Below, in pieces: positions 1-64,000 of a stretch of 64,000 bases of DNA (position 1 is the first letter of the stretch; each line of letters begins with the position of its first letter). The translations under genes and the position numbers were made by a program. The notes below the pieces were generated by a model, which had not been told where the DNA came from, did not search any database, and was given only the letters and a program-made list of their open reading frames with translations. The DNA lies in assembly GCF_000739085.1 (NCBI RefSeq), contig NZ_CP009110.1, forward strand, positions 3,906,001 through 3,970,000, read 5' to 3'. This DNA comes from Amycolatopsis methanolica 239 (lineage in GTDB: Bacteria; Actinomycetota; Actinomycetes; Mycobacteriales; Pseudonocardiaceae).

Positions 1-2921
<2,921 letters not shown>

Positions 2922-2933
2922 CGCTCCTGGAAC

Positions 2934-2966
2934 GACGGGGCTCGCGCACTCCGCGCGGGCCCCGTC
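2934..2966 (+). terminator. rho-independent-type terminator after argG
   Basis: GACGGGGC at 2934-2941 pairs with GCCCCGTC at 2959-2966, with further GCGC pairing inside, and is followed by TTCCGTTTT. It begins 12 bases after the argG stop. Confidence 0.7.
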
Positions 2967-2978
2967 TTCCGTTTTCCG

Positions 2979-3303
2979 TCAGGCGGACTTCGCCGCGTCG
3001 ACGATCAGGTCCGCCACCGCCGCCGGGATGTTCTTGTCCGCCAGCGGGATCAGGAACCACGACGGGATGTCGTGCCACGCCGCGTGCGTCGCCTCCTCCG
3101 ACAGGGCCACATCGCGCACCGGGCGCTGCGTCGCCGCCATGAGCGTGGCTTCGGCCGCCGGCATCGTCTGCGGCTCTCGATCCCGGACTGCACCCGCCGC
3201 AGGTCCTCGGCGTCGCCCGCGAGGCGGCGCAACGGGTTCGCCACCGCCACGACCCAGCGCCCCTGCTCCCGCAGCCGGGCGATGACCCCGTTCCAGCCGG
3301 CCG
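2979..3303 (-). pseudogene. alpha/beta-hydrolase remnant
   Basis: Two reading frames on the minus strand carry pieces of one alpha/beta-hydrolase family. The first, about 3303 down to 3176, reads AGWNGVIARLREQGRWVVAV then NPLRRLAGDAEDLRRV, the usual N-terminal part of the family. The second, about 3170 down to 2979, holds the typical C-terminal part with WHDIPSWFLIPLADKNIP. The middle of the enzyme, including the nucleophile elbow (G-H-S-x-G), is missing, and the two pieces are out of frame. It is a dead fragment beside the TetR gene. Confidence 0.65.
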
Positions 3304-3351
3304 ACTCGGTAGCAGAACGCGCTGGCGAACGACGGGGCAGGCGTGGAAGAA

Positions 3352-5554
<2,203 letters not shown>

Positions 5555-5684
5555 CACGTCACGTCGCGGTCCGGCACGGGCGGTTCCGGCTGGGCCGGCG
5601 CGCAGGCGGCCAGAACCCGAACGTGGCGCAGCAGACACTTTGCCGTGATGCGGATGTGATCTTCCCGTTATCTGTGCTAGCTTT

Positions 5685-5697
5685 CCGAACCGTTCGG
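5685..5697 (+). promoter_or_regulatory. CCGAAC-N-GTTCGG inverted repeat before the GH12-like gene
   Basis: A perfect 6+1+6 inverted repeat lies 34 bases before the start codon of the secreted glycosidase. It differs from the GAGCGCTC-type boxes used by cellulose-responsive LacI regulators in streptomycetes. A regulator site is inferred from symmetry and position only. Confidence 0.3.
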
Positions 5698-5730
5698 CTG
5701 GGGGACCAACCGAAACAGGAAAGATCGCAC

Positions 5731-6675
5731 ATGAAACGCAAGTTGCCGGCGGTGCTGCTCGCCGCTCCCCTGGTCCTGCTGAGCGCCACGGCCTGCGACC
5801 CCGGGAGTTCCTGGGCCACGCAGGCCTCCCGCGGCGGACCTGCCCCGTCGTCCAGCGTGAGCTCCGCGCCGGGCACGACCAGCGCCGCGGCGAGCAGCAC
5901 GACCAGGACCCCGCCCATCACGTCCAGCACATCCAGCACGTCCAGCAGCATGACGCCCCGAAGCACGCCCGCCACGAGCACGTCCGGCACCAGCACCTCC
6001 GCCGCGAGCACCCCCGTGCCGGACAAGACCTGCACCGATCCGGTGTTCACCACCAGCGACCCCGACGGCGGCTGGTCCGACGGCGGCTACTACGTGCACA
6101 ACAACATGTGGAACCAGGACGAGGCGGGCCCGGAAACCCTGCACGCCTGCGCCCACGACAACTGGTACGTCGACTCCACCCAGCCCGACTCCACGTCGGT
6201 GAAGACCTACCCGAACGTCCACAAGGACATCAACAACCTCGACGGTGCCCCGTTGTCGAACTACTCCACCATCACCTCCACCTTCGCCGGCCGCGGTCCC
6301 GCCACCGGGATCTACGACGTCGCCTACGACATCTGGCTCAACGGCGTCGGTCAGCAGCCCGGGGTCACCGAACTGATGGTGTGGACGGAGAACCACAACC
6401 AGGTGCCCTCCGGGGAGAAGGTCGCCACCTACACCGCGGGCGGCGTGACCTACGACGTGTGGGCCAACGGCAGCGGCTACCTCGCCTTCGTCGCGCAGTC
6501 CACCCAGTACTCCGGCGCCATCGACATCAAGGCGATGATCGACTGGTCGGTCGGCCGCGGCTACATCCCGCCGAACCCGACCGTCAACCAGCTCGGCTAC
6601 GGCATCGAGTTCTGCTCCACCGGCGGCGTGCCCGCCCGGTTCACCGTCTCCGACTTCTCGGTGACGATGAACTGA
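5731..6675 (+). CDS. secreted GH12-like glycoside hydrolase, lipoprotein-type signal
   Basis: The 314-aa product starts with a signal peptide ending in LLSATAC, a plausible lipobox with Cys about residue 27. A 70-residue Ser/Thr/Pro-rich linker follows, then a C-terminal domain of about 210 residues. That domain has the two acids expected in family GH12 endoglucanase/xyloglucanase folds: E214 in ELMVW and E293 in YGIEFCSTGG, with the substrate-cleft pattern YDIWLNG before them. The likely role is beta-1,4-glucan or xyloglucan cleavage outside the cell. ATG 5731 follows CAGGAAAGATCGCAC, a usable ribosome binding site. The gene is alone on its strand with 176 bases of upstream DNA. Substrate and lipid anchoring are inferred. 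Confidence 0.8.
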   Translation: MKRKLPAVLLAAPLVLLSATACDPGSSWATQASRGGPAPSSSVSSAPGTTSAAASSTTRTPPITSSTSSTSSSMTPRSTPATSTSGTSTSAASTPVPDKTCTDPVFTTSDPDGGWSDGGYYVHNNMWNQDEAGPETLHACAHDNWYVDSTQPDSTSVKTYPNVHKDINNLDGAPLSNYSTITSTFAGRGPATGIYDVAYDIWLNGVGQQPGVTELMVWTENHNQVPSGEKVATYTAGGVTYDVWANGSGYLAFVAQSTQYSGAIDIKAMIDWSVGRGYIPPNPTVNQLGYGIEFCSTGGVPARFTVSDFSVTMN

Positions 6676-6715
6676 TTCCGCTCGACGGTGGTCCCACCAA
6701 CGCGGGGAGCACCGG

Positions 6716-7208
6716 ATGAGTGCGGCAACCACGCACGCGCCGACCCGGGACGGTCTGAGCCGCGCGGCCTGGTGGCTGGGCGACGAGGCGGGCACGATCA
6801 CCGCCCGCGAACGCGCCTACCCGGCCACCGGGCCCGCGGCGACGACCGCGCGGCGGCGCGGATGGCGATGTGGCCGGCCGCGGACCACCTCGACTTCCGC
6901 GGGGACGACGCGCTCGCCGCGGCGCGCTGGTTCGGGACGCCTGCCCCGAACTGGGTTTCCTGGTCGTGCTCGAGGCGGACATGGCGTTGCCGGCGCACTT
7001 CGACGCGGTGACCGGCGAGCGGCTCGCGCGGGAGGCCCTGCACCTCGCGCGGGCCATCGCGGGCACCGGCGTGGAAGCCGTCGCGCTCGCGATGCTCGGG
7101 TGCGCGCTCGTCGCCCCCGGCCGGGCGCTGTGCCCACGGTGCCGGCGGGCGCGAACGTCGGCGACTTCGCCGGCGCGGGTCGCGGTCGCGAGCAAGACCG
7201 TCAGCTGA
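6716..7208 (+). pseudogene. unidentified gene broken by frameshifts
   Basis: Coding-like sequence passes through three frames. The first piece starts MSAATTHAPTRDGLSRAAWW at 6716, the second holds WPAADHLDFRGDDALAAARW near 6870-6930, and the third reads GFLVVLEADMALPAHFDAVT from about 6945 to the TGA at 7208. Joined, they would give about 160 residues of ordinary composition, with a helical ending rich in LAREALHLARAIAGTGVEAV. I do not recognise the family. It lies downstream of the GH12-like gene and meets the GntR gene tail to tail. Either two indels are real or the local sequence is poor. Confidence 0.4.
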
Positions 7209-7899
7209 GCACTTCGCGCCGGCGCAGGTGTTCGACGAGCTGCCCGCCCACGTGCTCGATGTGCGCCGCCATCGCCTTGCGGGCCCCCTCCGGGTCACGG
7301 GCCCGCAGAGCCTGGAAGATCGAGCTGTGGTCGTGGGCCGAGGCCGACGACCACCCCTCGATCGAGGCGTAGTACCCCAGCGGCACGTAGTTCACCGTGA
7401 CGCCGAGCAGAACGGCCAGCCGCGCCGAGTCCGACGCCTTGTTGATCGTGCGGTGGATCTGGTAGTTCAGCGTCTCGACGCGGTCGAAGTCGCCGTCCCG
7501 CTCGGCCTGTTCCAGCTTGGCCTGGGTCTCCTCCAGCAGGTCCAGCTCCTCGTCCCGCAGCTCGGTGGCGGCACGCGCGGCGAGCTCGCCCGCGATGAAG
7601 GCTTGCACCCGGAAGAGGTCGCCGACATCCCGGGTGGTCAGCGGCACGACCCGGTAGCCGCGCCGCGGCTCCCAGCGCACCGACCCCTCACTACCCAGCA
7701 GCATCAGCGCCTCGCGCACCGGGGTGGGGCTGACGCCGAGCTCCTCGGCGAGCCGCTCGGTGCGGATGTACTCGCCGGCGCGGAACTGGCCGACCATGAT
7801 GCCCTCGCGGATGTAGGCGGCGACCTTTTCGCTGAGCTGCTGCTTGTTCTCGAACGACGTGCGCCGCAAGCTGCTCCCGCGGCCGTGCCTTGCACTCAT
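7201..7899 (-). CDS. GntR-family (FCD-type) transcriptional regulator
   Basis: The 232-aa protein has an N-terminal winged helix-turn-helix (about residues 20-85) with the GntR signature RTERLAEELGVSPTPVREAL. An FCD ligand-binding domain follows (about 95-215), with the His/Asp/Glu positions that usually bind metal and small carboxylates (NYQIH, AHDHSSI, MAAHIEHV). ATG 7899 follows GGAGGTGCGTC. It is divergent from the CoA-transferase/dehydrogenase/hydratase/lyase operon, separated by an AT-rich region with a repeated 13-bp element and a dead alcohol dehydrogenase piece. FCD regulators typically sense organic acids, so it probably controls the operon in response to a dicarboxylate or its CoA ester. 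Confidence 0.93.
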   Translation of the reverse strand: MSARHGRGSSLRRTSFENKQQLSEKVAAYIREGIMVGQFRAGEYIRTERLAEELGVSPTPVREALMLLGSEGSVRWEPRRGYRVVPLTTRDVGDLFRVQAFIAGELAARAATELRDEELDLLEETQAKLEQAERDGDFDRVETLNYQIHRTINKASDSARLAVLLGVTVNYVPLGYYASIEGWSSASAHDHSSIFQALRARDPEGARKAMAAHIEHVGGQLVEHLRRREVLS

Positions 7900-7933
7900 G
7901 ACGCACCTCCGTGCCAGACATCCGAGGCCATCC

Positions 7934-8002
7934 TATATCCCATAGAAAAGTGTGTGATGTGGGTAACCGACGGCTGTCCTCTCGCCGATTATATAGAATA
8001 GA
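7934..8002. promoter_or_regulatory. paired TATAT-N3-ATAGA elements, candidate GntR operators
   Basis: The same 13-bp pattern TATAT-N3-ATAGA occurs at 7934-7946 (TATATCCCATAGA) and 7990-8002 (TATATAGAATAGA), 56 bp apart in the same orientation, inside an AT-rich island that stands out from the GC-rich surroundings. Their place between the GntR gene and its presumed target operon makes them good operator candidates. Confidence 0.5.
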
Positions 8003-8049
8003 GTCTGTGCACTGCTTGCCGGAGCGGGCGAGCCGAGACCGCCCGAGGG

Positions 8050-8384
8050 GAGTCGCCGCGATCGACCGCAACACTTCCCGCGCGGCCGGGGCGCCCCGGT
8101 TCGTCCTCAGCCATCCCGAGCCGGCGAAGGACGTGCGGGCGCTGACCGGCGGCCGCGGCGCCGACGCCTTCGAAGGCGTCGGCGCGGCGGCCCTGATCCG
8201 GCTGGCATGGGCGGCGGCCCCACGCGACGGCTCGTGCACGGTCGGCGGCGGCCGCAGGCGCCAGGTCACCGGGGGCCGTCTCGACCTGGCCCCGCTGGTG
8301 ACGCACCGAACCGGGCTGAAGACGTTCGAGCGCATGGCGGCCGGCCAGGGCGCGCAGTCGCGGATCGACCTGGACGCCCGGTGA
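8050..8384 (+). pseudogene. zinc-type alcohol dehydrogenase remnant
   Basis: The frame ending in TGA 8382-8384 reads VRALTGGRGADAFEGVGAAA, the Rossmann-fold beta-alpha unit of medium-chain NAD(P)-dependent alcohol dehydrogenases. After a jump it reads GGRLDLAPLVTHRTGL and FERMAAGQGAQSRI, the typical C-terminal end of the same family. The catalytic and zinc-binding N-terminal half is absent and the central part is deleted. Its end overlaps the CoA transferase start (GTGA), so the intact gene was probably once the first gene of this operon. Confidence 0.6.
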
Positions 8385-9577
8385 CCGTGCCGCTGGCGGG
8401 GCTGCGGGTGATCGAGCTGTCCAGCTACGTCGCCTCACCGCTGGGCGGCGTGACGCTCGCGCAGCTGGGCGCCGACGTCATCCGCGTCGACCCGCTCGGC
8501 GGCGGGGCCGACCGGCAGCGCTGGCCGCTCGCGCCGAACGGGGAAAGCCTTTACTGGGCGGGGCTCAACCAGGGCAAGCGGTCGGTGGCGGTGGACCTGC
8601 GCTCGGCCGAGGGCGCGGCGCTGGTCGCCGATCTGGTGGCGGCGAGCGGGCCGGACGGCGGCATCGTGCTGACCAACGCGCGGCCCCGGCCCGGCCTGTC
8701 CCCCGCCGACCTCCGGCGCCGCCGTCCGGACCTGATCCACGTCCAGCTGCACGGCACCCGCGACGGCGGCACCGCCGTCGACTACACCGTCAACGCCGCG
8801 TGCGGGTTCGCGGACCTGACCGGCCCCGAGGACCGGACCGGCCCGGTCAACCACGTGCTGCCCGCGTGGGACGTGGCCACCGGCCTGTACCTCGCGGTCG
8901 GGCTGCTGGCCGCGGAACGGCAACGTCGGCGCACGGGCGAGGGCGCCTGCCTGACCGTCGCGCTGGAGGACGTCGCACTCGCCACCGCGGGCAACCTCGG
9001 CTACCTCGCCGAGGCGCAGCTGCGCGACGATCCCCGCGGCCGCATCGGCAACCAGGTCTACGGCGACTTCGGCCGCGACTTCCGCACCGCCGACGGCGTC
9101 CGGATCATGGTCCTGGTGCTCACACCCCGGCACTGGCGGGACCTGCTCGCCGCGACCGGCACCGGGGCCGTCGTCGCGGCGCTGGAGGACGCGCTCGGCG
9201 CGGACTTCACCCGCGCCGCGGACCGCTACCGGCACCGGGACGTGCTCGCCGGGCTGTTCGGGGCCTGGATCGAGGCGCGCAAGTGCGACGAGGTGCAGTC
9301 CGTATTGCGGCCGACGTCGGTGTTGTGGTCGCGCTACCGCACGTTCGCCGAGCTGGCACGGGGCTCCACGCTGTCGCGGCACCCGCTGTTCGGGCCGCTC
9401 ACGCAGCCCGGTGTCGGCGGCTACCTCGCGCCCGGCCCGCCGCTGGTGCTCGACGGCCGGCAGGCAGGGCCGTCGCCCGCGCCGGAGCTCGGCGCGCACA
9501 CCGGCGAGGTGCTCGCCGAACTGCTGCCGTCGGCGCGAGTCGAGGAGCTGCGCGCTCGCGGGGTGATCGGCGGGTGA
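8381..9577 (+). CDS. family III CoA transferase, mesaconyl-CoA isomerase (Mct)-like
   Basis: The 398-aa cytosolic protein starts MTVPLAGLRVIELSSYVASP and has the CaiB/BaiF fold: the N-terminal CoA-binding segment with LAQLGADVIRVDP, the GLNQGKRSVAVDLRS segment, and the C-terminal LGAHTGEVLAELL. The sequence TRDGGTAVDYTVNAACGFAD, together with the downstream hydratase and lyase, resembles enzymes annotated as 2-methylfumaryl-CoA isomerase (mesaconyl-C1-CoA to mesaconyl-C4-CoA). This is the first intact gene of the operon. GTG 8381 overlaps the end of the alcohol dehydrogenase remnant. Transfer between two different acids cannot be excluded from sequence. Confidence 0.85.
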   Translation: MTVPLAGLRVIELSSYVASPLGGVTLAQLGADVIRVDPLGGGADRQRWPLAPNGESLYWAGLNQGKRSVAVDLRSAEGAALVADLVAASGPDGGIVLTNARPRPGLSPADLRRRRPDLIHVQLHGTRDGGTAVDYTVNAACGFADLTGPEDRTGPVNHVLPAWDVATGLYLAVGLLAAERQRRRTGEGACLTVALEDVALATAGNLGYLAEAQLRDDPRGRIGNQVYGDFGRDFRTADGVRIMVLVLTPRHWRDLLAATGTGAVVAALEDALGADFTRAADRYRHRDVLAGLFGAWIEARKCDEVQSVLRPTSVLWSRYRTFAELARGSTLSRHPLFGPLTQPGVGGYLAPGPPLVLDGRQAGPSPAPELGAHTGEVLAELLPSARVEELRARGVIGG

Positions 9578-9615
9578 GCGATAGTGAGAACCACGCAACG
9601 CAGGAAGGACACCGG

Positions 9616-10767
9616 ATGGACGGCCTGACCGAGGACGAGACGGCGATCGTCGCGGCGGTCGCCGAGTGGGTCGACCGCGAGGTGCGGCCGGTGGCGCGGG
9701 AGCTGGAACACGCGAACAGCTATCCGGAGAAGCTCATCGAGGCGATGAAGCAGATGGGCATCTTCGGGCTGGCGATCCCGGCACCGTGGGGCGAGGCGTC
9801 GGTGTCGGCGCAGTGCTACGCCGCGGTCACCGAGGAACTGGCGCGCGGCTGGATGAGCCTGGCCGGCGCGATGGGCGGGCACACGGTGGTCGCCAAGCTG
9901 CTGGTCGACTACGGCACGCGGGAGCAGCAGGACCGCTACCTGCCGCGGATGGCGACCGGCGAGCTGCGGGCCACGATGGCGCTGACCGAGCCCGGCGGCG
10001 GCTCGGACCTGCAGGCCCTGCGCACGACCGCGCGCCGCGACGGCCCGGAGTACGTGGTCAACGGGTCCAAGACCTGGATCACCAACGCCCGCCGCTCGGA
10101 CCTGGTCGCGCTGCTGTGCAAGACCGACCCCGCGGCCGACCCGCCGCACCGGGGGATCAGCGTGCTGCTGGTGGAAAAGGGCGCCGGTTTCCACGTCTCC
10201 CGAGACCTGCCGAAGCTGGGCTACAAGGGTGTGGAGAGCTGCGAGCTGTCCTTCGACGACCTCCGCGTCCCGGCCGGTGCCGTGCTGGGCGGCGTCGAGG
10301 GGCAGGGGTTCGCGCAGATGATGCGCGGGCTGGAGATCGGGCGGATACAGGTCGCCTCCCGCGCCCTTGGCGTGGCCCGGGCCGCGCTGGAGGACTCGCT
10401 GCGGTATGCCCAGGAGCGGGAGTCGTTCGGGAAGCCGATTTGGCAGCACCAGTCGATCGGGAACTATCTGGCGGATATGGCGACGAAGTTGGAGGCGGCG
10501 CGGCAGCTGGTGTTGATGGCCGCCCGTCGCTACGACTCGGGGCAGCGGTGTGACATGGAGGCGGGGATGGCGAAGTTGTTCGCGTCGGAGACGGCGATGG
10601 AGGTGGCGTTGAACGCGGTGCGGATTCACGGTGGGTATGGGTATTCGACGGAGTTCGATGTGGAGCGGTATTTCCGGGACGCGCCGTTGATGATCGTGGG
10701 TGAGGGCACCAACGAGATCCAGCGTGGTGTGATCGCGCGGCAGTTGATCAGCCGGAACCGGATCTGA
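9616..10767 (+). CDS. acyl-CoA dehydrogenase
   Basis: The 383-aa FAD flavoenzyme oxidises an acyl-CoA to the 2,3-enoyl-CoA. The usual elements are present: an all-helical N-terminus, the FAD loop MALTEPGGGSDLQ, the WITNARRSDLV strand, and the C-terminal GGYGYSTEFDVERYFRDA and IVGEGTNEIQ. E363 is in the place of the catalytic base. ATG 9616 has a good ribosome binding site (AGGAAGGACACCGG) 38 bases after the CoA transferase. Given its partners, the substrate may be methylsuccinyl-CoA or another short branched dicarboxyl-CoA. Characterised methylsuccinyl-CoA dehydrogenases are longer, so this is inference. Confidence 0.92.
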   Translation: MDGLTEDETAIVAAVAEWVDREVRPVARELEHANSYPEKLIEAMKQMGIFGLAIPAPWGEASVSAQCYAAVTEELARGWMSLAGAMGGHTVVAKLLVDYGTREQQDRYLPRMATGELRATMALTEPGGGSDLQALRTTARRDGPEYVVNGSKTWITNARRSDLVALLCKTDPAADPPHRGISVLLVEKGAGFHVSRDLPKLGYKGVESCELSFDDLRVPAGAVLGGVEGQGFAQMMRGLEIGRIQVASRALGVARAALEDSLRYAQERESFGKPIWQHQSIGNYLADMATKLEAARQLVLMAARRYDSGQRCDMEAGMAKLFASETAMEVALNAVRIHGGYGYSTEFDVERYFRDAPLMIVGEGTNEIQRGVIARQLISRNRI

Positions 10768-10771
10768 CGCC

Positions 10772-11587
10772 ATGGTGGGGATCGTGGAACGCACCGAAGT
10801 GGTGTCGCCGGAGCCGGCGCGGGCGCTGGGCGCGTTGCTGGACGTGCCGGTGCCCGATCTGTCGCGCGAGGGGCTGCCGTTGTTGTGGCACTGGCTGTAT
10901 CTGCTTGAGCGGCCGGCGCAGACGGATCTGGGGCCGGATGGGCATCCGGTGCGTAACTGTGTGCCGGCGCCGCCGGGGCCGGGGCGGCGGCGGATGTGGG
11001 CCGGGGGCCAGGTCCGCACCCGCGGGGTGTTGCGGTGCGGGGAGCCGGCGACCCGGCGCACCCGGGTGGCCTCGGTGGCCGACAAGCAGGGCCGCACCGG
11101 GCCGTTGACCTTCGTGGCGGTGGAACACCTGATCTCCCAGGGCGGGCGGGTGGTGGTCGAGGAGCGGCAGGACATCGTCTACCGGCCCGCCACCGCCGGT
11201 GGGCTGACCGCGGCCGAGGGTTCCGAGGTGGTGCCGGCCGGGCCGGGTGAGTGGGCGATCGAGGTGACACCGACGTTGTTGTTCCGGTTCTCCGCGCTGA
11301 CCTACAACGCGCACCGGATTCATTACGACCGCGACTACGCCCGGGACGTGGAGGGCTATCCGGGGTTGCTGACCCACGGGCCGCTGCAGGCGCTCGCGAT
11401 GGCCGAAGCCGCCCGCGCCACCGGTGTCGGCGGTGAGGTGGAGTTCACCTACCGGCTGGTGGCGCCACTGTTCGACCACCAGGGCCTGATCACCCACGCC
11501 ACCAAGGAACCCGACAGCGTAGCCACGAGTGTGCGGGACAGGCACGGGCGGCAGACCGCCACCGGCGTCCTGCGGAGTGCCGCATGA
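10772..11587 (+). CDS. FAS1-like/MaoC hydratase, mesaconyl-C4-CoA hydratase (Meh)-like
   Basis: The 271-aa protein is a two-hotdog hydratase. Its second half carries LLFRFSALTYNAHRIHYDRD and GYPGLLTHGPLQALAMAEAA, the pattern seen in mesaconyl-C4-CoA and itaconyl-CoA hydratases, where the Asn-Ala-His-Arg-Ile-His run forms the active site. The first half is a degenerate FAS1_DH_region-type hotdog with GPLTFVAVEHLISQGGRVVV. It would add water to mesaconyl-C4-CoA to form citramalyl-CoA. It sits four bases after the dehydrogenase stop and overlaps the lyase by ATGA. Confidence in the fold is high and in the exact substrate moderate. Confidence 0.85.
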   Translation: MVGIVERTEVVSPEPARALGALLDVPVPDLSREGLPLLWHWLYLLERPAQTDLGPDGHPVRNCVPAPPGPGRRRMWAGGQVRTRGVLRCGEPATRRTRVASVADKQGRTGPLTFVAVEHLISQGGRVVVEERQDIVYRPATAGGLTAAEGSEVVPAGPGEWAIEVTPTLLFRFSALTYNAHRIHYDRDYARDVEGYPGLLTHGPLQALAMAEAARATGVGGEVEFTYRLVAPLFDHQGLITHATKEPDSVATSVRDRHGRQTATGVLRSAA

Positions 11588-12369
11588 TCGCCGGTGCGCG
11601 GAGTTTCCTGTTCGTGCCCGGCCACCGCCCCGACCGGTTCCCCAAAGCCGCCGCCTCCGGCGCCGACGTGATCGTGCTCGATTTGGAAGACGCCGTCGCT
11701 CCCGACCACAAGGCTACGGCGCGGGAACACGTCCGGGCGTGGCTGGCCGACGGTCATGAGGCGGTGGTGCGGATCAACGGCCCGGGCACGCCGTGGTACG
11801 ACGACGACCTCGCCGCCATCAGCCGGCAGGCCACCGCGATCATGGTGCCCAAGGCCGAGGACCCCACGGCGCTGGAATCGATCGGCGCACCGGTCATCCC
11901 GCTGATCGAAACCGCCCTCGGCATCACCCGCGCCGTGGACGTGTGCGCCGCCGAGGGCGTGGTGCGGCCCGCGTTCGGCAGCATCGACCTCGCCACCCAA
12001 CTCGGCGTCGACCACCACTCCCACACCGCCCTGCACCACGCCCGCTCCACCCTGGTACTCGCCGCCGCGGCCACCGGACGCGCCGCCCCGATCGACGGCG
12101 TCACCACCACCCTCCACAACACCGACATCCTCCAGGCCGACCTCGCGCACGCGATCGAGCTCGGCTTCACCGGCAAACTCTGCATCCACCCCCGCCAGAT
12201 CGGCCCCGTGCACGAGGCCTGCACCCCCACCGCCGCGGAGGTCGAGTGGGCGGAGGGGGTGCTGGCCTCGGTGGGCGACGGGTCGGTGGGTGTCCACAAC
12301 GGGCAGATGGTGGACCGGCCGGTCATCCTGCGCGCGCAAGCGATCCTCGCCCGCACCGGCGCGGGATAG
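11584..12369 (+). CDS. CitE/HpcH-type CoA ester lyase (citramalyl-CoA lyase-like)
   Basis: The 261-aa TIM-barrel protein starts ARSFLFVPGHRPDRFPKAAA. The CitE motifs are present: VIVLDLEDAVAPDHKATARE, the Arg-Ile-Asn strand (VVRINGPGTPWYDDDL), VPKAEDPTALE, PLIETALGI and FGSIDLATQLG. The Glu and Asp of the last two are the Mg2+ ligands. The C-terminus GFTGKLCIHPRQIGPVHEAC is also typical. It would cleave citramalyl-CoA (or a related beta-hydroxyacyl-CoA) to acetyl-CoA and pyruvate, ending the route encoded by the preceding three genes. Start ATG 11584 overlaps the hydratase stop. It is the last gene of the operon and faces the epoxide hydrolase. Confidence 0.9.
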   Translation: MIAGARSFLFVPGHRPDRFPKAAASGADVIVLDLEDAVAPDHKATAREHVRAWLADGHEAVVRINGPGTPWYDDDLAAISRQATAIMVPKAEDPTALESIGAPVIPLIETALGITRAVDVCAAEGVVRPAFGSIDLATQLGVDHHSHTALHHARSTLVLAAAATGRAAPIDGVTTTLHNTDILQADLAHAIELGFTGKLCIHPRQIGPVHEACTPTAAEVEWAEGVLASVGDGSVGVHNGQMVDRPVILRAQAILARTGAG

Positions 12370-12422
12370 GTCAATTCCGGGAAGCGCTTCCACGCACCGG
12401 CCGCGATCCTGCCCCGAACCAC

Positions 12423-13528
12423 TCAAGCCAGCTTCATGAAGAACTCCCGCACATCCGCCACCAGCAGCTCCGGCTCCTCCATCGCGAGAAAATGCCGCCC
12501 CGCCCGGTTTCGGTCCACCGCACCACGTTGTGGTCCCGCTCGGCCCACGGGCGGATCGTCTTGTCGTGCCGGGACACCAGCACCGCGGTCGGCACCGTGC
12601 CCCGCGCCACCGGCTCCCACTCCCCCGCGGTGATCTCCTCGTAGTAGACCTGCGCGGCCGGGCCCGCCGTGCCGGTGAACCAGTACAGCGACACGTCGGT
12701 GAGGATGCGGTCCCGGTCGATGCTGTCCTCCGGCAGGCCCTCGGGCGGGTCGGTCAGCTCCTTGAACTTCTCCATGATCCACGCGAGCTGCCCGGCGGGC
12801 GAGTCGTGCAGGCCGTAGGTCACCGTCTGCGGGCGCTTCGAGTTGCACCGCAGGTAGCCGTCATTGAAGTCCTGCATCGCCGCCCACCGGGCCCGCTCGG
12901 CGTCGGTCAGGCCGTCGAACTCGCCCTCCTCGCCCGCTGGGAAGGTCAGCAGCGCGTTGACGTGGATCCCGGCGATCCGGTCCGGCGCCTGCCTGCCGAT
13001 CGACGGCGCCACCCACGCCCCGAGGTCGTAACCCTGCACGCCGAACCGGTCGTACCCCAGGCGGGTCATCAGTTCCACGACCAGGCCGGCCATCTTCGAC
13101 GGCCGCATACCGGGCCCGTTCAGCGGAATGGAGAAGCCGTACCCGGGCAGCGACGGCACGACGAGCTGGAACTCCCGCGACAGCGGTTCGATCACGTCGA
13201 GGAAGTCGGTCACGCCGCCCGGCCAGCCGTGCAGCAGCACCAGCGGGAGCGCGTCCGGGTCGGCCGCGCGGACGTGCAGGAAGTGCAGGTTCTGCCCGTC
13301 GATCGTGGTGGTGAACTGGGGGTGGCTGTTGATCTCCGCCTCCTGCTTGCGCCAGTCGAAGGAGGTGCGCCAGTAGCCGGCCAGTTCGCGCAGGTAGCCG
13401 ACCGGCACGCCGCGGCTCCAGCCGACACCGGGCAGCTCGTCCGGCCACCGGGTGGCGGCGAGCCTGGCGTGCAGGTCGTCCAGCTGGGCCTGCGGGATGT
13501 CGACGCGGAAGGGGTGGATCTCGGTCAT
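12423..13528 (-). CDS. epoxide hydrolase, alpha/beta fold, with a frameshift near its end
   Basis: The first about 340 residues are a complete EHN-type epoxide hydrolase. They comprise the N-terminal EHN lid ([23 protein letters not shown]), the oxyanion motif HGWPGG, the nucleophile elbow VQGYDLGAW with Asp in place of Ser, and a VSLYWFTG segment with the lid Tyr. The frame then ends with a wrong tail. The expected ending [19 protein letters not shown], with the catalytic His, continues in another frame down to the TGA at 12423. One base is missing near 12494 in a C-rich run. The gene may be intact in the organism or recently inactivated. It is divergent from the WYL regulator. Confidence 0.85.
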
Positions 13529-13549
13529 GGCGGCGACGGTAGGGACCGA

Positions 13550-13570
13550 TTAGGCCGGATCCGGTCCTAA
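13550..13570. promoter_or_regulatory. palindrome between epoxide hydrolase and WYL regulator
   Basis: TTAGG and CCTAA flank a CCGGATCCGG core (one spacing mismatch) in the 62-bp divergent spacer. The near-perfect 21-bp palindrome is a likely operator for the adjacent WYL-type regulator, acting on both promoters. Confidence 0.55.
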
Positions 13571-13590
13571 CTGTCCGGCACACTGGCCGG

Positions 13591-14601
13591 GTGTCGAAGA
13601 CCTCGGCGCGGCTGCTCGAATTGCTGTCCCTGCTGCAGACCCGGCGCGACTGGGCGGGCGCGGAACTCGCCGCGCGCCTCGGCGTCAGCACGCGCACGGT
13701 GCGCCGGGACGTGGACCGCTTGCGCGACCTGGGTTATCCGGTGCACGCGACGCGCGGCGCCGCCGGGTACCGGCTCGGCGCGGGCGCCGCGCTGCCGCCG
13801 CTGCTCCTCGACGACGAGGAAGCCGTGGCGGTGGCGGTCAGCCTGGGCACGGCGGCCGGTGGTTCGGTCGCGGGCATCGGGGAGACCGCGGTGCGGGCGC
13901 TCGCGAAGCTGGAGCAGGTGCTGCCGTCGCGGCTGCGGCACCGGGTGCGCACCCTCCAGCAGGCGACGGTGCGGGCCGGGCTCGCCCCCGGGCCGCAGGT
14001 GCCGGCCGGGACGCTGGTGGCGATCGCCGAGGCGTGCCGGCGTCACGAGCGGCTCCGGTTCGACTACGCCGACCACACCGGCGCCGCGTCCCGCCGCGAG
14101 GTCGAGCCGCACTCGCTGGTCAGCTGGGGACGGCGGTGGTACCTGGTCGCCTGGGACGTCGCCCGCGACGGCTGGCGGACCTTCCGCGTGGACCGCGTGA
14201 CGCCGAAGTCCCCCGGCGGAGCCCGGTTCACGCCGCGGGAGCCGCCGTGCGGGGACGTGGCGGTGTACCTGGAGCGGCAGTTGTCGTCGCGGATGTGGCC
14301 CTGCCGGGCGACGGTCGTGCTGCACGAATCCGCGACCGCCGTGGCCGGCCGGGGCTGGCCGGGAACCGGCACGCTCGAACCGGTCGACGACACGAGCTGC
14401 CTGCTGCACGTCGGCGCCGACACCCTGCACGCGCTGGTGTGGATGATCACCTCGGTCGACGCGGCCTTCACACTCGCCGACGGCCCACCGGAACTCGCCG
14501 AAGCCCTGCGGCGGCAGGGCGAACGCTGCCTGAGGGCGGTCACGGGCACGTCTGCTGGTACGGCAGGTCCGGCACCTGCTGCCGCCACTCGTCCGGGTTG
14601 A
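13591..14601 (+). CDS. DeoR-like HTH / WYL-domain transcriptional regulator
   Basis: The 336-aa protein starts at a GTG. Its N-terminal HTH_11-type domain (residues 4-60) contains RLGVSTRTVRRDVDRLRDLG. A WYL domain (about 140-200) follows, with RWYLVAWDVARDGWRTFRVD, and a WCX-type C-terminal segment to about residue 315. The last about 20 residues are Ala/Thr/Pro-rich and overlap the 3' end of the convergent caspase-STAND gene by 62 bases. It is divergent from the epoxide hydrolase, with a palindrome in the spacer, so it most likely controls that gene and itself. WYL domains bind small ligands or nucleic acid; the ligand here is unknown. Confidence 0.92.
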   Translation: MSKTSARLLELLSLLQTRRDWAGAELAARLGVSTRTVRRDVDRLRDLGYPVHATRGAAGYRLGAGAALPPLLLDDEEAVAVAVSLGTAAGGSVAGIGETAVRALAKLEQVLPSRLRHRVRTLQQATVRAGLAPGPQVPAGTLVAIAEACRRHERLRFDYADHTGAASRREVEPHSLVSWGRRWYLVAWDVARDGWRTFRVDRVTPKSPGGARFTPREPPCGDVAVYLERQLSSRMWPCRATVVLHESATAVAGRGWPGTGTLEPVDDTSCLLHVGADTLHALVWMITSVDAAFTLADGPPELAEALRRQGERCLRAVTGTSAGTAGPAPAAATRPG

Positions 14602-17600
14602 GGCCCCGCCCGGCGCGCCGGCACGCCTGCTCCACCGCGTGCTCGCGGATGTCGACGACCTCCCCGGTGTCCCACAGGTACGCCCGGTTTTCGCCGTCGC
14701 CGGTGGCGAGGGTCCGACCGTCCGGGCTGAACGCCACCGTGATGATCATCGCCTGCTGGCTGCTGAGCCGGACCATCGACACCGGCCACGTCGGGTCGGT
14801 GACGTCCCAGACCCGGGTGGTCTGGTCCTCGCTGCCGGTGGCGAGCATCCGGCCGTCCGGGCTGAACGCGACGGACCGGACCCGGCCGGTGTGCCGCGCC
14901 AGCGGGGATCCCAGCACCCGTGGCGCGGCCGGATCGCGGACGTCCCACAGGATGACGGTGGTGTCCTCGCTCGCGGTGGCGAGGGTCCGGCCCGCCGGGT
15001 CGAGCGCCAGCGCGTACCAGCGGCCGGTGTGCGCGGTGAACTTCGACAGCTCGCGGGGCGCGGCCGGGGCCGACAGGTCCCAGAGCGAGCCCGTTCCGTC
15101 GTAGCTGCCGGTGGCCAGGACGCGTCCCTGGTCGCCGAACACCACGGCCGACACGAGCGCCCGGTGCGCCGGGACGACCGCGACCCTAGCCGGGTAGCCG
15201 GGGTCGGCGACGTCGTACAAGCTCACCGAACCGTTCCCCGTCCCCACCGCGAGCAGCCGCCCGCTCGGATCGAAGTCCACTGTGGACGCCGGCGCCATCG
15301 CTTCGGTGACGCGGGCCCGTTCCCGGGGGTTCGCCGGATCGCCGACGTCCCACAGGATCACCACGCCGTCCTCGCCTGCGCTGGCGAGCGTGCGGCTGTC
15401 CGGGGCGAAGGCGACCGCGTCGACCCAGTTCGTGTGGCCCGACACCCGGCGGATCCCGCGTGGCCGGTCGCGGTCGGTGACGTCCCACAGGCCCACGGTC
15501 CCGTCCCCGCTGCCGACCGCGGCGAGCCTGCCGTCCGGGCTGAACCGCACCGCGCGGACCGCGCCCTGCTGGACGCTGAGGTAGTGGTCGAGCGCGCCGA
15601 TCCCGGCGTCGGCGTCCCGGCGCCACAGCAGCACGGTGTTCTCCGCGCTCGCCGCCGCGAGGATCTCGCCGTCCGGGCTGAGGGTGACCGCGTTGGTCCA
15701 GTTGGACTGCCCGCCGCCGAGCCTGCTCCGCGACGGGCCGGGCTTGGCGGGATCGGTGATGTCCCAGGCGGTCCAGGAGTGGTCGTAGCCTGCCGCCGCG
15801 ACCCGCCGCGGCCCCTCGAACCGGATGGTCCGCACCGGGCTGACCTGGCCGGTCAGGTCGCCGAGCCGGCCGGGCCGGGCGGGATCGGCGACGTCCCACA
15901 GACCGATCGTCGCGGCGGCGCCGACGGCCAGCACGCGGCCGTCCGGGCTGAACGCCAGCGCCCCGGTCCCGCCGTCCTGGTCGGCGAGGCGGCCCGCCTC
16001 CCGGGGTGCCGCCGGGTTCCGCACGTCCCACAGGACCACGCCCGCGGCCTTCGGCTGCTCCGGGTTGTAGCCGCCCGCCGCCAGCACGCCGCCGTCCGGG
16101 CTGAACGCCATCGCGCCGATCTGGTCCGGGTAGCCGGTAAGCGTGGTCAGCAGGCGCGGCCGGGTGCGGTCCGCGACGTCCCACAGCCGCACCGCGCCGT
16201 CGGCGCTGCCGGTGGCGAACACCGTGCCGCCGGGGTCGAGCGCGGCCGCGGTGATGTAACCGCCGCCCGTCGCCACTTCCCCCACCCGCACCGGCGCGGC
16301 GGCGACGTCCCACACGCTGACGCGGCCGGTGAACTCACCGACGAACAACGTGCGGCCGTCCGGGCCGAACAGGAACCCGTTCGAGGGTGTGGTGTCGGTG
16401 ATCTCGCCCAGCGGGCGGGCCGGATCGGCGGTGTCCCACAGGAAGATCCGGTTGTCCATGCCGCTGGTCGCGAGCCGCCGCCCGTCGCCGCTGAACACCA
16501 CGGCCGACACCGGGGCGGTGTGCGCCTCCAGGGTTCCCGCGTAGGGGTCCAGCAGACTCGTGACCAGGCTTGCGGTGCTGTCGGCGGTGCTGTCGAGCCG
16601 GTCGGCGGCGATGCCGAGCATGAGCGCGAGCTGCGGCGCGGTGTCGCGGGCGCTCTCGGCCCGGTCGATCAGGGCGCGCGCGGTCGCCGTCCGCTGCTGG
16701 GCCCTGGCTTCGTTGCGGCCCTGCACCGCGAGCACGGCCGCGACCAGCGCGGCGACGAGGAGGACCACCAGCGCGCCGCTCACCACGGCGCGGACCTGCC
16801 GTCGTCGCCGGTCGGCGCGCACGCTCACGTCGAGGAACCGCGTGCTCAGCTCGTCCAGCTGTTCCGGGTGGTCGGCGGCCCAGTCGCGCGCCAGCTGCAG
16901 CTGGTTGCCCCGGTGGAGCGCGCTCGCGTCACGCCCGTCCCGGTCCCACAGCCGGGCGGATTCGGCGAGCCGCTGGTGGATGACGAGACCGGCCCGGTCG
17001 GTGTCGATCCACTCCCGCAGGCGCCGCCAGGCGCGCAGCAGGGCCTCGTGGGAGATCTGGGCGGTGTCGCCGTCGACGGTGACCAGCCGCGCGGCCGCGA
17101 ACCGGTCGCGCACGGCCGCGGCCCCGGCGTCCAGTTCGGACAGCCGGACCCGCCGCCGGGTGTCCTCGGTGCCGTCGCCGACGCTCACCATCCGCAGCAG
17201 CATCAGCCGCGCGGCCCGCTGACCGTCCGCGTCGAGTCCGTTGTAGATGGTCTCGGCCTGGCGGGTGATGGCGTCCCACACGCCGCCGGTGGCCTGGTAG
17301 CCGGCGAGCGTGAGCGTCCGGCCCTGCCGCGCCCGCCAGGTGAGGAGCAGGGCGTAGGACAGCAGCGGCAGGGTGCCGGCGCCGAAGTCGCCGCCGGCCC
17401 GCACGTCGCGCAGCAGCAGGTCGGTCAGGCCAGGTTCGAGCTGGAGGCCCGCGGCTGTCGCGGGTTTTTCGATGGCGTCGCGCAGCTGGGCGGAGGTCAT
17501 CGCCGGGACCGGCAGCTGGCGGTCCTTGAGCACCCCGGCCAGTTCGGGGTAGGCGAGGCAGTGGGCGTAGAAGTCCGCGCGCAGGCCGAGCACCACCAGT

Positions 17601-18913
17601 GCGGTCTCCTCGGCGGCCGCGGTGAGCGCGCGGACGAAGGCCCGCCGCCGGTCCTCGTCGGCGCACGTCGTGAACAGTTCCTCGAACTGGTCGACCACGA
17701 GCAGCAGCCGCCCGCCGGGCACGTCGCGTCCGCCGGCCTGGTGCCGCAGCGCGCGGCGCAGGACGTCGGCCAGCCGGGCCGGATCGGCGGTGAGGTCGGC
17801 GCGGATCGCCTCGGGGGTCAGGCCGGCCGGCGCGGCCAGCCGGGCGGCGAGGTTGCCGAGCGGGTCCTCGCCCGGGGAGAGCAGCATGTGCGGCCAGGTG
17901 CGCGAGCCGGGCACGCGCAGTTCGCCGCGCTCGACGGCGGGCAGCAGACCCGCGCGCAGCAGCGAGGACTTCCCCGCGCCGGACAGGCCGACCACGGCGA
18001 CCGGGCCGGGTTCGGCGGACCACGCGGCCAGGTCGTCGAGCAGTTCCCGGGTGAGCTGTTCGCGCCCGAAGAAGAACCGGGTGTCGTCGGCGGTGAACGG
18101 GTCCAGTCCGCGATACGGGCAGGGCTGGTCGGCCTGCGGCTGCCCGTCGGTGCGCGGAACCGGGAGCCGTGGCGGCGCGGCGGCCGGGTTCGGGGCCAGG
18201 ACGAGGTCGCCGGCCTGCCCGCTGAGGTGGCGGACCGGCGCCGGCACGTTCCGCGACGGCAGGACGCGCCGGAGGTGCCGGTAGGCGGCTTCCACGGTCA
18301 GGTCGGGCAGCCCGGCGGGATCGCCCTCCGCCAGCAGGGTCAGCAGCGCGCCGCTGAACGCGGTGTGCGGCTCGCCCTCCGGCGCCAGCGCCTGCTCGTC
18401 GGACGCCGCGGACGCGAGCACGTAGGCGCCGCCCAGCGAGGCCAGTTCGAACGCGTCGCTCGCCGACGTGCCGAACGAGCCGTGCGCGCGGCCCGCGAAG
18501 CAGCAATCGAGGACGACGACGATCGTGCGGGCCCGGCACAGGGTGAGGGCGTCCTCGACCGCCGAATACGGCAGGGCCTTGAACGCCAGGCCGGTGCTCA
18601 GGTCGTCGGTTTCGCGGGTGGCCAGGTGCAGTTTGTTGCCCGGGCTGACCAGGCCGTGGCCGACGTAGTAGAGGACGAACACGTCCTCGGCCTCGGCCGC
18701 CGCCTTGGTGAGGGCGTTGCCGAACTCGATGGGATCCGGGTCGAGGATCGGGTCCGGCAGGCTCTCCGGCCGCACTCCGCAGCGCTCCCGGAAAGCGGTT
18801 TCCAGCGCGGTGAGCGTGGCCCCGACCGCGGGGACCGGCGGGAGCCGGGAACCCTCGGCGTGCGTGCCCGTGCCGACGAGCAGGACCCGGGTTCCGGCCG
18901 AGCCCAGGTTCAT
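14540..18913 (-). CDS. caspase-like / STAND NTPase / WD40 protein (1457 aa)
   Basis: Four parts can be read in order. Residues 1-240 are a caspase-like peptidase (C14) with H86 in YYVGHG and C138 in LDCCFAG. Residues about 265-660 are an nSTAND1-type NTPase that begins PCPYRGLDPFTADDTRFFFG, with Walker A GLSGAGKSS (309-317) and Walker B LLLVVDQFEELF. A single hydrophobic stretch near residue 700 looks like a membrane anchor. The rest holds 14 WD40 repeats, enough for two seven-bladed propellers, ending in the common NPDEWRQQVPDLPY tail. The design is a sensor (WD40), switch (STAND) and executioner (caspase), as in predicted regulated cell-suicide systems. ATG 18913 overlaps the stop of the EACC1-like gene (ATGA). 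Confidence 0.92.
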   Translation of the reverse strand: MNLGSAGTRVLLVGTGTHAEGSRLPPVPAVGATLTALETAFRERCGVRPESLPDPILDPDPIEFGNALTKAAAEAEDVFVLYYVGHGLVSPGNKLHLATRETDDLSTGLAFKALPYSAVEDALTLCRARTIVVVLDCCFAGRAHGSFGTSASDAFELASLGGAYVLASAASDEQALAPEGEPHTAFSGALLTLLAEGDPAGLPDLTVEAAYRHLRRVLPSRNVPAPVRHLSGQAGDLVLAPNPAAAPPRLPVPRTDGQPQADQPCPYRGLDPFTADDTRFFFGREQLTRELLDDLAAWSAEPGPVAVVGLSGAGKSSLLRAGLLPAVERGELRVPGSRTWPHMLLSPGEDPLGNLAARLAAPAGLTPEAIRADLTADPARLADVLRRALRHQAGGRDVPGGRLLLVVDQFEELFTTCADEDRRRAFVRALTAAAEETALVVLGLRADFYAHCLAYPELAGVLKDRQLPVPAMTSAQLRDAIEKPATAAGLQLEPGLTDLLLRDVRAGGDFGAGTLPLLSYALLLTWRARQGRTLTLAGYQATGGVWDAITRQAETIYNGLDADGQRAARLMLLRMVSVGDGTEDTRRRVRLSELDAGAAAVRDRFAAARLVTVDGDTAQISHEALLRAWRRLREWIDTDRAGLVIHQRLAESARLWDRDGRDASALHRGNQLQLARDWAADHPEQLDELSTRFLDVSVRADRRRRQVRAVVSGALVVLLVAALVAAVLAVQGRNEARAQQRTATARALIDRAESARDTAPQLALMLGIAADRLDSTADSTASLVTSLLDPYAGTLEAHTAPVSAVVFSGDGRRLATSGMDNRIFLWDTADPARPLGEITDTTPSNGFLFGPDGRTLFVGEFTGRVSVWDVAAAPVRVGEVATGGGYITAAALDPGGTVFATGSADGAVRLWDVADRTRPRLLTTLTGYPDQIGAMAFSPDGGVLAAGGYNPEQPKAAGVVLWDVRNPAAPREAGRLADQDGGTGALAFSPDGRVLAVGAAATIGLWDVADPARPGRLGDLTGQVSPVRTIRFEGPRRVAAAGYDHSWTAWDITDPAKPGPSRSRLGGGQSNWTNAVTLSPDGEILAAASAENTVLLWRRDADAGIGALDHYLSVQQGAVRAVRFSPDGRLAAVGSGDGTVGLWDVTDRDRPRGIRRVSGHTNWVDAVAFAPDSRTLASAGEDGVVILWDVGDPANPRERARVTEAMAPASTVDFDPSGRLLAVGTGNGSVSLYDVADPGYPARVAVVPAHRALVSAVVFGDQGRVLATGSYDGTGSLWDLSAPAAPRELSKFTAHTGRWYALALDPAGRTLATASEDTTVILWDVRDPAAPRVLGSPLARHTGRVRSVAFSPDGRMLATGSEDQTTRVWDVTDPTWPVSMVRLSSQQAMIITVAFSPDGRTLATGDGENRAYLWDTGEVVDIREHAVEQACRRAGRGLNPDEWRQQVPDLPYQQTCP

Positions 18914-19287
18914 GCGGCGGTCTCGTCCCCGCCGTCCAGCTCGGCCGACACCCGCCGGGTGAGTTCGGCGAGTTCGCCGGCGTCGACGCCCTTCACGTTG
19001 GTGGCGGACAGCTCGAAGTCGCTGTCCGGCTTGTTGACGGTGATCGTCACGTCCGACGTGCGGCGGCGGAGCCAGGCGATCACCACGGTCGCCGCGGCGG
19101 TCGCGACGCCACCCGGCCCGAGCGCGACCGCGAGGGTCTCCACGACGGAACCGAGCCGCCCCGGTTCCGGCGGCGACTCCACGAGCCGGACACGCCCGCG
19201 CAGCTCGTCCTGGCCCAGCAGCCACTCCCGCAGGGACCGCGCCTCGTCCCCGGCGCGTTCCGCCGTCACGGTGAGCATCACTTCCAC
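18910..19287 (-). CDS. effector-associated constant component (EACC1)-like small protein
   Basis: The 125-aa protein is read from GTG 19287, which has GGGGG five bases upstream; GTG 19314 and ATG 19278 are alternatives. It has an N-terminal beta-strand and helix (MLTVTAERAGDEARSLREWL), a central Gly/Ala-rich hydrophobic helix (about residues 55-75) followed by WLRRR, and a C-terminal strand DVTITVNKPDSDFELSATNV. This is the shape of the EACC1 proteins described in computational work on NTP-dependent conflict systems. Those proteins travel with caspase- and STAND-containing effectors and are thought to be a constant partner. It is translationally coupled to the caspase-STAND protein. Confidence 0.8.
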   Translation of the reverse strand: MEVMLTVTAERAGDEARSLREWLLGQDELRGRVRLVESPPEPGRLGSVVETLAVALGPGGVATAAATVVIAWLRRRTSDVTITVNKPDSDFELSATNVKGVDAGELAELTRRVSAELDGGDETAA

Positions 19288-19400
19288 GGCAACCCCCAGT
19301 CGTCGATCAAGCACCCATGGTGCTGATTCCGTGACCGGTTGTCCAGGAGATCACCGGAATCCGGGCGGGGGTCCACCAGGCGCCGCGGCCCCAGGGGCGA

Positions 19401-19715
19401 TCAGTGCGGCCGGCTGAGGTCGCCTGCCCGGAACGTCTTCACCGTGCGGCTCACCGGCCCGTCGAGCGCGTCCTTGTTGCCCCGCGGGTAGACCCACCGC
19501 AGGGTGGCCGTCGAGCCGAAGCCGACGAAACCGCGCTCGTAGAAGATGCGGCCGTCGCCGCGGTAGCCGGAGATCGTGTACAGCTCGCCTTCGACGCACT
19601 GGACCGTCACCTGCCCGCCCTCGGCGCGGATGTCGCCCGCCGTTGTAGCCAGGACGTCGGCCGTGGAGCGGCCGGCGGGATTGTTGGCTCCCCACACCGT
19701 CATCGTCGCGCCGAG
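19401..19715 (-). pseudogene. 3' remnant of an unidentified gene
   Basis: From about 19715 to the TGA at 19401 the minus strand encodes about 100 residues of credible protein: GATMTVWGANNPAGRSTADV, then TVQCVEGELYTISGYRGDGR, and ending TVKTFRAGDLSRPH. Upstream of 19715 the same frame runs into the antisense of the esterase remnant and loses sense. Short domains ending in similar V-x-T-F-x-x-G-D/R-L sequences occur in secreted or kinase-linked actinobacterial proteins. I do not know the function. It looks like a gene cut by a rearrangement. Confidence 0.4.
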
Positions 19716-20667
19716 GGCGGGGTGGGCGCTGCACGGCTGCACCCAGAACGCCACCGGGACCGGCTGGATGAAGCTGGCCGACCAGTGGCGCGTCGCGGTG
19801 GTGTTCCCGCGGCAGAGCTCCGCCAACAACGCCAACAGCTGCTTCAACTGGTTCGAGCCGGCCGACACTCGCCGCGGCTCGGGTGAGGCGTTGTCGGTCA
19901 AGCAGATGGCCGACCGCACCAAGGCCGACCTGGGCTCGTCGTCGGCGTACGTCACCGGGTTGTCCGCCGGTGGGGCGATGACCGCGGTCCTGCTCGCCGC
20001 CTATCCGGACGTGTTCGCGGGCGGCGGGATCGTCGCCGGGCTGCCCTACGGCTGCGCGACCTCCACCGCCTTCAGCTGGATGAACCCGGGCACCGACCTG
20101 CCCCCCCCCCCCCCCGCCCAGTGGGGCGACAAGGTGGGCGCCGCCGCCGACCACTCCGGCGCCCACCCGCTGGTGTCGATCTGGCACGGCACCGCGGACA
20201 CCACCGTCGCCCCGCGCAACGCCACCGGACTCGTCGAGCAGTGGACCGATGTCGCGGGCACCGACCAGACGCCGGACGTGACCGACACCGTCGCCGGACA
20301 GCGGCACCGGGTCTACGGCGGCAAGGTCGAGTACTAGGAGATCAGCGGGATGGGGCACGGCCAGCCCGTCGACCCGGGCACCACGATCACGCAGTGCGGC
20401 ACGGCCGGCGCGTACCTGCTCGACGTGAAGATCTGCGCGGCCTACTACATGGGCCGCTTCTGGGGCATCGCCGACGACGGCTCCGGCCCCGGCACGCCGA
20501 CCTACAGCGACACCGCCGTCGGCACGGCCACCGACCACTACGTAGCCGGGCGGGTGGACGTCACCGAGTACAACGCGCTCGGCGCCCGCTACGGCTACAC
20601 CGCGCCCATCACGCTCTACCTGTGCCGCGCGAACTGGACCGACAAGCCCGACGGCGCGCCGAGCTGA
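19716..20667 (+). pseudogene. PHB-depolymerase-like secreted esterase, truncated and interrupted
   Basis: The frame reads LHGCTQNATGTGWMKLADQW, NSCFNWFEPADTRRGSGEAL, the nucleophile elbow VTGLSAGGAMTAVLLAAYPD and WHGTADTTVAPRNA. All are hallmarks of the PHB depolymerase family (CE1-like alpha/beta hydrolases). Three faults are visible. The N-terminus with the signal peptide is missing at about 19715, where another gene piece abuts. A C15 run at 20101-20115 replaces a short native codon series without breaking frame. A TAG at 20336-20338 stops the frame just before EISGMGHG, which carries the catalytic His. The C-terminal part then continues in frame to TGA 20665-20667. Confidence 0.8.
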
Positions 20668-20690
20668 GGCCGTTGCCGTACCTTTTCGGT

Positions 20691-21485
20691 ATGAGCACCG
20701 CGGACGAGCGCAGGGCGGACGGTGAGGGCGGTCGGCGTCCGCTGCTCGTACTGGGCAAGATCGTCGACATCCTGGACGCGTTCACGCTGCACCAGCCCTC
20801 GCTGACGCTGCGGGAGCTGCAGCACAAGACGGGGCTGCCGCAGTCGACGGTCCAGCGGCTGGTGACGAACCTGGTGGCGCACGGTTTCCTCGACCGCGCC
20901 GGGGACGGGTTCCGGCTCGGGGTGCGGATGGCGTACTGGGGCGCGGCGGCGGGCAAGGACCTCGACGTGCTGTCGGTGGTGAACCCGGTGCTGAAGGACC
21001 TGCGGGACGCCACGGGCGAGACGGCGTGTTTCTTCCGCGCCGAGGGGCGTCACCGGGTGTGCATCGCGGTCGCGGAGACGCGGCACGCGCTGCGGCGGGA
21101 GATGTCGGTCGGCAAGATCGCGCCGATCACGGTCGGCTCGTCCGGGCGCGTGCTGCTCGCCTGGTCCCCCGGCCTGGCCGACGAGGTGCTGCGGGAGGAC
21201 CTGCCGCAGCTGACCGAGAGCACGGTGACCGACCGGGACGAGCTGCGGCGCCTGATCAAGCAGACCGCGGCCGACGGGTACGCGATCACGGTCGGCGAGC
21301 GCGTCGACGGCGCCTCGGGCCTGGCGGCGCCGGTGTTCGACTCGGCGGCGGACCTGGTGGGCGCGCTGATGGTGAGCGGCCCGACGATGCGCATGCCGTA
21401 CGAGAAGTGCCTCGAGTGGGTCGACGTGCTGGTCGAGCACGCCGAACGGATCACGCGCGCACTGGGCGGCCGCTACCCGGCCTGA
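20691..21485 (+). CDS. IclR-family transcriptional regulator
   Basis: The 264-aa protein has an N-terminal winged HTH (about residues 15-80: LTLRELQHKTGLPQSTVQRL) and a C-terminal IclR effector domain (about 85-260), with GETACFFRAEGRHRVCIAVA and SGLAAPVFDSAADLVGALMV. ATG 20691 lies six bases after TACCTT, with no ribosome binding site, so the message may be leaderless. It converges on the 21613-26046 operon of acid catabolism and is the only regulator nearby. IclR proteins often sense aromatic or short organic acids, so it is the likely controller of that operon. Confidence 0.93.
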   Translation: MSTADERRADGEGGRRPLLVLGKIVDILDAFTLHQPSLTLRELQHKTGLPQSTVQRLVTNLVAHGFLDRAGDGFRLGVRMAYWGAAAGKDLDVLSVVNPVLKDLRDATGETACFFRAEGRHRVCIAVAETRHALRREMSVGKIAPITVGSSGRVLLAWSPGLADEVLREDLPQLTESTVTDRDELRRLIKQTAADGYAITVGERVDGASGLAAPVFDSAADLVGALMVSGPTMRMPYEKCLEWVDVLVEHAERITRALGGRYPA

Positions 21486-21612
21486 GCAGCTCGGCGCCGG
21501 GTGAATCGTCCCCGCGGCGCTGACCTCCCGCGCACCGGCGCGCCGTCGCTGATAGCCGCCCCGCCCGCGCGGCGATCGCCCGGGCACCCGCGCGCTGGCG
21601 CGGCCACCAGCC

Positions 21613-22547
21613 TCACGCGGCCTCCGGGTTCACCATCCGCACCGCCTCACCCGCGGTGAGCGCGATCGCGTTGCGGGCGCACGACTCCGCCACCTTCGCC
21701 CGCACCGACCGCGTCGCGCTGCCCACGTGCGGCAGCAACGTCGTGTTGGGCAGGTCCGCCAGGCCGGGAGCCAGCCGGGGCTCGTCCTCGTAGACGTCCA
21801 GCCCGGCGCCCGCGATCTCCCCGCTCCGCAACGCCTCCACCAGGGCACGCTCGTCCACCACCGGGCCGCGCGCGGTGTTGATCAGGATCGCCGAGCGCTT
21901 CATCCGCCGCAGCACGGAAGCGTCGGCCAGGTGCCGGGTCTCCGCGGTCAGCGGCACGTGCAGCGACAGGAAATCCGACCGCTCGACCAGTTCGTCCCAG
22001 TCCACCCGCTCGACACCCGGCTCGTCGAGGGCCGCCGGCTGGTGCAGCGCACCGTCATCCCGAACGCGAGCGCCCGCCGCGCCACGGCCCGCGCGATGCG
22101 GGCGAACCCGGCCAGACCCAGCGACGCCCCGCTGACATCCCCGCCCAGCAGCAGCGACGGCTCCCACCCGGTGAACCGCCCGGCGCGCACGAACGCGTCC
22201 GCCTCCACACACCGCCGCGCGTTCGCCAGGATCAGCAGCATCGCCACGTCGGCGGTCGCGTCGGTGAGCACGCTCGGCGTGTTGCACACCCGGATCCCGC
22301 GCCGGGTCGCGGCGGCCACGTCGATGTTGTCGTACCCGACCGCGTAGTTGGAGATGCCGCGCAGCCGCGCCCCCGCCAGCACGTCGGCGTCGAACACGTC
22401 GGTCAGCTGCGCCACGACCACGTCGTACTCCCCCGACGCGCACACCGCGGCCAGATCCGGCGGCCGCTCCGGCACCACCACCGTGCCGGCCTCGCGCAGC
22501 AGCGTCATCCCGGGTTCCGGCAGCGGCGTGGTGACGGAGAACCTCAC
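21613..22547 (-). CDS. D-2-hydroxyacid dehydrogenase, frameshifted
   Basis: Both halves of an NAD-dependent 2-hydroxyacid dehydrogenase are present in different frames. The N-terminal half, from GTG 22547, has LRGISNYAVGYDNIDVAAAT and the Rossmann-type LGLAGFARIARAVARRALAF, where FARIA replaces the usual GRIG. The C-terminal half, down to TGA 21613, has SDFLSLHVPLTAETRHLADA, LINTARGPVVDE and NTTLLPHVGSAT, with the catalytic Arg/Glu/His set. One base is missing near 22032. The gene overlaps the stop of the HMG-CoA-lyase-like gene (GTGA) and ends the operon. If the frameshift is a sequencing error, the enzyme would interconvert a 2-keto acid and a D-2-hydroxy acid (glyoxylate/hydroxypyruvate reductase type). 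Confidence 0.8.
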
Positions 22548-23470
22548 CGGCAGCTCACCTCCGCGCCGAGCGCCCACGGGAAGGCCGTCGCGCTGGTGCG
22601 CGCCCCCTGCGCCGCCCGCGACCGGTTGGGTTCGCCCAGCTCGTCCAGCAGCGCACCGGACAACCGCACGATCCGCGCGAACGACGACGGCGTGAGCCAC
22701 GACGGCCGCAGCGCGAACAACAGGTCCTCGGTGGACGCGTTGCCGCTGGCGCCGGGCGCGAACGGGCACCCGCCGAGCCCGCCGAGCGCACCATCCACTT
22801 CGGACGCTCCGGCGGCGAGCGCGGCGAGCGTGTTCGCCACCCCCAGGCCCCACGTGTCGTGCCCGTGGTAGACGATCCGGCGGGGCGGCATCTCGGCGGC
22901 CACCCGCGCGACCAGGCTGGTCACCTGCGTGGGCACGGCCTGCCCGAGCGTGTCGCACAGCACGATGTCCCTGGCGCCCTCGGCGCGCGGGTCCCGCGCG
23001 ATCGCCAGCACCCGTTCCTCGGGCACCGCTCCCTCGAACGGGCAGGTGAACGAGGTGGCGATGCACAGCTGGATCCGGCCACCCGCAGCCGAAGCGGCCG
23101 CCACCGCCCGGGGCATCGCCGCCAGGCTGTCCTCTGTGGAGCGACCGATGTTGGCCCGGTTGTGCGCATCGGAGGCGGACAGGCAGTACTGGAAGTTGAC
23201 CGCCCCTGCCTCCGCCGCGCGCTCGACGTGCCGGGGCGTGGCCACCCACACCCAGCAGCGCGCCAGCTCGTCCGGGTCCAGCGCGCGGATCAGGTCGAGG
23301 GTGTCGGCCAGCGGCGGCACCAGGTCGGGCCGCGCCATCGAGCCGATCTCGACGCTCGGCACCCCGGCGTCGAGGAGTTCCCGGACCACCGCGACCTTGC
23401 GCGCGGTCGGCAGCGGTTTCCCCGTGAGCTGCAGGCCGTCCCGCAACGTCACGTCCCGCAGGTCAGTCAT
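22544..23470 (-). CDS. HMG-CoA lyase-like aldolase
   Basis: The 308-aa TIM barrel of the DRE metallolyase family starts with LRDVTLRDGLQ, where RD and Q fill the catalytic Arg/Asp/Gln positions. It has SVEIGSMARPDLVPPLADT, CIATSFTCPFEG and YHGHDTWGLGVANTLAAL, the last carrying the metal-binding His-x-His. The loop GLGGCPFAPGASGNASTEDL contains the active-site Cys typical of HMG-CoA lyases. It would split 3-hydroxy-3-methylglutaryl-CoA or a close relative such as citramalyl-CoA into acetyl-CoA and a keto acid. It overlaps the CoA transferase by 8 bases and the dehydrogenase by 4. Confidence 0.9.
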   Translation of the reverse strand: MTDLRDVTLRDGLQLTGKPLPTARKVAVVRELLDAGVPSVEIGSMARPDLVPPLADTLDLIRALDPDELARCWVWVATPRHVERAAEAGAVNFQYCLSASDAHNRANIGRSTEDSLAAMPRAVAAASAAGGRIQLCIATSFTCPFEGAVPEERVLAIARDPRAEGARDIVLCDTLGQAVPTQVTSLVARVAAEMPPRRIVYHGHDTWGLGVANTLAALAAGASEVDGALGGLGGCPFAPGASGNASTEDLLFALRPSWLTPSSFARIVRLSGALLDELGEPNRSRAAQGARTSATAFPWALGAEVSCR

Positions 23471-24668
23471 TTCCGGTGTCCTTCCGGCCGAGCAGGTGCA
23501 GGATCTCGTCGGTGTGCTCGCCGAGCTTGGGCCCGGGTGTCCGCAACGGCAGTGACTCGGTGCCGATCACCGGAACCACCCCGGGGAACCCGATCGGCAC
23601 CTCCTCGCCGGTGCCCGGGTCGACTGGCAGCGGCTGGATCATCGCCCGCGCCCGGTACTGTTCGTCGGCGCAGATGTCGGCCGCCGTGTAGATCGGGCCG
23701 GCGGGCACGCCGGCCTCGTCGAGCACCTTGAGCACCTCGTCGCGGTCGCGGCCGCGGGTCCACTCCGCGATCGCCTCGTCCAGTTCGTCGCGTCGCGCCC
23801 AGCGGCCCGCGTTGTCCGCCAGCCCGGGGTCGTCGGCCAGGTCGGGGCGGCCGATCGCGAGCATGTAGCGGCGGAAGATCGAGTCGCCGTTGCCCGCGAT
23901 CACCACGCTCGCGCCGTCGCCGCACTCGTAGGCGTTGCTGGGCGCGATGCCCTCCATCCGCCCGCCGACGCGCCGCCGCTCGACGCCGTAGGCGAGGTGG
24001 TCCGGCACGAGCGACTCCATCGTGGAGAACACGGCCTCGTGCAGCGCCACGTCGACCACCCGTTCCCGCAGCGGCCGCCTGCTGGGCACCACGGCCCGCT
24101 CGTACAGCTCGACCATGACGCCGAACGCGGCGTACAGCCCGGCGATCGAGTCGCCGATGGACACCCCGACCCGGGACGGCGGCCGGTCGGCCTCGCCCAC
24201 CAGGTTGCGCATTCCGCCCATCGCCTCGGCCACGGCGGCGAACCCGGGCCGGTCTGCCAGCGGCCCGGTCTGCCCGAACGCCGAGATCCGCGCGAGCACC
24301 ACGTCCGGGTTGGCGCGTTCCAGCTCCGCCGGCCCCAGGCCCCACTTCTCCAGCGTGCCTGGCCGGAAGTTCTCGATCACCACGTCGCAGCGCCGGACGA
24401 GGTCGAGCACGATGTCCCGGCCCTCGCCGGTGCGCAGGTCGACCGCGATCGACTTCTTGTTGCGGTTGACGGTGTGGAACAGCATGGACACCGTGCCCGC
24501 GTAGAGCCGCCAGTTGCGCAGCTCGTCCCCGCGGCCGGGGCGCTCGACCTTGATCACCTCGGCGCCCAGGTCGGCGAGCAGCCGCGCGGCGGTGGGCCCG
24601 GCGATGTAGTTGCCGAGTTCCAGCACGCGGACGCCGCGCAGCGGCAGGTGTGCGTGTTCGGTGTCCAT
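23463..24668 (-). CDS. family III CoA transferase (CaiB/BaiF)
   Basis: The 401-aa protein has the full family pattern: RVLELGNYIAGPTAARLLAD, LGAEVIKVERP, NRNKKSIAVDLRTGEGRDIV and ENFRPGTLEKWGLG, with the catalytic Asp expected in the VGVSIGDSIAG region. The pattern is close to succinyl-CoA:acid CoA transferases acting on hydroxymethylglutarate or citramalate. Placed directly before an HMG-CoA-lyase-like gene, it should activate the imported acid that the lyase then cleaves. ATG 24668 follows GGAAGGAACAG 16 bases after the permease stop. The substrate is inferred from context. Confidence 0.92.
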   Translation of the reverse strand: MDTEHAHLPLRGVRVLELGNYIAGPTAARLLADLGAEVIKVERPGRGDELRNWRLYAGTVSMLFHTVNRNKKSIAVDLRTGEGRDIVLDLVRRCDVVIENFRPGTLEKWGLGPAELERANPDVVLARISAFGQTGPLADRPGFAAVAEAMGGMRNLVGEADRPPSRVGVSIGDSIAGLYAAFGVMVELYERAVVPSRRPLRERVVDVALHEAVFSTMESLVPDHLAYGVERRRVGGRMEGIAPSNAYECGDGASVVIAGNGDSIFRRYMLAIGRPDLADDPGLADNAGRWARRDELDEAIAEWTRGRDRDEVLKVLDEAGVPAGPIYTAADICADEQYRARAMIQPLPVDPGTGEEVPIGFPGVVPVIGTESLPLRTPGPKLGEHTDEILHLLGRKDTGND

Positions 24669-24684
24669 CTGTTCCTTCCCGTTC

Positions 24685-26046
24685 TCAGAGGACGAGGTTG
24701 AGCGCGAGGATCGGACCGAGCGCCACCACGGAGGCGACCGAGACGCCCACCGAGACGGTCTTCAGCGCGCCGCGCGTGGTCTGGCCGAGCAGCGACTGCA
24801 GCAGCCAGAAGGTGTTGCTGGTCAGGTGGACCATGAACAGCGATCCGGCGCCCGCGGACAGCGCGATCAGCACCGGGTCCAGGCCCAGCGACGGCGCGAT
24901 CGGGGCGAGCAGGCCCGCGGAGGTGATCGCGGAGATCGTCACCGACCCGACCGCGATGTGCAGCACCGCGGCCATCAGCCACACCAGCAGCAGCGGCGCC
25001 CAGGTGTTGGCGGAGAAGTACTTGCCGAGGATGTCGCCGAGCCCGGCCGCGGCCAGCACCGCCGCGAGACAGCCGCCCACGCCGTTGAGCAGCAGGATCT
25101 GCCCGCTGTCCCGCAGGCCAGAGCCGAGCGCCGACTCCACCGCGGGCTGTCCCATGAACCGCCGTCCGATCAGGCAGGTGCCGACGAGGCCGAGCAGCAG
25201 CGCGACCACCGGGCTGGACAGGAACGCCACCACCGGGTTGGACCACTCCAGCATCTCGGCCACCGCGCCCGTCGCGATCAGCACTAGTGCGCCCAGCAGC
25301 GGGCTGAACACCACCGGCAGCGCGGGCGGCTTGCGCAGGTCGACCGCGGCCACGGTGCCCGGGCCGCCCTGCGGCCGCGCTTCCGGGGCAACGATCTCGT
25401 CGGCCATCTCGTCCTTGGCCGGGTCCCACCAGCCGCGGGCGAAGAGCACCGACATGATCGCGATCGCGATGGTCACCGTCGGGATGACCACGACGAGCCC
25501 GAACAGCAGGTACTTGCCCAGCGGCACGTGCAGCAGCCCGGCCAGTGCCAGCGCGCCGACGCCGGGCACGGTGAACACGATGCCGCATTCCAGCGCGATC
25601 GCCAGCGCCGTCGCCATGCGCGCGACGCCGCGTGGCCCGAGTCGTTTGCCGATCCCCCTGGCCAGGGGCCCGGAGATCACCAGCAGCACGTCGAGGAAGA
25701 TCGACTGCAGCAGGGTGGCGATGGTGAGCGCCATCGCGTAGGGGATCCGGCGTTCGCCGAACACCTTGAGCAGCTTGTCCACCAGGCGTTCGATCGCCCG
25801 CAGATCACGCAGGATCGCGCCGATGAGCACGCCGAACGCGATGAGCAGGCCGATCTCGGCCATCACGTCGCCGAAGCCGGCGGTGATCTCCTCCACCGTC
25901 TTGCTCACGCCGAGCCCGGTGGACAGCCCCAGGTAGCAGGAGCCGAGCACCAGTGCGATGACCGGGTTGAGCCGGAAGCGGACGATCAACACCACGATGG
26001 CCGCGACCGTGACCCCGGTGTTGATCAGTATTGCGGTGTCTGACAT
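24685..26046 (-). CDS. GntP-family permease
   Basis: The 453-aa membrane protein has about 12 hydrophobic segments. It shows GntP/gluconate:H+ symporter features such as NPVIALVLGSCYLGLSTGLG, GFGDVMAEIGLLIAFGVLIG, LDVLLVISGPLARG and ALECGIVFTVPGVGALALAG, and ends SVASVVALGPILALNLVL. It would import a hydroxylated or branched organic acid, the substrate of the downstream CoA transferase. It is the first gene of the four-gene operon and is preceded by an inverted repeat over a probable promoter. Confidence 0.93.
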   Translation of the reverse strand: MSDTAILINTGVTVAAIVVLIVRFRLNPVIALVLGSCYLGLSTGLGVSKTVEEITAGFGDVMAEIGLLIAFGVLIGAILRDLRAIERLVDKLLKVFGERRIPYAMALTIATLLQSIFLDVLLVISGPLARGIGKRLGPRGVARMATALAIALECGIVFTVPGVGALALAGLLHVPLGKYLLFGLVVVIPTVTIAIAIMSVLFARGWWDPAKDEMADEIVAPEARPQGGPGTVAAVDLRKPPALPVVFSPLLGALVLIATGAVAEMLEWSNPVVAFLSSPVVALLLGLVGTCLIGRRFMGQPAVESALGSGLRDSGQILLLNGVGGCLAAVLAAAGLGDILGKYFSANTWAPLLLVWLMAAVLHIAVGSVTISAITSAGLLAPIAPSLGLDPVLIALSAGAGSLFMVHLTSNTFWLLQSLLGQTTRGALKTVSVGVSVASVVALGPILALNLVL

Positions 26047-26084
26047 GCGGTTGTCCCGTCGCTCGTGCCTCGTTGCACTGTCGC

Positions 26085-26117
26085 CACATTATGAGCACAG
26101 ACCCACAATGTGAGTCA
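26085..26117 (-). promoter_or_regulatory. promoter and inverted repeat before the GntP operon
   Basis: CACATT (26085-26090) and AATGTG (26107-26112) form a perfect inverted repeat with 16 bases between. On the minus strand TTGACT (26117-26112) and CATAAT (26093-26088) make a -35/-10 pair with a rather long 18-19 base spacer. The repeat overlaps both hexamers, a good position for an IclR-type operator. Confidence 0.5.
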
Positions 26118-26200
26118 ATACTGATCATCAATGCTCGGAGGCCGCCGTAAAACGACAGGAATACATTGATTTTCGATAGATACCGCACGATACTCGGCGC

Positions 26201-26676
26201 ATGCTCGCCGAACGCTGGGTCGTCCCCCTCCTCCGGATCTTCCTCGTCGCGTTGTTCGGGATCCTGGTGCTGTTCCAGGTGATGTCACTGCCGGGGCAGT
26301 TCGCCCACATGGCACGGGAGGACCCCGAGATGGCCTACCTCAGGTGGCCGGCCACCGCCGTCACCGTGTTCTGGGTGCTGTGCGTCCAGGTGGTGATCTC
26401 GCGATGTGGCGGCTGCTCACGATGGTCCGCAAGGACCGCATCTTCAGCGAAGCCTCGATGCGCTGGGTGAACGTGATCGTCGGCGCGATCGCCGCCGGGT
26501 GGGCCGTGCTCGTCGCGGTCTTCCTCTACGTCGGCTTCAACGCCGACGACCCCGGCCTCCCGGTGGTGCTGTTCCTGCTGGTGGTCGGGGTCGCCGTGGG
26601 GCTGCTGATGGTCGTGATGCGCGCGCTGCTGCGGCAGGCCACCACGCTGCGCACCGACATGGAAGCGGTGATCTGA
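26201..26676 (+). CDS. DUF2975 membrane protein, frameshifted
   Basis: Two frames together give a DUF2975 protein of about 158 residues with four TM helices. The first part, from ATG 26201, reads WVVPLLRIFLVALFGILVLF and later VTVFWVLCVQVVIS. The second reads WRLLTMVRKDRIFSEASMRW and then two more helices, ending TDMEAVI before TGA 26676. The switch near 26400 needs one base. DUF2975 proteins are usually paired with a small HTH protein, and one follows at once (TGA then GTG). GATACT six bases before the ATG suggests a leaderless transcript. The role is unknown, probably membrane-linked control of the HTH partner. Confidence 0.75.
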
Positions 26677-26922
26677 GTGCCGATCGTCGTGCGCATCGAC
26701 GTCCAGCTCGCCAAGCGCAAGATGAGCGTCGGCGAGTTCGCCAAACGCGTCGGGATCACCCCGGCCAACGTCGCGGTGCTCAAGAACGGCCGCGCGAAGG
26801 CGGTGCGCTTCTCCACGCTGGAGGCGATGTGCCGGGTGCTCGACTGCCAGCCCGGCGACCTGCTGGAGTGGGTCCCCGACGACTCAGAGGTCGAGGACCA
26901 GGCGGGCGCCCTTCGAACGTGA
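26677..26922 (+). CDS. small Cro/C1-type HTH regulator (DUF2975 partner)
   Basis: The 81-aa protein is essentially one HTH_26/XRE domain: VQLAKRKMSVGEFAKRVGIT, then PANVAVLKNGRAKAVRFSTL and CRVLDCQPGDLLEWVPD. It matches the YozG-like proteins found after DUF2975 genes. GTG 26677 directly follows the DUF2975 stop, so the two are cotranslated. Its 3' end overlaps the convergent PDR-type reductase by 39 bases. Confidence 0.9.
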   Translation: MPIVVRIDVQLAKRKMSVGEFAKRVGITPANVAVLKNGRAKAVRFSTLEAMCRVLDCQPGDLLEWVPDDSEVEDQAGALRT

Positions 26923-27813
26923 CACGCAGATCATCATCACGTCGCCGGCGTCGCGCTCGTCGTCGTCGAGGACCGAGTCGCGGTGGTCGATCTCGCCGTC
27001 CAGCACGGTCGTCTCGCAGGAGCCGCAGATCCCCTCAGTGCACGAGGAGATCACGCGCACCCCGGCGTTCTCGGCCGCTTCCAGGATCGACAGCTCCGCG
27101 GGCACGGTGACCGTCATCCCGCTGGCCCGCAGTTCGACCTCGAACTCGTGCGCCTCGCCGCCGTGCTCGACCACGGTGAACCGTTCGACGTGCAGCGAAC
27201 CGGGCGGCCAGGCCTGGCACCGGGTCTCGACCGCGTCGATCAGCCCGGCCGGACCGCAGCAGTAGACCACAGTGGATTCCCGTGGCGGGGCGAGGATCGC
27301 GTCCAGGTCGAGCATCCCCGCCTCGTCCTCGGGCGTCACCACGACCCGCTCGCCGTAGGACTCCAGGTCCTTGACGAACGCCATCGAGGTCCGGCTGCGG
27401 CCCCCGTAGTGCAGGGTCCAGTCCGCGCCGGCGGCCTCCGCCGCGGCCACCATCGGCAGGATCGGCGTGATGCCGACCCCGCCGGCGACGAACAGGTATC
27501 GCGGCGCGGGCAGCAGCGGGAAGTTGTTGCGCGGCCCGCGGATCCGCAGGGTCGTGCCCGGGTGCGCGTGGTCGTGGATCCACGCCGACCCGCCGCGGCT
27601 GTCCGGTTCACGCAGGACCGCGATGCGCCAGCGGCCGTCCTCACCGCACAGCGAGTACTGCCGCACCAGTCCGTTCGGCAGCACGACGTCGATGTGCGCG
27701 CCCGGATCCCACGCGGGCAGATCCGCGCCGCCCAGCTCCAGCGACACGACGCCGTCGGACTCCACCCGCCGGGACACGACCGCCACGTCCGCCTCGAACA
27801 CCGGCTCAGGCAT
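26884..27813 (-). CDS. PDR/VanB-type ferredoxin reductase
   Basis: The 309-aa single-chain reductase runs flavin-NAD-[2Fe-2S]. The N-terminal flavin domain has RQYSLCG, the R-x-Y-S flavin motif. The NAD domain has AGGVGITPILPMVAAA and YCCGPAGLIDAV. The C-terminal plant-type ferredoxin has C258, C263, C266 and C296 (CTEGICGSCE then C). Phthalate dioxygenase reductases of this order use FMN and pass NADH electrons to a Rieske oxygenase. It overlaps the ABC permease start by 8 bases, so it is the last gene of an operon with the importer. A Rieske protein lies just across the divergent spacer and is its probable partner. Confidence 0.93.
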   Translation of the reverse strand: MPEPVFEADVAVVSRRVESDGVVSLELGGADLPAWDPGAHIDVVLPNGLVRQYSLCGEDGRWRIAVLREPDSRGGSAWIHDHAHPGTTLRIRGPRNNFPLLPAPRYLFVAGGVGITPILPMVAAAEAAGADWTLHYGGRSRTSMAFVKDLESYGERVVVTPEDEAGMLDLDAILAPPRESTVVYCCGPAGLIDAVETRCQAWPPGSLHVERFTVVEHGGEAHEFEVELRASGMTVTVPAELSILEAAENAGVRVISSCTEGICGSCETTVLDGEIDHRDSVLDDDERDAGDVMMICVSRSKGARLVLDL

Positions 27814-28603
27814 TGGTCTCCCGCATGCTGTAGACGGACTCGTGCCACGGGATGAAGAACCGCTTCAGGCCGTTGACCACGAAGTACAGCAGCAGCCCCA
27901 GCACCGACAACAGGATGATCACCGCGAACAACGCGGGCGCGTCGAGCGCGTTGAGCGTGCGCACCACCAGGTAGCCCAGCCCCTCGCTGCCGCCGAGGTA
28001 CTCCCCCACGATGGTGCCGATGATGGCCAGCACGATCCCGACCTCCATGCCGGCGAACACGTACGGCAGCGTGCTCTTGAACTCCAGGTGGTTGAACGTC
28101 TGCCACCGGTTCGCGTTGAGGCTGCGCATCACGTCCCGCTGCCCCGCCTCGACCGAGCGGACGCCCAGCTGCACGTTGAGCATGATCGGGAAGAACGCCA
28201 GCATCGCGGCCATGATCACCTTCGAGGTGATGCCGAAGCCGAACCAGATCACGAACAGCGGGATCAGCGCCACCTTCGGCACCACCTGGGAAGCCACGAT
28301 CAGCGGCCGCAGGCTGCGCTCCATCCACCGCACCTTGCCCAGCACGACGCCAGCCGCGACCCCGGCGACCAGGGCGATCGCGAACCCGCTGATCGTCTCG
28401 ATCGCGGTGACCCGCGCGTGGTACCAGGTGTCGCCGGTGGTGACCAGCTCGCCGAGGCTCGCGAACACGGTGCCCGGCCGCGGCAGCACCAGCTCCGACA
28501 TGCCGTTGACGCGCACGAACACGTCCCACAGCAGGAAGAACACGACCAGGATGAGCGGGGTGCTCACCCACGGCAGCCACCTACCGAAACGTTCCCTGTT
28601 CAC
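27806..28603 (-). CDS. ABC importer permease (SsuC/TauC type)
   Basis: The 265-aa permease is read from GTG 28603, four bases after the ATPase stop. Six TM helices are visible, together with the BPD_transp_1 cytoplasmic loop: SLNANRWQTFNHLEFKSTLP then YVFAGMEVGI, a form of the EAA motif. Its closest known types carry nitrate, sulfonate, taurine or aromatic acids. With the adjacent ATPase and substrate-binding lipoprotein it makes a complete importer. Confidence 0.93.
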   Translation of the reverse strand: MNRERFGRWLPWVSTPLILVVFFLLWDVFVRVNGMSELVLPRPGTVFASLGELVTTGDTWYHARVTAIETISGFAIALVAGVAAGVVLGKVRWMERSLRPLIVASQVVPKVALIPLFVIWFGFGITSKVIMAAMLAFFPIMLNVQLGVRSVEAGQRDVMRSLNANRWQTFNHLEFKSTLPYVFAGMEVGIVLAIIGTIVGEYLGGSEGLGYLVVRTLNALDAPALFAVIILLSVLGLLLYFVVNGLKRFFIPWHESVYSMRETNA

Positions 28604-28607
28604 CGGG

Positions 28608-29438
28608 TCACTCCTGCCTGTCGAGGGCGTGCCGCAGCTCGCGCACGATCCTGCCGAACTCCGGCTCGGTCTGGACGTCGAAATCACGCGGCTTGGGGAA
28701 GTCCACCATGCGGATCTCGCTGATGCGGCCCGGCCGCGGGCTCAGCTGCACCACCCGGTCGCCGAGGAACACCGCCTCGGTGATGTCGTGGGTGACGAAC
28801 ACGACGGTCGCCTTGGTGGCGAGCGCGATCCGTTGCAGCTCGGCGTTCATCCGCTCCCGGGTCAGCGCGTCCAGCGCGCCGAACGGCTCGTCCATCAGCA
28901 GCAGTTTCGGCCGCGTGGACAGCGCCCGCGCGATAGCCACGCGCTGCCGCATCCCGCCGGACAGCTCGCGCGGGTAGGACTTCTCGAACCCGGCCAGCCC
29001 CACCAGCTTCGCCAGCTCGTGGGCCCGTTCCCGGCGTTCACGCTTGCCCGCGCCCCGCAGCTTCAGGGGCAGCGCGATGTTGTCGGCGACCGAGTACCAC
29101 GGGAACAGGTTGGCGTCCTGGAAGACCACGCCGAGTTCGGACACCACGGAGGAGTCCACTCTGGACCCGTTCCACAGCGACCGGCCCTCGACGAGGATCT
29201 GCCCCTCGGACGGGCTCTGCAGCCCCGCGAGGGTGCGCAGCAGGGTCGTCTTGCCGCAGCCGGAGCGGCCGATCACGGACACGAACTCGCCATCGCTGAT
29301 CGTCAGCGTGATGTCATGCAGGGCGCGGGTAGTGGCGCGTTTGGACCGGAACTCCTTGCCGACACCGGCGAGCTCCAGCTTCGGCGGTGCGGCCTGCCGC
29401 GGGGCCGCGGTGAGCGTCTCGGCGTGGTGCGCGGACAT
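28608..29438 (-). CDS. ABC importer ATP-binding protein (SsuB/TauB type)
   Basis: The 276-aa ATPase has Walker A GRSGCGKTT, Q-loop VFQDANLFPW, signature ELSGGMRQRVAIARAL, Walker B LLLMDEPFGALD and the switch His in VTHDITEAV. ATG 29438 is preceded by GAGGAGACGC. It energises the permease at 27806 and lies 15 bases after the binding-protein gene. Confidence 0.95.
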   Translation of the reverse strand: MSAHHAETLTAAPRQAAPPKLELAGVGKEFRSKRATTRALHDITLTISDGEFVSVIGRSGCGKTTLLRTLAGLQSPSEGQILVEGRSLWNGSRVDSSVVSELGVVFQDANLFPWYSVADNIALPLKLRGAGKRERRERAHELAKLVGLAGFEKSYPRELSGGMRQRVAIARALSTRPKLLLMDEPFGALDALTRERMNAELQRIALATKATVVFVTHDITEAVFLGDRVVQLSPRPGRISEIRMVDFPKPRDFDVQTEPEFGRIVRELRHALDRQE

Positions 29439-29452
29439 GCGTCTCCTCGCGA

Positions 29453-30523
29453 TCAGGTGGTGGTGGCAGGCAGGAAGCTGTTGTCGAACCACCTGGCGGC
29501 GTCGCCGCCAGGCTTGGCCTGGCCCGCCCTGGTCAGCTCGTCGTAGCCGGCGGTCCACGCGGCCGGGTCGGTGACCAGCAGGGGCCGCGACGGGTCCTTG
29601 CCCGTCCACAGGTCACGCATCATGCCGAGGCTCTTGCGCGCGATCGCGTCGTCGTCGAGCGTGGCGAAGGAGTACTTGCCGCGCAGCGTCCCGATCGTCT
29701 TGCCGAAGTCCTGGTCGGCCACGTACTCCGCGACCGCATCGCGGATCCCGGCCATGAACGCCCGCAACGTGTCGGGGTGCTTGGCGATCACGTCGGCCGT
29801 GGTGACGTAGATCTGCGAATCGGACTTCACCACGGTGCCCGGGTCGAACACGCCCGCGTCCGCGTGCTGCGACTGCACGATGTTCGCGGTGTCGATGCTG
29901 ACCACGTACCCGGCGATCCGGCCCTGCTGCACCAGGTTGAACGTGCCCGGGGTGAGCCCGGTGACCTGGCGTGGCGTGCTCTTGGGGTCCAGCCCGGAGT
30001 TGGCCAGCACCAGCGACACGATCTTGCTGCTGGTGCCGCCCTCGGAGCTGACCCCAATGGTCTTGCCGACGAAGTCCTGCGGCTTCTCCAGCGGGGCCTG
30101 CTTGCTGTAGACGACGCGCACCGCGGAACCGCGGCACAGCGTGCCGATGTTCACCAGCGGCTGGTTCGATTCGGCGACCGCGGTCATCAGGTCGATCTGC
30201 CCGAGCCGCGCGACCACGCCGACACCGGCGATCAGGGTCTGCGTGGCCTGCGGCGATCCCTTGACCTCCTGCAGCGTGACGTCCAGCCCATGCCGCGCGA
30301 AGTGGCCGCCCGCGACGGCGAGCAGCTCCGGGGACATGGACAGGGTTTCCAGCGGCAGGATGCTCAGGAAGGTCGCCGTTCCGCTGCCGCCCCCGCCCGC
30401 CGCCGGGCCGGCGCCGCACGCGGACAACACGGCCGGCCCGGCGGCCACGGCCGCCGCGGTCAGCGCGGAACGCCTCAGGAATGCCCGCCGGGGCAACGAT
30501 GGACTCGGCGATGGAGTGGACAC
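29453..30523 (-). CDS. ABC importer substrate-binding lipoprotein (SsuA/NMT1 type)
   Basis: The 356-aa protein starts at GTG 30523 after GAGGAGAACCATC. It carries a twin-arginine-like signal (RRAFLRRSALTAAAVAAG) ending in the lipobox VLSAC, so it should be a lipid-anchored solute-binding protein. The mature part is an NMT1/SsuA-like periplasmic fold with VGVVARLGQIDLMTAVAESN, GKTIGVSSEGGTSSKIVSLV and an ending rich in RWFDNSFLP. The ligand is unknown; this family binds sulfonates, pyrimidine precursors and aromatic acids. It is the first gene of the four-gene minus-strand operon. Confidence 0.92.
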   Translation of the reverse strand: MSTPSPSPSLPRRAFLRRSALTAAAVAAGPAVLSACGAGPAAGGGGSGTATFLSILPLETLSMSPELLAVAGGHFARHGLDVTLQEVKGSPQATQTLIAGVGVVARLGQIDLMTAVAESNQPLVNIGTLCRGSAVRVVYSKQAPLEKPQDFVGKTIGVSSEGGTSSKIVSLVLANSGLDPKSTPRQVTGLTPGTFNLVQQGRIAGYVVSIDTANIVQSQHADAGVFDPGTVVKSDSQIYVTTADVIAKHPDTLRAFMAGIRDAVAEYVADQDFGKTIGTLRGKYSFATLDDDAIARKSLGMMRDLWTGKDPSRPLLVTDPAAWTAGYDELTRAGQAKPGGDAARWFDNSFLPATTT

Positions 30524-30726
30524 GATGGTTCTCCTCGTTCCTCCTGCCGGCCACCACCCTGTGACCGGCTGGGGAAGAGGTTGACCCGAGCCGATCGCCC
30601 CCGTCAAGGTCCCCGGTTTCCCGCCGCCGCAGGCGAGGGTCCAGCGGCGGTTCCCCGCCGGAGCGGAGTTTCCCCTGCTGGACAAGGGAAATCACGGCAC
30701 GGTGAGACGGGTCCACATGCGCCACT

Positions 30727-30741
30727 ATCGGGCTCGCCGAT
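30727..30741. promoter_or_regulatory. T-N11-A palindrome, candidate LysR operator
   Basis: ATCGG-GCTCG-CCGAT is a perfect 5+5+5 inverted repeat containing the T-N11-A pattern bound by LysR regulators. It lies in the 278-bp divergent spacer between the importer operon and the Rieske operon, and the latter is followed by a LysR gene. A second repeat, CGATG-CTCTT-CATCG, follows at 30738-30752. Confidence 0.45.
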
Positions 30742-30801
30742 GCTCTTCATCGAAACTTTCACTTTCCGCGCGACCCGTGGCGATCTCTACCGTGGCACAC
30801 C

Positions 30802-31254
30802 ATGAGGATCGTGGTGTCCCGGCTCGACGACTTCCCGCCGGGAGAGCGCCGGATCGTGCAGGCCGGCCGGCGGTCGATCGGGGTTTTCCGGGTCGGAGAC
30901 CGTTTCTACGCATTGAACAACCACTGCCCGCACCAGGGCGGCCCGCTCTGCCTCGGGGCCACCCAGCCGTGGCTGACCTCCGCCGCGCCCGGTGAGGTCC
31001 GGCAGGACGACGGCGACTCGCTCGTCGCCTGCCCCTGGCACGGCTGGGAGTACGACCTCGAGACCGGGCAGTCGTTCCTCGGGCCGGACGAACCGCCTGC
31101 CCGCACCTACGACGTGTCGGTCGAGCGCGGCAAGAACGGGCGCATCCCCGGCCCGTACGTCGCCGAGACGTACCCGGTGCACGTGGAGGACGCCTACGTG
31201 GTCGTGGACACCAGCGGCGGAGCACGCCCTGGCGACAAGGGAGGTGACCGGTGA
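30802..31254 (+). CDS. Rieske [2Fe-2S] protein
   Basis: The 150-aa protein is a single Rieske domain with C42-x-H44 (HCPHQGG) and C77-x2-H80 (CPWHGWEYDLETG). The insert between the two ligand pairs is longer than in plain Rieske ferredoxins, and there is a C-terminal VHVEDAYVVVD strand. No catalytic mononuclear iron domain follows, so it is an electron carrier or a stand-alone subunit, not a full oxygenase. It begins the plus-strand operon, overlaps the next gene by GTGA, and probably draws electrons from the PDR-type reductase across the divergent spacer. Confidence 0.92.
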   Translation: MRIVVSRLDDFPPGERRIVQAGRRSIGVFRVGDRFYALNNHCPHQGGPLCLGATQPWLTSAAPGEVRQDDGDSLVACPWHGWEYDLETGQSFLGPDEPPARTYDVSVERGKNGRIPGPYVAETYPVHVEDAYVVVDTSGGARPGDKGGDR

Positions 31255-32351
31255 CCAGCACTGCCATCGCCGGGCGGCCCGGCAGCACGCCCGGCCGCAC
31301 GGGCTACACCATCGTCGACACCGACATCCATCCGGCGGCCCCGGCCGCCGCCATCCGGGAGCGGCTGCCGGAGAAGCACCGCGCGCGGTGGGACCTGTTC
31401 GGCAGCCGGGTGCCGGGTCCGCCGGAGATCTACCCGCGGGTCCGCAATGCGGGCTTCCGGCTGGACTCCTGGCCCGAGGGCGGGCCGCCGGGCAGCGACC
31501 TGGGGATGATCCGGGACCAGCTGCTCGACGAGTTCGGCGTCACCCACGGCATCTTGATCCCGCTGCAGAGCCACAGCTGGGGCGCCGAGGAACCGGAGTA
31601 CGCCGCCGCGCTGTGCCGGGCGCTCAACGAGTGGCAGATCGAGACGCTGCTCGAGCCGGAACCCCGGCTGCGCGGGTCGATCGCCATCCCGATCGAGGCG
31701 CCCGACCTCGCGGCCGAGGAGATCCGGCGGCACGCCGGCGACCCGCGGTTCGTGCAGGTGCTGCTGTCCACCGGCGGGGAGCTCGGGTTCGGGCGCCGCC
31801 GGTACTGGCCGATCTACGAGGCCGCGGCCGAGGCCGGGCTGCCGGTCGCGGCGCACACCGGCGGGCTGGAGATGCACCGCGGCGCCGGGTGGCCGTCGTT
31901 CTACCTCGAAGAGCACGTGTGGAACGGCAACCTGATGGCCGCGTTCGTCACCGGGATCCTCTGCGAGGGCGTCCTGGACCGGCTGCCGGACCTGAAGGTG
32001 ATCTGCGTGGAGGGCGGCATCGCCTGGGCCGGGCCGTTGATGTGGGCGCTGGACGACGCGTGGGAGCAGCTGCGCGGCGACGTGCCGCACCTGGTCAAGC
32101 CGCCGTCGGAGTACATCCGCGAGCGGTTCTGGTTCACCACGCAGCCGATCGAGGAGCCCGACGACCCGCGCGACCTCGACAAGGCGCTGGCCCACCTCGG
32201 GATGGACGAGCGGATCATGTTCGCCTCCGACTACCCGCACTGGGACTTCGACTCCCCGCGGCACGCGCCGCGCCTGTTCCCCGCCGCGCTGCGCGAAGGC
32301 GTCATGGGCGTCAACGCGTGCCGGCTTTACGGTCTGCCGGAGGCCTCATGA
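31251..32351 (+). CDS. amidohydrolase-2 family protein (ACMSD-like), first of two
   Basis: The 366-aa metal-dependent TIM barrel starts with IVDTDIHPAAP, with D-x-H at the first metal site. Its central strands have VAAHTGGLEMHRG and VICVEGGIAW, and it ends with MFASDYPHWDFDSPRHAP, which supplies the distal Asp and His. This matches the amidohydrolase_2 branch that includes decarboxylases of the ACMSD and gamma-resorcylate type and hydrolases of aromatic-ring cleavage products. GTG 31251 overlaps the Rieske stop. The reaction is unknown; decarboxylation or C-C hydrolysis of an aromatic-derived acid would suit the neighbours. Confidence 0.88.
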   Translation: MTSTAIAGRPGSTPGRTGYTIVDTDIHPAAPAAAIRERLPEKHRARWDLFGSRVPGPPEIYPRVRNAGFRLDSWPEGGPPGSDLGMIRDQLLDEFGVTHGILIPLQSHSWGAEEPEYAAALCRALNEWQIETLLEPEPRLRGSIAIPIEAPDLAAEEIRRHAGDPRFVQVLLSTGGELGFGRRRYWPIYEAAAEAGLPVAAHTGGLEMHRGAGWPSFYLEEHVWNGNLMAAFVTGILCEGVLDRLPDLKVICVEGGIAWAGPLMWALDDAWEQLRGDVPHLVKPPSEYIRERFWFTTQPIEEPDDPRDLDKALAHLGMDERIMFASDYPHWDFDSPRHAPRLFPAALREGVMGVNACRLYGLPEAS

Positions 32352-33406
32352 CCGCCGCGGTCGGCACCACCCGCATCGACGCCGAAATCCACTGTGGACC
32401 GTCGTCGCTGAACGACCTGGTGCCCTACCTGGAACCCTACTGGCGCGGCTACGTGCTGGAGGGCGGCCTGATGCTGTCCCCGCACCAGGGCGGCGCCTAT
32501 CCCCCGGCGGCGCCCACCAGCGCCACCCCGGCCGCGCGGGCCGCGGGCCTGACCCCCGCCCACGACGCGGCGGCGGTGCGGGCCGGCCTGCTCGACGGGC
32601 TGCGGGCGGCGATCCTGGTGTGCACGACGTCGTTCCACTGCAACCGCAACCCCTACTACGAAGCGGCGCTCACCCGCGCGATCAACGACTGGCTGGTCGC
32701 GGAGTGGCTGAGCACCGACGACCGGCTGCGCGCCAGCATGGTGGTGCCGACGCTGGACGCCGAGGCCGCCGCCGCCGAGATCGAACGGATCGGCGACCAC
32801 CCGGGGATCGTGCAGGTGCTGCTGCCGGTGCGCACGGACGCGCCGTGGGGCAACAAGCGGCACCGGCCGATCCTGCGGGCCGCCGCCGAACGCGGCCTGG
32901 TGGTCGGCCTGCACGCGTGGGGCCGGATCGGGAACGCGCCCACCAGCACCGGCCTGACCCACACCTACCTCGAGGACTACGTGGGCAACTCGCAGATGCT
33001 CGTGCAGGCCCAGCTCACCAGCCTGGTCGCCGAGGGGGTCTTCGCGGAACTGCCGGACCTGCGGGTCGCCCTGCTGGAGTGCGGGTTCTCCTGGCTGCCC
33101 GCGCTGCTGTGGCGGTTCGACAAGGACTGGAAGGGCGTGTGGCGCGAGGTGCCGTGGCTGGGCGCGAAACCGTCGGAGGTGGTGGCGCGGCACATCCGGC
33201 TGACCACCGCGCCCGCGCAGCTGCCGCGGGACCCCGCGCAGGTGCGGGAGGCGCTGGACATGGTCGGCGCCGGCTCGATGCTGATGCACGCCAGCGACCA
33301 CCCGCACGACCACGGCGGCAGCGGGCAGCGGCTGCTCGACGCGCTGACCCCGGCCGAGGCGGAGGCGGTGCTCGCGGGCAACGCGGCGGCCTGGTACGGG
33401 ATCTGA
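32348..33406 (+). CDS. amidohydrolase-2 family protein, second of two
   Basis: The 352-aa protein is distantly related to the preceding one. It starts RIDAEIHCGPSSLNDLVPYL, with E-x-H at the first metal site. It has GLHAWGRIGNAPTSTGLTHT in place of the His strand, LLECGFSWLPALLWRFDKDW, and ends LMHASDHPHDHGG. Tandem amidohydrolases of this type often act as a hetero-oligomer or on successive intermediates. ATG 32348 overlaps the first amidohydrolase by ATGA. Substrate and partner relation are not visible from sequence alone. Confidence 0.88.
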   Translation: MTAAVGTTRIDAEIHCGPSSLNDLVPYLEPYWRGYVLEGGLMLSPHQGGAYPPAAPTSATPAARAAGLTPAHDAAAVRAGLLDGLRAAILVCTTSFHCNRNPYYEAALTRAINDWLVAEWLSTDDRLRASMVVPTLDAEAAAAEIERIGDHPGIVQVLLPVRTDAPWGNKRHRPILRAAAERGLVVGLHAWGRIGNAPTSTGLTHTYLEDYVGNSQMLVQAQLTSLVAEGVFAELPDLRVALLECGFSWLPALLWRFDKDWKGVWREVPWLGAKPSEVVARHIRLTTAPAQLPRDPAQVREALDMVGAGSMLMHASDHPHDHGGSGQRLLDALTPAEAEAVLAGNAAAWYGI

Positions 33407-33408
33407 CC

Positions 33409-34278
33409 GTGTTCGACGGGTTCACCTGCCAGGACGTGGCGACGCCCGCGGGCGGGCGCGTCCGGGTGCGCGTCGGCGGCAGCGGCCCGCCGGTGCTGTT
33501 GCTGCACGGCTACCCGCAGACCTCGGCCATGTGGCACCTGGTCGCGCCCGAGCTGGCCCGGGACCACACGGTGATCGCCGCGGACCTGCCCGGTTACGGG
33601 GACAGCGTGGCGCCGGGCGCGGACCTGGCGGCGTTCGGCAAGCGGGCGATGGCGCGCGAGCTGGTCTCGGTGATGGGCCGGCTCGGGTTCCGCCGCTTCG
33701 CCGTCGCCGGGCACGACCGGGGCGGGCGCTGTGCCTACCGGCTCGCGCTCGACCACCCGGACGCGGTGACCGCGCTGGCCGTGCTGGACATCCTGCCCAC
33801 GGCCGACGTGCTGGCCACGGTGGACGCCGAGTTCGCCAGGTCAGCGTGGCACTGGTTCTTCCTCGCCCAGCCGGGTGACCTGCCGGAACGGTTGATCGCC
33901 GCGGACCCGGACGCGTTCTTCCTGCGCGGCGCGGACGGGATCTTCGCCGAGCCCGCGCTGCGCGCCTACCGGGCGGCCTACCGGCGGCCGTCGGTCGTGC
34001 ACGCGATGTGCCAGGACTACCGTGCGGGCGCCACCGTGGACCGGGTCGACGACGAAGCCGACCGGGGCCGTCGGCGGATCGCCTGCCCCACGCTGGTGCT
34101 GTGGGGTGCGGCCGGACCACTCGGGAGGACCGATGACGTGCTCGCCGTGTGGCGGCCGTGGGCCCCGCGGGTCACCGGTCTGGCGCTGGACTGCGGCCAC
34201 TACCTCGCCGAGGAGCGTCCCGCCGAGACCGCCAGGGCGTTGCGGGAGTTCCTTTCCGCCACACGACAAGATCCTTGA
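33409..34278 (+). CDS. alpha/beta hydrolase with fluoroacetate-dehalogenase residues
   Basis: The 289-aa protein has HGYPQT at the oxyanion site and AGHDRGGRCAYR at the nucleophile elbow, with D103 instead of Ser. R104 and R107 fit the carboxylate-binding arginines of fluoroacetate dehalogenase. D127 (LDILPT), the pair H148-W149 (AWHWFF) and H264 (CGHYLAEERP) also fall at the offsets expected for the catalytic Asp, halide-binding His-Trp and general base. The set suggests hydrolysis of a 2-haloacid or a related small carboxylate ester. GTG 33409 follows the second amidohydrolase by two bases, so it is the last enzyme gene of the operon. Confidence 0.87.
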   Translation: MFDGFTCQDVATPAGGRVRVRVGGSGPPVLLLHGYPQTSAMWHLVAPELARDHTVIAADLPGYGDSVAPGADLAAFGKRAMARELVSVMGRLGFRRFAVAGHDRGGRCAYRLALDHPDAVTALAVLDILPTADVLATVDAEFARSAWHWFFLAQPGDLPERLIAADPDAFFLRGADGIFAEPALRAYRAAYRRPSVVHAMCQDYRAGATVDRVDDEADRGRRRIACPTLVLWGAAGPLGRTDDVLAVWRPWAPRVTGLALDCGHYLAEERPAETARALREFLSATRQDP

Positions 34279-34303
34279 CACCCGATCTCGCCCGGCTGCT
34301 AAT
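34275..34303 (+). promoter_or_regulatory. lysR promoter
   Basis: TTGACA (34275-34280) and GCTAAT (34298-34303) are separated by 17 bases. The predicted start point is the A of ATG 34310, so the lysR mRNA would be leaderless. The -35 overlaps the stop of the dehalogenase-like gene. Confidence 0.6.
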
Positions 34304-34309
34304 GGATCC

Positions 34310-35275
34310 ATGGGTTCGGCCGTCCGCAAGGTGACACGACGCCCGTTGTCGTTGGCGAGTCTGGACCTGAACCTCCTGGTGTTCCTGCGTGAGCTGCTGC
34401 GTGAGCGCAACGTGACCCGGGCGGCCGAGCGGGTCGGGGTGAGCCAGCCGACGGCCAGCGCGGCGCTGTCCCGGCTGCGCCGCCACTTCGACGACCAGCT
34501 GCTGATCCGGTCCCGCGGCTCGTACGTGCTGTCCCCGCTGGCGGCGCAGCTGGCCGGGCAGGTGGAGCCGTTGTGCGCCAGCCTGGAGCGGTTGTTCGCC
34601 ACCACGCCGGGGTTCGACCCGGAGTCCTCGGAGCGCGAGTTCACCCTGCTGATGCCGGACTACGTGCTCGCCGCCTACGGGGAGCAGCTGTCGGCGGCGA
34701 TGTACGCCGCGGCGCCGAACATCCGGATGCACGTGCGGGTGGTGCGGGAGCGGCTGCCGGCCGACATCCCGGAGGCGCTGCGTGTCATCGACGCGATGAT
34801 CTGCGCCGCCAAGCCCGAGCTGCACGCGCCGGGGATCAACTCGCTGGAGCTGTTCCGGGACCGCTGGGTGTGCGTGGTGTCCGCCGACAACCCGGTCGGC
34901 GACCGGCTGGAGCTGTCCGACCTGGAGCGGCTGCCGTGGGTGGTGCCACACCACCCGGACGGCGGTTACCCGGCCACTTCGCCGCTGGGGCCGCTGATGG
35001 CGAGGCTGTCCACGCGCCCGCGGGTGGCGGTGCGGGTGGACAGCTACCAGGCGACGCCGTACTTCATCGCCGGGACCGACCGGATCGCGGTCATGCAGCG
35101 GCGGCTGACTCGCTACCTGGCCGGCCGGTCGGACCTGCGGATCCTGGAGTGTCCGGGCGACCCGCCGCCCATCGTGGAGATCATGTGGTGGGACGAGCGC
35201 AAGGAACACGACGAGGCGCACCGCTGGCTGCGGCAGGTGGCCCGGCAGGCGGCGCGGCGGTCGGAGGGTCCGTGA
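34310..35275 (+). CDS. LysR-family transcriptional regulator
   Basis: The 321-aa protein has the N-terminal LysR HTH (about residues 15-75: LDLNLLVFLRELLRERNVTR then AAERVGVSQPTASAALSRL) and a C-terminal substrate-binding domain of the NodD/LinR-like branch (MPDYVLAAYGEQLSAAMYAA, PWVVPHHPDGGYPATSPLGP). It has its own promoter inside the end of the operon. It is the likely activator of the Rieske/amidohydrolase genes and perhaps the importer, through the T-N11-A site at 30727. It overlaps the TMEM175-like gene by GTGA. Confidence 0.93.
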   Translation: MGSAVRKVTRRPLSLASLDLNLLVFLRELLRERNVTRAAERVGVSQPTASAALSRLRRHFDDQLLIRSRGSYVLSPLAAQLAGQVEPLCASLERLFATTPGFDPESSEREFTLLMPDYVLAAYGEQLSAAMYAAAPNIRMHVRVVRERLPADIPEALRVIDAMICAAKPELHAPGINSLELFRDRWVCVVSADNPVGDRLELSDLERLPWVVPHHPDGGYPATSPLGPLMARLSTRPRVAVRVDSYQATPYFIAGTDRIAVMQRRLTRYLAGRSDLRILECPGDPPPIVEIMWWDERKEHDEAHRWLRQVARQAARRSEGP

Positions 35276-35871
35276 GCGGCCGGCCGCGACCAGCCGAGCG
35301 GCTCGTCTTCTTCTCCGACGCCGTGGTCGCGATCGCGATGACGCTCCTGGTGCTCCCCCTCGTCGACTCGGTGCCTGGATTGCTGGGCGACGGACGGCCC
35401 GCGGCCGCGGCGATCAGCGAGAACGGCTGGGAGATCGCCAGCTTCCTGCTCACCTTCGTGGTGATCGCCCACCAGTGGCTGAGCCACCACCACCTGTTCG
35501 AGCAGATCCGGTACGTCGACGTGGTTCTGGTGTGGCTGAACATCGCGTGGCTGCTGACCGTCGCGGTGCTGCCGTTCCCGACCGAAGTGACCGGCGCCTA
35601 CGGCGCGGACCGGTTCGCGGTGTTGTTCTACATCGGCACGGTGCTGGCCAACACGCTGTGCCTCACGGCGATGACGCTGTACGTCCGGCGCACCCGCGGC
35701 CTGGCCCACGACGCCTCGATGATCGACGGGCGCTGGGTGTTCGGCTCGGTGGGCGCCTCCGCCGCCCTGGTCCTGGCGTTCGCGCTGTCCGCGCTGGTGC
35801 CCGCCGCCGGCTACTACTCGCTGCTGCTGTTGTTCGTCCCGCCGCAGCTGGCCCGGTTCCGCTACCGCTGA
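35272..35871 (+). CDS. TMEM175-family membrane protein
   Basis: The 199-aa protein has six hydrophobic helices. It opens with RLVFFSDAVVAIAMTLLVLP, where the FSD motif of helix 1 defines bacterial TMEM175 (DUF1211) potassium-channel-like proteins. HQWLSHHHLFEQIRYVDVVL lies between helices 2 and 3. Bacterial members form tetrameric K+ channels. GTG 35272 overlaps the LysR stop, so it may be cotranscribed, but a functional link to the catabolic genes is not obvious. Confidence 0.88.
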   Translation: MSGRPRPAERLVFFSDAVVAIAMTLLVLPLVDSVPGLLGDGRPAAAAISENGWEIASFLLTFVVIAHQWLSHHHLFEQIRYVDVVLVWLNIAWLLTVAVLPFPTEVTGAYGADRFAVLFYIGTVLANTLCLTAMTLYVRRTRGLAHDASMIDGRWVFGSVGASAALVLAFALSALVPAAGYYSLLLLFVPPQLARFRYR

Positions 35872-36120
35872 GCCACGTGCCGGCGCGCCGCGACGAGCGT
35901 CTGCGCCGGCAGGGTCGCGATGGTCATCGGGCCGACGCCGCCCGGCACCAGGGTGATGTGCGAGGCCCGCAGCGAACTTGACGTCGCCGCGGTTGTCGGC
36001 GTAGCCGGCGTCCACCACGACCGCGCCGGGCTTGATCCGCTCGACCAGCACCAGACCGGGCCGTCCCGCGGCGGCGACCACCACGTCGGCCCGCGCGACC
36101 TCGGCCGCAGCAGGCTCCCG
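35862..36120 (-). pseudogene. folD remnant
   Basis: The minus strand carries ARADVVVAAAGRPGLVLVER and VVVDAGYADNRGDVKFA in one frame (about 36103-35965), then HITLVPGGVGPMTIATLPAQ in another (down to 35862). These are the C-terminal NADP-domain motifs of methylenetetrahydrofolate dehydrogenase/cyclohydrolase. The catalytic N-terminal half is missing and a frameshift separates the pieces. About 200 bases further upstream (36121-36317) show no recognisable coding sequence. Confidence 0.65.
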
Positions 36121-36317
36121 TCCACGCCGGGATCCTCTGGGCGGCTTCCGGATCGCGCGGCGGGGATGTCGGCGGGCAGTTCGACGCGCCGGGACCGCAT
36201 GCCGGGTTTCGCGCAGCGGTTCGCCCTCATCCGCACGTAGGTGCGCGAGGCACGGCGACCCGTTTCCCGCACCCGGCCGCGTGCGGCGCGCGATCCCGGT
36301 CCGGCGCGACAAATGCC

Positions 36318-36998
36318 TCAGACCGACGGCTGACGCGCCGGGTAGTCGTCGTGCCAGTGCCACCACTCGTAGGGCGGCGTCTGCGGATATCCCTCCGGCG
36401 AGTCCTCCCACGTCTCCTGCCTGCCCAGCGCCGTGATGTCGAGGTAGCTCCAGGTGCCGCCGATCGCCTCGTCGCCGCGGTTGTTGACGAAGTAGGTGCG
36501 GAACACGCGGTCGCCGTCGCGGATGAAGGCGTTGGTGCCGTGGTATTCGGCCACCCCGAAGTCGGTGTCGAAGTCGTCCAGGATGGTGTACCAGGGCATC
36601 GTCCAGTCCATCCGCGCCGTGACCCGCGCGATGTCGGGCTGCGGCGCGCGTGAGGCGAACACCAGCGTGGTGTCCCGGGCGTTGAGGTGGGCGAGGTGCG
36701 CGACCTGGTCGGCCACCATCGAGCAGCCGACGCACGCGTGTGCGGGCCAGCCGTGCACGCCGGGTTCGAGGAACGCCCGGTAGACGATCAGCTGGCGGCG
36801 CCCGTCGAACAGGCCGAGCAGGTCCACCGGCCCGTCCGGGCCGTCGAACCGGTAGTCCCGGTCCACCTCGGTCCACGGCATGCGACGGCGCGCGGCGGCC
36901 ATCGCGTCCTTCGCGTGGGTCAGCTCCTTCTCCTTGACCAGGAGCTCCTCCCACGCGGCCTGCCACTCCTGTCGCGAGACGATCGGGGGTGTCCTCAT
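36318..36998 (-). CDS. DUF899 thioredoxin-like protein
   Basis: The 226-aa protein starts MRTPPIVSRQEWQAAWEELL and VKEKELTHAKDAMAAARRRM, followed by PWTEVDRDYRF. The centre has a peroxiredoxin/thioredoxin-like strand (LIVYRAFLEPGVHGWPAHAC) with the Cys pair C-V-G-C at its end, and the C-terminus has YEWWHWHDDY. This is the standard DUF899 layout. ATG 36998 is preferred over the in-frame GTG 37010 because GGAG lies seven bases before it. It sits 28 bases downstream of the ArsR gene and may share its transcript. The biochemical role is unknown; redox chemistry is suggested by the fold. Confidence 0.9.
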   Translation of the reverse strand: MRTPPIVSRQEWQAAWEELLVKEKELTHAKDAMAAARRRMPWTEVDRDYRFDGPDGPVDLLGLFDGRRQLIVYRAFLEPGVHGWPAHACVGCSMVADQVAHLAHLNARDTTLVFASRAPQPDIARVTARMDWTMPWYTILDDFDTDFGVAEYHGTNAFIRDGDRVFRTYFVNNRGDEAIGGTWSYLDITALGRQETWEDSPEGYPQTPPYEWWHWHDDYPARQPSV

Positions 36999-37026
36999 CG
37001 GGTTCTCCACCTTCCACTTCGGATGA

Positions 37027-37362
37027 TCACGCTGTGCCGTCCAGGTGGTCGCGCAGTTTCGCGAGCGGGTTGTCCCAGTCCCGGGCGAGCGCGGCCAGGA
37101 ACTGTTGCGTCACCTGCATCGGGGCCGTCCGGAGGTGGTAGCGGACCCGCCGCCGCTCGCCCGGCTCGGCCGTGACGAGCCCGGCCTCGGCGAGCAGGGC
37201 GAGGTGCTTGGCAACGCCCTGCCGGGTGATCGGCAGGCGGCCGGCGAGGTCGGTGGCCGTGGCCGGGCCCTGCGCGGCCAGCTCGGCCAGGATCGCCCGC
37301 CGCGTCGGATCGGCCAGCGCGGCGAAGACCTGCTCGGCGACGGCCTCGGCATCACGCTGCAT
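37027..37362 (-). CDS. ArsR-family HTH regulator
   Basis: The 111-aa protein is a single ArsR winged helix: QVFAALADPTRRAILAELAA then LPITRQGVAKHLALLAEAGL and RRRVRYHLRTAPM. No metal-binding Cys pair is visible, as is usual for the branch paired with SRPBCC (AHSA1) proteins. ATG 37362 lies within the 3' end of the SRPBCC gene (11-base overlap). A 43-bp perfect palindrome before the operon is its probable autoregulatory site. Confidence 0.92.
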   Translation of the reverse strand: MQRDAEAVAEQVFAALADPTRRAILAELAAQGPATATDLAGRLPITRQGVAKHLALLAEAGLVTAEPGERRRVRYHLRTAPMQVTQQFLAALARDWDNPLAKLRDHLDGTA

Positions 37363-37783
37363 CGAGGTAGCCGGCCAGTTCGTCCAGTTCCCGCGCCCAG
37401 CCCCCGGTGTTGCCGCCGAAGGCCTCGCGGTGCGTGTCGTCCGGCAGCTGGGCGAACCCGGTCTCCACGACGGTGAGCCGCGTGCCCGCGCCTGCCGGTT
37501 CGAGGGTGAACTCCACGTAGGTCCGGCGCGGGTCGTCGTCGGGCAGGCCATAGATCCGCCAGGTGAAGCCGAAGACACGCGGCTCCTCGACCCGCTCGAC
37601 GCGCAGGTACTGGCGGAAACCGTTGTCCCACTTCAGCTCCCCCGCGCCACCAGGGCGCAGGTCGATCGACGCCTCCTGGCCGAACCAGGTGCCGAGCCCC
37701 TCGGCGGTGGTGAGCGCGGCCCACACCTTCGCGGGCGGGTGGCCGAGCTCGACGACGCGCTCGATGCGGTCCGGGAACGCCAT
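37352..37783 (-). CDS. SRPBCC (AHSA1-like) domain protein
   Basis: The 143-aa protein starts MAFPDRIERVVELGHPPAKV and reads WAALTTAEGLGTWFG, a START-like fold with a hydrophobic cavity. GAGTRLTVVETGFAQLPDD and GWARELDELAGYLDAA form its C-terminal strand and helix. ATG 37783 is preceded by AGGAGG at a good distance. Proteins of this family are commonly encoded with ArsR regulators and are thought to bind a small hydrophobic ligand. No enzyme activity is implied. Confidence 0.92.
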   Translation of the reverse strand: MAFPDRIERVVELGHPPAKVWAALTTAEGLGTWFGQEASIDLRPGGAGELKWDNGFRQYLRVERVEEPRVFGFTWRIYGLPDDDPRRTYVEFTLEPAGAGTRLTVVETGFAQLPDDTHREAFGGNTGGWARELDELAGYLDAA

Positions 37784-37797
37784 GACGCCTCCTGTGT

Positions 37798-37840
37798 CGC
37801 AACTGCTTGGTTGCCAAGTTATGGCAACCAAGCAGTTGCG
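37798..37840. promoter_or_regulatory. 43-bp perfect palindrome before the SRPBCC-arsR operon
   Basis: Two 19-base arms (37798-37816 and 37822-37840) are exact reverse complements around a 5-base centre AGTTA. Each contains TTGGTTGCCA / TGGCAACCAA. TAACTT on the minus strand across the centre could be the -10. The palindrome is much longer than one dimer site, so two regulator dimers may bind. Confidence 0.7.
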
Positions 37841-37904
37841 TCAACCGTGTCATCCGGATTTCCTCGCCCCCGCCAAACTTCCCGGCATGGACGCCAAGCT
37901 GGGG

Positions 37905-38075
37905 GCCATCGTCCGGTGCGTTGCCCGGCCTGGTCGCGTGCAGCAGTCCGGTCGACGGCCGGCCGCGGGTCCGCGTCGCCCCGGGCACCGTCGAAGCCGC
38001 CTTCCTCCCGCCCGACGAAGTCAGCGCACTGGCCAGCACGGCGGTGGCTACTCGTGCTACGAGGCGGTGTTCCCG
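37905..38075 (+). pseudogene. possible lipoprotein fragment
   Basis: One frame reads LPGLVACSSPVDGRPRVRVA then PGTVEAAFLPPDEVSALAST, which has a lipobox-like LVAC and the D-E-V-S-A-L phrase seen at the start of PknH-like sensor domains of actinobacterial lipoproteins. No proper signal peptide precedes it and sense is lost after about 60 residues. The remaining part of the 37841-38197 gap shows nothing I can name. Confidence 0.25.
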
Positions 38076-38185
38076 TCCTGGCGCCCCCGGGTCCGGCGAG
38101 CGAACCGTGCCGTCGCGCCGTCGTCCGGCAGGCGTTCCTGATCACCCGGTTCGCCGTCCCGCGTAACGACGCCGGTCACGCCCGG

Positions 38186-38191
38186 TAGCCT
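38186..38191 (+). promoter_or_regulatory. -10 element of a probable leaderless gene
   Basis: TAGCCT lies exactly six bases before GTG 38198, and no ribosome binding site is present. Confidence 0.4.
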
Positions 38192-38197
38192 GGCCAG

Positions 38198-38905
38198 GTG
38201 GCAGAGTCCTTCACGCTCGGGTACGTGCCCGGGGTGACACCCGGCAAGTGGGTGCGGATCTGGGCGGAGCGCAGCCCCGGCGTCCCGCTGGAGCTGGTGC
38301 AGGTCACCGCCGCGGAGGCGGCCGGACGAGTCCGCGACCGCGAGCTCGACGCGGTGCTGCTGCGCCTGCCCGCCGACCGCGAAGGCCTGCACGCCATCCC
38401 CCTCTACACCGAGACGACGGTCGTGGTCGTGCCGAAGGACCACCTGGTGGCCGCCGCGGACGAGATCACCGCCGACGACCTCGCCGACGAGCTGGTGCTG
38501 CACCCGCTCGACGACACCCTGGACTGGGCGCACCCGCCCGGCAAGCCGGCCCTCGAGCGCCCCGCCACCACCGGCGACGCGATCGAACTGGTCGCGGCCG
38601 GCGTCGGGGTGCTGGTGGTGCCCCAGTCCCTCGCGCGGTTGCACCACCGGCGGGACCTGACCTACCGGCCGGTCACCGGCGTCCCCCAGTCACGCGTCGC
38701 GCTGTCCTGGCCGGAGGATGAGACGACCGAGGAGATGGAGCTGTTCATCGGCATCGTCCGCGGCCGCACGGTCAACAGCACCCGCGGGCGGCCGCCCGCG
38801 CCGAAGCAGTCCAAGGCGAAGCGCCCGGCGGAGGAGCGCAAGTCGGCGCCGCGCCGGAACCAGCCGCGCCGCCCGACCAGGCGCGGCAAACCCAAACGGC
38901 GGTGA
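38198..38905 (+). CDS. LysR-type substrate-binding domain without HTH, basic C-terminal tail
   Basis: The 235-aa protein starts directly with the effector domain of LysR regulators: FTLGYVPGVTPGKWVRIWAE, the strand LDAVLLRLPAD, TTVVVVPKDHLVAAADEITA and VAAGVGVLVVPQSLARLHHR. It lacks the DNA-binding HTH. Residues about 192-235 form a Lys/Arg/Pro-rich tail with GRPPAPKQSKAKRP, resembling AT-hook or histone-like tails. The DNA-binding role may thus be carried by the tail. Similar stand-alone proteins occur in actinobacteria. Partner and ligand are unknown. Confidence 0.85.
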   Translation: MAESFTLGYVPGVTPGKWVRIWAERSPGVPLELVQVTAAEAAGRVRDRELDAVLLRLPADREGLHAIPLYTETTVVVVPKDHLVAAADEITADDLADELVLHPLDDTLDWAHPPGKPALERPATTGDAIELVAAGVGVLVVPQSLARLHHRRDLTYRPVTGVPQSRVALSWPEDETTEEMELFIGIVRGRTVNSTRGRPPAPKQSKAKRPAEERKSAPRRNQPRRPTRRGKPKRR

Positions 38906-38914
38906 TACTGGCAC

Positions 38915-39247
38915 ATGGCCTACGACCACGAACTCGCCGACCGCATCCGGGACCTGCTGTCCGGTGTGGACGGTGTGCGCGAGAAGCGGATGTTCGGCGG
39001 GCTGGCGTTCCTCGTCCACGGCAACATGGCCGTCGCGGCCAGTTCGGAAGGCGGCCTGCTGGTGCGCGTCGAGCCGGACGAGGGTGAGCGCCTCCTCGGC
39101 GAGGGCGTCCAGCCGATGGTGATGCGCGGCCGCGAGATGCGCGGGTGGCTCCGGGTGGACGCCGCGGTCGTCCGGACCGGGCCGCGGCTGCACGAGTGGG
39201 TGACGCGGGGCGTGTCCTACGCCGGCGCGCTGCCCGCCAAGGACTGA
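38915..39247 (+). CDS. TfoX N-terminal domain protein
   Basis: The 110-aa protein begins MAYDHELADRIRDLLSGVDG and carries REKRMFGGLAFLVHGNMAVA, the diagnostic K-x-M-F-G-G strand of the TfoX-N fold. A ML-rich helix and the ending WVTRGVSYAGALPAKD follow. Single-domain TfoX-N proteins are common in actinobacteria and have no established function there. ATG 38915 follows GATACT by five bases, so translation may be leaderless. Confidence 0.9.
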   Translation: MAYDHELADRIRDLLSGVDGVREKRMFGGLAFLVHGNMAVAASSEGGLLVRVEPDEGERLLGEGVQPMVMRGREMRGWLRVDAAVVRTGPRLHEWVTRGVSYAGALPAKD

Positions 39248-39248
39248 A

Positions 39249-39986
39249 TCACCCCGGCACACTTCCCACCAGAGACTCAGCCAACCGCGCCACCTCCACT
39301 GGCGCCGAATGGTTCAGCGCGTGCGCGAAGCCGGGGACCTCCACGTACCGGCCGGCGGGCAGCCGCGCCGCCATGTCCCGCGCCCACACCCGGGACGCGA
39401 TCGGGTCCCGGCTGCCGCGCACGACCACCGCCGGAGTGGTCAGGTGCCGCAGCTTCGTCTCGACTGGGTCGTCACGCAGGTGCCGGGCGGTGGCGACCAG
39501 CCGCCGCGGCCAGCACACCAGGTAGTCCCAGGCGAGCACCACCAGCAGCGACGGCCGTTCCCGCGGCGCGTCGGCGACGAGCCGGCCGAGCTGGCGCACC
39601 AGCGACGGCGCCGTCCGGCCGGTGCTCGGGCCGATCAGCACCACCGGGCCGAGCAGCTCCGGCGCGTGCACCGCCAGGTCCACCACGATCTGGCACCCCG
39701 CCGAGTTCGGCACCAGCACCGAGCCGCCCCGCCCGGTTTCACGCAACCACTCCGCCAGCGCCATCGACAACCCGCGCACATCCAGCGCCCGGCGCGGCCC
39801 CGGAGTGCGGCCGAAACCCGGCGGGTCCGCCGCGCTCACCCGCAGCCGCTCCCCCAGCATGCGCGCCAGCGGCCGGAAGTACCGGTGCGAGCAGCCCAAC
39901 CTGTGCACGCACACCACCTCCGGCGCACCCGCCGGTCCGGTCGCCTCGGCATGAATCCGGGTCGCCCCGGTGAACCGGCACCGCAC
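39249..39986 (-). CDS. alpha/beta hydrolase
   Basis: The 245-aa protein is read from GTG 39986. It has VVCVHRLGCSHRYFRPLARM near the oxyanion site, RVSAADPPGFGRTPGP, the nucleophile elbow VPNSAGC with Ser, and the late acid and base in VVRGSRDPIA and VPGFAHALNHSAP. All catalytic positions are present, but HRLG replaces the usual H-G-x-G-x-S. The substrate is unknown. It is convergent with the TfoX gene, only one base between stops, and divergent from the DUF1905 gene. Confidence 0.85.
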   Translation of the reverse strand: MRCRFTGATRIHAEATGPAGAPEVVCVHRLGCSHRYFRPLARMLGERLRVSAADPPGFGRTPGPRRALDVRGLSMALAEWLRETGRGGSVLVPNSAGCQIVVDLAVHAPELLGPVVLIGPSTGRTAPSLVRQLGRLVADAPRERPSLLVVLAWDYLVCWPRRLVATARHLRDDPVETKLRHLTTPAVVVRGSRDPIASRVWARDMAARLPAGRYVEVPGFAHALNHSAPVEVARLAESLVGSVPG

Positions 39987-40028
39987 GCACGCCCCGAAAC
40001 TGTCGGTGCCCCGTGAGACGCTCCGCGG

Positions 40029-40337
40029 GTGGACATCGTCTTCGACGCAGAGCTCTGGGTGTGGGACGCGCGGCGCGCCGACACCTGGACGTTCGTGAGC
40101 CTGCCCGCCGACGCCTCGGACGAGATCAGCGACCTCACCGAGGGCAGCCGCCCGGGCTTCGGCTCGGTGCGGGTGCGCGTCCGGGTCGGCGCGACCACGT
40201 GGACGACCTCGGTCTTCCCGGACAAGGCGCGCGGCTGCTACGTGCTGCCGGTCAAACGCGCCGTCCGGGAAGCCGAGGGCCTGCACCCGGGCGACACCAC
40301 GGCCGTCACCCTCGAAGTCCTCACGAGGCCGGCGTGA
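40029..40337 (+). CDS. DUF1905 protein
   Basis: The 102-aa protein begins MDIVFDAELWVWDARRADTW and shows the DUF1905 beta-barrel pattern, with GSVRVRVRVGATTWTTSVFP and YVLPVKRAVREAEGLHPGD. Its 3' end overlaps gcoB by 17 bases on the opposite strand. The function of the family is unknown. Confidence 0.85.
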   Translation: MDIVFDAELWVWDARRADTWTFVSLPADASDEISDLTEGSRPGFGSVRVRVRVGATTWTTSVFPDKARGCYVLPVKRAVREAEGLHPGDTTAVTLEVLTRPA

Positions 40338-41325
40338 ACTTCTCCCGGTGGATCCGCCGCGGCGACATGCGGCGCCGTTTGAACGCCTTGACCCCGGCCT
40401 CCACCATCGCCGGCGGGCCGCACAGCCACCCGGACCAGCCGCGTCCACTGGGGACGTCCTCCACGAACGCGTCGGTCGGGAAACCGCTGCGGTACGCCGG
40501 ATCCGGCTCGTCCGACAGCACCGGCACGAACCGGAAGCCCGGGTGCTGCTCCGCGATCTCGGCGAACCGGCCGAGGTCGTACAGGTCCGCCGCGCCGCGC
40601 ACCCCGTGGTACAGCAGCACCTCCCGCGACGGATGCCGGGCCAGCGCGGTGCGGGCGATGCCGACCAGCGGCGCCAGCCCGGTGCCACCGCCGATGAGCA
40701 CCATCGGGCCGCCGTCGTCCTCGTCCGGCGGCGGCAGGTGGAAGTCGCCCAGCGGCCCGGTCGCCTCGACCCGGTCGCCTGCGGTGAGCCCGTCGAAGAG
40801 CCAGCGGTCGGTGGCGATCCCGCCGGGCACCCGCCGGACGTGCAGCTCCAGCACCTTGTCCTCGTCGGCCGTGTTGGCCAGCGAGTACTGGCGCCGCGCG
40901 CCGGAGCCGGGCACGACCAGCTCGACGTACTGCCCGGCCTCGAACGCCAGCGGCTCGGCCAGGCCCAGCAGCACCCGGCGGGTGTCGCGCGCGATGTCGG
41001 CCACCTCCAGCACGGTGGCCGTCAGGTCGCGCAGCGGGTGCGTGACGCGTCCGGCCTCTGAGGTGCTGCGCACCTCCGTGTCGGCGAGCGGCCGGGCCTG
41101 GCAGGCGAGCGCCAGTCCGGCCGCGCGTTCGTCGGCGCTGAGGGTGTCCTCCGGCGCAGCGCCGTGGTCGACCTCGCCGGAGAGCACCTGGAGCTTGCAG
41201 GTGCCGCAGGTCCCCTGGTTGCATGAGTTGGGCATCCACACCCCGCCGCGCAGGAACGCCTCCAGCAGGGTCTGGCCGGGCTCGCAGTCGACCCGCCTGC
41301 CCCCGACGCTGACCGCGAACGTCAC
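40321..41325 (-). CDS. gcoB: aromatic O-demethylase reductase GcoB
   Basis: The 334-aa reductase runs [2Fe-2S]-FAD-NAD, the reverse of the PDR order. C35, C40, C43 (SCNQGTCGTC) and C75 hold the cluster. RRQYSLAN binds FAD, and GGGTGLAPLVGIA with WLCGPPAMVEAG forms the NAD site. GcoB has exactly this domain order and length and delivers NADH electrons to the P450 GcoA in a two-component system. GTG 41325 starts one base after the gcoA stop and is preceded by GGGAGGTGTGAG. The assignment rests on the partner gene and remembered properties of the characterised enzyme. Confidence 0.93.
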   Translation of the reverse strand: MTFAVSVGGRRVDCEPGQTLLEAFLRGGVWMPNSCNQGTCGTCKLQVLSGEVDHGAAPEDTLSADERAAGLALACQARPLADTEVRSTSEAGRVTHPLRDLTATVLEVADIARDTRRVLLGLAEPLAFEAGQYVELVVPGSGARRQYSLANTADEDKVLELHVRRVPGGIATDRWLFDGLTAGDRVEATGPLGDFHLPPPDEDDGGPMVLIGGGTGLAPLVGIARTALARHPSREVLLYHGVRGAADLYDLGRFAEIAEQHPGFRFVPVLSDEPDPAYRSGFPTDAFVEDVPSGRGWSGWLCGPPAMVEAGVKAFKRRRMSPRRIHREKFTPAS

Positions 41326-41326
41326 C

Positions 41327-42550
41327 TCACACCTCCCAGGTGACGTGCAGCGAAGTGGGGCCACGGAAGCCCCAGCCCCAGAACTCGACGCCCTCGCGGG
41401 TGTCGCGCTCCAGGTTCGGGATGGCCTCGAACAGCTCCTCCAGCGCGATCCGCATGACGTGGTTGGCGAAGTAGATGCCCGCGCACGCGTGGTTGCCCGC
41501 GCCGAAGGCGAGGTGCGGCAGCGGCGGGCGGTGCAGGTCGTACTGCGAGGGCGCCTCGTACTTGCCGGTGTCGTGGTTGGCCGAGCCGTAGGACAGCATC
41601 ACCGGGGTGCCGGCGGGCAGGTCGACACCGGCGATGGTCACCGGTTTGGTGGAGATGCGCGCGGTGGCCGACCAGATCGGCGAGGTCCACCGCAGGCCCT
41701 CGGCGATCGCCCGCGGGATCAGCGTGGGGTCGTCGACGACCTCCTCCAGCTGCTCGGGCCTGCTGAACAGGCCGACCAGGGTGGACGCCATGCCGTGGCC
41801 GGGCTCCTGCATCGCGCCGAGCAGGTACACGTAGATCGTCGGGTAGATGTACTCGCGGTCGCGGGTCTGGCCAGGCGGCATGCCGTCGTGCAACCAGTGC
41901 GAGATGGCGCTGTCGTCGGGCTGCTCGATCCACTTGTCGATCAGCGGGTCGACCACGGCGCGGATCTCGGCCTTGGCCTGGTCGCCCTCGGCGAAGCCCT
42001 CGGGGTTGGCGAACTCGCCGTTCTCGTCGACGGCGGCGTTGGTGAAGGAGCGGTTCAGCTTGGCGAACCACTCGCGCAGCTTGTCCGAGTCGACCTCCTG
42101 CAGGCCGAGCAGGTCGCCGAGCGAGCGGACGCTGACCGGCTCGCAGTACTGGGCCACCAGTTCGGCGTGCCCGTCGTTTTCGAACCGCTCCAGGTAGCGG
42201 CGCGCGATGGGCCGCACCAGGTCGTCGATCCAGCGGTCCACCTCGGCGGGCTGCAGGGCGGGCTCGACCATGGAGCGCAGGTCGGCGTGGATGTCGCCGT
42301 TGACGCCGATGATCGCCGGGTGCCCGAAGGTGCGGCCGCCGGCCGGGGTGATGACGGCCTCGAAGTCCGGGCTGGTCGCGACCTCGCGGCAGACCTCGGC
42401 GGTCGAGGCGACGTAGGACCCCAGAACCGGCACGAAAGCCAGCGGCGCCTCCGCGCGCAGCCGCTCGTACACCTCGTACGGGTTGCGCTCGAGCTGCGTC
42501 ATGGTGACCTCGTCGAGCCAGGCGAGATCGGGCCGTTCGGTCGTCGTCAT
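41327..42550 (-). CDS. gcoA: cytochrome P450 aromatic O-demethylase GcoA
   Basis: The 407-aa P450 has the heme loop [13 protein letters not shown] with C356 and E-x-x-R in AEGLRW. Its I helix carries E249-P250 in place of the common acid-Thr pair. F75, F169 and F395 fall at the positions of the three phenylalanines that shape the GcoA pocket, and the length equals that of Amycolatopsis GcoA (CYP255A2). That enzyme O-demethylates guaiacol to catechol and formaldehyde and accepts related lignin-derived aryl ethers. ATG 42550 follows GGAGGACACCGCG. It is divergent from an AraC regulator, its likely activator. Confidence 0.96.
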
Positions 42551-42624
42551 CGCGGTGTCCTCCCACGTCGTTGTCCGGGATGAGACGGGAGGCTAGGCAG
42601 CCCTGACCCGCGGCGCGACACGCT

Positions 42625-42652
42625 TCGCGCGGTCCCGGCACGGATCGCGCGG
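42625..42652. promoter_or_regulatory. direct repeat TCGCGCGG x2, candidate AraC sites
   Basis: TCGCGCGG occurs at 42625-42632 and 42645-42652, spaced exactly 20 bp (two helical turns) in the gcoA/araC divergent spacer. AraC-family regulators typically bind such same-face direct repeats. Confidence 0.4.
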
Positions 42653-42689
42653 CGAGTTCGGGACGTCTGTCTCTGATACCCTCCTGCGC

Positions 42690-43619
42690 ATGCCCGCACG
42701 GCGTAGTGCGCCGCCCCGGGACTGGCACCAGGCGTCCCGGAAGGTGGCGGAGGCGTATTTCCCGCACGAGCTGCAGCCGCTCGGCGGCGGCCGCGATCCG
42801 CGCCTGACGCTGCGTACCCTCGACCTCGGGCCGGTGCTGGTGGGGCACGTCGGGTGGGGCGCCGACGTGCGGGTCGCGTGCGACTACCCCGGCGCCTACG
42901 AGATCAACATGCCGCTGACCGGGCACCTGGAGAGCCGTGGCAGGCACGGGCCGGTGGTGTCGGTGTCCGGGCAGGCGACGGTGTTCCGGGCCGACACGCC
43001 TTCGCTGATCAGCCACTGGGACGCCACCTGCACGGTGCTGGGCGTGAAGTTCGACAGCGGGTGGCTGGACCGCGAGGCCGAGCGGGTGCTCGGCGGCGAC
43101 CGCGTCACGCTGCGCGGCGAGCTGCCGGATCAGCTCGACCTGGCCGCCGGGCAGGGGCGCGCGTGGCGTCAGCTGGTCGGCAGCCTGGCGGCGAACCTGC
43201 ACGAGCCCGGCCTGCTTGGCGACGTCGTGCGCGACCAGCTGGCCGGCGCGCTCGCGGCGAGTTTCCTGCTGGCCGGGTGCCCGGAGGCCGGCGCGGGCCC
43301 GGCGCCGCGCCCGCGGGCGATCAACCGGGTGCTGGACCAGCTGCACGACGACCCGGGCCGCCCCTGGACGGCGGGCGACATGGCCGAGGTCGCGGGCACC
43401 AGCGTCCGCCGCCTGCAGGAGGGGTTCCGGCAGTGGGTGGGCTGCAGCCCGACCGAGTACCTGCTGGGGATCCGCCTGCAGCGGGCCGACGCGGACCTGG
43501 CCGCCTCCGGGAGCACGGTCAGCGAGGTGGCCGCGCGCTGGGGCTTCTCCAGCGCGAGCCGGTTCGCGGCCGCCTACCGGCGCCGGTACGGCGTGCCGCC
43601 CGCACAGGCGCACCGCTGA
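42690..43619 (+). CDS. AraC-family regulator divergent from gcoA
   Basis: The 309-aa protein has an N-terminal AraC_binding_2-type ligand domain (about residues 20-190; YEINMPLTGHLESRGRHGPV, VFRADTPSLISHWDATC). A C-terminal double HTH (about 210-309) follows, with TAGDMAEVAGTSVRRLQEGF and STVSEVAARWGFSSASRFAA. ATG 42690 is seven bases after TACCCT, so the message may be leaderless. Facing gcoAB with a 139-bp spacer, it is the natural candidate for guaiacol-responsive control. Confidence 0.92.
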   Translation: MPARRSAPPRDWHQASRKVAEAYFPHELQPLGGGRDPRLTLRTLDLGPVLVGHVGWGADVRVACDYPGAYEINMPLTGHLESRGRHGPVVSVSGQATVFRADTPSLISHWDATCTVLGVKFDSGWLDREAERVLGGDRVTLRGELPDQLDLAAGQGRAWRQLVGSLAANLHEPGLLGDVVRDQLAGALAASFLLAGCPEAGAGPAPRPRAINRVLDQLHDDPGRPWTAGDMAEVAGTSVRRLQEGFRQWVGCSPTEYLLGIRLQRADADLAASGSTVSEVAARWGFSSASRFAAAYRRRYGVPPAQAHR

Positions 43620-43769
43620 ATGCGCTTTCCGCATCCCGTGGTGTTGAGAGCGAAAACGCTATCACCGGACCGCGCTGCCCTCGCTGATCGACTGTCCTTT
43701 CCGGACTGATTTCGGCGTTGTGGCCTGTCATGTCCACTTCGGAAGATCAGACACCACGGCGCCGCGTGG

Positions 43770-43788
43770 ACCGTGAGTCCTGCACGGT
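43770..43788. other. inverted repeat in the 43620-43980 gap
   Basis: ACCGTG (43770-43775) and CACGGT (43783-43788) flank a 7-base loop and are followed by TCGTCACGTTTTAC. It could be a weak terminator or an operator. The remainder of this 360-base gap shows no gene I can support. Confidence 0.3.
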
Positions 43789-43980
43789 GTCGTCACGTTT
43801 TACATTACAGGGCAAGAGCAATCTCACCCGAAGGCCTTGTACGCGGTTTGATCAACCCGCCTGCACCGACCGCGAGTAGTGATGATGTACGCCCGATTTT
43901 CACGCCATGTTCTGACACTTCGTGGACGCGAAGGCGCGTTCACCGAGACCTCGTGCCCGCTGACGGAGAAAGACGGACAA

Positions 43981-44235
43981 GTGGTGGACTTCGACGCACT
44001 GGCCGCCGAACTGCGCGGCCTCCGCGACAGTGTCGCCGGGGTGCCGGACACGGTGGTCGCGGCGGTCGACGGGAACTGCATCTTCGCCGACGCGGACGAA
44101 TCCATCGACCCCGCCAAGATCTCCGCGCTCGCCGCCGCCGACCTGGGCATCGCGCGCCAGGCCTCCGAGCTGGCCGGCCAGGGCTCGCTCAACCAGACCG
44201 TGGCGTTCAGCAGCGACAGCTACCTGGCCGTCTAG
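43981..44235 (+). CDS. roadblock/LC7-like domain protein, probably cut at its 3' end by the IS
   Basis: From GTG 43981 the frame gives 84 residues: VVDFDALAAELRGLRDSVAG, then VVAAVDGNCIFADADESIDP, and ending SLNQTVAFSSDSYLAV. This resembles the first two-thirds of a roadblock/LC7 domain, which normally continues for another 30-40 residues. The stop TAG lies in the CTAG target site of the IS481-type element, so the end was most likely lost by insertion and loss of flanking DNA. Longer frames reach back to ATG 43879, but that extension does not look like protein. Roadblock proteins partner with small GTPases, and none is visible here. Confidence 0.5.
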   Translation: MVDFDALAAELRGLRDSVAGVPDTVVAAVDGNCIFADADESIDPAKISALAAADLGIARQASELAGQGSLNQTVAFSSDSYLAV

Positions 44236-45261
44236 GTGTGCTACTGACGGTGGCCGGTGACAGGCTGGGCTTGGGACTTCTGTAGCAGCCTCTCATAGGG
44301 GGTTTGGCCGCCGAGGCCGCCGTGGGGTCGGTGGTAGTTGTCGTAGTCCTCCCGTTCCTTGAGCTTGTCGTTGAACACCCCCGCGTCGTCGATGACCACG
44401 CCGTCGAGGAGACGGTAGAACTCTTCGGTGTCGATGCGGTGGGAGCGCTCGACCTTGCCGTTGAGCCGGGGTGTGGCCGGGCGGATGTAGGTGGCCGATG
44501 CCTTTGTCGAGCACGTGCCAGTGGAACGCGGGCTGGAACTCAGCGCCGTTGTCGCTCTGGATTTTCTCGACTTGAAAGGGCAGCCGGGAGGGCACGTAGT
44601 CCAGGAACTGGATCGCGGTCTTCTGGTCCGACCGAGGGCAGATGCGCAGCACCCGCAGTCACGTGCAGTCGTCCATGGCGGTGTACTGGTAGTACCGCTT
44701 GCGCTTGGCGGTTCCCGTGGTGATGGGTTCGATGAACTTGACATCGATCTGAACGTGGTGGCCGGGCCGTTGCTTCTCGTAGCACTTCCAGCGCTGCTGG
44801 TGCCGCTCGTAGCGCTGCGAGGCCGGCAGCCGGTTCATGCCCAGCCGTTTGAGGATCCGCCACACACCGGACTGGCTGATGGCCACGTCGTGGTAGCGGC
44901 GCGAGTACATCGCGATCTTCAGCGGGCCGAAGTGATAGTGCTGCCGCAGGTGAATGATCTTGCCCACCACCTCGGGATGGGTCACGTTCGGGCTGCGCAT
45001 CGGCGCGCTCGAGCGGTCCTTGAGCCCCTCCAGCCCGTGTTCTTCGTAACGGCGTTTCCACCGATAGAAGATGTTGCGGCTGATGCCGTAGTAGCGGCAC
45101 GTCGCGGCCACATTGCCGCTGACCTCCTCAGCACGACCAAGCACAGCCAGACGCCGGTTCGCGCGCCTGGCCAGGTCCTTCTCACTCCACACTCGCTCAG
45201 CCATGAGCTCCCTTCCTAGATCAGGAGCCCAGACTGTCAACAACCTCTGTCAGTTTTAGAC
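44236..45261 (-). mobile_element. IS481-type insertion sequence
   Basis: The 1026-bp element is flanked by CTAG on both sides (44232-44235 and 45262-45265), the target duplication typical of IS481 relatives. Its ends are imperfect inverted repeats: left GTGTGCTACTGAC and right, read inward, GTCTAAAACTGAC, with further matches to about base 21. It contains one degraded transposase gene on the minus strand. It sits between the roadblock fragment and an IS5-type remnant. Confidence 0.8.
44241..45243 (-). pseudogene. IS481-family transposase, nonsense and frameshift
   Basis: The N-terminal part has the IS481 HTH (VAATCRYYGISRNIFYRWKR) and the first catalytic Asp in HVQIDVKFIEPI. The frame stops at TGA 44661-44659 after MDDCT, where Arg (CGA) is expected, so a single C-to-T change would explain it. 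Reading on, the second Asp is in QSDNGAEFQ. A deletion near 44490 then shifts the frame before the part with the catalytic Glu (NGKVERSHRIDTEEFYRLL) and the end GGQTPYERLLQK. The transposase cannot be active as read. Confidence 0.88.
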
Positions 45262-45265
45262 CTAG

Positions 45266-45500
45266 GGACTGTCCGGTAGGTCATCGGAGCCAGAGGACGA
45301 TGGCCACCGTTGTGAGTTCGACCTGGTAGCTGTCGGCCGCGGGCGTGCGCCCCATTTTCCGAGGCCCCAGCAGGGGGTGCCATCCACGGTCCCACGACCG
45401 CGACCGTGCATGCGCGGTCTTCCACGGGCTGTACCGTTGGAACAGACCACGCCATGGCGCCACCCCCAACGTGTTCTCACGACGCGCGCGAAGACCTGGT
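45266..45500 (-). mobile_element. IS5-type element remnant
   Basis: On the minus strand an N-terminal IS5 transposase piece (WRGLFQRYSPWKTAHARSRS, DUF4096-like) is joined by deletion to a C-terminal piece (YQVELTTVAIVLWLR, stop at 45281). GGGACTGTCCGGTAG at 45265-45279 looks like an IS5-family terminal repeat and abuts the IS481 element. The catalytic core is lost. Confidence 0.55.
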
Positions 45501-45531
45501 CAGCGCCCCGCGATACGCGCGGAGATTTCCC

Positions 45532-45562
45532 TTGACCTCCAGGTAACTGGAGGTTTCATGCT
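45532..45562 (+). promoter_or_regulatory. MerR-type promoter before the SDR gene
   Basis: TTGACC (-35) and CATGCT (-10) are 19 bases apart. Between and over them lies the palindrome ACCTCCAG-GTAA-CTGGAGGT (45535-45554). A 19-bp spacer with a central palindrome is the hallmark of MerR-activated promoters. The predicted start is the A of ATG 45569, a leaderless start. No merR gene is in the window. Confidence 0.6.
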
Positions 45563-45568
45563 GACGAC

Positions 45569-46249
45569 ATGGCACACGACAGAACCGCGGTCGTCACCGG
45601 GGCCTCCCGCGGGCTCGGACTCGCCCTGACCGGAGCGCTCGCGCGGCGCGGCTGGCGGGTGATCGCGGACGCGCGCGACGGGGACCGGCTCGAGCGCGCG
45701 CTCGCCGGCGTTTCCGGCGTCACCGCGGTCGCGGGCGACGTCGCCGACCCCGGGCACCGGACGACCCTCGCCGAGGCCGCTCCGGACGGGGTGGACCTGC
45801 TGGTCAACAACGCGAGCGCGCTCGGCCCCAGCCCGCAGCCGCCGCTGGCCGACTACCCGCTCGCCGCGCTGGAACGCGTCTACGCGATCGACACGATCGC
45901 TCCTCTGGCGCTGATCCAGCTGCTGCTGCCGGGCCTGCGCCGCCGCCGCGGCCGCATCATCGACATCAGCTCGGACGCCGCCGTCGAACCGTACGCGGGC
46001 TGGGGCGGCTACGGCTCGGCCAAAGCCGCCCTGGACCAGCTCACCGCCGTCCTCGCCGCCGAGGAGCCGGACGTCCGGGTCTACGCGTGCGACCCGGGCG
46101 ACATGAACACCGACCTGCAGCAGCAGGCGTTCCCCGGCGAGGACGTCTCCGGCCGGCCGGCGCCGCAGACGGTCGTGCCCGCGCTGCTGCGGCTCGCCGA
46201 GGGCGACCTGCCGAGCGGGCGCTACGTGGCACGGGACATCCTGCCGTGA
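45569..46249 (+). CDS. short-chain dehydrogenase/reductase
   Basis: The 226-aa SDR has TGASRGLG for NAD(P) binding, NNAS near residues 80-83, Ser in IDISSD (134-135), and Y148-x3-K152 (YGSAK) as the catalytic dyad. It reduces or oxidises an unknown carbonyl/alcohol. It lies under a MerR-type promoter and overlaps the QueA-like gene by GTGA, so the two form an operon. MerR-controlled SDRs often answer to redox or drug stress, which is only a suggestion here. Confidence 0.93.
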   Translation: MAHDRTAVVTGASRGLGLALTGALARRGWRVIADARDGDRLERALAGVSGVTAVAGDVADPGHRTTLAEAAPDGVDLLVNNASALGPSPQPPLADYPLAALERVYAIDTIAPLALIQLLLPGLRRRRGRIIDISSDAAVEPYAGWGGYGSAKAALDQLTAVLAAEEPDVRVYACDPGDMNTDLQQQAFPGEDVSGRPAPQTVVPALLRLAEGDLPSGRYVARDILP

Positions 46250-47262
46250 CCATCCCCTTCACGCTGCCGCCGGACAGCGAGGCGACGGCGCCGCCCGAAC
46301 ACCGGGGCGTGCCGCGCGACGCGGTGCGGCTGCTCGTCGCCCGGCCAGGCCGGATCGAGCACCACCGGTTCCGCGACCTGCCGGACCTCGTCGAGCCGGG
46401 TGACCTCGTCGTGGTCAACACCTCCGCCACGGTGCCGGCCGCCCTGGATGCGGTGCGCGGCAACGGAAATCCGGCGCCCGTGCACCTCTCGACGACCCTG
46501 GATGACGGCGGCTGGGTGGTCGAGGTGCGGCTCGCGGACGGCAGTGGCCCGGACCTCTCGGTGCACCCGGGCGAGCGGATGCGCCTGCCCGACGGGGTCA
46601 CCCTGACGCTCGTCGAGCCGTTCACCAGCGCACGGCTCTGGCGCGCGGCGGTCACGCCCGAGGTGCCCGTGCGGGACTACCTGGCCCGGCACGGCCGCCC
46701 GATCGGCTACGGCTACCTCGCCGGGCGGTTCCCGCTGCGGGACTACCAGAACGTGTACGCGTCCGAGCCGGGCAGCGCCGAGATGGCCAGCGCCGGGCGC
46801 CCGTTCACCGCGCCGCTGCTGGTGCGCCTGATCGCCCGCGGCGTCGTCGTCGCCCCGATCGTCCTGCACGCGGGGGTCTCCAGCCCAGAACTGTACGAAC
46901 CACCGGCCGCCGAACGGTTCACCGTGCCCAAGGCGACCGCGCGGCTGGTCGAGCTGACGCGCGCCGCCGGCCGGCGGGTGATCGCGGTCGGCACCACCGT
47001 CGTCCGGGCGCTGGAGAGCGCCACCGAACCCGGCGGCACAATGCACGCAGCGACCGGGTGGACCGAGCTGGTGCTCGGGCCCGCCCGGCCACCGCGGGTG
47101 GTGACCGGGCTGGTCACCGGCCTGCACGCGCCTGAGGCCAGCCACCTCGGACTGCTCGCCGCGGTCGCCGGGCGCCCCCTGGTCACAGCGGCCTACGACG
47201 CGGCGCTCGAACACCACTACCTGTGGCACGAATTCGGCGACTCCACACTGTTCCTGCCCTGA
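46246..47262 (+). CDS. QueA-like S-adenosylmethionine:tRNA ribosyltransferase-isomerase
   Basis: The 338-aa protein has the QueA pattern: PGDLVVVNTSATVPAAL, YLARHGRPIGYGYL, NVYASEPGSAEMASAGRPFT and the end HHYLWHEFGDSTLFLP. True QueA transfers the ribosyl of SAM to preQ1 in tRNA. No other queuosine gene is visible here. The residue before the N-T-S motif and the shortened length suggest an actinobacterial variant whose substrate may differ. GTG 46246 overlaps the SDR stop. Confidence 0.88.
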   Translation: MTIPFTLPPDSEATAPPEHRGVPRDAVRLLVARPGRIEHHRFRDLPDLVEPGDLVVVNTSATVPAALDAVRGNGNPAPVHLSTTLDDGGWVVEVRLADGSGPDLSVHPGERMRLPDGVTLTLVEPFTSARLWRAAVTPEVPVRDYLARHGRPIGYGYLAGRFPLRDYQNVYASEPGSAEMASAGRPFTAPLLVRLIARGVVVAPIVLHAGVSSPELYEPPAAERFTVPKATARLVELTRAAGRRVIAVGTTVVRALESATEPGGTMHAATGWTELVLGPARPPRVVTGLVTGLHAPEASHLGLLAAVAGRPLVTAAYDAALEHHYLWHEFGDSTLFLP

Positions 47263-47273
47263 CCCCGGCCACC

Positions 47274-50568
<3,295 letters not shown>

Positions 50569-50591
<23 letters not shown>

Positions 50592-51792
50592 GGAGCGCTC
50601 CGGGAGTTCCGGTGTCGGGCAGGGGCCATGCCGGGATGCCGCCCGCGTACTGCTGGACGTCACCCGGGCCGGACGCTGCGACGGGGTTGCCCAGCTGGGT
50701 GTCGAGCCAGTCCAGCACGGCGGGCAGCTCGGCGCGAACGGCGGCGAGGTTGTGGCCGGCGATCGGCAGCACCCAGGCGGTCAGTTCCGCCGGTGGCGTC
50801 GCGGCAGCCTGCAGGCGCCGCAGGGCGGCGCACTCGTCGCCCGCGGCGGCGTCCGCGGTGACGAGGAGCCGCAGCGGGGCCGGGTGGTCGCGCAGCACCG
50901 CGGAGACGTCGTTGGCGCGGCGCAGGTCCTCGCGCCCGTGGAACAGGTCGCCGGTCTCGGCGTCGTGCGGGGTGGCGTCGTAGCCGTTCATGCTGACCGC
51001 GCTCGCGTACCACTGCGGGTGCCGGGCCGCGAGGTCCAGCGCGCAGTAGCCGCCCGAGGACCACCCGGCCGTGGCCCAGCCCTCGCGGTCGCCGCGGACC
51101 CGCAGGTGGTCGACCGCCCACGACCGCAGGTCGGCCGAGAGGTAGGTGTCGTCGGCCGGCCCGCCCGCCGCGTCCACGCACTCCGAGTCGTGGGTCAGCC
51201 GCGGTTCTCCGTTGGGGTCGGGCACGATCACCACGACCGGCGGCAGCCGGTGGGCGGCGATCGCGTCGTCGAGCTGCCCGGGCAGGCCGTAGAGGGTGGC
51301 GACCTGGCGGGGCTCGCCCGGGAAATGCGGGATCCACTCGACAACGGGGAACCGGAAGCCCGCCCAGTCCGGCGCGGTGTACACCGCGGGCAGGTAGACG
51401 TCGATGTCCCGGGTCAGGCCGGTGCGCTTGCCGGTCACGGTGAGGTGCACCAGCGACCCGAGCGCGTTGCCCGCGCGAGCGCTCGCCGTGCCCAGTGCGC
51501 GGCCGAGGTCACGCCCGTCCGGCCCGGCCTCGGCGACCGTGCCCTCGGCCGGGTCCGGCGAGGTGCCCAGCAACGACCCGAGCGTCGGGTAGAAGCTGCC
51601 CGCCGCGTTCACGGCCGATCCGCACGCGAGCACCACGGCCACCACCGCCACCACGGTGGTGGCGACCCGGCCGGCGACGCGACGGCGCCAGCGGTCCCAG
51701 GCCCACGGCACCGCGGCGGCGCAGCCGAGCGCCACGACGGCCACGACGAGGACGAACGGGAGCGTGTCGATGCGGATCGTGGAGGCGTGCAC
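50569..51792 (-). CDS. membrane-anchored esterase upstream of lysX
   Basis: The 407-aa protein has two N-terminal TM helices (about residues 10-30 and 42-65) and an outer esterase-D/mycolyltransferase-like alpha/beta-hydrolase domain. That domain has VEWIPHFPGEPRQVATLYGL, the nucleophile AGWSSGGYCALDLAARHPQW and the late His in LPIAGHNLAAV. The stop overlaps the lysX start, so both are one operon. An esterase next to an aminoacyl-PG synthase could modify or hydrolyse aminoacylated lipids. Two similar esterases lie at 56047 and 57181. Confidence 0.85.
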
Positions 51793-51912
51793 GCACTCAA
51801 TCTAACCGCGTTCCACCTGGGTTCCGACGCCCCTACCAGGCAAGACAGCGTTCAGCGTCCACTCAGGAAACCGGGCCTAGAGTGACCCGGAAGCGGTCTG
51901 GCCGCGGCGCGC

Positions 51913-51935
51913 GCGGACCCGTTCTCAGGGTCCGC
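51913..51935 (+). other. hairpin in the murT leader
   Basis: GCGGACCC and GGGTCCGC form a perfect 8-bp stem with a 7-base loop, 58 bases before murT. It could be a leader structure or the terminator of an opposite transcript; there is no T run. Confidence 0.35.
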
Positions 51936-51992
51936 ACAGCATCCACGGCGCACAGTGGGGCCGAGCCGACCCCGCCTCGAAGGAGATCGCCC

Positions 51993-53264
51993 GTGCCCCT
52001 GGGTTCCCCGGTCCTGGACGAACGGCGAGCCCGGACCGCGCCCCGGCTGCCCCGGCGCGCCCGGGTGGCGGTCGCGCTCGGACGGACGGCAGCCGGCGGA
52101 TCCCGCCGCCTCGGGCTGGGAGCGGGCGGAGTCGTCGGCGGCCGGATCGCCGCCGCGCTGGACCCGGACGTGCTGCACCACCTCGGCCGTCACCGCACCG
52201 TCGTCCTGGTGACCGGCACGAACGGCAAGACCACCACCGCGTCGATGCTGACCCGGATCCTGGAGCCGCTGGGCGCGGTCGCGGCGAACCGCGACGGCGC
52301 GAACATGCCGGACGGGGTGATCACGGCCCTGGTGGACCGTCCGGACGCGCCGCTCGCGGTCCTGGAGGTCGACGAGAACTACGTGGCCGAGGTGGCCCAG
52401 CGGCTGCGGCCGGCGTGCCTGGTGCTGCTCAACCTCAGCCGCGACCAGCTCGACCGCGTCGGCGAGGTGCGGACGGTCGAGCGCGCCCTGCGGGAGGCGA
52501 TCGGCGCGCTGCCGGGCACCGCCGTGGTCGCCAACTGCGACGACCCGCTGGCCACCTCCGCCGCGACGGCCTCGGCCCGGCCGGTCTGGGTGAGCACGGG
52601 CGGCTGCTGGACCGCGGACGCGCTCGCGTGCGGACGGTGCGGACGGCCGATCCACCACGACGGTCCCGCCTGGCGCTGCCGGTGCGGGCTCGCGCGGCCG
52701 CGCCCGGACTGGGTGCTCGCCGGCGACCGGGCCGTGGACGCCGGGGGCCGGACGGTTCCGCTGGAGCTCCGGTTGCCGGGCCGGGCCAACGCGTCGAACG
52801 CGGTCATGGCCGTCGCGGCGGCCGCGCTGCTCGGCGTGGATCCCGGCGCGGCCGGTGCCCGCCTGGCCACGATCACCGAGGTCGCGGGGCGGTACCGGCG
52901 CACCGTCCTCGGCGGGCACCCGGTGCGGCTGCTGCTCGCGAAGAACCCCGCCGGGTGGCGCGAAACCCTGCCGCTGCTGGACGACCGGGCGCCGGTCGTC
53001 ATCGCCGTCAACGGGCGCGAGGCGGACGGGCGCGACCTGTCGTGGCTGTGGGACGTGCCGTTCGAGCGGTTGCGCGGCCGCCCGGTGGTGGCGGCCGGGG
53101 AACGCTCGGCGGACCTGGCGGTGCGCCTGACCTACGCCGGTGTGGCGCACCTCCGGTGTCCCGACCCGGTTCGCGCCGTGGCCGCGCTCGATCCCGGCCC
53201 GGTCGAGCTGGTCGCGAACTACACCGCCTTCCGGCAGCTGGCACCGCGGAGCGCCGATGGCTGA
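51993..53264 (+). CDS. murT: lipid II isoglutaminyl synthase subunit MurT
   Basis: The 423-aa Mur-ligase-like protein has the P-loop VTGTNGKTT (73-81), LNLSRDQLDRVGEV and the Cys4 zinc ribbon CGRC...CRCG near residues 210-232 that is specific to MurT. A C-terminal DUF1727 domain follows, with LLLAKNPAGWRETLPLL. With GatD it amidates the D-iGlu of lipid II to D-isoglutamine, using glutamine and ATP. GTG 51993 follows GAAGGAGATCGCCC. It overlaps gatD by eight bases. Confidence 0.95.
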   Translation: MPLGSPVLDERRARTAPRLPRRARVAVALGRTAAGGSRRLGLGAGGVVGGRIAAALDPDVLHHLGRHRTVVLVTGTNGKTTTASMLTRILEPLGAVAANRDGANMPDGVITALVDRPDAPLAVLEVDENYVAEVAQRLRPACLVLLNLSRDQLDRVGEVRTVERALREAIGALPGTAVVANCDDPLATSAATASARPVWVSTGGCWTADALACGRCGRPIHHDGPAWRCRCGLARPRPDWVLAGDRAVDAGGRTVPLELRLPGRANASNAVMAVAAAALLGVDPGAAGARLATITEVAGRYRRTVLGGHPVRLLLAKNPAGWRETLPLLDDRAPVVIAVNGREADGRDLSWLWDVPFERLRGRPVVAAGERSADLAVRLTYAGVAHLRCPDPVRAVAALDPGPVELVANYTAFRQLAPRSADG

Positions 53265-53967
53265 CTCGGCGGTGCGGATCGGGCTCGTCCTGCCGGACGT
53301 GCTGGGCACCTACGGCGATTCGGGCAACGCGGTGGTCCTGCGCCAGCGCATGCGGTGGCGCGGCATGCCGGCCGACGTCGTGGAGGTCCACTACGGCGAC
53401 CCGGTGCCGGACAGCCTGGACGTGTACCTGCTCGGCGGCGGGGAGGACGAGGGGCAGGAGCTGGCGGCCGACTATCTGCGCGAGCACGCGGGCCTGCGGC
53501 GAGCGGCCGCGCGGGGTGCGGTGGTGTTCGGAGTCTGCGCCGGGCTGCAAGTGCTGGGCACGTCGTTCCGCACCGGCGACGGCCGCCGCCACGACGGGCT
53601 CGGCCTGCTCGACGTGGTGACCGGCCCGGGGAAGCGGCGCGCGGTCGGGGAGATCGTCGTGGAAACCCCCGCGGGACCGCTCACCGGATTCGAGAACCAC
53701 CTCGGGGTCACGACGGTGGGCCCCGGCAGCCGGCCACTGGGCCGGGTGCGCACGGGGACCGGGAACGGGGACGGCACCGACGGCGCGGTCACCGGTCACG
53801 TCCTCGCGACCTACCTGCACGGCCCGGCCCTGGCGCGCAATCCCGCGCTGGCCGATCTGCTCATCGGCTGGGTGACCGGTTCGCCGCCGGCGGACCTGCC
53901 GCTGCCCGAGGTGGACGAGCTGCGGCGGGAACGGCTGCGCGCCGCCCGTGGCGGGGCGCGGTGGTGA
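53257..53967 (+). CDS. gatD: lipid II isoglutaminyl synthase glutaminase subunit GatD
   Basis: The 236-aa class I glutaminase-like protein starts VRIGLVLPDVLGTYGDSGNA. It has the nucleophile Cys in VFGVCAGLQVLG, GFENHLGVT, and the catalytic His in LATYLHGPALARNP. It supplies ammonia to MurT. ATG 53257 overlaps murT, and the end is 23 bases before the histidine kinase. Confidence 0.95.
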   Translation: MADSAVRIGLVLPDVLGTYGDSGNAVVLRQRMRWRGMPADVVEVHYGDPVPDSLDVYLLGGGEDEGQELAADYLREHAGLRRAAARGAVVFGVCAGLQVLGTSFRTGDGRRHDGLGLLDVVTGPGKRRAVGEIVVETPAGPLTGFENHLGVTTVGPGSRPLGRVRTGTGNGDGTDGAVTGHVLATYLHGPALARNPALADLLIGWVTGSPPADLPLPEVDELRRERLRAARGGARW

Positions 53968-53978
53968 CCGGCTTTCCC

Positions 53979-53984
53979 TACCCT
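53979..53984 (+). promoter_or_regulatory. -10 element before the histidine kinase
   Basis: TACCCT is six bases before ATG 53991 with no ribosome binding site, so the kinase may have its own leaderless transcript besides read-through from murT-gatD. Confidence 0.35.
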
Positions 53985-53990
53985 GCTGGC

Positions 53991-55390
53991 ATGGCGCACC
54001 TCCTGTCCCGTCTCGGTGTCCGCACCCGGACCACGGTGGTGGCGGTGGCCGTCGTCGCCGCGGCGATCGTGGTGGCGGGGGCCGGAGTCGTGCTGCTGCT
54101 GGGCTGGTCCCTGGAGAAGTCCACGACCGAGGATGCCCGCAGCGCGGGACGCCAGGTCGTGCACGAGATCGCGCGGGAAGGGACCCGTGACCTGACCGGC
54201 GCCGACGTCGCGGGTAGCGGGGATTCGGCCTCGGTGCTGCAGGTCCTCGACGCGCAGGGGCGGGTGGTCACGGCGGACCCGGCCCTGGCCGGGCTGCCGC
54301 CCTTGACGCCGGTGCGGCCGGCGCCGGGCCACGAGATCGTGGAGACCGTGAGCGTGACGGTGAACGGGACCGGCGAGGACTACCGCCTCGTGTCGACCGG
54401 GGTGGCCGGTCCCGGCGGTCCCTACACCGTGGTGTCGGCGCGCTCGCTGGCGCCGGTGACCGAGGCGCTGACGCGCCTGTCGTTGCTCTTCGCCGCGGCG
54501 GCGCTGCCGTTGCTGGCGATCTCGGCGTTCACCGTGCACCGCGCGGTGGGCTCGGCGTTGCGCCCGGTGGAGCGGATGCGCCGCACCGTCTCCGAAATCA
54601 CCACCCGGGACCTGGAACGCCGGGTGGAGCTGCCGCCCGGCCGCGACGAGGTGCACCGGCTCGCGGTGACACTGAACTCGATGCTGGACCGGCTGGCCTC
54701 CGCCCAGGGAGCACAGCGCAGGTTCGTCGCCGACGCCAGCCACGAGCTACGGTCCCCGGTCAACACCATGGCCACCGCGCTCGAGGTCGCCGAGCACCAC
54801 CCCGCCGCGATGAGCAAGGACGAGCTGGTCACCGTGGTGTCGCGGGAGACCAGCCGGCTGCGCGAACTGGTGGACGACCTGTTGCTGCTGGCGCGCACCG
54901 ACGACGCGACGGACAACCCGCCCTCCGGCGAGGTCGACCTGGACGACCTCGCCCGCGCCGAGGCCGAACGGGCCCGCGCCACCGCCGGTGTGCGCGTGGA
55001 GATCCGCACCGAGCCGGTGAAGGTCACCGGCAACGCCGCCCAGTTGCGCCGCGCGGTGCGCAACCTCGTCGACAACGCGTGCGAGCACGCGGCCGGCCGG
55101 ATCAAGGTGCGCACCGCCACCGACGGCGACACCGCCGTGGTCGTGGTCAGCGACGACGGGCCCGGCGTGCCCGAGCGGGATCGGGAGCGGATCTTCGAGC
55201 GGTTCGTGCGGCGCGACGACGCCCGGCACCACGGCGCTCCCGGCAGCGGCGGATCGGCCGGGCTCGGGCTGGCCATCGTGGCGGGGATCGCCGGCCGGCA
55301 CGGCGGCTGCGCGGAGTGCGTGGACAGCACCGACCCGGCCTATCCTGGCGCCGAGTTCCGCATCCGGCTGCCGCGAAGGAGGCAACCCTG

Positions 55391-55391
<1 letters not shown>
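53991..55391 (+). CDS. two-component sensor histidine kinase
   Basis: The 466-aa kinase has TM1 (about residues 14-38), an extracytoplasmic sensor of about 115 residues, and TM2 (about 160-182). A HAMP domain follows (ALRPVERMRRTVSEITTRDL), then HisKA with H251 in ADASHELRSPVNT and HATPase_c with NLVDNACEHA, DDGPGVP and GLGLAIVAGIAGRHGG. It resembles envelope- or drug-sensing kinases of actinobacteria. An in-frame GTG at 53964 overlaps the gatD stop and is a second possible start. It overlaps the response regulator by TGATG. Confidence 0.93.
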
Positions 55392-56046
<655 letters not shown>

Positions 56047-56050
<4 letters not shown>

Positions 56051-57177
56051 CCACTGATGTGGTCGTCCCGGCCGACGTGGCCCGCTACTGCCGCGCCGCG
56101 GGGCCGCTGGAGTCGCCGCTGATCTGGCTCGGCTTCGCGGCGGCGGCACTCGTCCTGGCCGGCCTCGCCGTCCGGTCGCGCCGGGCGCGCCGCCGGGCCG
56201 TGATCGCGGCGGTGTGCTGCGCGCTGCTGGCGGGCCTGACCGGGCTCAACACCTACGTCGGGTACATCCGCACCGGGCACGACCTGGCGGTGCTCCTCGA
56301 TCGCGGCGGCGCGCCCGGCCGCGCCCTTGGCCGGCTGTTCGACGACGGCGGCGGCAGCAGCTCGGCGGCCGCCGGCCGGGCCGTCCCCGCCGGCCAGAGC
56401 GCTCCCCTGCTCGACTCGTTCGACCTTGCCGACCCGGCCGACGGCATCCCCAGTGGCCGGACGTACGTGCTGCTGCCGCCGGGATACGCGAGCTCGGAGC
56501 GGTCGTACCCGGTGGTCTACCTCGTGCACGGGTATCCGTTCGGGTCCGCGCAGGACTGGCTGACCGCGGGCGACGCACCCGGCGCGCTGGACCGGCTGTA
56601 CCGGGATGCCGCAATCCCGCCGATGATCGTCGTGAGCGTCGACCTGACCGCCGGGCAGCCCGAGCGCGACTGGGAAGGGCTGGACGTCCCGGGGGGTCCG
56701 CGGCTGGAGACCTACCTGGCCGGTGTCGTGGTGCCCGCGGTCGACAGCCGCTACCGCACGATCCGGGACCGCGCGGATCGCGCATTGGGTGGCATGTCCG
56801 GCGGCGCGTTCGCCGCGCTGAACACCGGCCTGCACCACACCGGCGAGTTCGGGGTGCTGCTGCTGACCCTGCCCTACGACACACCCGGCGACATCCGGGC
56901 CGAGTTCCACGGCGACCGCGCGGCGATCGAGCGGAACACGCCACGGGACTACCTGCCCGGCATGGTCTTCCCCGACCCGGTCGCGGTGTTCCTCGCGGCC
57001 GGGTCGCACGACGGCGGCGACCTGGACCGGGCCCGGCACCTCGCCGGCCAGCTCGCCGCCGACGGGCAGCGGGCCGTCGTGCACGTCGAACCCGGCCTGA
57101 GCCACACCTGGCGGACGGCGCGGGCGACCCTGCCGTACCTGCTGGTGTTCGCCGGCGACAACTTCCGCGCCGGCTGA
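56047..57177 (+). CDS. membrane-anchored esterase downstream of the two-component system
   Basis: The 376-aa protein has two TM helices (about residues 22-42 and 52-72), a Gly/Ser-rich linker, and an esterase-D-like domain with TYVLLPPGYASSERSYPVVY, HGYPFG, the nucleophile LGGMSGGAFAALN and a final His in PGLSHTWRTAR. It begins inside the response regulator stop (ATGA). The active site should face outside. Its placement with kinase and regulator suggests envelope lipid or polymer hydrolysis under their control. Confidence 0.85.
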
Positions 57178-57180
57178 GGA

Positions 57181-58248
57181 TCAGCCGCTCACCCTGGACA
57201 CCAGCCACGGCAGCGCGTCGGCGAAGGCCTGGCGCCACAGGACGAAGTCGTGCCCGCCGCCGGGCACCACCACCAGCCGCGTCGTGATCCCCGCCCGGGC
57301 GGCCGCCGGCTCCAGGGTGCGGGCGGCGGCCAGCGGGTCGTCGTCGGCGTCACCGACCTCGAACCACCCGCCGAGCCCGGGGTAGCGCCGGTGGGCCATC
57401 AGCCACGCCGGTTCGTGCGCCTCGAAGTCCACTGTGGAGCCGCCGAACAGTGCGGGGACCGTGTCGCCGAGGTCGTTGCCGTCCCCGGAGCGGGGCCCGG
57501 CCAGGCCGCTGAAGTCGGCGAAGGCGGCGAAGGTCTCCGGATGCCGCAAGGCGAGCGTGATCGCGCACGAGCCGCCTTCGGACAGTCCGGCGACCGCCCA
57601 GTGCGCGCCCGGCGGCTGGGCGAAGAACCGGCTGGTGACGAACCCGGGCACGTCCCGGGCCAGGTAGGTCTCGGCCCGCCCGGCCGGGCCGTCGACGCAC
57701 TCGCTGTCGGCGTCGAACTCCCCGTTGATGTCGGGCATCACCACGATCGGCGCCCTGCCCCCGTGGCCGGCGGCCCAGCTGTCCAGAGTGGTCGTCGCGT
57801 CGCCGCCGCCGGTCCAGTCCCCCGGCGCCCCCGGCGTGCCGTGGAGCAGCACCACGACGGGCAGCTTCGGGCGGGGACGGGCGAACCACGCGGGCGGGAG
57901 GTACACCTGGGCCGGGCGCGTGTCGAAGTGCGACGCCGGTCCGGGGATCGTGATCGTGACGAGCCTCCCCGAACCGGGCACGCCGGACTGCCCGAGCTGC
58001 CGCATTGATGCGGCGTCCCGCCCGGGCAGCCCGATCACCTGCCCGACCGTGAGGTAGTAGCCGTAGGAGGCGTTGACCGCGGCGAGCACGTTCGCGACGG
58101 CCAGCACGAACGCGACGGCGGCCAGGGTGACGCGCGCCCAGCGCCGCCGCAGCAACCAGGCGAGCAGCCCGGCGCCCACGAGCGCGACCAGCAGCAGGAC
58201 GCGGACCGGCCACCAGCCGGTCAGCGGCGTCTCCGCGAGGACGGTCAC
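57181..58248 (-). CDS. membrane-anchored esterase, third of the set
   Basis: The 355-aa protein is read from GTG 58248, eight bases after TAGATT. Two TM helices (about residues 10-32 and 37-58) precede an esterase domain with VVVLLHGTPGAPGDWTGGGD, DADSECVDGP (the Cys-containing loop also seen in the 50569 esterase), the nucleophile AGLSEGGSCAITLALRHPE and the His in VPGGGHDFVLWRQAF. It is convergent with the 56047 esterase, three bases apart. The three esterases share topology and probably arose from common ancestors. Substrates are unknown. Confidence 0.87.
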   Translation of the reverse strand: MTVLAETPLTGWWPVRVLLLVALVGAGLLAWLLRRRWARVTLAAVAFVLAVANVLAAVNASYGYYLTVGQVIGLPGRDAASMRQLGQSGVPGSGRLVTITIPGPASHFDTRPAQVYLPPAWFARPRPKLPVVVLLHGTPGAPGDWTGGGDATTTLDSWAAGHGGRAPIVVMPDINGEFDADSECVDGPAGRAETYLARDVPGFVTSRFFAQPPGAHWAVAGLSEGGSCAITLALRHPETFAAFADFSGLAGPRSGDGNDLGDTVPALFGGSTVDFEAHEPAWLMAHRRYPGLGGWFEVGDADDDPLAAARTLEPAAARAGITTRLVVVPGGGHDFVLWRQAFADALPWLVSRVSG

Positions 58249-58347
58249 GAGGCGCCAATCTAGAGGCCGCACCGCCGGGGCGCACGGGATCACGATGCCC
58301 CCGCGCTCAGCGTCCTCTCAGCGGCCCGCCACCGGACCGGCGTCGGC

Positions 58348-59844
58348 CTAGTGGATGCCGAGGGCGGCCAGGTTGTCGGCCGCCGGGTGCGCGGCTCCTG
58401 TGGGGCCGGCGGCGTAGGCTCGCAACAGCCGTTCGGTGATCGCGCGGATGGCCGCGCCCGCGGCCGCATCGCCGCCGGACTGTGGGCAGCCCGGGTCGAG
58501 GCCGCAGATCCAGTACTGGGTGCCGGCGGAGAACACAGCCGCGCCGGATGAGGTCGTGTAGTACGTCGTGTCCGCGAAGTCCGGTTTCCCGCCGCACGTG
58601 ACCGGCGAATGGAACAGGACGTCGATCGGGCGTGGCGTCGGCACCGCGAGGTCCACCCGCTCGTACTCATCGCCCACCAGACCGCGCAGGTGCTGTCCGG
58701 TGTGGACGATGCCGGCCAGCAGCCAGTTCTGCTCGGCGGCGGCCACCAGGTCGGCGTGCACCGGGTTGCACTGGTAGAAGTTGCCGAGCAGCACGCTTTC
58801 CGGCCTCGGGTACGGCGGCGAGCGCCACTCCGGGGTGGCCTCCAGCGGATCGGTCAGCCGGGCCGGATCCTCGCCGAACGACTTGTAGTCGATCTCGACC
58901 CGGTCCGGGCCGGTAGCCGACGGCGCGAACCGGATGTGCCGGTAGATCTCGTTGCCGCCCAGGAACGCCAGGTTCACGCCGCGGTCGCGGGCCGCGCTGA
59001 CGTTCGCGCGCATCGCGCTCGACCAGTACTCGTCGTGGCCGAGGGTGATCATGGCGCGGGCGCCGTCGAGCAGGTGCGGATCGGCGTGCAGGTCCACGTC
59101 GGTCGTGTAGCCCAGCGGCAGCCCCAGGCTCTCGGCGAACCGCGCCATCGGCAGCTCGAAGAACAGGAAATCGCCCGCGGCCCGCATGTCGCGCGCCTGG
59201 TAGGGCCGGTCGAACGAGACGGCGCGGGACCGTTGCGGCTTCCGGCCGCTCGGCGAGTCGTAGAGGCTGTAGCCGCCCCAGCGGTTGTAGGCCTGCCAGG
59301 TCGTGAGCGCGTTGACGAGGACGATCCGGCAGGCGTTGAACGGGGTGCGCACGGTGAGCGGCACGTACTGCTGGGCCTGGTTGTCGCCGTCCAGGCGCAG
59401 CAGGTAGTCCCCCGGCGCCCAGCCCCCCGTCGGCACCTCCAGCGACGGCTGCCACGGCGCCACCACCGTGCTCGTCGGCGCCTGCACCACAGCCGGAGCC
59501 TGCACACGGCCCGGCACCGGGGCGGACTGCCACACGCGGAGCGCGTCCGAGCCGGCGTAGGCGCCCATGCGGAACGCGGTCACGGTGAACCGCGCGGCCG
59601 TGGTGCTCACGAACAACCGCACGGTGTCCCCGGGCAGCGCGCTCGTGCGGTCGGCGTAGCCCTCGATCCCGTGCTCCGGACCGGGATGGGTGATCTCCCA
59701 GCCCGGCGTGCCCCGCTCGGCTCCCGGCGCCGGAGCGGGCGGCGCGGGTGTGGGCGCGACTGGCGGCGCAGGCGTGGGCGCGGTGCAGGCCGGCACGAGC
59801 AGCGCCAGCGCGGCGAGGGCGCAGGCGAGCCGGCCGGGCTTCAC
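58348..59844 (-). CDS. N,N-dimethylformamidase beta-subunit-like lipoprotein
   Basis: The 498-aa protein starts at GTG 59844, with a signal ending LLVPAC (lipobox) and a Pro/Ala linker. The main part carries an Ig-like domain (GYADRTSALPGDTVRLFVST) and a glutamine-amidotransferase-like domain with LTTWQAYNRWGGYSLYDSPS, DVDLHADPHLLDGARAMITL, GHDEYWSSAMR and FLGGNEIYRHIRF. This matches the DMFase beta-like C-terminal family (large subunit of dimethylformamidase). Here it is exported, unlike true DMFase, so amide hydrolysis is uncertain. It overlaps the MFS gene by GTGA. Confidence 0.85.
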   Translation of the reverse strand: MKPGRLACALAALALLVPACTAPTPAPPVAPTPAPPAPAPGAERGTPGWEITHPGPEHGIEGYADRTSALPGDTVRLFVSTTAARFTVTAFRMGAYAGSDALRVWQSAPVPGRVQAPAVVQAPTSTVVAPWQPSLEVPTGGWAPGDYLLRLDGDNQAQQYVPLTVRTPFNACRIVLVNALTTWQAYNRWGGYSLYDSPSGRKPQRSRAVSFDRPYQARDMRAAGDFLFFELPMARFAESLGLPLGYTTDVDLHADPHLLDGARAMITLGHDEYWSSAMRANVSAARDRGVNLAFLGGNEIYRHIRFAPSATGPDRVEIDYKSFGEDPARLTDPLEATPEWRSPPYPRPESVLLGNFYQCNPVHADLVAAAEQNWLLAGIVHTGQHLRGLVGDEYERVDLAVPTPRPIDVLFHSPVTCGGKPDFADTTYYTTSSGAAVFSAGTQYWICGLDPGCPQSGGDAAAGAAIRAITERLLRAYAAGPTGAAHPAADNLAALGIH

Positions 59845-61007
59845 GACCGCCGCTCCAGACCGGTCGCCACGGCGGCGACCGCCATCACCGCGGCCAGCGT
59901 GACCAGCCCGGCGTCCAGCGACGACGTCACGGCCACCGCGCCCACCAGCAGCGGCGCCCCGGCGTCGCCGAGTTCGCGGCCGACCTCGGCGGCCCCCATG
60001 GTCTGGCCGAGGCGTTCCGGGGGCGTCGTCGCGGCCAGGTGGGCGAACCCGAGCGGGGTGGCGAGACCGACCCCGGCGCCGACGGCCACCGCCGCGCCGA
60101 GGACCCCGCCGATCCCGGGCACCAGCGCCGCGATCGTGAGCCCCGCCGCGGCCGCGGCGAGCCCGAGGGCCATGCCCGCGCCCTCCCGCAGCCGGCCCGC
60201 GTCGCGGGCGCGTCCGGCCCAGGGCTGGACCAGCGAGGAGCACACCGCCAGCACCGAGACCGCCGCCCCGGTCGCCAGCGGCCCGAGCCCGGCGGCCGCG
60301 CCGGTCACGGGGAGGAACCCGACGCCGACGGCCAACGCCCCGGTCGCCGCGGCGAGGGTCGCCGTAGGACGGAGGAAGTTCGCCTGTCCCAGCCGGCGGG
60401 CCAGGTCGAACACCGTCTGGCGGGCACGGGGCAACGGTGGCACCGCCGGGACGGCCAGCGCCGCCCACAGCGCGGCCAGCACCGCGAGCCCCGCGAGAAC
60501 GGCGAATAGCAGTGTGAACCCGCCGACGGTGATCAGCGCGCCGCCCAGCACCGGTCCGAGCGTGTAGCCGAGACCCTTCCACGCGCCGTAACCCCCGAAC
60601 GCCCGGCCCTGCCGCTTCACCAGGGAGAGCCGGGCGACCAAGGCCCCTGCCGCGGGCGAGAACGCCGCGGCGGCGGCGCCCTGTCCCAGGCGCGTCAGCC
60701 CGACCAGCGCCGGGTTGCCCGCCACCACGAACGCGGCGGACGCGACCGCGAACGCCAGCAACCCGCCCAGCAGCACCGGGCGCGGCCCGATGCGGTCGGC
60801 CAGCGACCCGAAGACGGGTTTCAGCACGACCTCCGCCCCGTCGTAGACGGCGAGCAGCAACCCGAGCGTGAGCAGGGAGGCGTGCTGACCGTGCGTGTAC
60901 GCGCCCAGCCCGGCGGCGATGCTGTGCGCGCCGAAGGCGGTGACGAACCCGGCCGCGTACAGGGGTCGCAACGCGCGCCGGTGGGTGGTGGTGCCGGTCC
61001 CGGTCAT
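59841..61007 (-). CDS. MFS transporter (12 TM)
   Basis: The 388-aa membrane protein has the MFS motif A loop GSLADRIGPRPVLLGG after TM2 and LTRLGQGAAAAAFSPAAGAL near TM4. The C-terminal half contains FLRPTATLAAATGALAVGVG. The type resembles drug or sugar-efflux MFS proteins. It overlaps both neighbours by four bases (PAP2 gene upstream, lipoprotein downstream), so the three are one operon. The substrate is unknown. Confidence 0.9.
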   Translation of the reverse strand: MTGTGTTTHRRALRPLYAAGFVTAFGAHSIAAGLGAYTHGQHASLLTLGLLLAVYDGAEVVLKPVFGSLADRIGPRPVLLGGLLAFAVASAAFVVAGNPALVGLTRLGQGAAAAAFSPAAGALVARLSLVKRQGRAFGGYGAWKGLGYTLGPVLGGALITVGGFTLLFAVLAGLAVLAALWAALAVPAVPPLPRARQTVFDLARRLGQANFLRPTATLAAATGALAVGVGFLPVTGAAAGLGPLATGAAVSVLAVCSSLVQPWAGRARDAGRLREGAGMALGLAAAAAGLTIAALVPGIGGVLGAAVAVGAGVGLATPLGFAHLAATTPPERLGQTMGAAEVGRELGDAGAPLLVGAVAVTSSLDAGLVTLAAVMAVAAVATGLERRS

Positions 61008-61597
61008 GCCGAGCCCTTCTGCGGGGCGGTCGTCAGCAGCGGCCGCAGCGGTGAGCGCTCGGCCAGGCGGAGCAGCCACTCCAGCGGCCGCCGCACCACC
61101 AGGTAGCCGGCCAGGCTCACCACGGCGCCCAGGACGAGCCCGGCGAGCACGTCCCCGGGGTAGTGCGCGGCGATGTACACCCGCGAGAAGGCCATCAGGA
61201 TCGCGGCCACCGCGGCGATCACACCGAGGCTCCGCCGCACCAGGAACAGTCCCGCGGTCACCGCGCCCGCCATCACAGCGTGGTCGCTCGGGAAGGACGG
61301 GTCGGTGCTGCGGTGCGCCAGCACGAGAACACCCGGCATCGCCGCGTAGGGCCGGGCCTCTCCGACCAGGTCGGCGACCGGCTGGTTCACGCCGAGCGCG
61401 GCGAGCATGCCCAGCGGGGTCCAGATCGCGGCGGCCATCGGCGGCACGGCCGCCTGCCCGCGGGCCGACCACCAGCCCGCCACCATCAGCGCCGCGAACA
61501 CGACCAGCCCGTAGGCCGCATACCCCGCCACGACAGCGTGCAGCCAGGGCGTGCCACGGGCGAAATCATTGACCCAGAGGAAGAGCTGGGTGTTCAC
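61004..61597 (-). CDS. PAP2-family membrane phosphatase
   Basis: The 197-aa protein has five or six TM helices and the three acid-phosphatase motifs: GEARPY (end of K-x6-R-P), SFPSDHAVM (P-S-G-H variant with Asp) and SRVYIAAHYPGDVL. GTG 61597 follows GAGGAGGTGGCG. It probably dephosphorylates undecaprenyl-pyrophosphate or another lipid phosphate on the outer face of the membrane, and starts the operon with the MFS and lipoprotein genes. Confidence 0.92.
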   Translation of the reverse strand: MNTQLFLWVNDFARGTPWLHAVVAGYAAYGLVVFAALMVAGWWSARGQAAVPPMAAAIWTPLGMLAALGVNQPVADLVGEARPYAAMPGVLVLAHRSTDPSFPSDHAVMAGAVTAGLFLVRRSLGVIAAVAAILMAFSRVYIAAHYPGDVLAGLVLGAVVSLAGYLVVRRPLEWLLRLAERSPLRPLLTTAPQKGSA

Positions 61598-61607
61598 CGC
61601 CACCTCC

Positions 61608-62155
61608 TCACATCTGGTGCAACGCCTCGAAGACCTGCTCCGTGTAGTCCGCCAGCTGCGCCGTGCACCGCTCCAGCCGCTCGGCGGCTTCCGCGGCACG
61701 CGGGGCCCCGAACACATCGCGCGCCTTGAGGTCCCGGTGCCACCGGCGCAGCCGCTCCAGGCTCTGCTCCTCCTCCTCGAGCTCGGCCATCGTGAACTTG
61801 CGGTGGGCGATCTCCTTGTCGATCTCGGCCTCGAACTTGCCGCAGTCGGCCACGAACTCCCCCACTCCTCCTCGCGGTCGGCCGTGAACAGCGCCTCCAG
61901 GCGCGCTCCGTCCTCCTCGGCGCGCCCGGCGGCGTCGAGGACGACCACCTCGCCGCCGCCGCGCCGGGCGAGTTCGAGCACGCGCGACACGCCGTCGGCG
62001 AACCCCGGCACGTCGGGGACCGCCCACGTGCCCTGGCCCAGCGACAACGCGCCGACCCGCCGCAACTCCCGCCACACGGCCACCCGGTGCCGCGACGGCG
62101 AGGCGGGGACCCGCACCACCAGCACCAGCCAGCGAACCGGCTCCAAATCTGTCAC
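61608..62155 (-). CDS. ChrB N-terminal-domain-like protein, frameshifted
   Basis: The first part, from GTG 62155, reads MTDLEPVRWLVLVVRVPASP, then RVAVWRELRRVGALSLGQGT with WAVPDVPGF. This is the ChrB-N (chromate resistance/PaaX-like) fold. After FTADREEEWG the frame breaks in a run of five G (plus-strand C 61859-61863). The proper ending, EFVADCGKFEAEIDKEIAHR and so on to VFEALHQM, lies one frame away. One extra base would restore a protein of about 182 aa. TACATT seven bases before the start and a palindrome at 62165-62180 form its promoter region. It may act in metal or stress response. Confidence 0.8.
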
Positions 62156-62164
62156 AGACAGCAA

Positions 62165-62180
62165 TGTAGCACCTGTTACA
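62165..62180. promoter_or_regulatory. TGTAGCA-CC-TGTTACA palindrome
   Basis: The two 7-base arms match at 6 of 7 positions. The site overlaps the -10 (TACATT on the minus strand) of the ChrB-N-like gene and lies 111 bases before glcD, so it could control both. Confidence 0.45.
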
Positions 62181-62290
62181 CACGGTTTGACGGCGCCGGA
62201 GCCGGATCCTACGGTTTCACCAGGACATCGACGTCCCCGCGAGTCGATCGGCCCGTCCACACCCGTTGCAAGCCAGCACGGAGGGCGCGC

Positions 62291-63778
62291 ATGACAATCG
62301 ACGAGGCACCGGCCCGCCGGTCCGCGATCACCGGGCTGGCCAGGCGGTTGCGCACGGCCCTCGGCCCGGACGCGGTGATCGACGATCACCAGCGGCTGCG
62401 CACCTACGAATGCGACGGGCTCGCCCACTACAAGGTCACCCCCGCCCTCGTGGTCCTGCCCGCCGACGCGACCGGGGTCGTGACGACCGTGCGGGCGTGC
62501 GCCGAGGCCGGCGTCCCGTTCGTCGCACGCGGTTCCGGCACCGGGCTGTCCGGCGGCGCCCTCCCGCACGCCGACGGCGTCCTGATCGTCACCTCCCGGT
62601 TGCGCCGCATCGTCGAGATCGATCCGGCGAACCAGCGCGCCGTCGTCGAACCCGGGGTGATCAACCTCGACATCACCAGGGCGGCCGGGGCCGACGGCTA
62701 CTACTACGCACCCGATCCCTCCAGCCAGCAGATCTGTTCCATCGGCGGCAACCTCGCCGAGAACTCCGGCGGCGCGCACTGCCTGAAGTACGGGTTCACC
62801 ACCAACCACGTCACCGGCGCGGAGTTCGTCGCCCCGGACGGGGAGGTCGTGCGGCTCGGCGGCAAGGCCCCCGACGCGACGGGGTACGACCTGCTCGGCG
62901 CGATCGTCGGCTCGGAAGGAACGCTCGGGGTGGTCACCGAGGTGACCGTGCGGCTGGTCCGGCTCCCCGAGGCCGTGCGGACGCTGCTGGCCGGCTTCCC
63001 GGGCACCGACGCTGCCGGCGCCGCGACCTCGGCCGTCATCGGCGCCGGCGTGGTGCCCGCCGCGATGGAGATGATGGACGCGCTCGCGATCGAGGCCGCC
63101 GAGGCCGCGGTGCGCTGCGGGTACCCGGCCGGGGCAGGCGCGGTCCTGATCGTGGAGCTGGACGGGCCCGCGGCGGAGGTGGACGCGCAGTTCGCCGAGG
63201 TCGAGCGCCACTGCCGGGCGCACGGTGCGTTCGAGATCCGCATCGCCGCCGACGACGCGGAGCGCGCGAGCTTCTGGCGGGGCCGCAAGTCGGCGTTCGC
63301 GGCGGTCGGGCGGATCAGCCCGGACTACATCGTCCAGGACGGCGTCATCCCGCGGACCGTGCTGGCCGAGGTCCTGCACCGCATCGCGGAGCTGTCCCGG
63401 GACACCGGGATCCGGGTCGCCAACGTCTTCCACGCCGGCGACGGGAACCTGCACCCGCTGGTGCTGTTCGACGACTCGGTGCCCGGCGAGGCCGAGCGCG
63501 CCGAGGAGGTCTCCGGCGCGATCCTGGACCTGTGCGTCGAGCACGGCGGCTCGATCACCGGCGAGCACGGCGTCGGCTCGGACAAGGCGAAGTTCATGCC
63601 CCGCATGTTCACCGAGGCCGACCTCGACACGATGCAGCTGCTGCGGTGCGCGTTCGACCCGGACGGGCTGGCCAACCCCGGCAAGGTCTTCCCCACCCCC
63701 CGGCTGTGCGGCGAGGTGCCGGGACGGCACAAGGGTGCGCACCCGTTGCAGGACGCGGGAATCGCCGAGGTGTTCTGA
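62291..63778 (+). CDS. glcD: FAD-linked glycolate/D-lactate oxidase subunit GlcD-like
   Basis: The 495-aa flavoprotein has a PCMH-type FAD domain (about residues 45-225; VARGSGTGLSGGALP, ICSIGGNLAENSGGAHCLKY, IVGSEGTLGVVTEVTVRL). The C-terminal FAD-oxidase domain contains IRVANVFHAGDGNLHPLVLF and GSITGEHGVGSDK, the His residues near the flavin. It oxidises glycolate or D-lactate type 2-hydroxy acids at the membrane with GlcE and GlcF partners. ATG 62291 is the first in-frame start after the divergent spacer. It overlaps the next gene by TGATG. Confidence 0.92.
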   Translation: MTIDEAPARRSAITGLARRLRTALGPDAVIDDHQRLRTYECDGLAHYKVTPALVVLPADATGVVTTVRACAEAGVPFVARGSGTGLSGGALPHADGVLIVTSRLRRIVEIDPANQRAVVEPGVINLDITRAAGADGYYYAPDPSSQQICSIGGNLAENSGGAHCLKYGFTTNHVTGAEFVAPDGEVVRLGGKAPDATGYDLLGAIVGSEGTLGVVTEVTVRLVRLPEAVRTLLAGFPGTDAAGAATSAVIGAGVVPAAMEMMDALAIEAAEAAVRCGYPAGAGAVLIVELDGPAAEVDAQFAEVERHCRAHGAFEIRIAADDAERASFWRGRKSAFAAVGRISPDYIVQDGVIPRTVLAEVLHRIAELSRDTGIRVANVFHAGDGNLHPLVLFDDSVPGEAERAEEVSGAILDLCVEHGGSITGEHGVGSDKAKFMPRMFTEADLDTMQLLRCAFDPDGLANPGKVFPTPRLCGEVPGRHKGAHPLQDAGIAEVF

Positions 63779-64000
63779 TGCGCGCGCCCGGGGACCTGGT
63801 GCTCGGCGAACTGTCGGCGACCGCCGCCGCGTGGCCCGCCGGGGAGGCCGACCACGTCGACGGGGTGCCCGCCCGCCTGGTCGCCGCACCGTCCACCACG
63901 GACGAGGCCGCAGCCGTGATGCGGATCGCCGCGCAGCACGGGCTCGCGGTCGTGCCGCGAGGCACCGGCACGAAGCTGACCTGGGGCCGCCCGCCCGAAC
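63778..64000 (+). CDS. FAD-binding oxidoreductase GlcE-like, 3' end outside the window
   Basis: The 74 visible residues start MRAPGDLVLGELSATAAAWP and contain STTDEAAAVMRIAAQHGLAV and VPRGTGTKLTWG, the start of a PCMH FAD domain as in GlcE. It directly follows glcD, as in glcDEF operons. The catalytic half lies beyond the window. Confidence 0.85.
   Translation, partial: MRAPGDLVLGELSATAAAWPAGEADHVDGVPARLVAAPSTTDEAAAVMRIAAQHGLAVVPRGTGTKLTWGRPPE

Follow-up and report, generated by a model that had tools for sequence, protein, structure and literature searches.

The nine-gene island at 26884-35275 of the window (the 64,000-nucleotide stretch of Amycolatopsis DNA analysed as a whole) in all likelihood encodes an AibH1H2-type multicomponent monooxygenase, alongside which stand a dedicated importer and a partner hydrolase. 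The original prediction had noted a Rieske electron carrier and a reductase here with no oxygenase catalytic subunit; such a subunit is very probably present under the label of an amidohydrolase, as indicated by the AibH2 match and six metal ligands of the gene we call H2. Both genes first taken for amidohydrolases, H2 and H1, very probably encode the paired subunits of an oxygenase of a little-known metal-dependent type (ARO) fed by the Rieske protein, which would explain the occurrence of Rieske and reductase genes without an apparent oxygenase. The oxygenase type itself (amidohydrolase-related dinuclear oxygenase) is already known; 555 AibH2-like proteins had been collected, all uncharacterised then (PMC10401708). 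AROs with a known reaction are few, and the clade of this island gives clues to function through its importer, through a partner hydrolase whose active site is defined, and through the many relatives already sequenced. It also offers a caution, namely that an 'amidohydrolase' label beside a Rieske gene can conceal an oxygenase.

Table 1. Genes and spacer of the island, in window coordinates.
Feature	Position	Strand	Basis
Reductase of the PDR/VanB type (flavin and NAD, plant-type 2Fe-2S at the C-terminus), putative counterpart of AibF	26884..27813	-	Fer2, NAD_binding_1
ABC permease, SsuC/TauC type	27806..28603	-	BPD_transp_1; SsuC and TauC models below cut-off
ABC ATPase, Ssu/Tau/nitrate type	28608..29438	-	family profiles; NCBIfam models below cut-off
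NMT1-family substrate-binding lipoprotein (SBP)	29453..30523	-	NMT1 3.6e-25; lipobox LSAC
Divergent spacer, 278 bp	30524..30801		alignment of six spacers, sequence
Rieske [2Fe-2S] ferredoxin	30802..31254	+	CxH...CxxH motif
H2, Amidohydro_2, AibH2-like, probable catalytic ARO subunit	31251..32351	+	PDB match, ligands, tree, fold
H1, Amidohydro_2, AibH1-like, probable auxiliary subunit	32348..33406	+	PDB match, mononuclear-site residues, tree
Alpha/beta hydrolase, fluoroacetate dehalogenase family	33409..34278	+	catalytic residue set
LysR regulator	34310..35275 (alternative start 34331)	+	HTH_1, LysR_substrate

The island consists of two divergent operons on the minus and plus sides of the spacer, with overlaps of 4, 4 and 8 bp in three neighbouring pairs and gaps of 2-31 bp elsewhere. 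Much of the original description stands: all nine genes lie where they had been placed, their Pfam families agree with the names given, the shared spacer measures exactly the length claimed, and an ABC importer is encoded by the permease, ATPase and lipoprotein genes; the LysR gene closes the plus operon and lies outside the spacer. Conserved synteny, the check proposed with that description, likewise supports a divergent catabolic island, since all nine genes are intact in two other genomes (97.6% and 95.7% DNA identity) and the core recurs in other genera, which argues against a chance assembly. We compared 80 related loci, 37 close (L065-L101) and 43 more distant (L102-L144); among the latter, H2 was found in 30 and a Rieske gene in 16 within the stretches retrieved, some of which were short. 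The analysis also took in 6 of the 91 matching plasmid records.

Sequence, ligand residues, tree position and, for H2, a modelled fold together indicate that H1 and H2 are very probably AibH1/AibH2-type subunits rather than the hydrolases originally proposed. The closest PDB match of H2 is the AibH2 chain 6m1w_B (1.2e-78), and all six AibH2 dinuclear ligands are present (D25, H27, H202, E254, D327 and H330), along with the second-sphere Asp (D332, corresponding to AibH2 D342); the resulting string, DHHEDHD, occurs in all 43 H2-labelled rows and in AibH2. The predicted structure of H2 (pLDDT 78.1, pTM 0.84), of low confidence at 329-334 where H330 and D332 lie, adopts the PF04909 TIM-barrel fold, and a Foldseek search with it returned AibH1H2 chains at ranks 1-6. 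H1 is matched best by the ARO 8sm7 (4.4e-58) and AibH1 (3.1e-57), and carries the mononuclear-site residues E13, H15, H189, E244 and D317. Its first ligand is Glu, not Asp, as in 5 of 19 aligned rows; the AibH1 string DHHEDHH is found in 36 of 42 H1-labelled rows. A tree of 91 sequences places the two window proteins in separate clades, each alongside its Aib counterpart: one of 43 (support 0.86) uniting AibH2 with every H2 row except the single-gene L041, and one of 42 (support 0.99) uniting AibH1 with every H1 row except the single-gene L043.

The proposed electron carriers accompany this pair to different degrees. A small Rieske gene directly precedes H2, and one lies near the H1/H2 pair in 34 of the 37 closest loci, a contig end cutting two of the other three. 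The nearest PDB chain to the Rieske protein is CarAc (9.6e-9), and the protein is a putative counterpart of AibG. The reductase contains the motifs RQYSLC, GGVGITP and Cx4Cx2C...C; in the PDB it is most similar to the C-terminal part of two P450 chains (5e-80 and 1.5e-76), followed by phthalate dioxygenase reductase 2pia (1.6e-57), and it is 56% identical to the reductase adjoining the aib-ordered clusters L040 and L059. Such a gene lies near the ARO module in just 2 of 80 loci, and in L058 it adjoins a VanA-type oxygenase, making its dedication to the island oxygenase uncertain. In the Rhodococcus system, omitting any one of H1, H2, G and F left no product (PMC7782822).

The hydrolase following H1 holds the complete catalytic residue set of fluoroacetate dehalogenases (D103, R104, R107, D127, H148, W149, Y204 and H264, invariant in 19 of 19), and its description as an Asp-nucleophile enzyme is thereby borne out. 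Compared with the fluoroacetate dehalogenase RPA1163 it shows 46-47% identity, a TM score of up to 0.93 and the same catalytic set; unlike RPA1163, this predicted dehalogenase-family member has a fixed operon position downstream of the probable oxygenase. A hydrolase of the family directly follows H1 in 17 of 80 loci, all 17 among the 37 closest, and in 13 of the 16 loci whose H1 is at least 66% identical. At 60% identity or above, the hydrolase occurs in 5 of 150 genomes, the window's own included, directly after H1 in all five. Its tree separates 18 ARO-linked hydrolases (support 0.99) from two PDB chains and three others counted as not linked, although a different ARO pair is found 5.8 kb away from one of these three, that of L150. 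The adjacent hydrolase is absent from 63 of the 80 loci, including 20 of the 37 closest, and thus falls outside the conserved core.

From this gene set we infer a pathway in which the SBP and ABC importer would bring a small acid into the cell, while electrons from NADH would pass through the reductase and the Rieske ferredoxin to a dinuclear site (Fe2 or Mn/Fe) in H2. Paired with H1, H2 would activate O2 and hydroxylate a C-H bond of the imported acid; the hydrolase may serve this pathway too, its likeliest reaction being a hydrolytic displacement at a carboxylate's alpha carbon. LysR would control both operons from the spacer, where a block near the SBP start, GGCCACCACCCTGTGACCGGCTGG, is conserved in an alignment of six genomes from four genera, the window included, and a second before the Rieske gene, ATCGAAACTTTCACTTTCC, is conserved less strictly in the same six. 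An ATCGG-N5-CCGAT repeat was read by eye at 30727-30741 and is imperfect in L047, L048 and L049. LysR boxes (T-N11-A with at least five of six paired positions) were found in the six aligned spacers only in L047 and L049, with none in that of the window.

The substrate is probably a small carboxylate, and the SBP provides a direct handle on it; PDB comparison of the SBP gave weak matches only, the best being an uninformative taurine-binding protein (29.6 bits). Neighbouring genes differ between genomes, so that a single common substrate is not assured. One tentative possibility is a methyl- or methoxy-substituted, lignin-derived aromatic acid, whose hydroxylation would yield an alcohol or release formaldehyde. 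In raw counts over 38 loci near related AROs, an NDMA-dependent alcohol dehydrogenase family appears in 12 (representative above cut-off), an aldehyde dehydrogenase (ALDH) in 6 and an aromatic-acid-symporter-like family in 3 (representative below cut-off); furthermore, a LigM O-demethylase scores above cut-off in L072, a LigXa-type oxygenase lies in L070 and LigB-type dioxygenases in L091 and L054. The ARO SfbO removes alkyl groups from 2-aminoethylsulfonate buffers, PIPES among them (PMC10811679). However, the window island lacks all of the genes just named, contexts vary among genomes, and in L092 and L097 the same ARO module is accompanied instead by AcnX and an FAD oxidoreductase.

Those last genes lend some plausibility, if on balance an unlikely one, to a hydroxylated aliphatic acid entering a route of FAD oxidoreductase, AcnX and IlvD-type dehydratase. 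They also flank AROs in L056 and L058, and SBP relatives (43-76% identity) occur at five ARO-free places, four with an FAD oxidoreductase close by and two (L145 and L149) with AcnX and an IlvD-type dehydratase, names drawn partly from similarity and sequence starts. The window genome does carry an AcnX operon; however, its sole AcnX match lies ~130 kb from the island, in an operon with its own MFS transporter, and the literature, in the portions accessible, gave no substrate assignment for AcnX type IIa. More doubtful still is a dedicated pathway in which the ARO (Mn/Fe or diiron) hydroxylates an imported alpha-substituted or halogenated carboxylate and the hydrolase cuts the carbon-halogen or equivalent bond that remains. 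If true, this would to our knowledge be the first instance of an ARO working together with a dehalogenase; literature searches found nothing joining fluoroacetate dehalogenase, amidohydrolase and Rieske, and broader cluster-term matches appeared unrelated. What is accessible of PMC7176365 deals with 2-hydroxyisobutyrate, not with the island's system.

It is very improbable that H1 and H2 genuinely hydrolyse or decarboxylate the products of ring cleavage, with the Rieske protein and reductase serving a ring-hydroxylating oxygenase encoded elsewhere. PF04909 does include decarboxylases (gamma-resorcylate decarboxylase matches H1 and H2 weakly, LigW matches H2 weakly), the genome encodes 18 Rieske domains, the island's own counted, and the L058 reductase beside a VanA-type oxygenase would fit. 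We rejected a hydrolase or decarboxylase on ligand residues and match scores: E-values for both proteins are lower for AROs than for decarboxylases by more than 30 orders of magnitude, the six dinuclear ligands are complete in every H2 row, and the alpha subunit of a ring-hydroxylating oxygenase (Rieske plus mononuclear Fe domain) was not found among the island's nine proteins.

Least probable of all is a 2-aminoisobutyrate (Aib) catabolic cluster as in Rhodococcus, favoured by four shared components and by AibH2 being the PDB entry closest in sequence to H2 but rejected on the neighbouring genes, as the nine proteins include no 3-hydroxyisobutyrate dehydrogenase (HIBADH), ALDH, SHMT, AlaDH or amino-acid permease, the order is Rieske-H2-H1 rather than H1-H2-G-F, and a second ARO cluster in the same genome (L059) has the aib order, HIBADH and ALDH, its subunits joining AibH1/AibH2 with support 1.0. 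As an AibH1H2-type monooxygenase of a different pathway, the island would share with the AibH1H2-AibG-AibF system of Rhodococcus wratislaviensis (PMC7782822; PMC10401708) two PF04909 subunits, one six-ligand dinuclear and one mononuclear, together with a Rieske ferredoxin, a flavin/2Fe-2S reductase and a LysR regulator. It differs in having an ABC importer in place of an amino-acid permease, an additional dehalogenase-family hydrolase, and Glu where the Aib system has Asp as the first H1 ligand. The platensimycin hydroxylase PtmU3, whose role is biosynthetic, shares the PF04909 oxygenase fold, the fold comparison giving 24% identity. Further AROs, SfbO among them (PMC10811679), resemble the island in being Rieske-adjacent PF04909 oxygenases with DHHEDH ligands; unlike the island genes, the four of these AROs compared fall outside both the H1 and H2 clades of the 91-sequence tree.

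With high confidence, the core of the island belongs to the AibH1H2-type family of amidohydrolase-related dinuclear oxygenases (AROs), as a new member; new beside this core are the partner hydrolase and the importer, whose chemistry is predicted from sequence. All nine genes of the original prediction were confirmed at their coordinates in this 7.24 Mb genome, with Pfam families matching the names given, and the spacer is exactly 278 bp long as claimed, whereas the LysR gene associated with it ends the plus-strand operon, outside the spacer. The A. tucumanensis island proteins share 95-99% identity with the window's. Among PDB sequences, the AibH2-like amidohydrolase, H2, best matches AibH2 (6m1w_B, 1.2e-78), then the AROs 8sm7 and SfbO, and the AibH1-like H1 has 8sm7 (4.4e-58) and AibH1 (3.1e-57) as near-equal top matches; gamma-resorcylate decarboxylases match far more weakly (1.7e-13 and 8.6e-4 at best). 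The predicted H2 structure, of moderate confidence (pLDDT 78.1, pTM 0.84), has AibH1H2 chains as its top Foldseek matches (38-39% identity, TM 0.79-0.80).

Measured against the AibH2 positions D25, H27, H211, E265, D337, H340 and second-sphere D342, H2 keeps all seven in the alignment (D25, H27, H202, E254, D327, H330, D332). We compared residues and built a tree across 91 sequences. The string DHHEDHD occurs in 43/43 H2-labelled rows and the four other ARO structures used; the 42 H1-labelled rows read DHHEDHH in 36 and EHHEDHH in three, including the window, the others being one whose first position is gapped, one with a final Q, and the single-gene ARO L043, which reads DHHEDHD. The last position, Asp or His, thus tells catalytic from auxiliary subunits in this set, with one exception (the Q). 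AibH1 and every H1 row except L043 form one FastTree clade (42 sequences, support 0.99), AibH2 and every H2 row except the single-gene ARO L041 another (43 sequences, support 0.86), which argues that H1 and H2 are an old pair; L041 and L043 group with SfbO and 8sm7-8sm9.

The Rhodococcus enzyme AibH1H2 hydroxylates 2-aminoisobutyrate together with the Rieske protein AibG and the flavin reductase AibF; omitting any one of H1, H2, G and F gave no observed product (PMC7782822), and PMC10401708 reports Mn/Fe as the active cofactor. AROs are defined in PMC10811679, which locates them through Rieske neighbours, and the same logic applies to the island. With the proteins next to L040 and L059, two clusters in aib order, as stand-ins for AibG and AibF, the window Rieske protein shows 40-42% identity and its PDR-type reductase (PDR) 56%; in the PDB, the PDR is closest to two P450 chains, over their C-terminal part, then to phthalate dioxygenase reductase. 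L059, a second ARO cluster of this genome in the aib order H1-H2-Rieske-PDR, is likely an Aib-type system, and lies near HIBADH (above its NCBIfam cut-off), ALDH and a gene that by eye resembles ketol-acid reductoisomerase.

Scanning genome contigs, we kept 80 loci of 122 relatives, some from the same genomes as a separate 150-genome search. Of all 80, 67 carry H2, 50 a Rieske gene, 22 LysR and two PDR; the hydrolase stands directly behind H1 in 17, the ABC gene trio is complete in eight, and 29 keep the one-strand order Rieske-H2-H1. The 37 closest loci (L065-L101), whose titles are all actinobacterial, carry H2 throughout (broken across two frames in L068); 34 have a Rieske gene, 22 LysR, 17 the adjacent hydrolase, eight the ABC genes and two PDR (L065, L091); where H1 is at least 66% identical, 13 of 16 have the hydrolase. 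Among the other 43, from Chloroflexi, Poribacteria and others, 30 have H2, 16 a Rieske gene and 0/43 the adjacent hydrolase (some contigs being short). Hydrolase-bearing genera are Amycolatopsis, Qaidamihabitans, Saccharopolyspora, Pseudonocardia and Actinomycetospora. Among six examined of 91 matching plasmid records, Mesorhizobium, Rhodococcus and Roseomonas plasmids bear amidohydrolase-amidohydrolase-Rieske sets, and those of a haloarchaeon, Pseudomonas and Sulfitobacter a single-gene ARO with adjacent Rieske. Twenty-three Poribacteria loci have H1-like proteins (L108, L114, L119, L120, L123-L128, L130-L133, L135-L137, L139-L144), with an H2-like match in the fetched flanks of 11 and a Rieske match in only one. 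Three Solirubrobacterales MAG loci (L090, L094, L101) carry SerC and SerA, both read by eye, upstream of Rieske-H2-H1.

Coordinates of features in the window and in other fetched loci
Feature	Location	Description
Island	window 26884-35275	nine divergent genes
H2	window 31251-32351	AibH2-like
H1	window 32348-33406	AibH1-like
Spacer repeat	window 30727-30741	ATCGG-N5-CCGAT
Neighbouring operon	window 22544-26046	HMG-CoA-lyase-like, CaiB-type CoA transferase, GntP-type permease; each under its NCBIfam cut-off
Small ORF adjoining island	window 26197-26676	indel-disrupted versus 159-aa version in another genome, G017 (L045 3551-4030)
Putative P450 pair	window 40321-42550	cytochrome P450 and ferredoxin-domain reductase partner, by look of sequence starts only
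Second ARO cluster	L059 8942-12777	G000:C1:4832942-4836777
Single-gene ARO, adjacent Rieske	L041 8974-10499	plasmid locus
Single-gene ARO, adjacent Rieske	L043 8701-10165	plasmid locus
Single-gene ARO, adjacent Rieske	L044 8662-10181	plasmid locus
FAD oxidoreductase/AcnX/IlvD group	L145 2961-10394	
FAD oxidoreductase/AcnX/IlvD group	L158 8444-14433	

The spacers of six genomes, including the window, have a common block close to the start of the NMT1-type lipoprotein gene (SBP) and, less strictly kept, a ATCGAAACTTTCACTTTCC block ahead of Rieske, which suggests shared control. No T-N11-A operator in the window spacer passed the test of at least 5/6 paired positions; an inverted ATCGG repeat is present. 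The neighbouring operon is kept next to the island in two close species.

The partner hydrolase (pLDDT 91.4) falls in the fluoroacetate dehalogenase family, with RPA1163 at 46-47% identity and TM up to 0.93. D103, R104, R107, D127, H148, W149, Y204 and H264 are invariant in 19/19 ARO-linked copies; Asp110, Tyr219 and His280 of RPA1163 are named in PDB entry titles, and the counterparts of the other residues are presumed. The top sequence match of the hydrolase is Alr0039, followed by a Pseudomonas 'probable epoxide hydrolase'. It may instead be a Cif-like epoxide hydrolase. The arginine pair would presumably hold a carboxylate, which agrees with a small acid as the pathway substrate. Such hydrolases are common (81/150 genomes at E <=1e-40), and copies at least 60% identical occur in five of the 150, every one directly behind H1. 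A 23-protein tree sets the 18 ARO-linked hydrolases apart (support 0.99); of the three others, the one from L150 has a different ARO pair 5.8 kb away. All three show similar-looking motifs, and by itself the residue set therefore does not mark out the ARO-linked clade.

Substrate leads of the island point different ways. Raw counts of recurring neighbours at 38 loci gave an NDMA-dependent alcohol dehydrogenase family (12), an MHS-type symporter (nine), ALDH (six) and an aromatic-acid-symporter-like family (three); of these four, scanned against NCBIfam with one representative per family, the alcohol dehydrogenase alone passed its curated cut-off. LigM of L072 lies above its own curated cut-off, and the LigXa-type and LigB neighbour examples were assigned by Pfam. 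SBP relatives occupy 13 places in 10/150 genomes, eight adjoining an ARO; at the five ARO-free places, a FAD oxidoreductase stands beside or close to the transporter genes in four and a contig end cuts one, with AcnX at two (L145, L149; several names read from sequence starts). For AcnX type IIa, the partial texts of PMC5144071 and PMC8184944 give no substrate. L145 and L158 show a gene group that recurs with either an island-SBP relative or an MFS transporter: an IlvD-type dehydratase, both AcnX subunits (large and small) and an FAD oxidoreductase assigned to PF12831 by similarity. The window's genome itself carries a related FAD oxidoreductase-IlvD-MFS-AcnX operon ~130 kb from the island, adjoined by a LysR-like gene.
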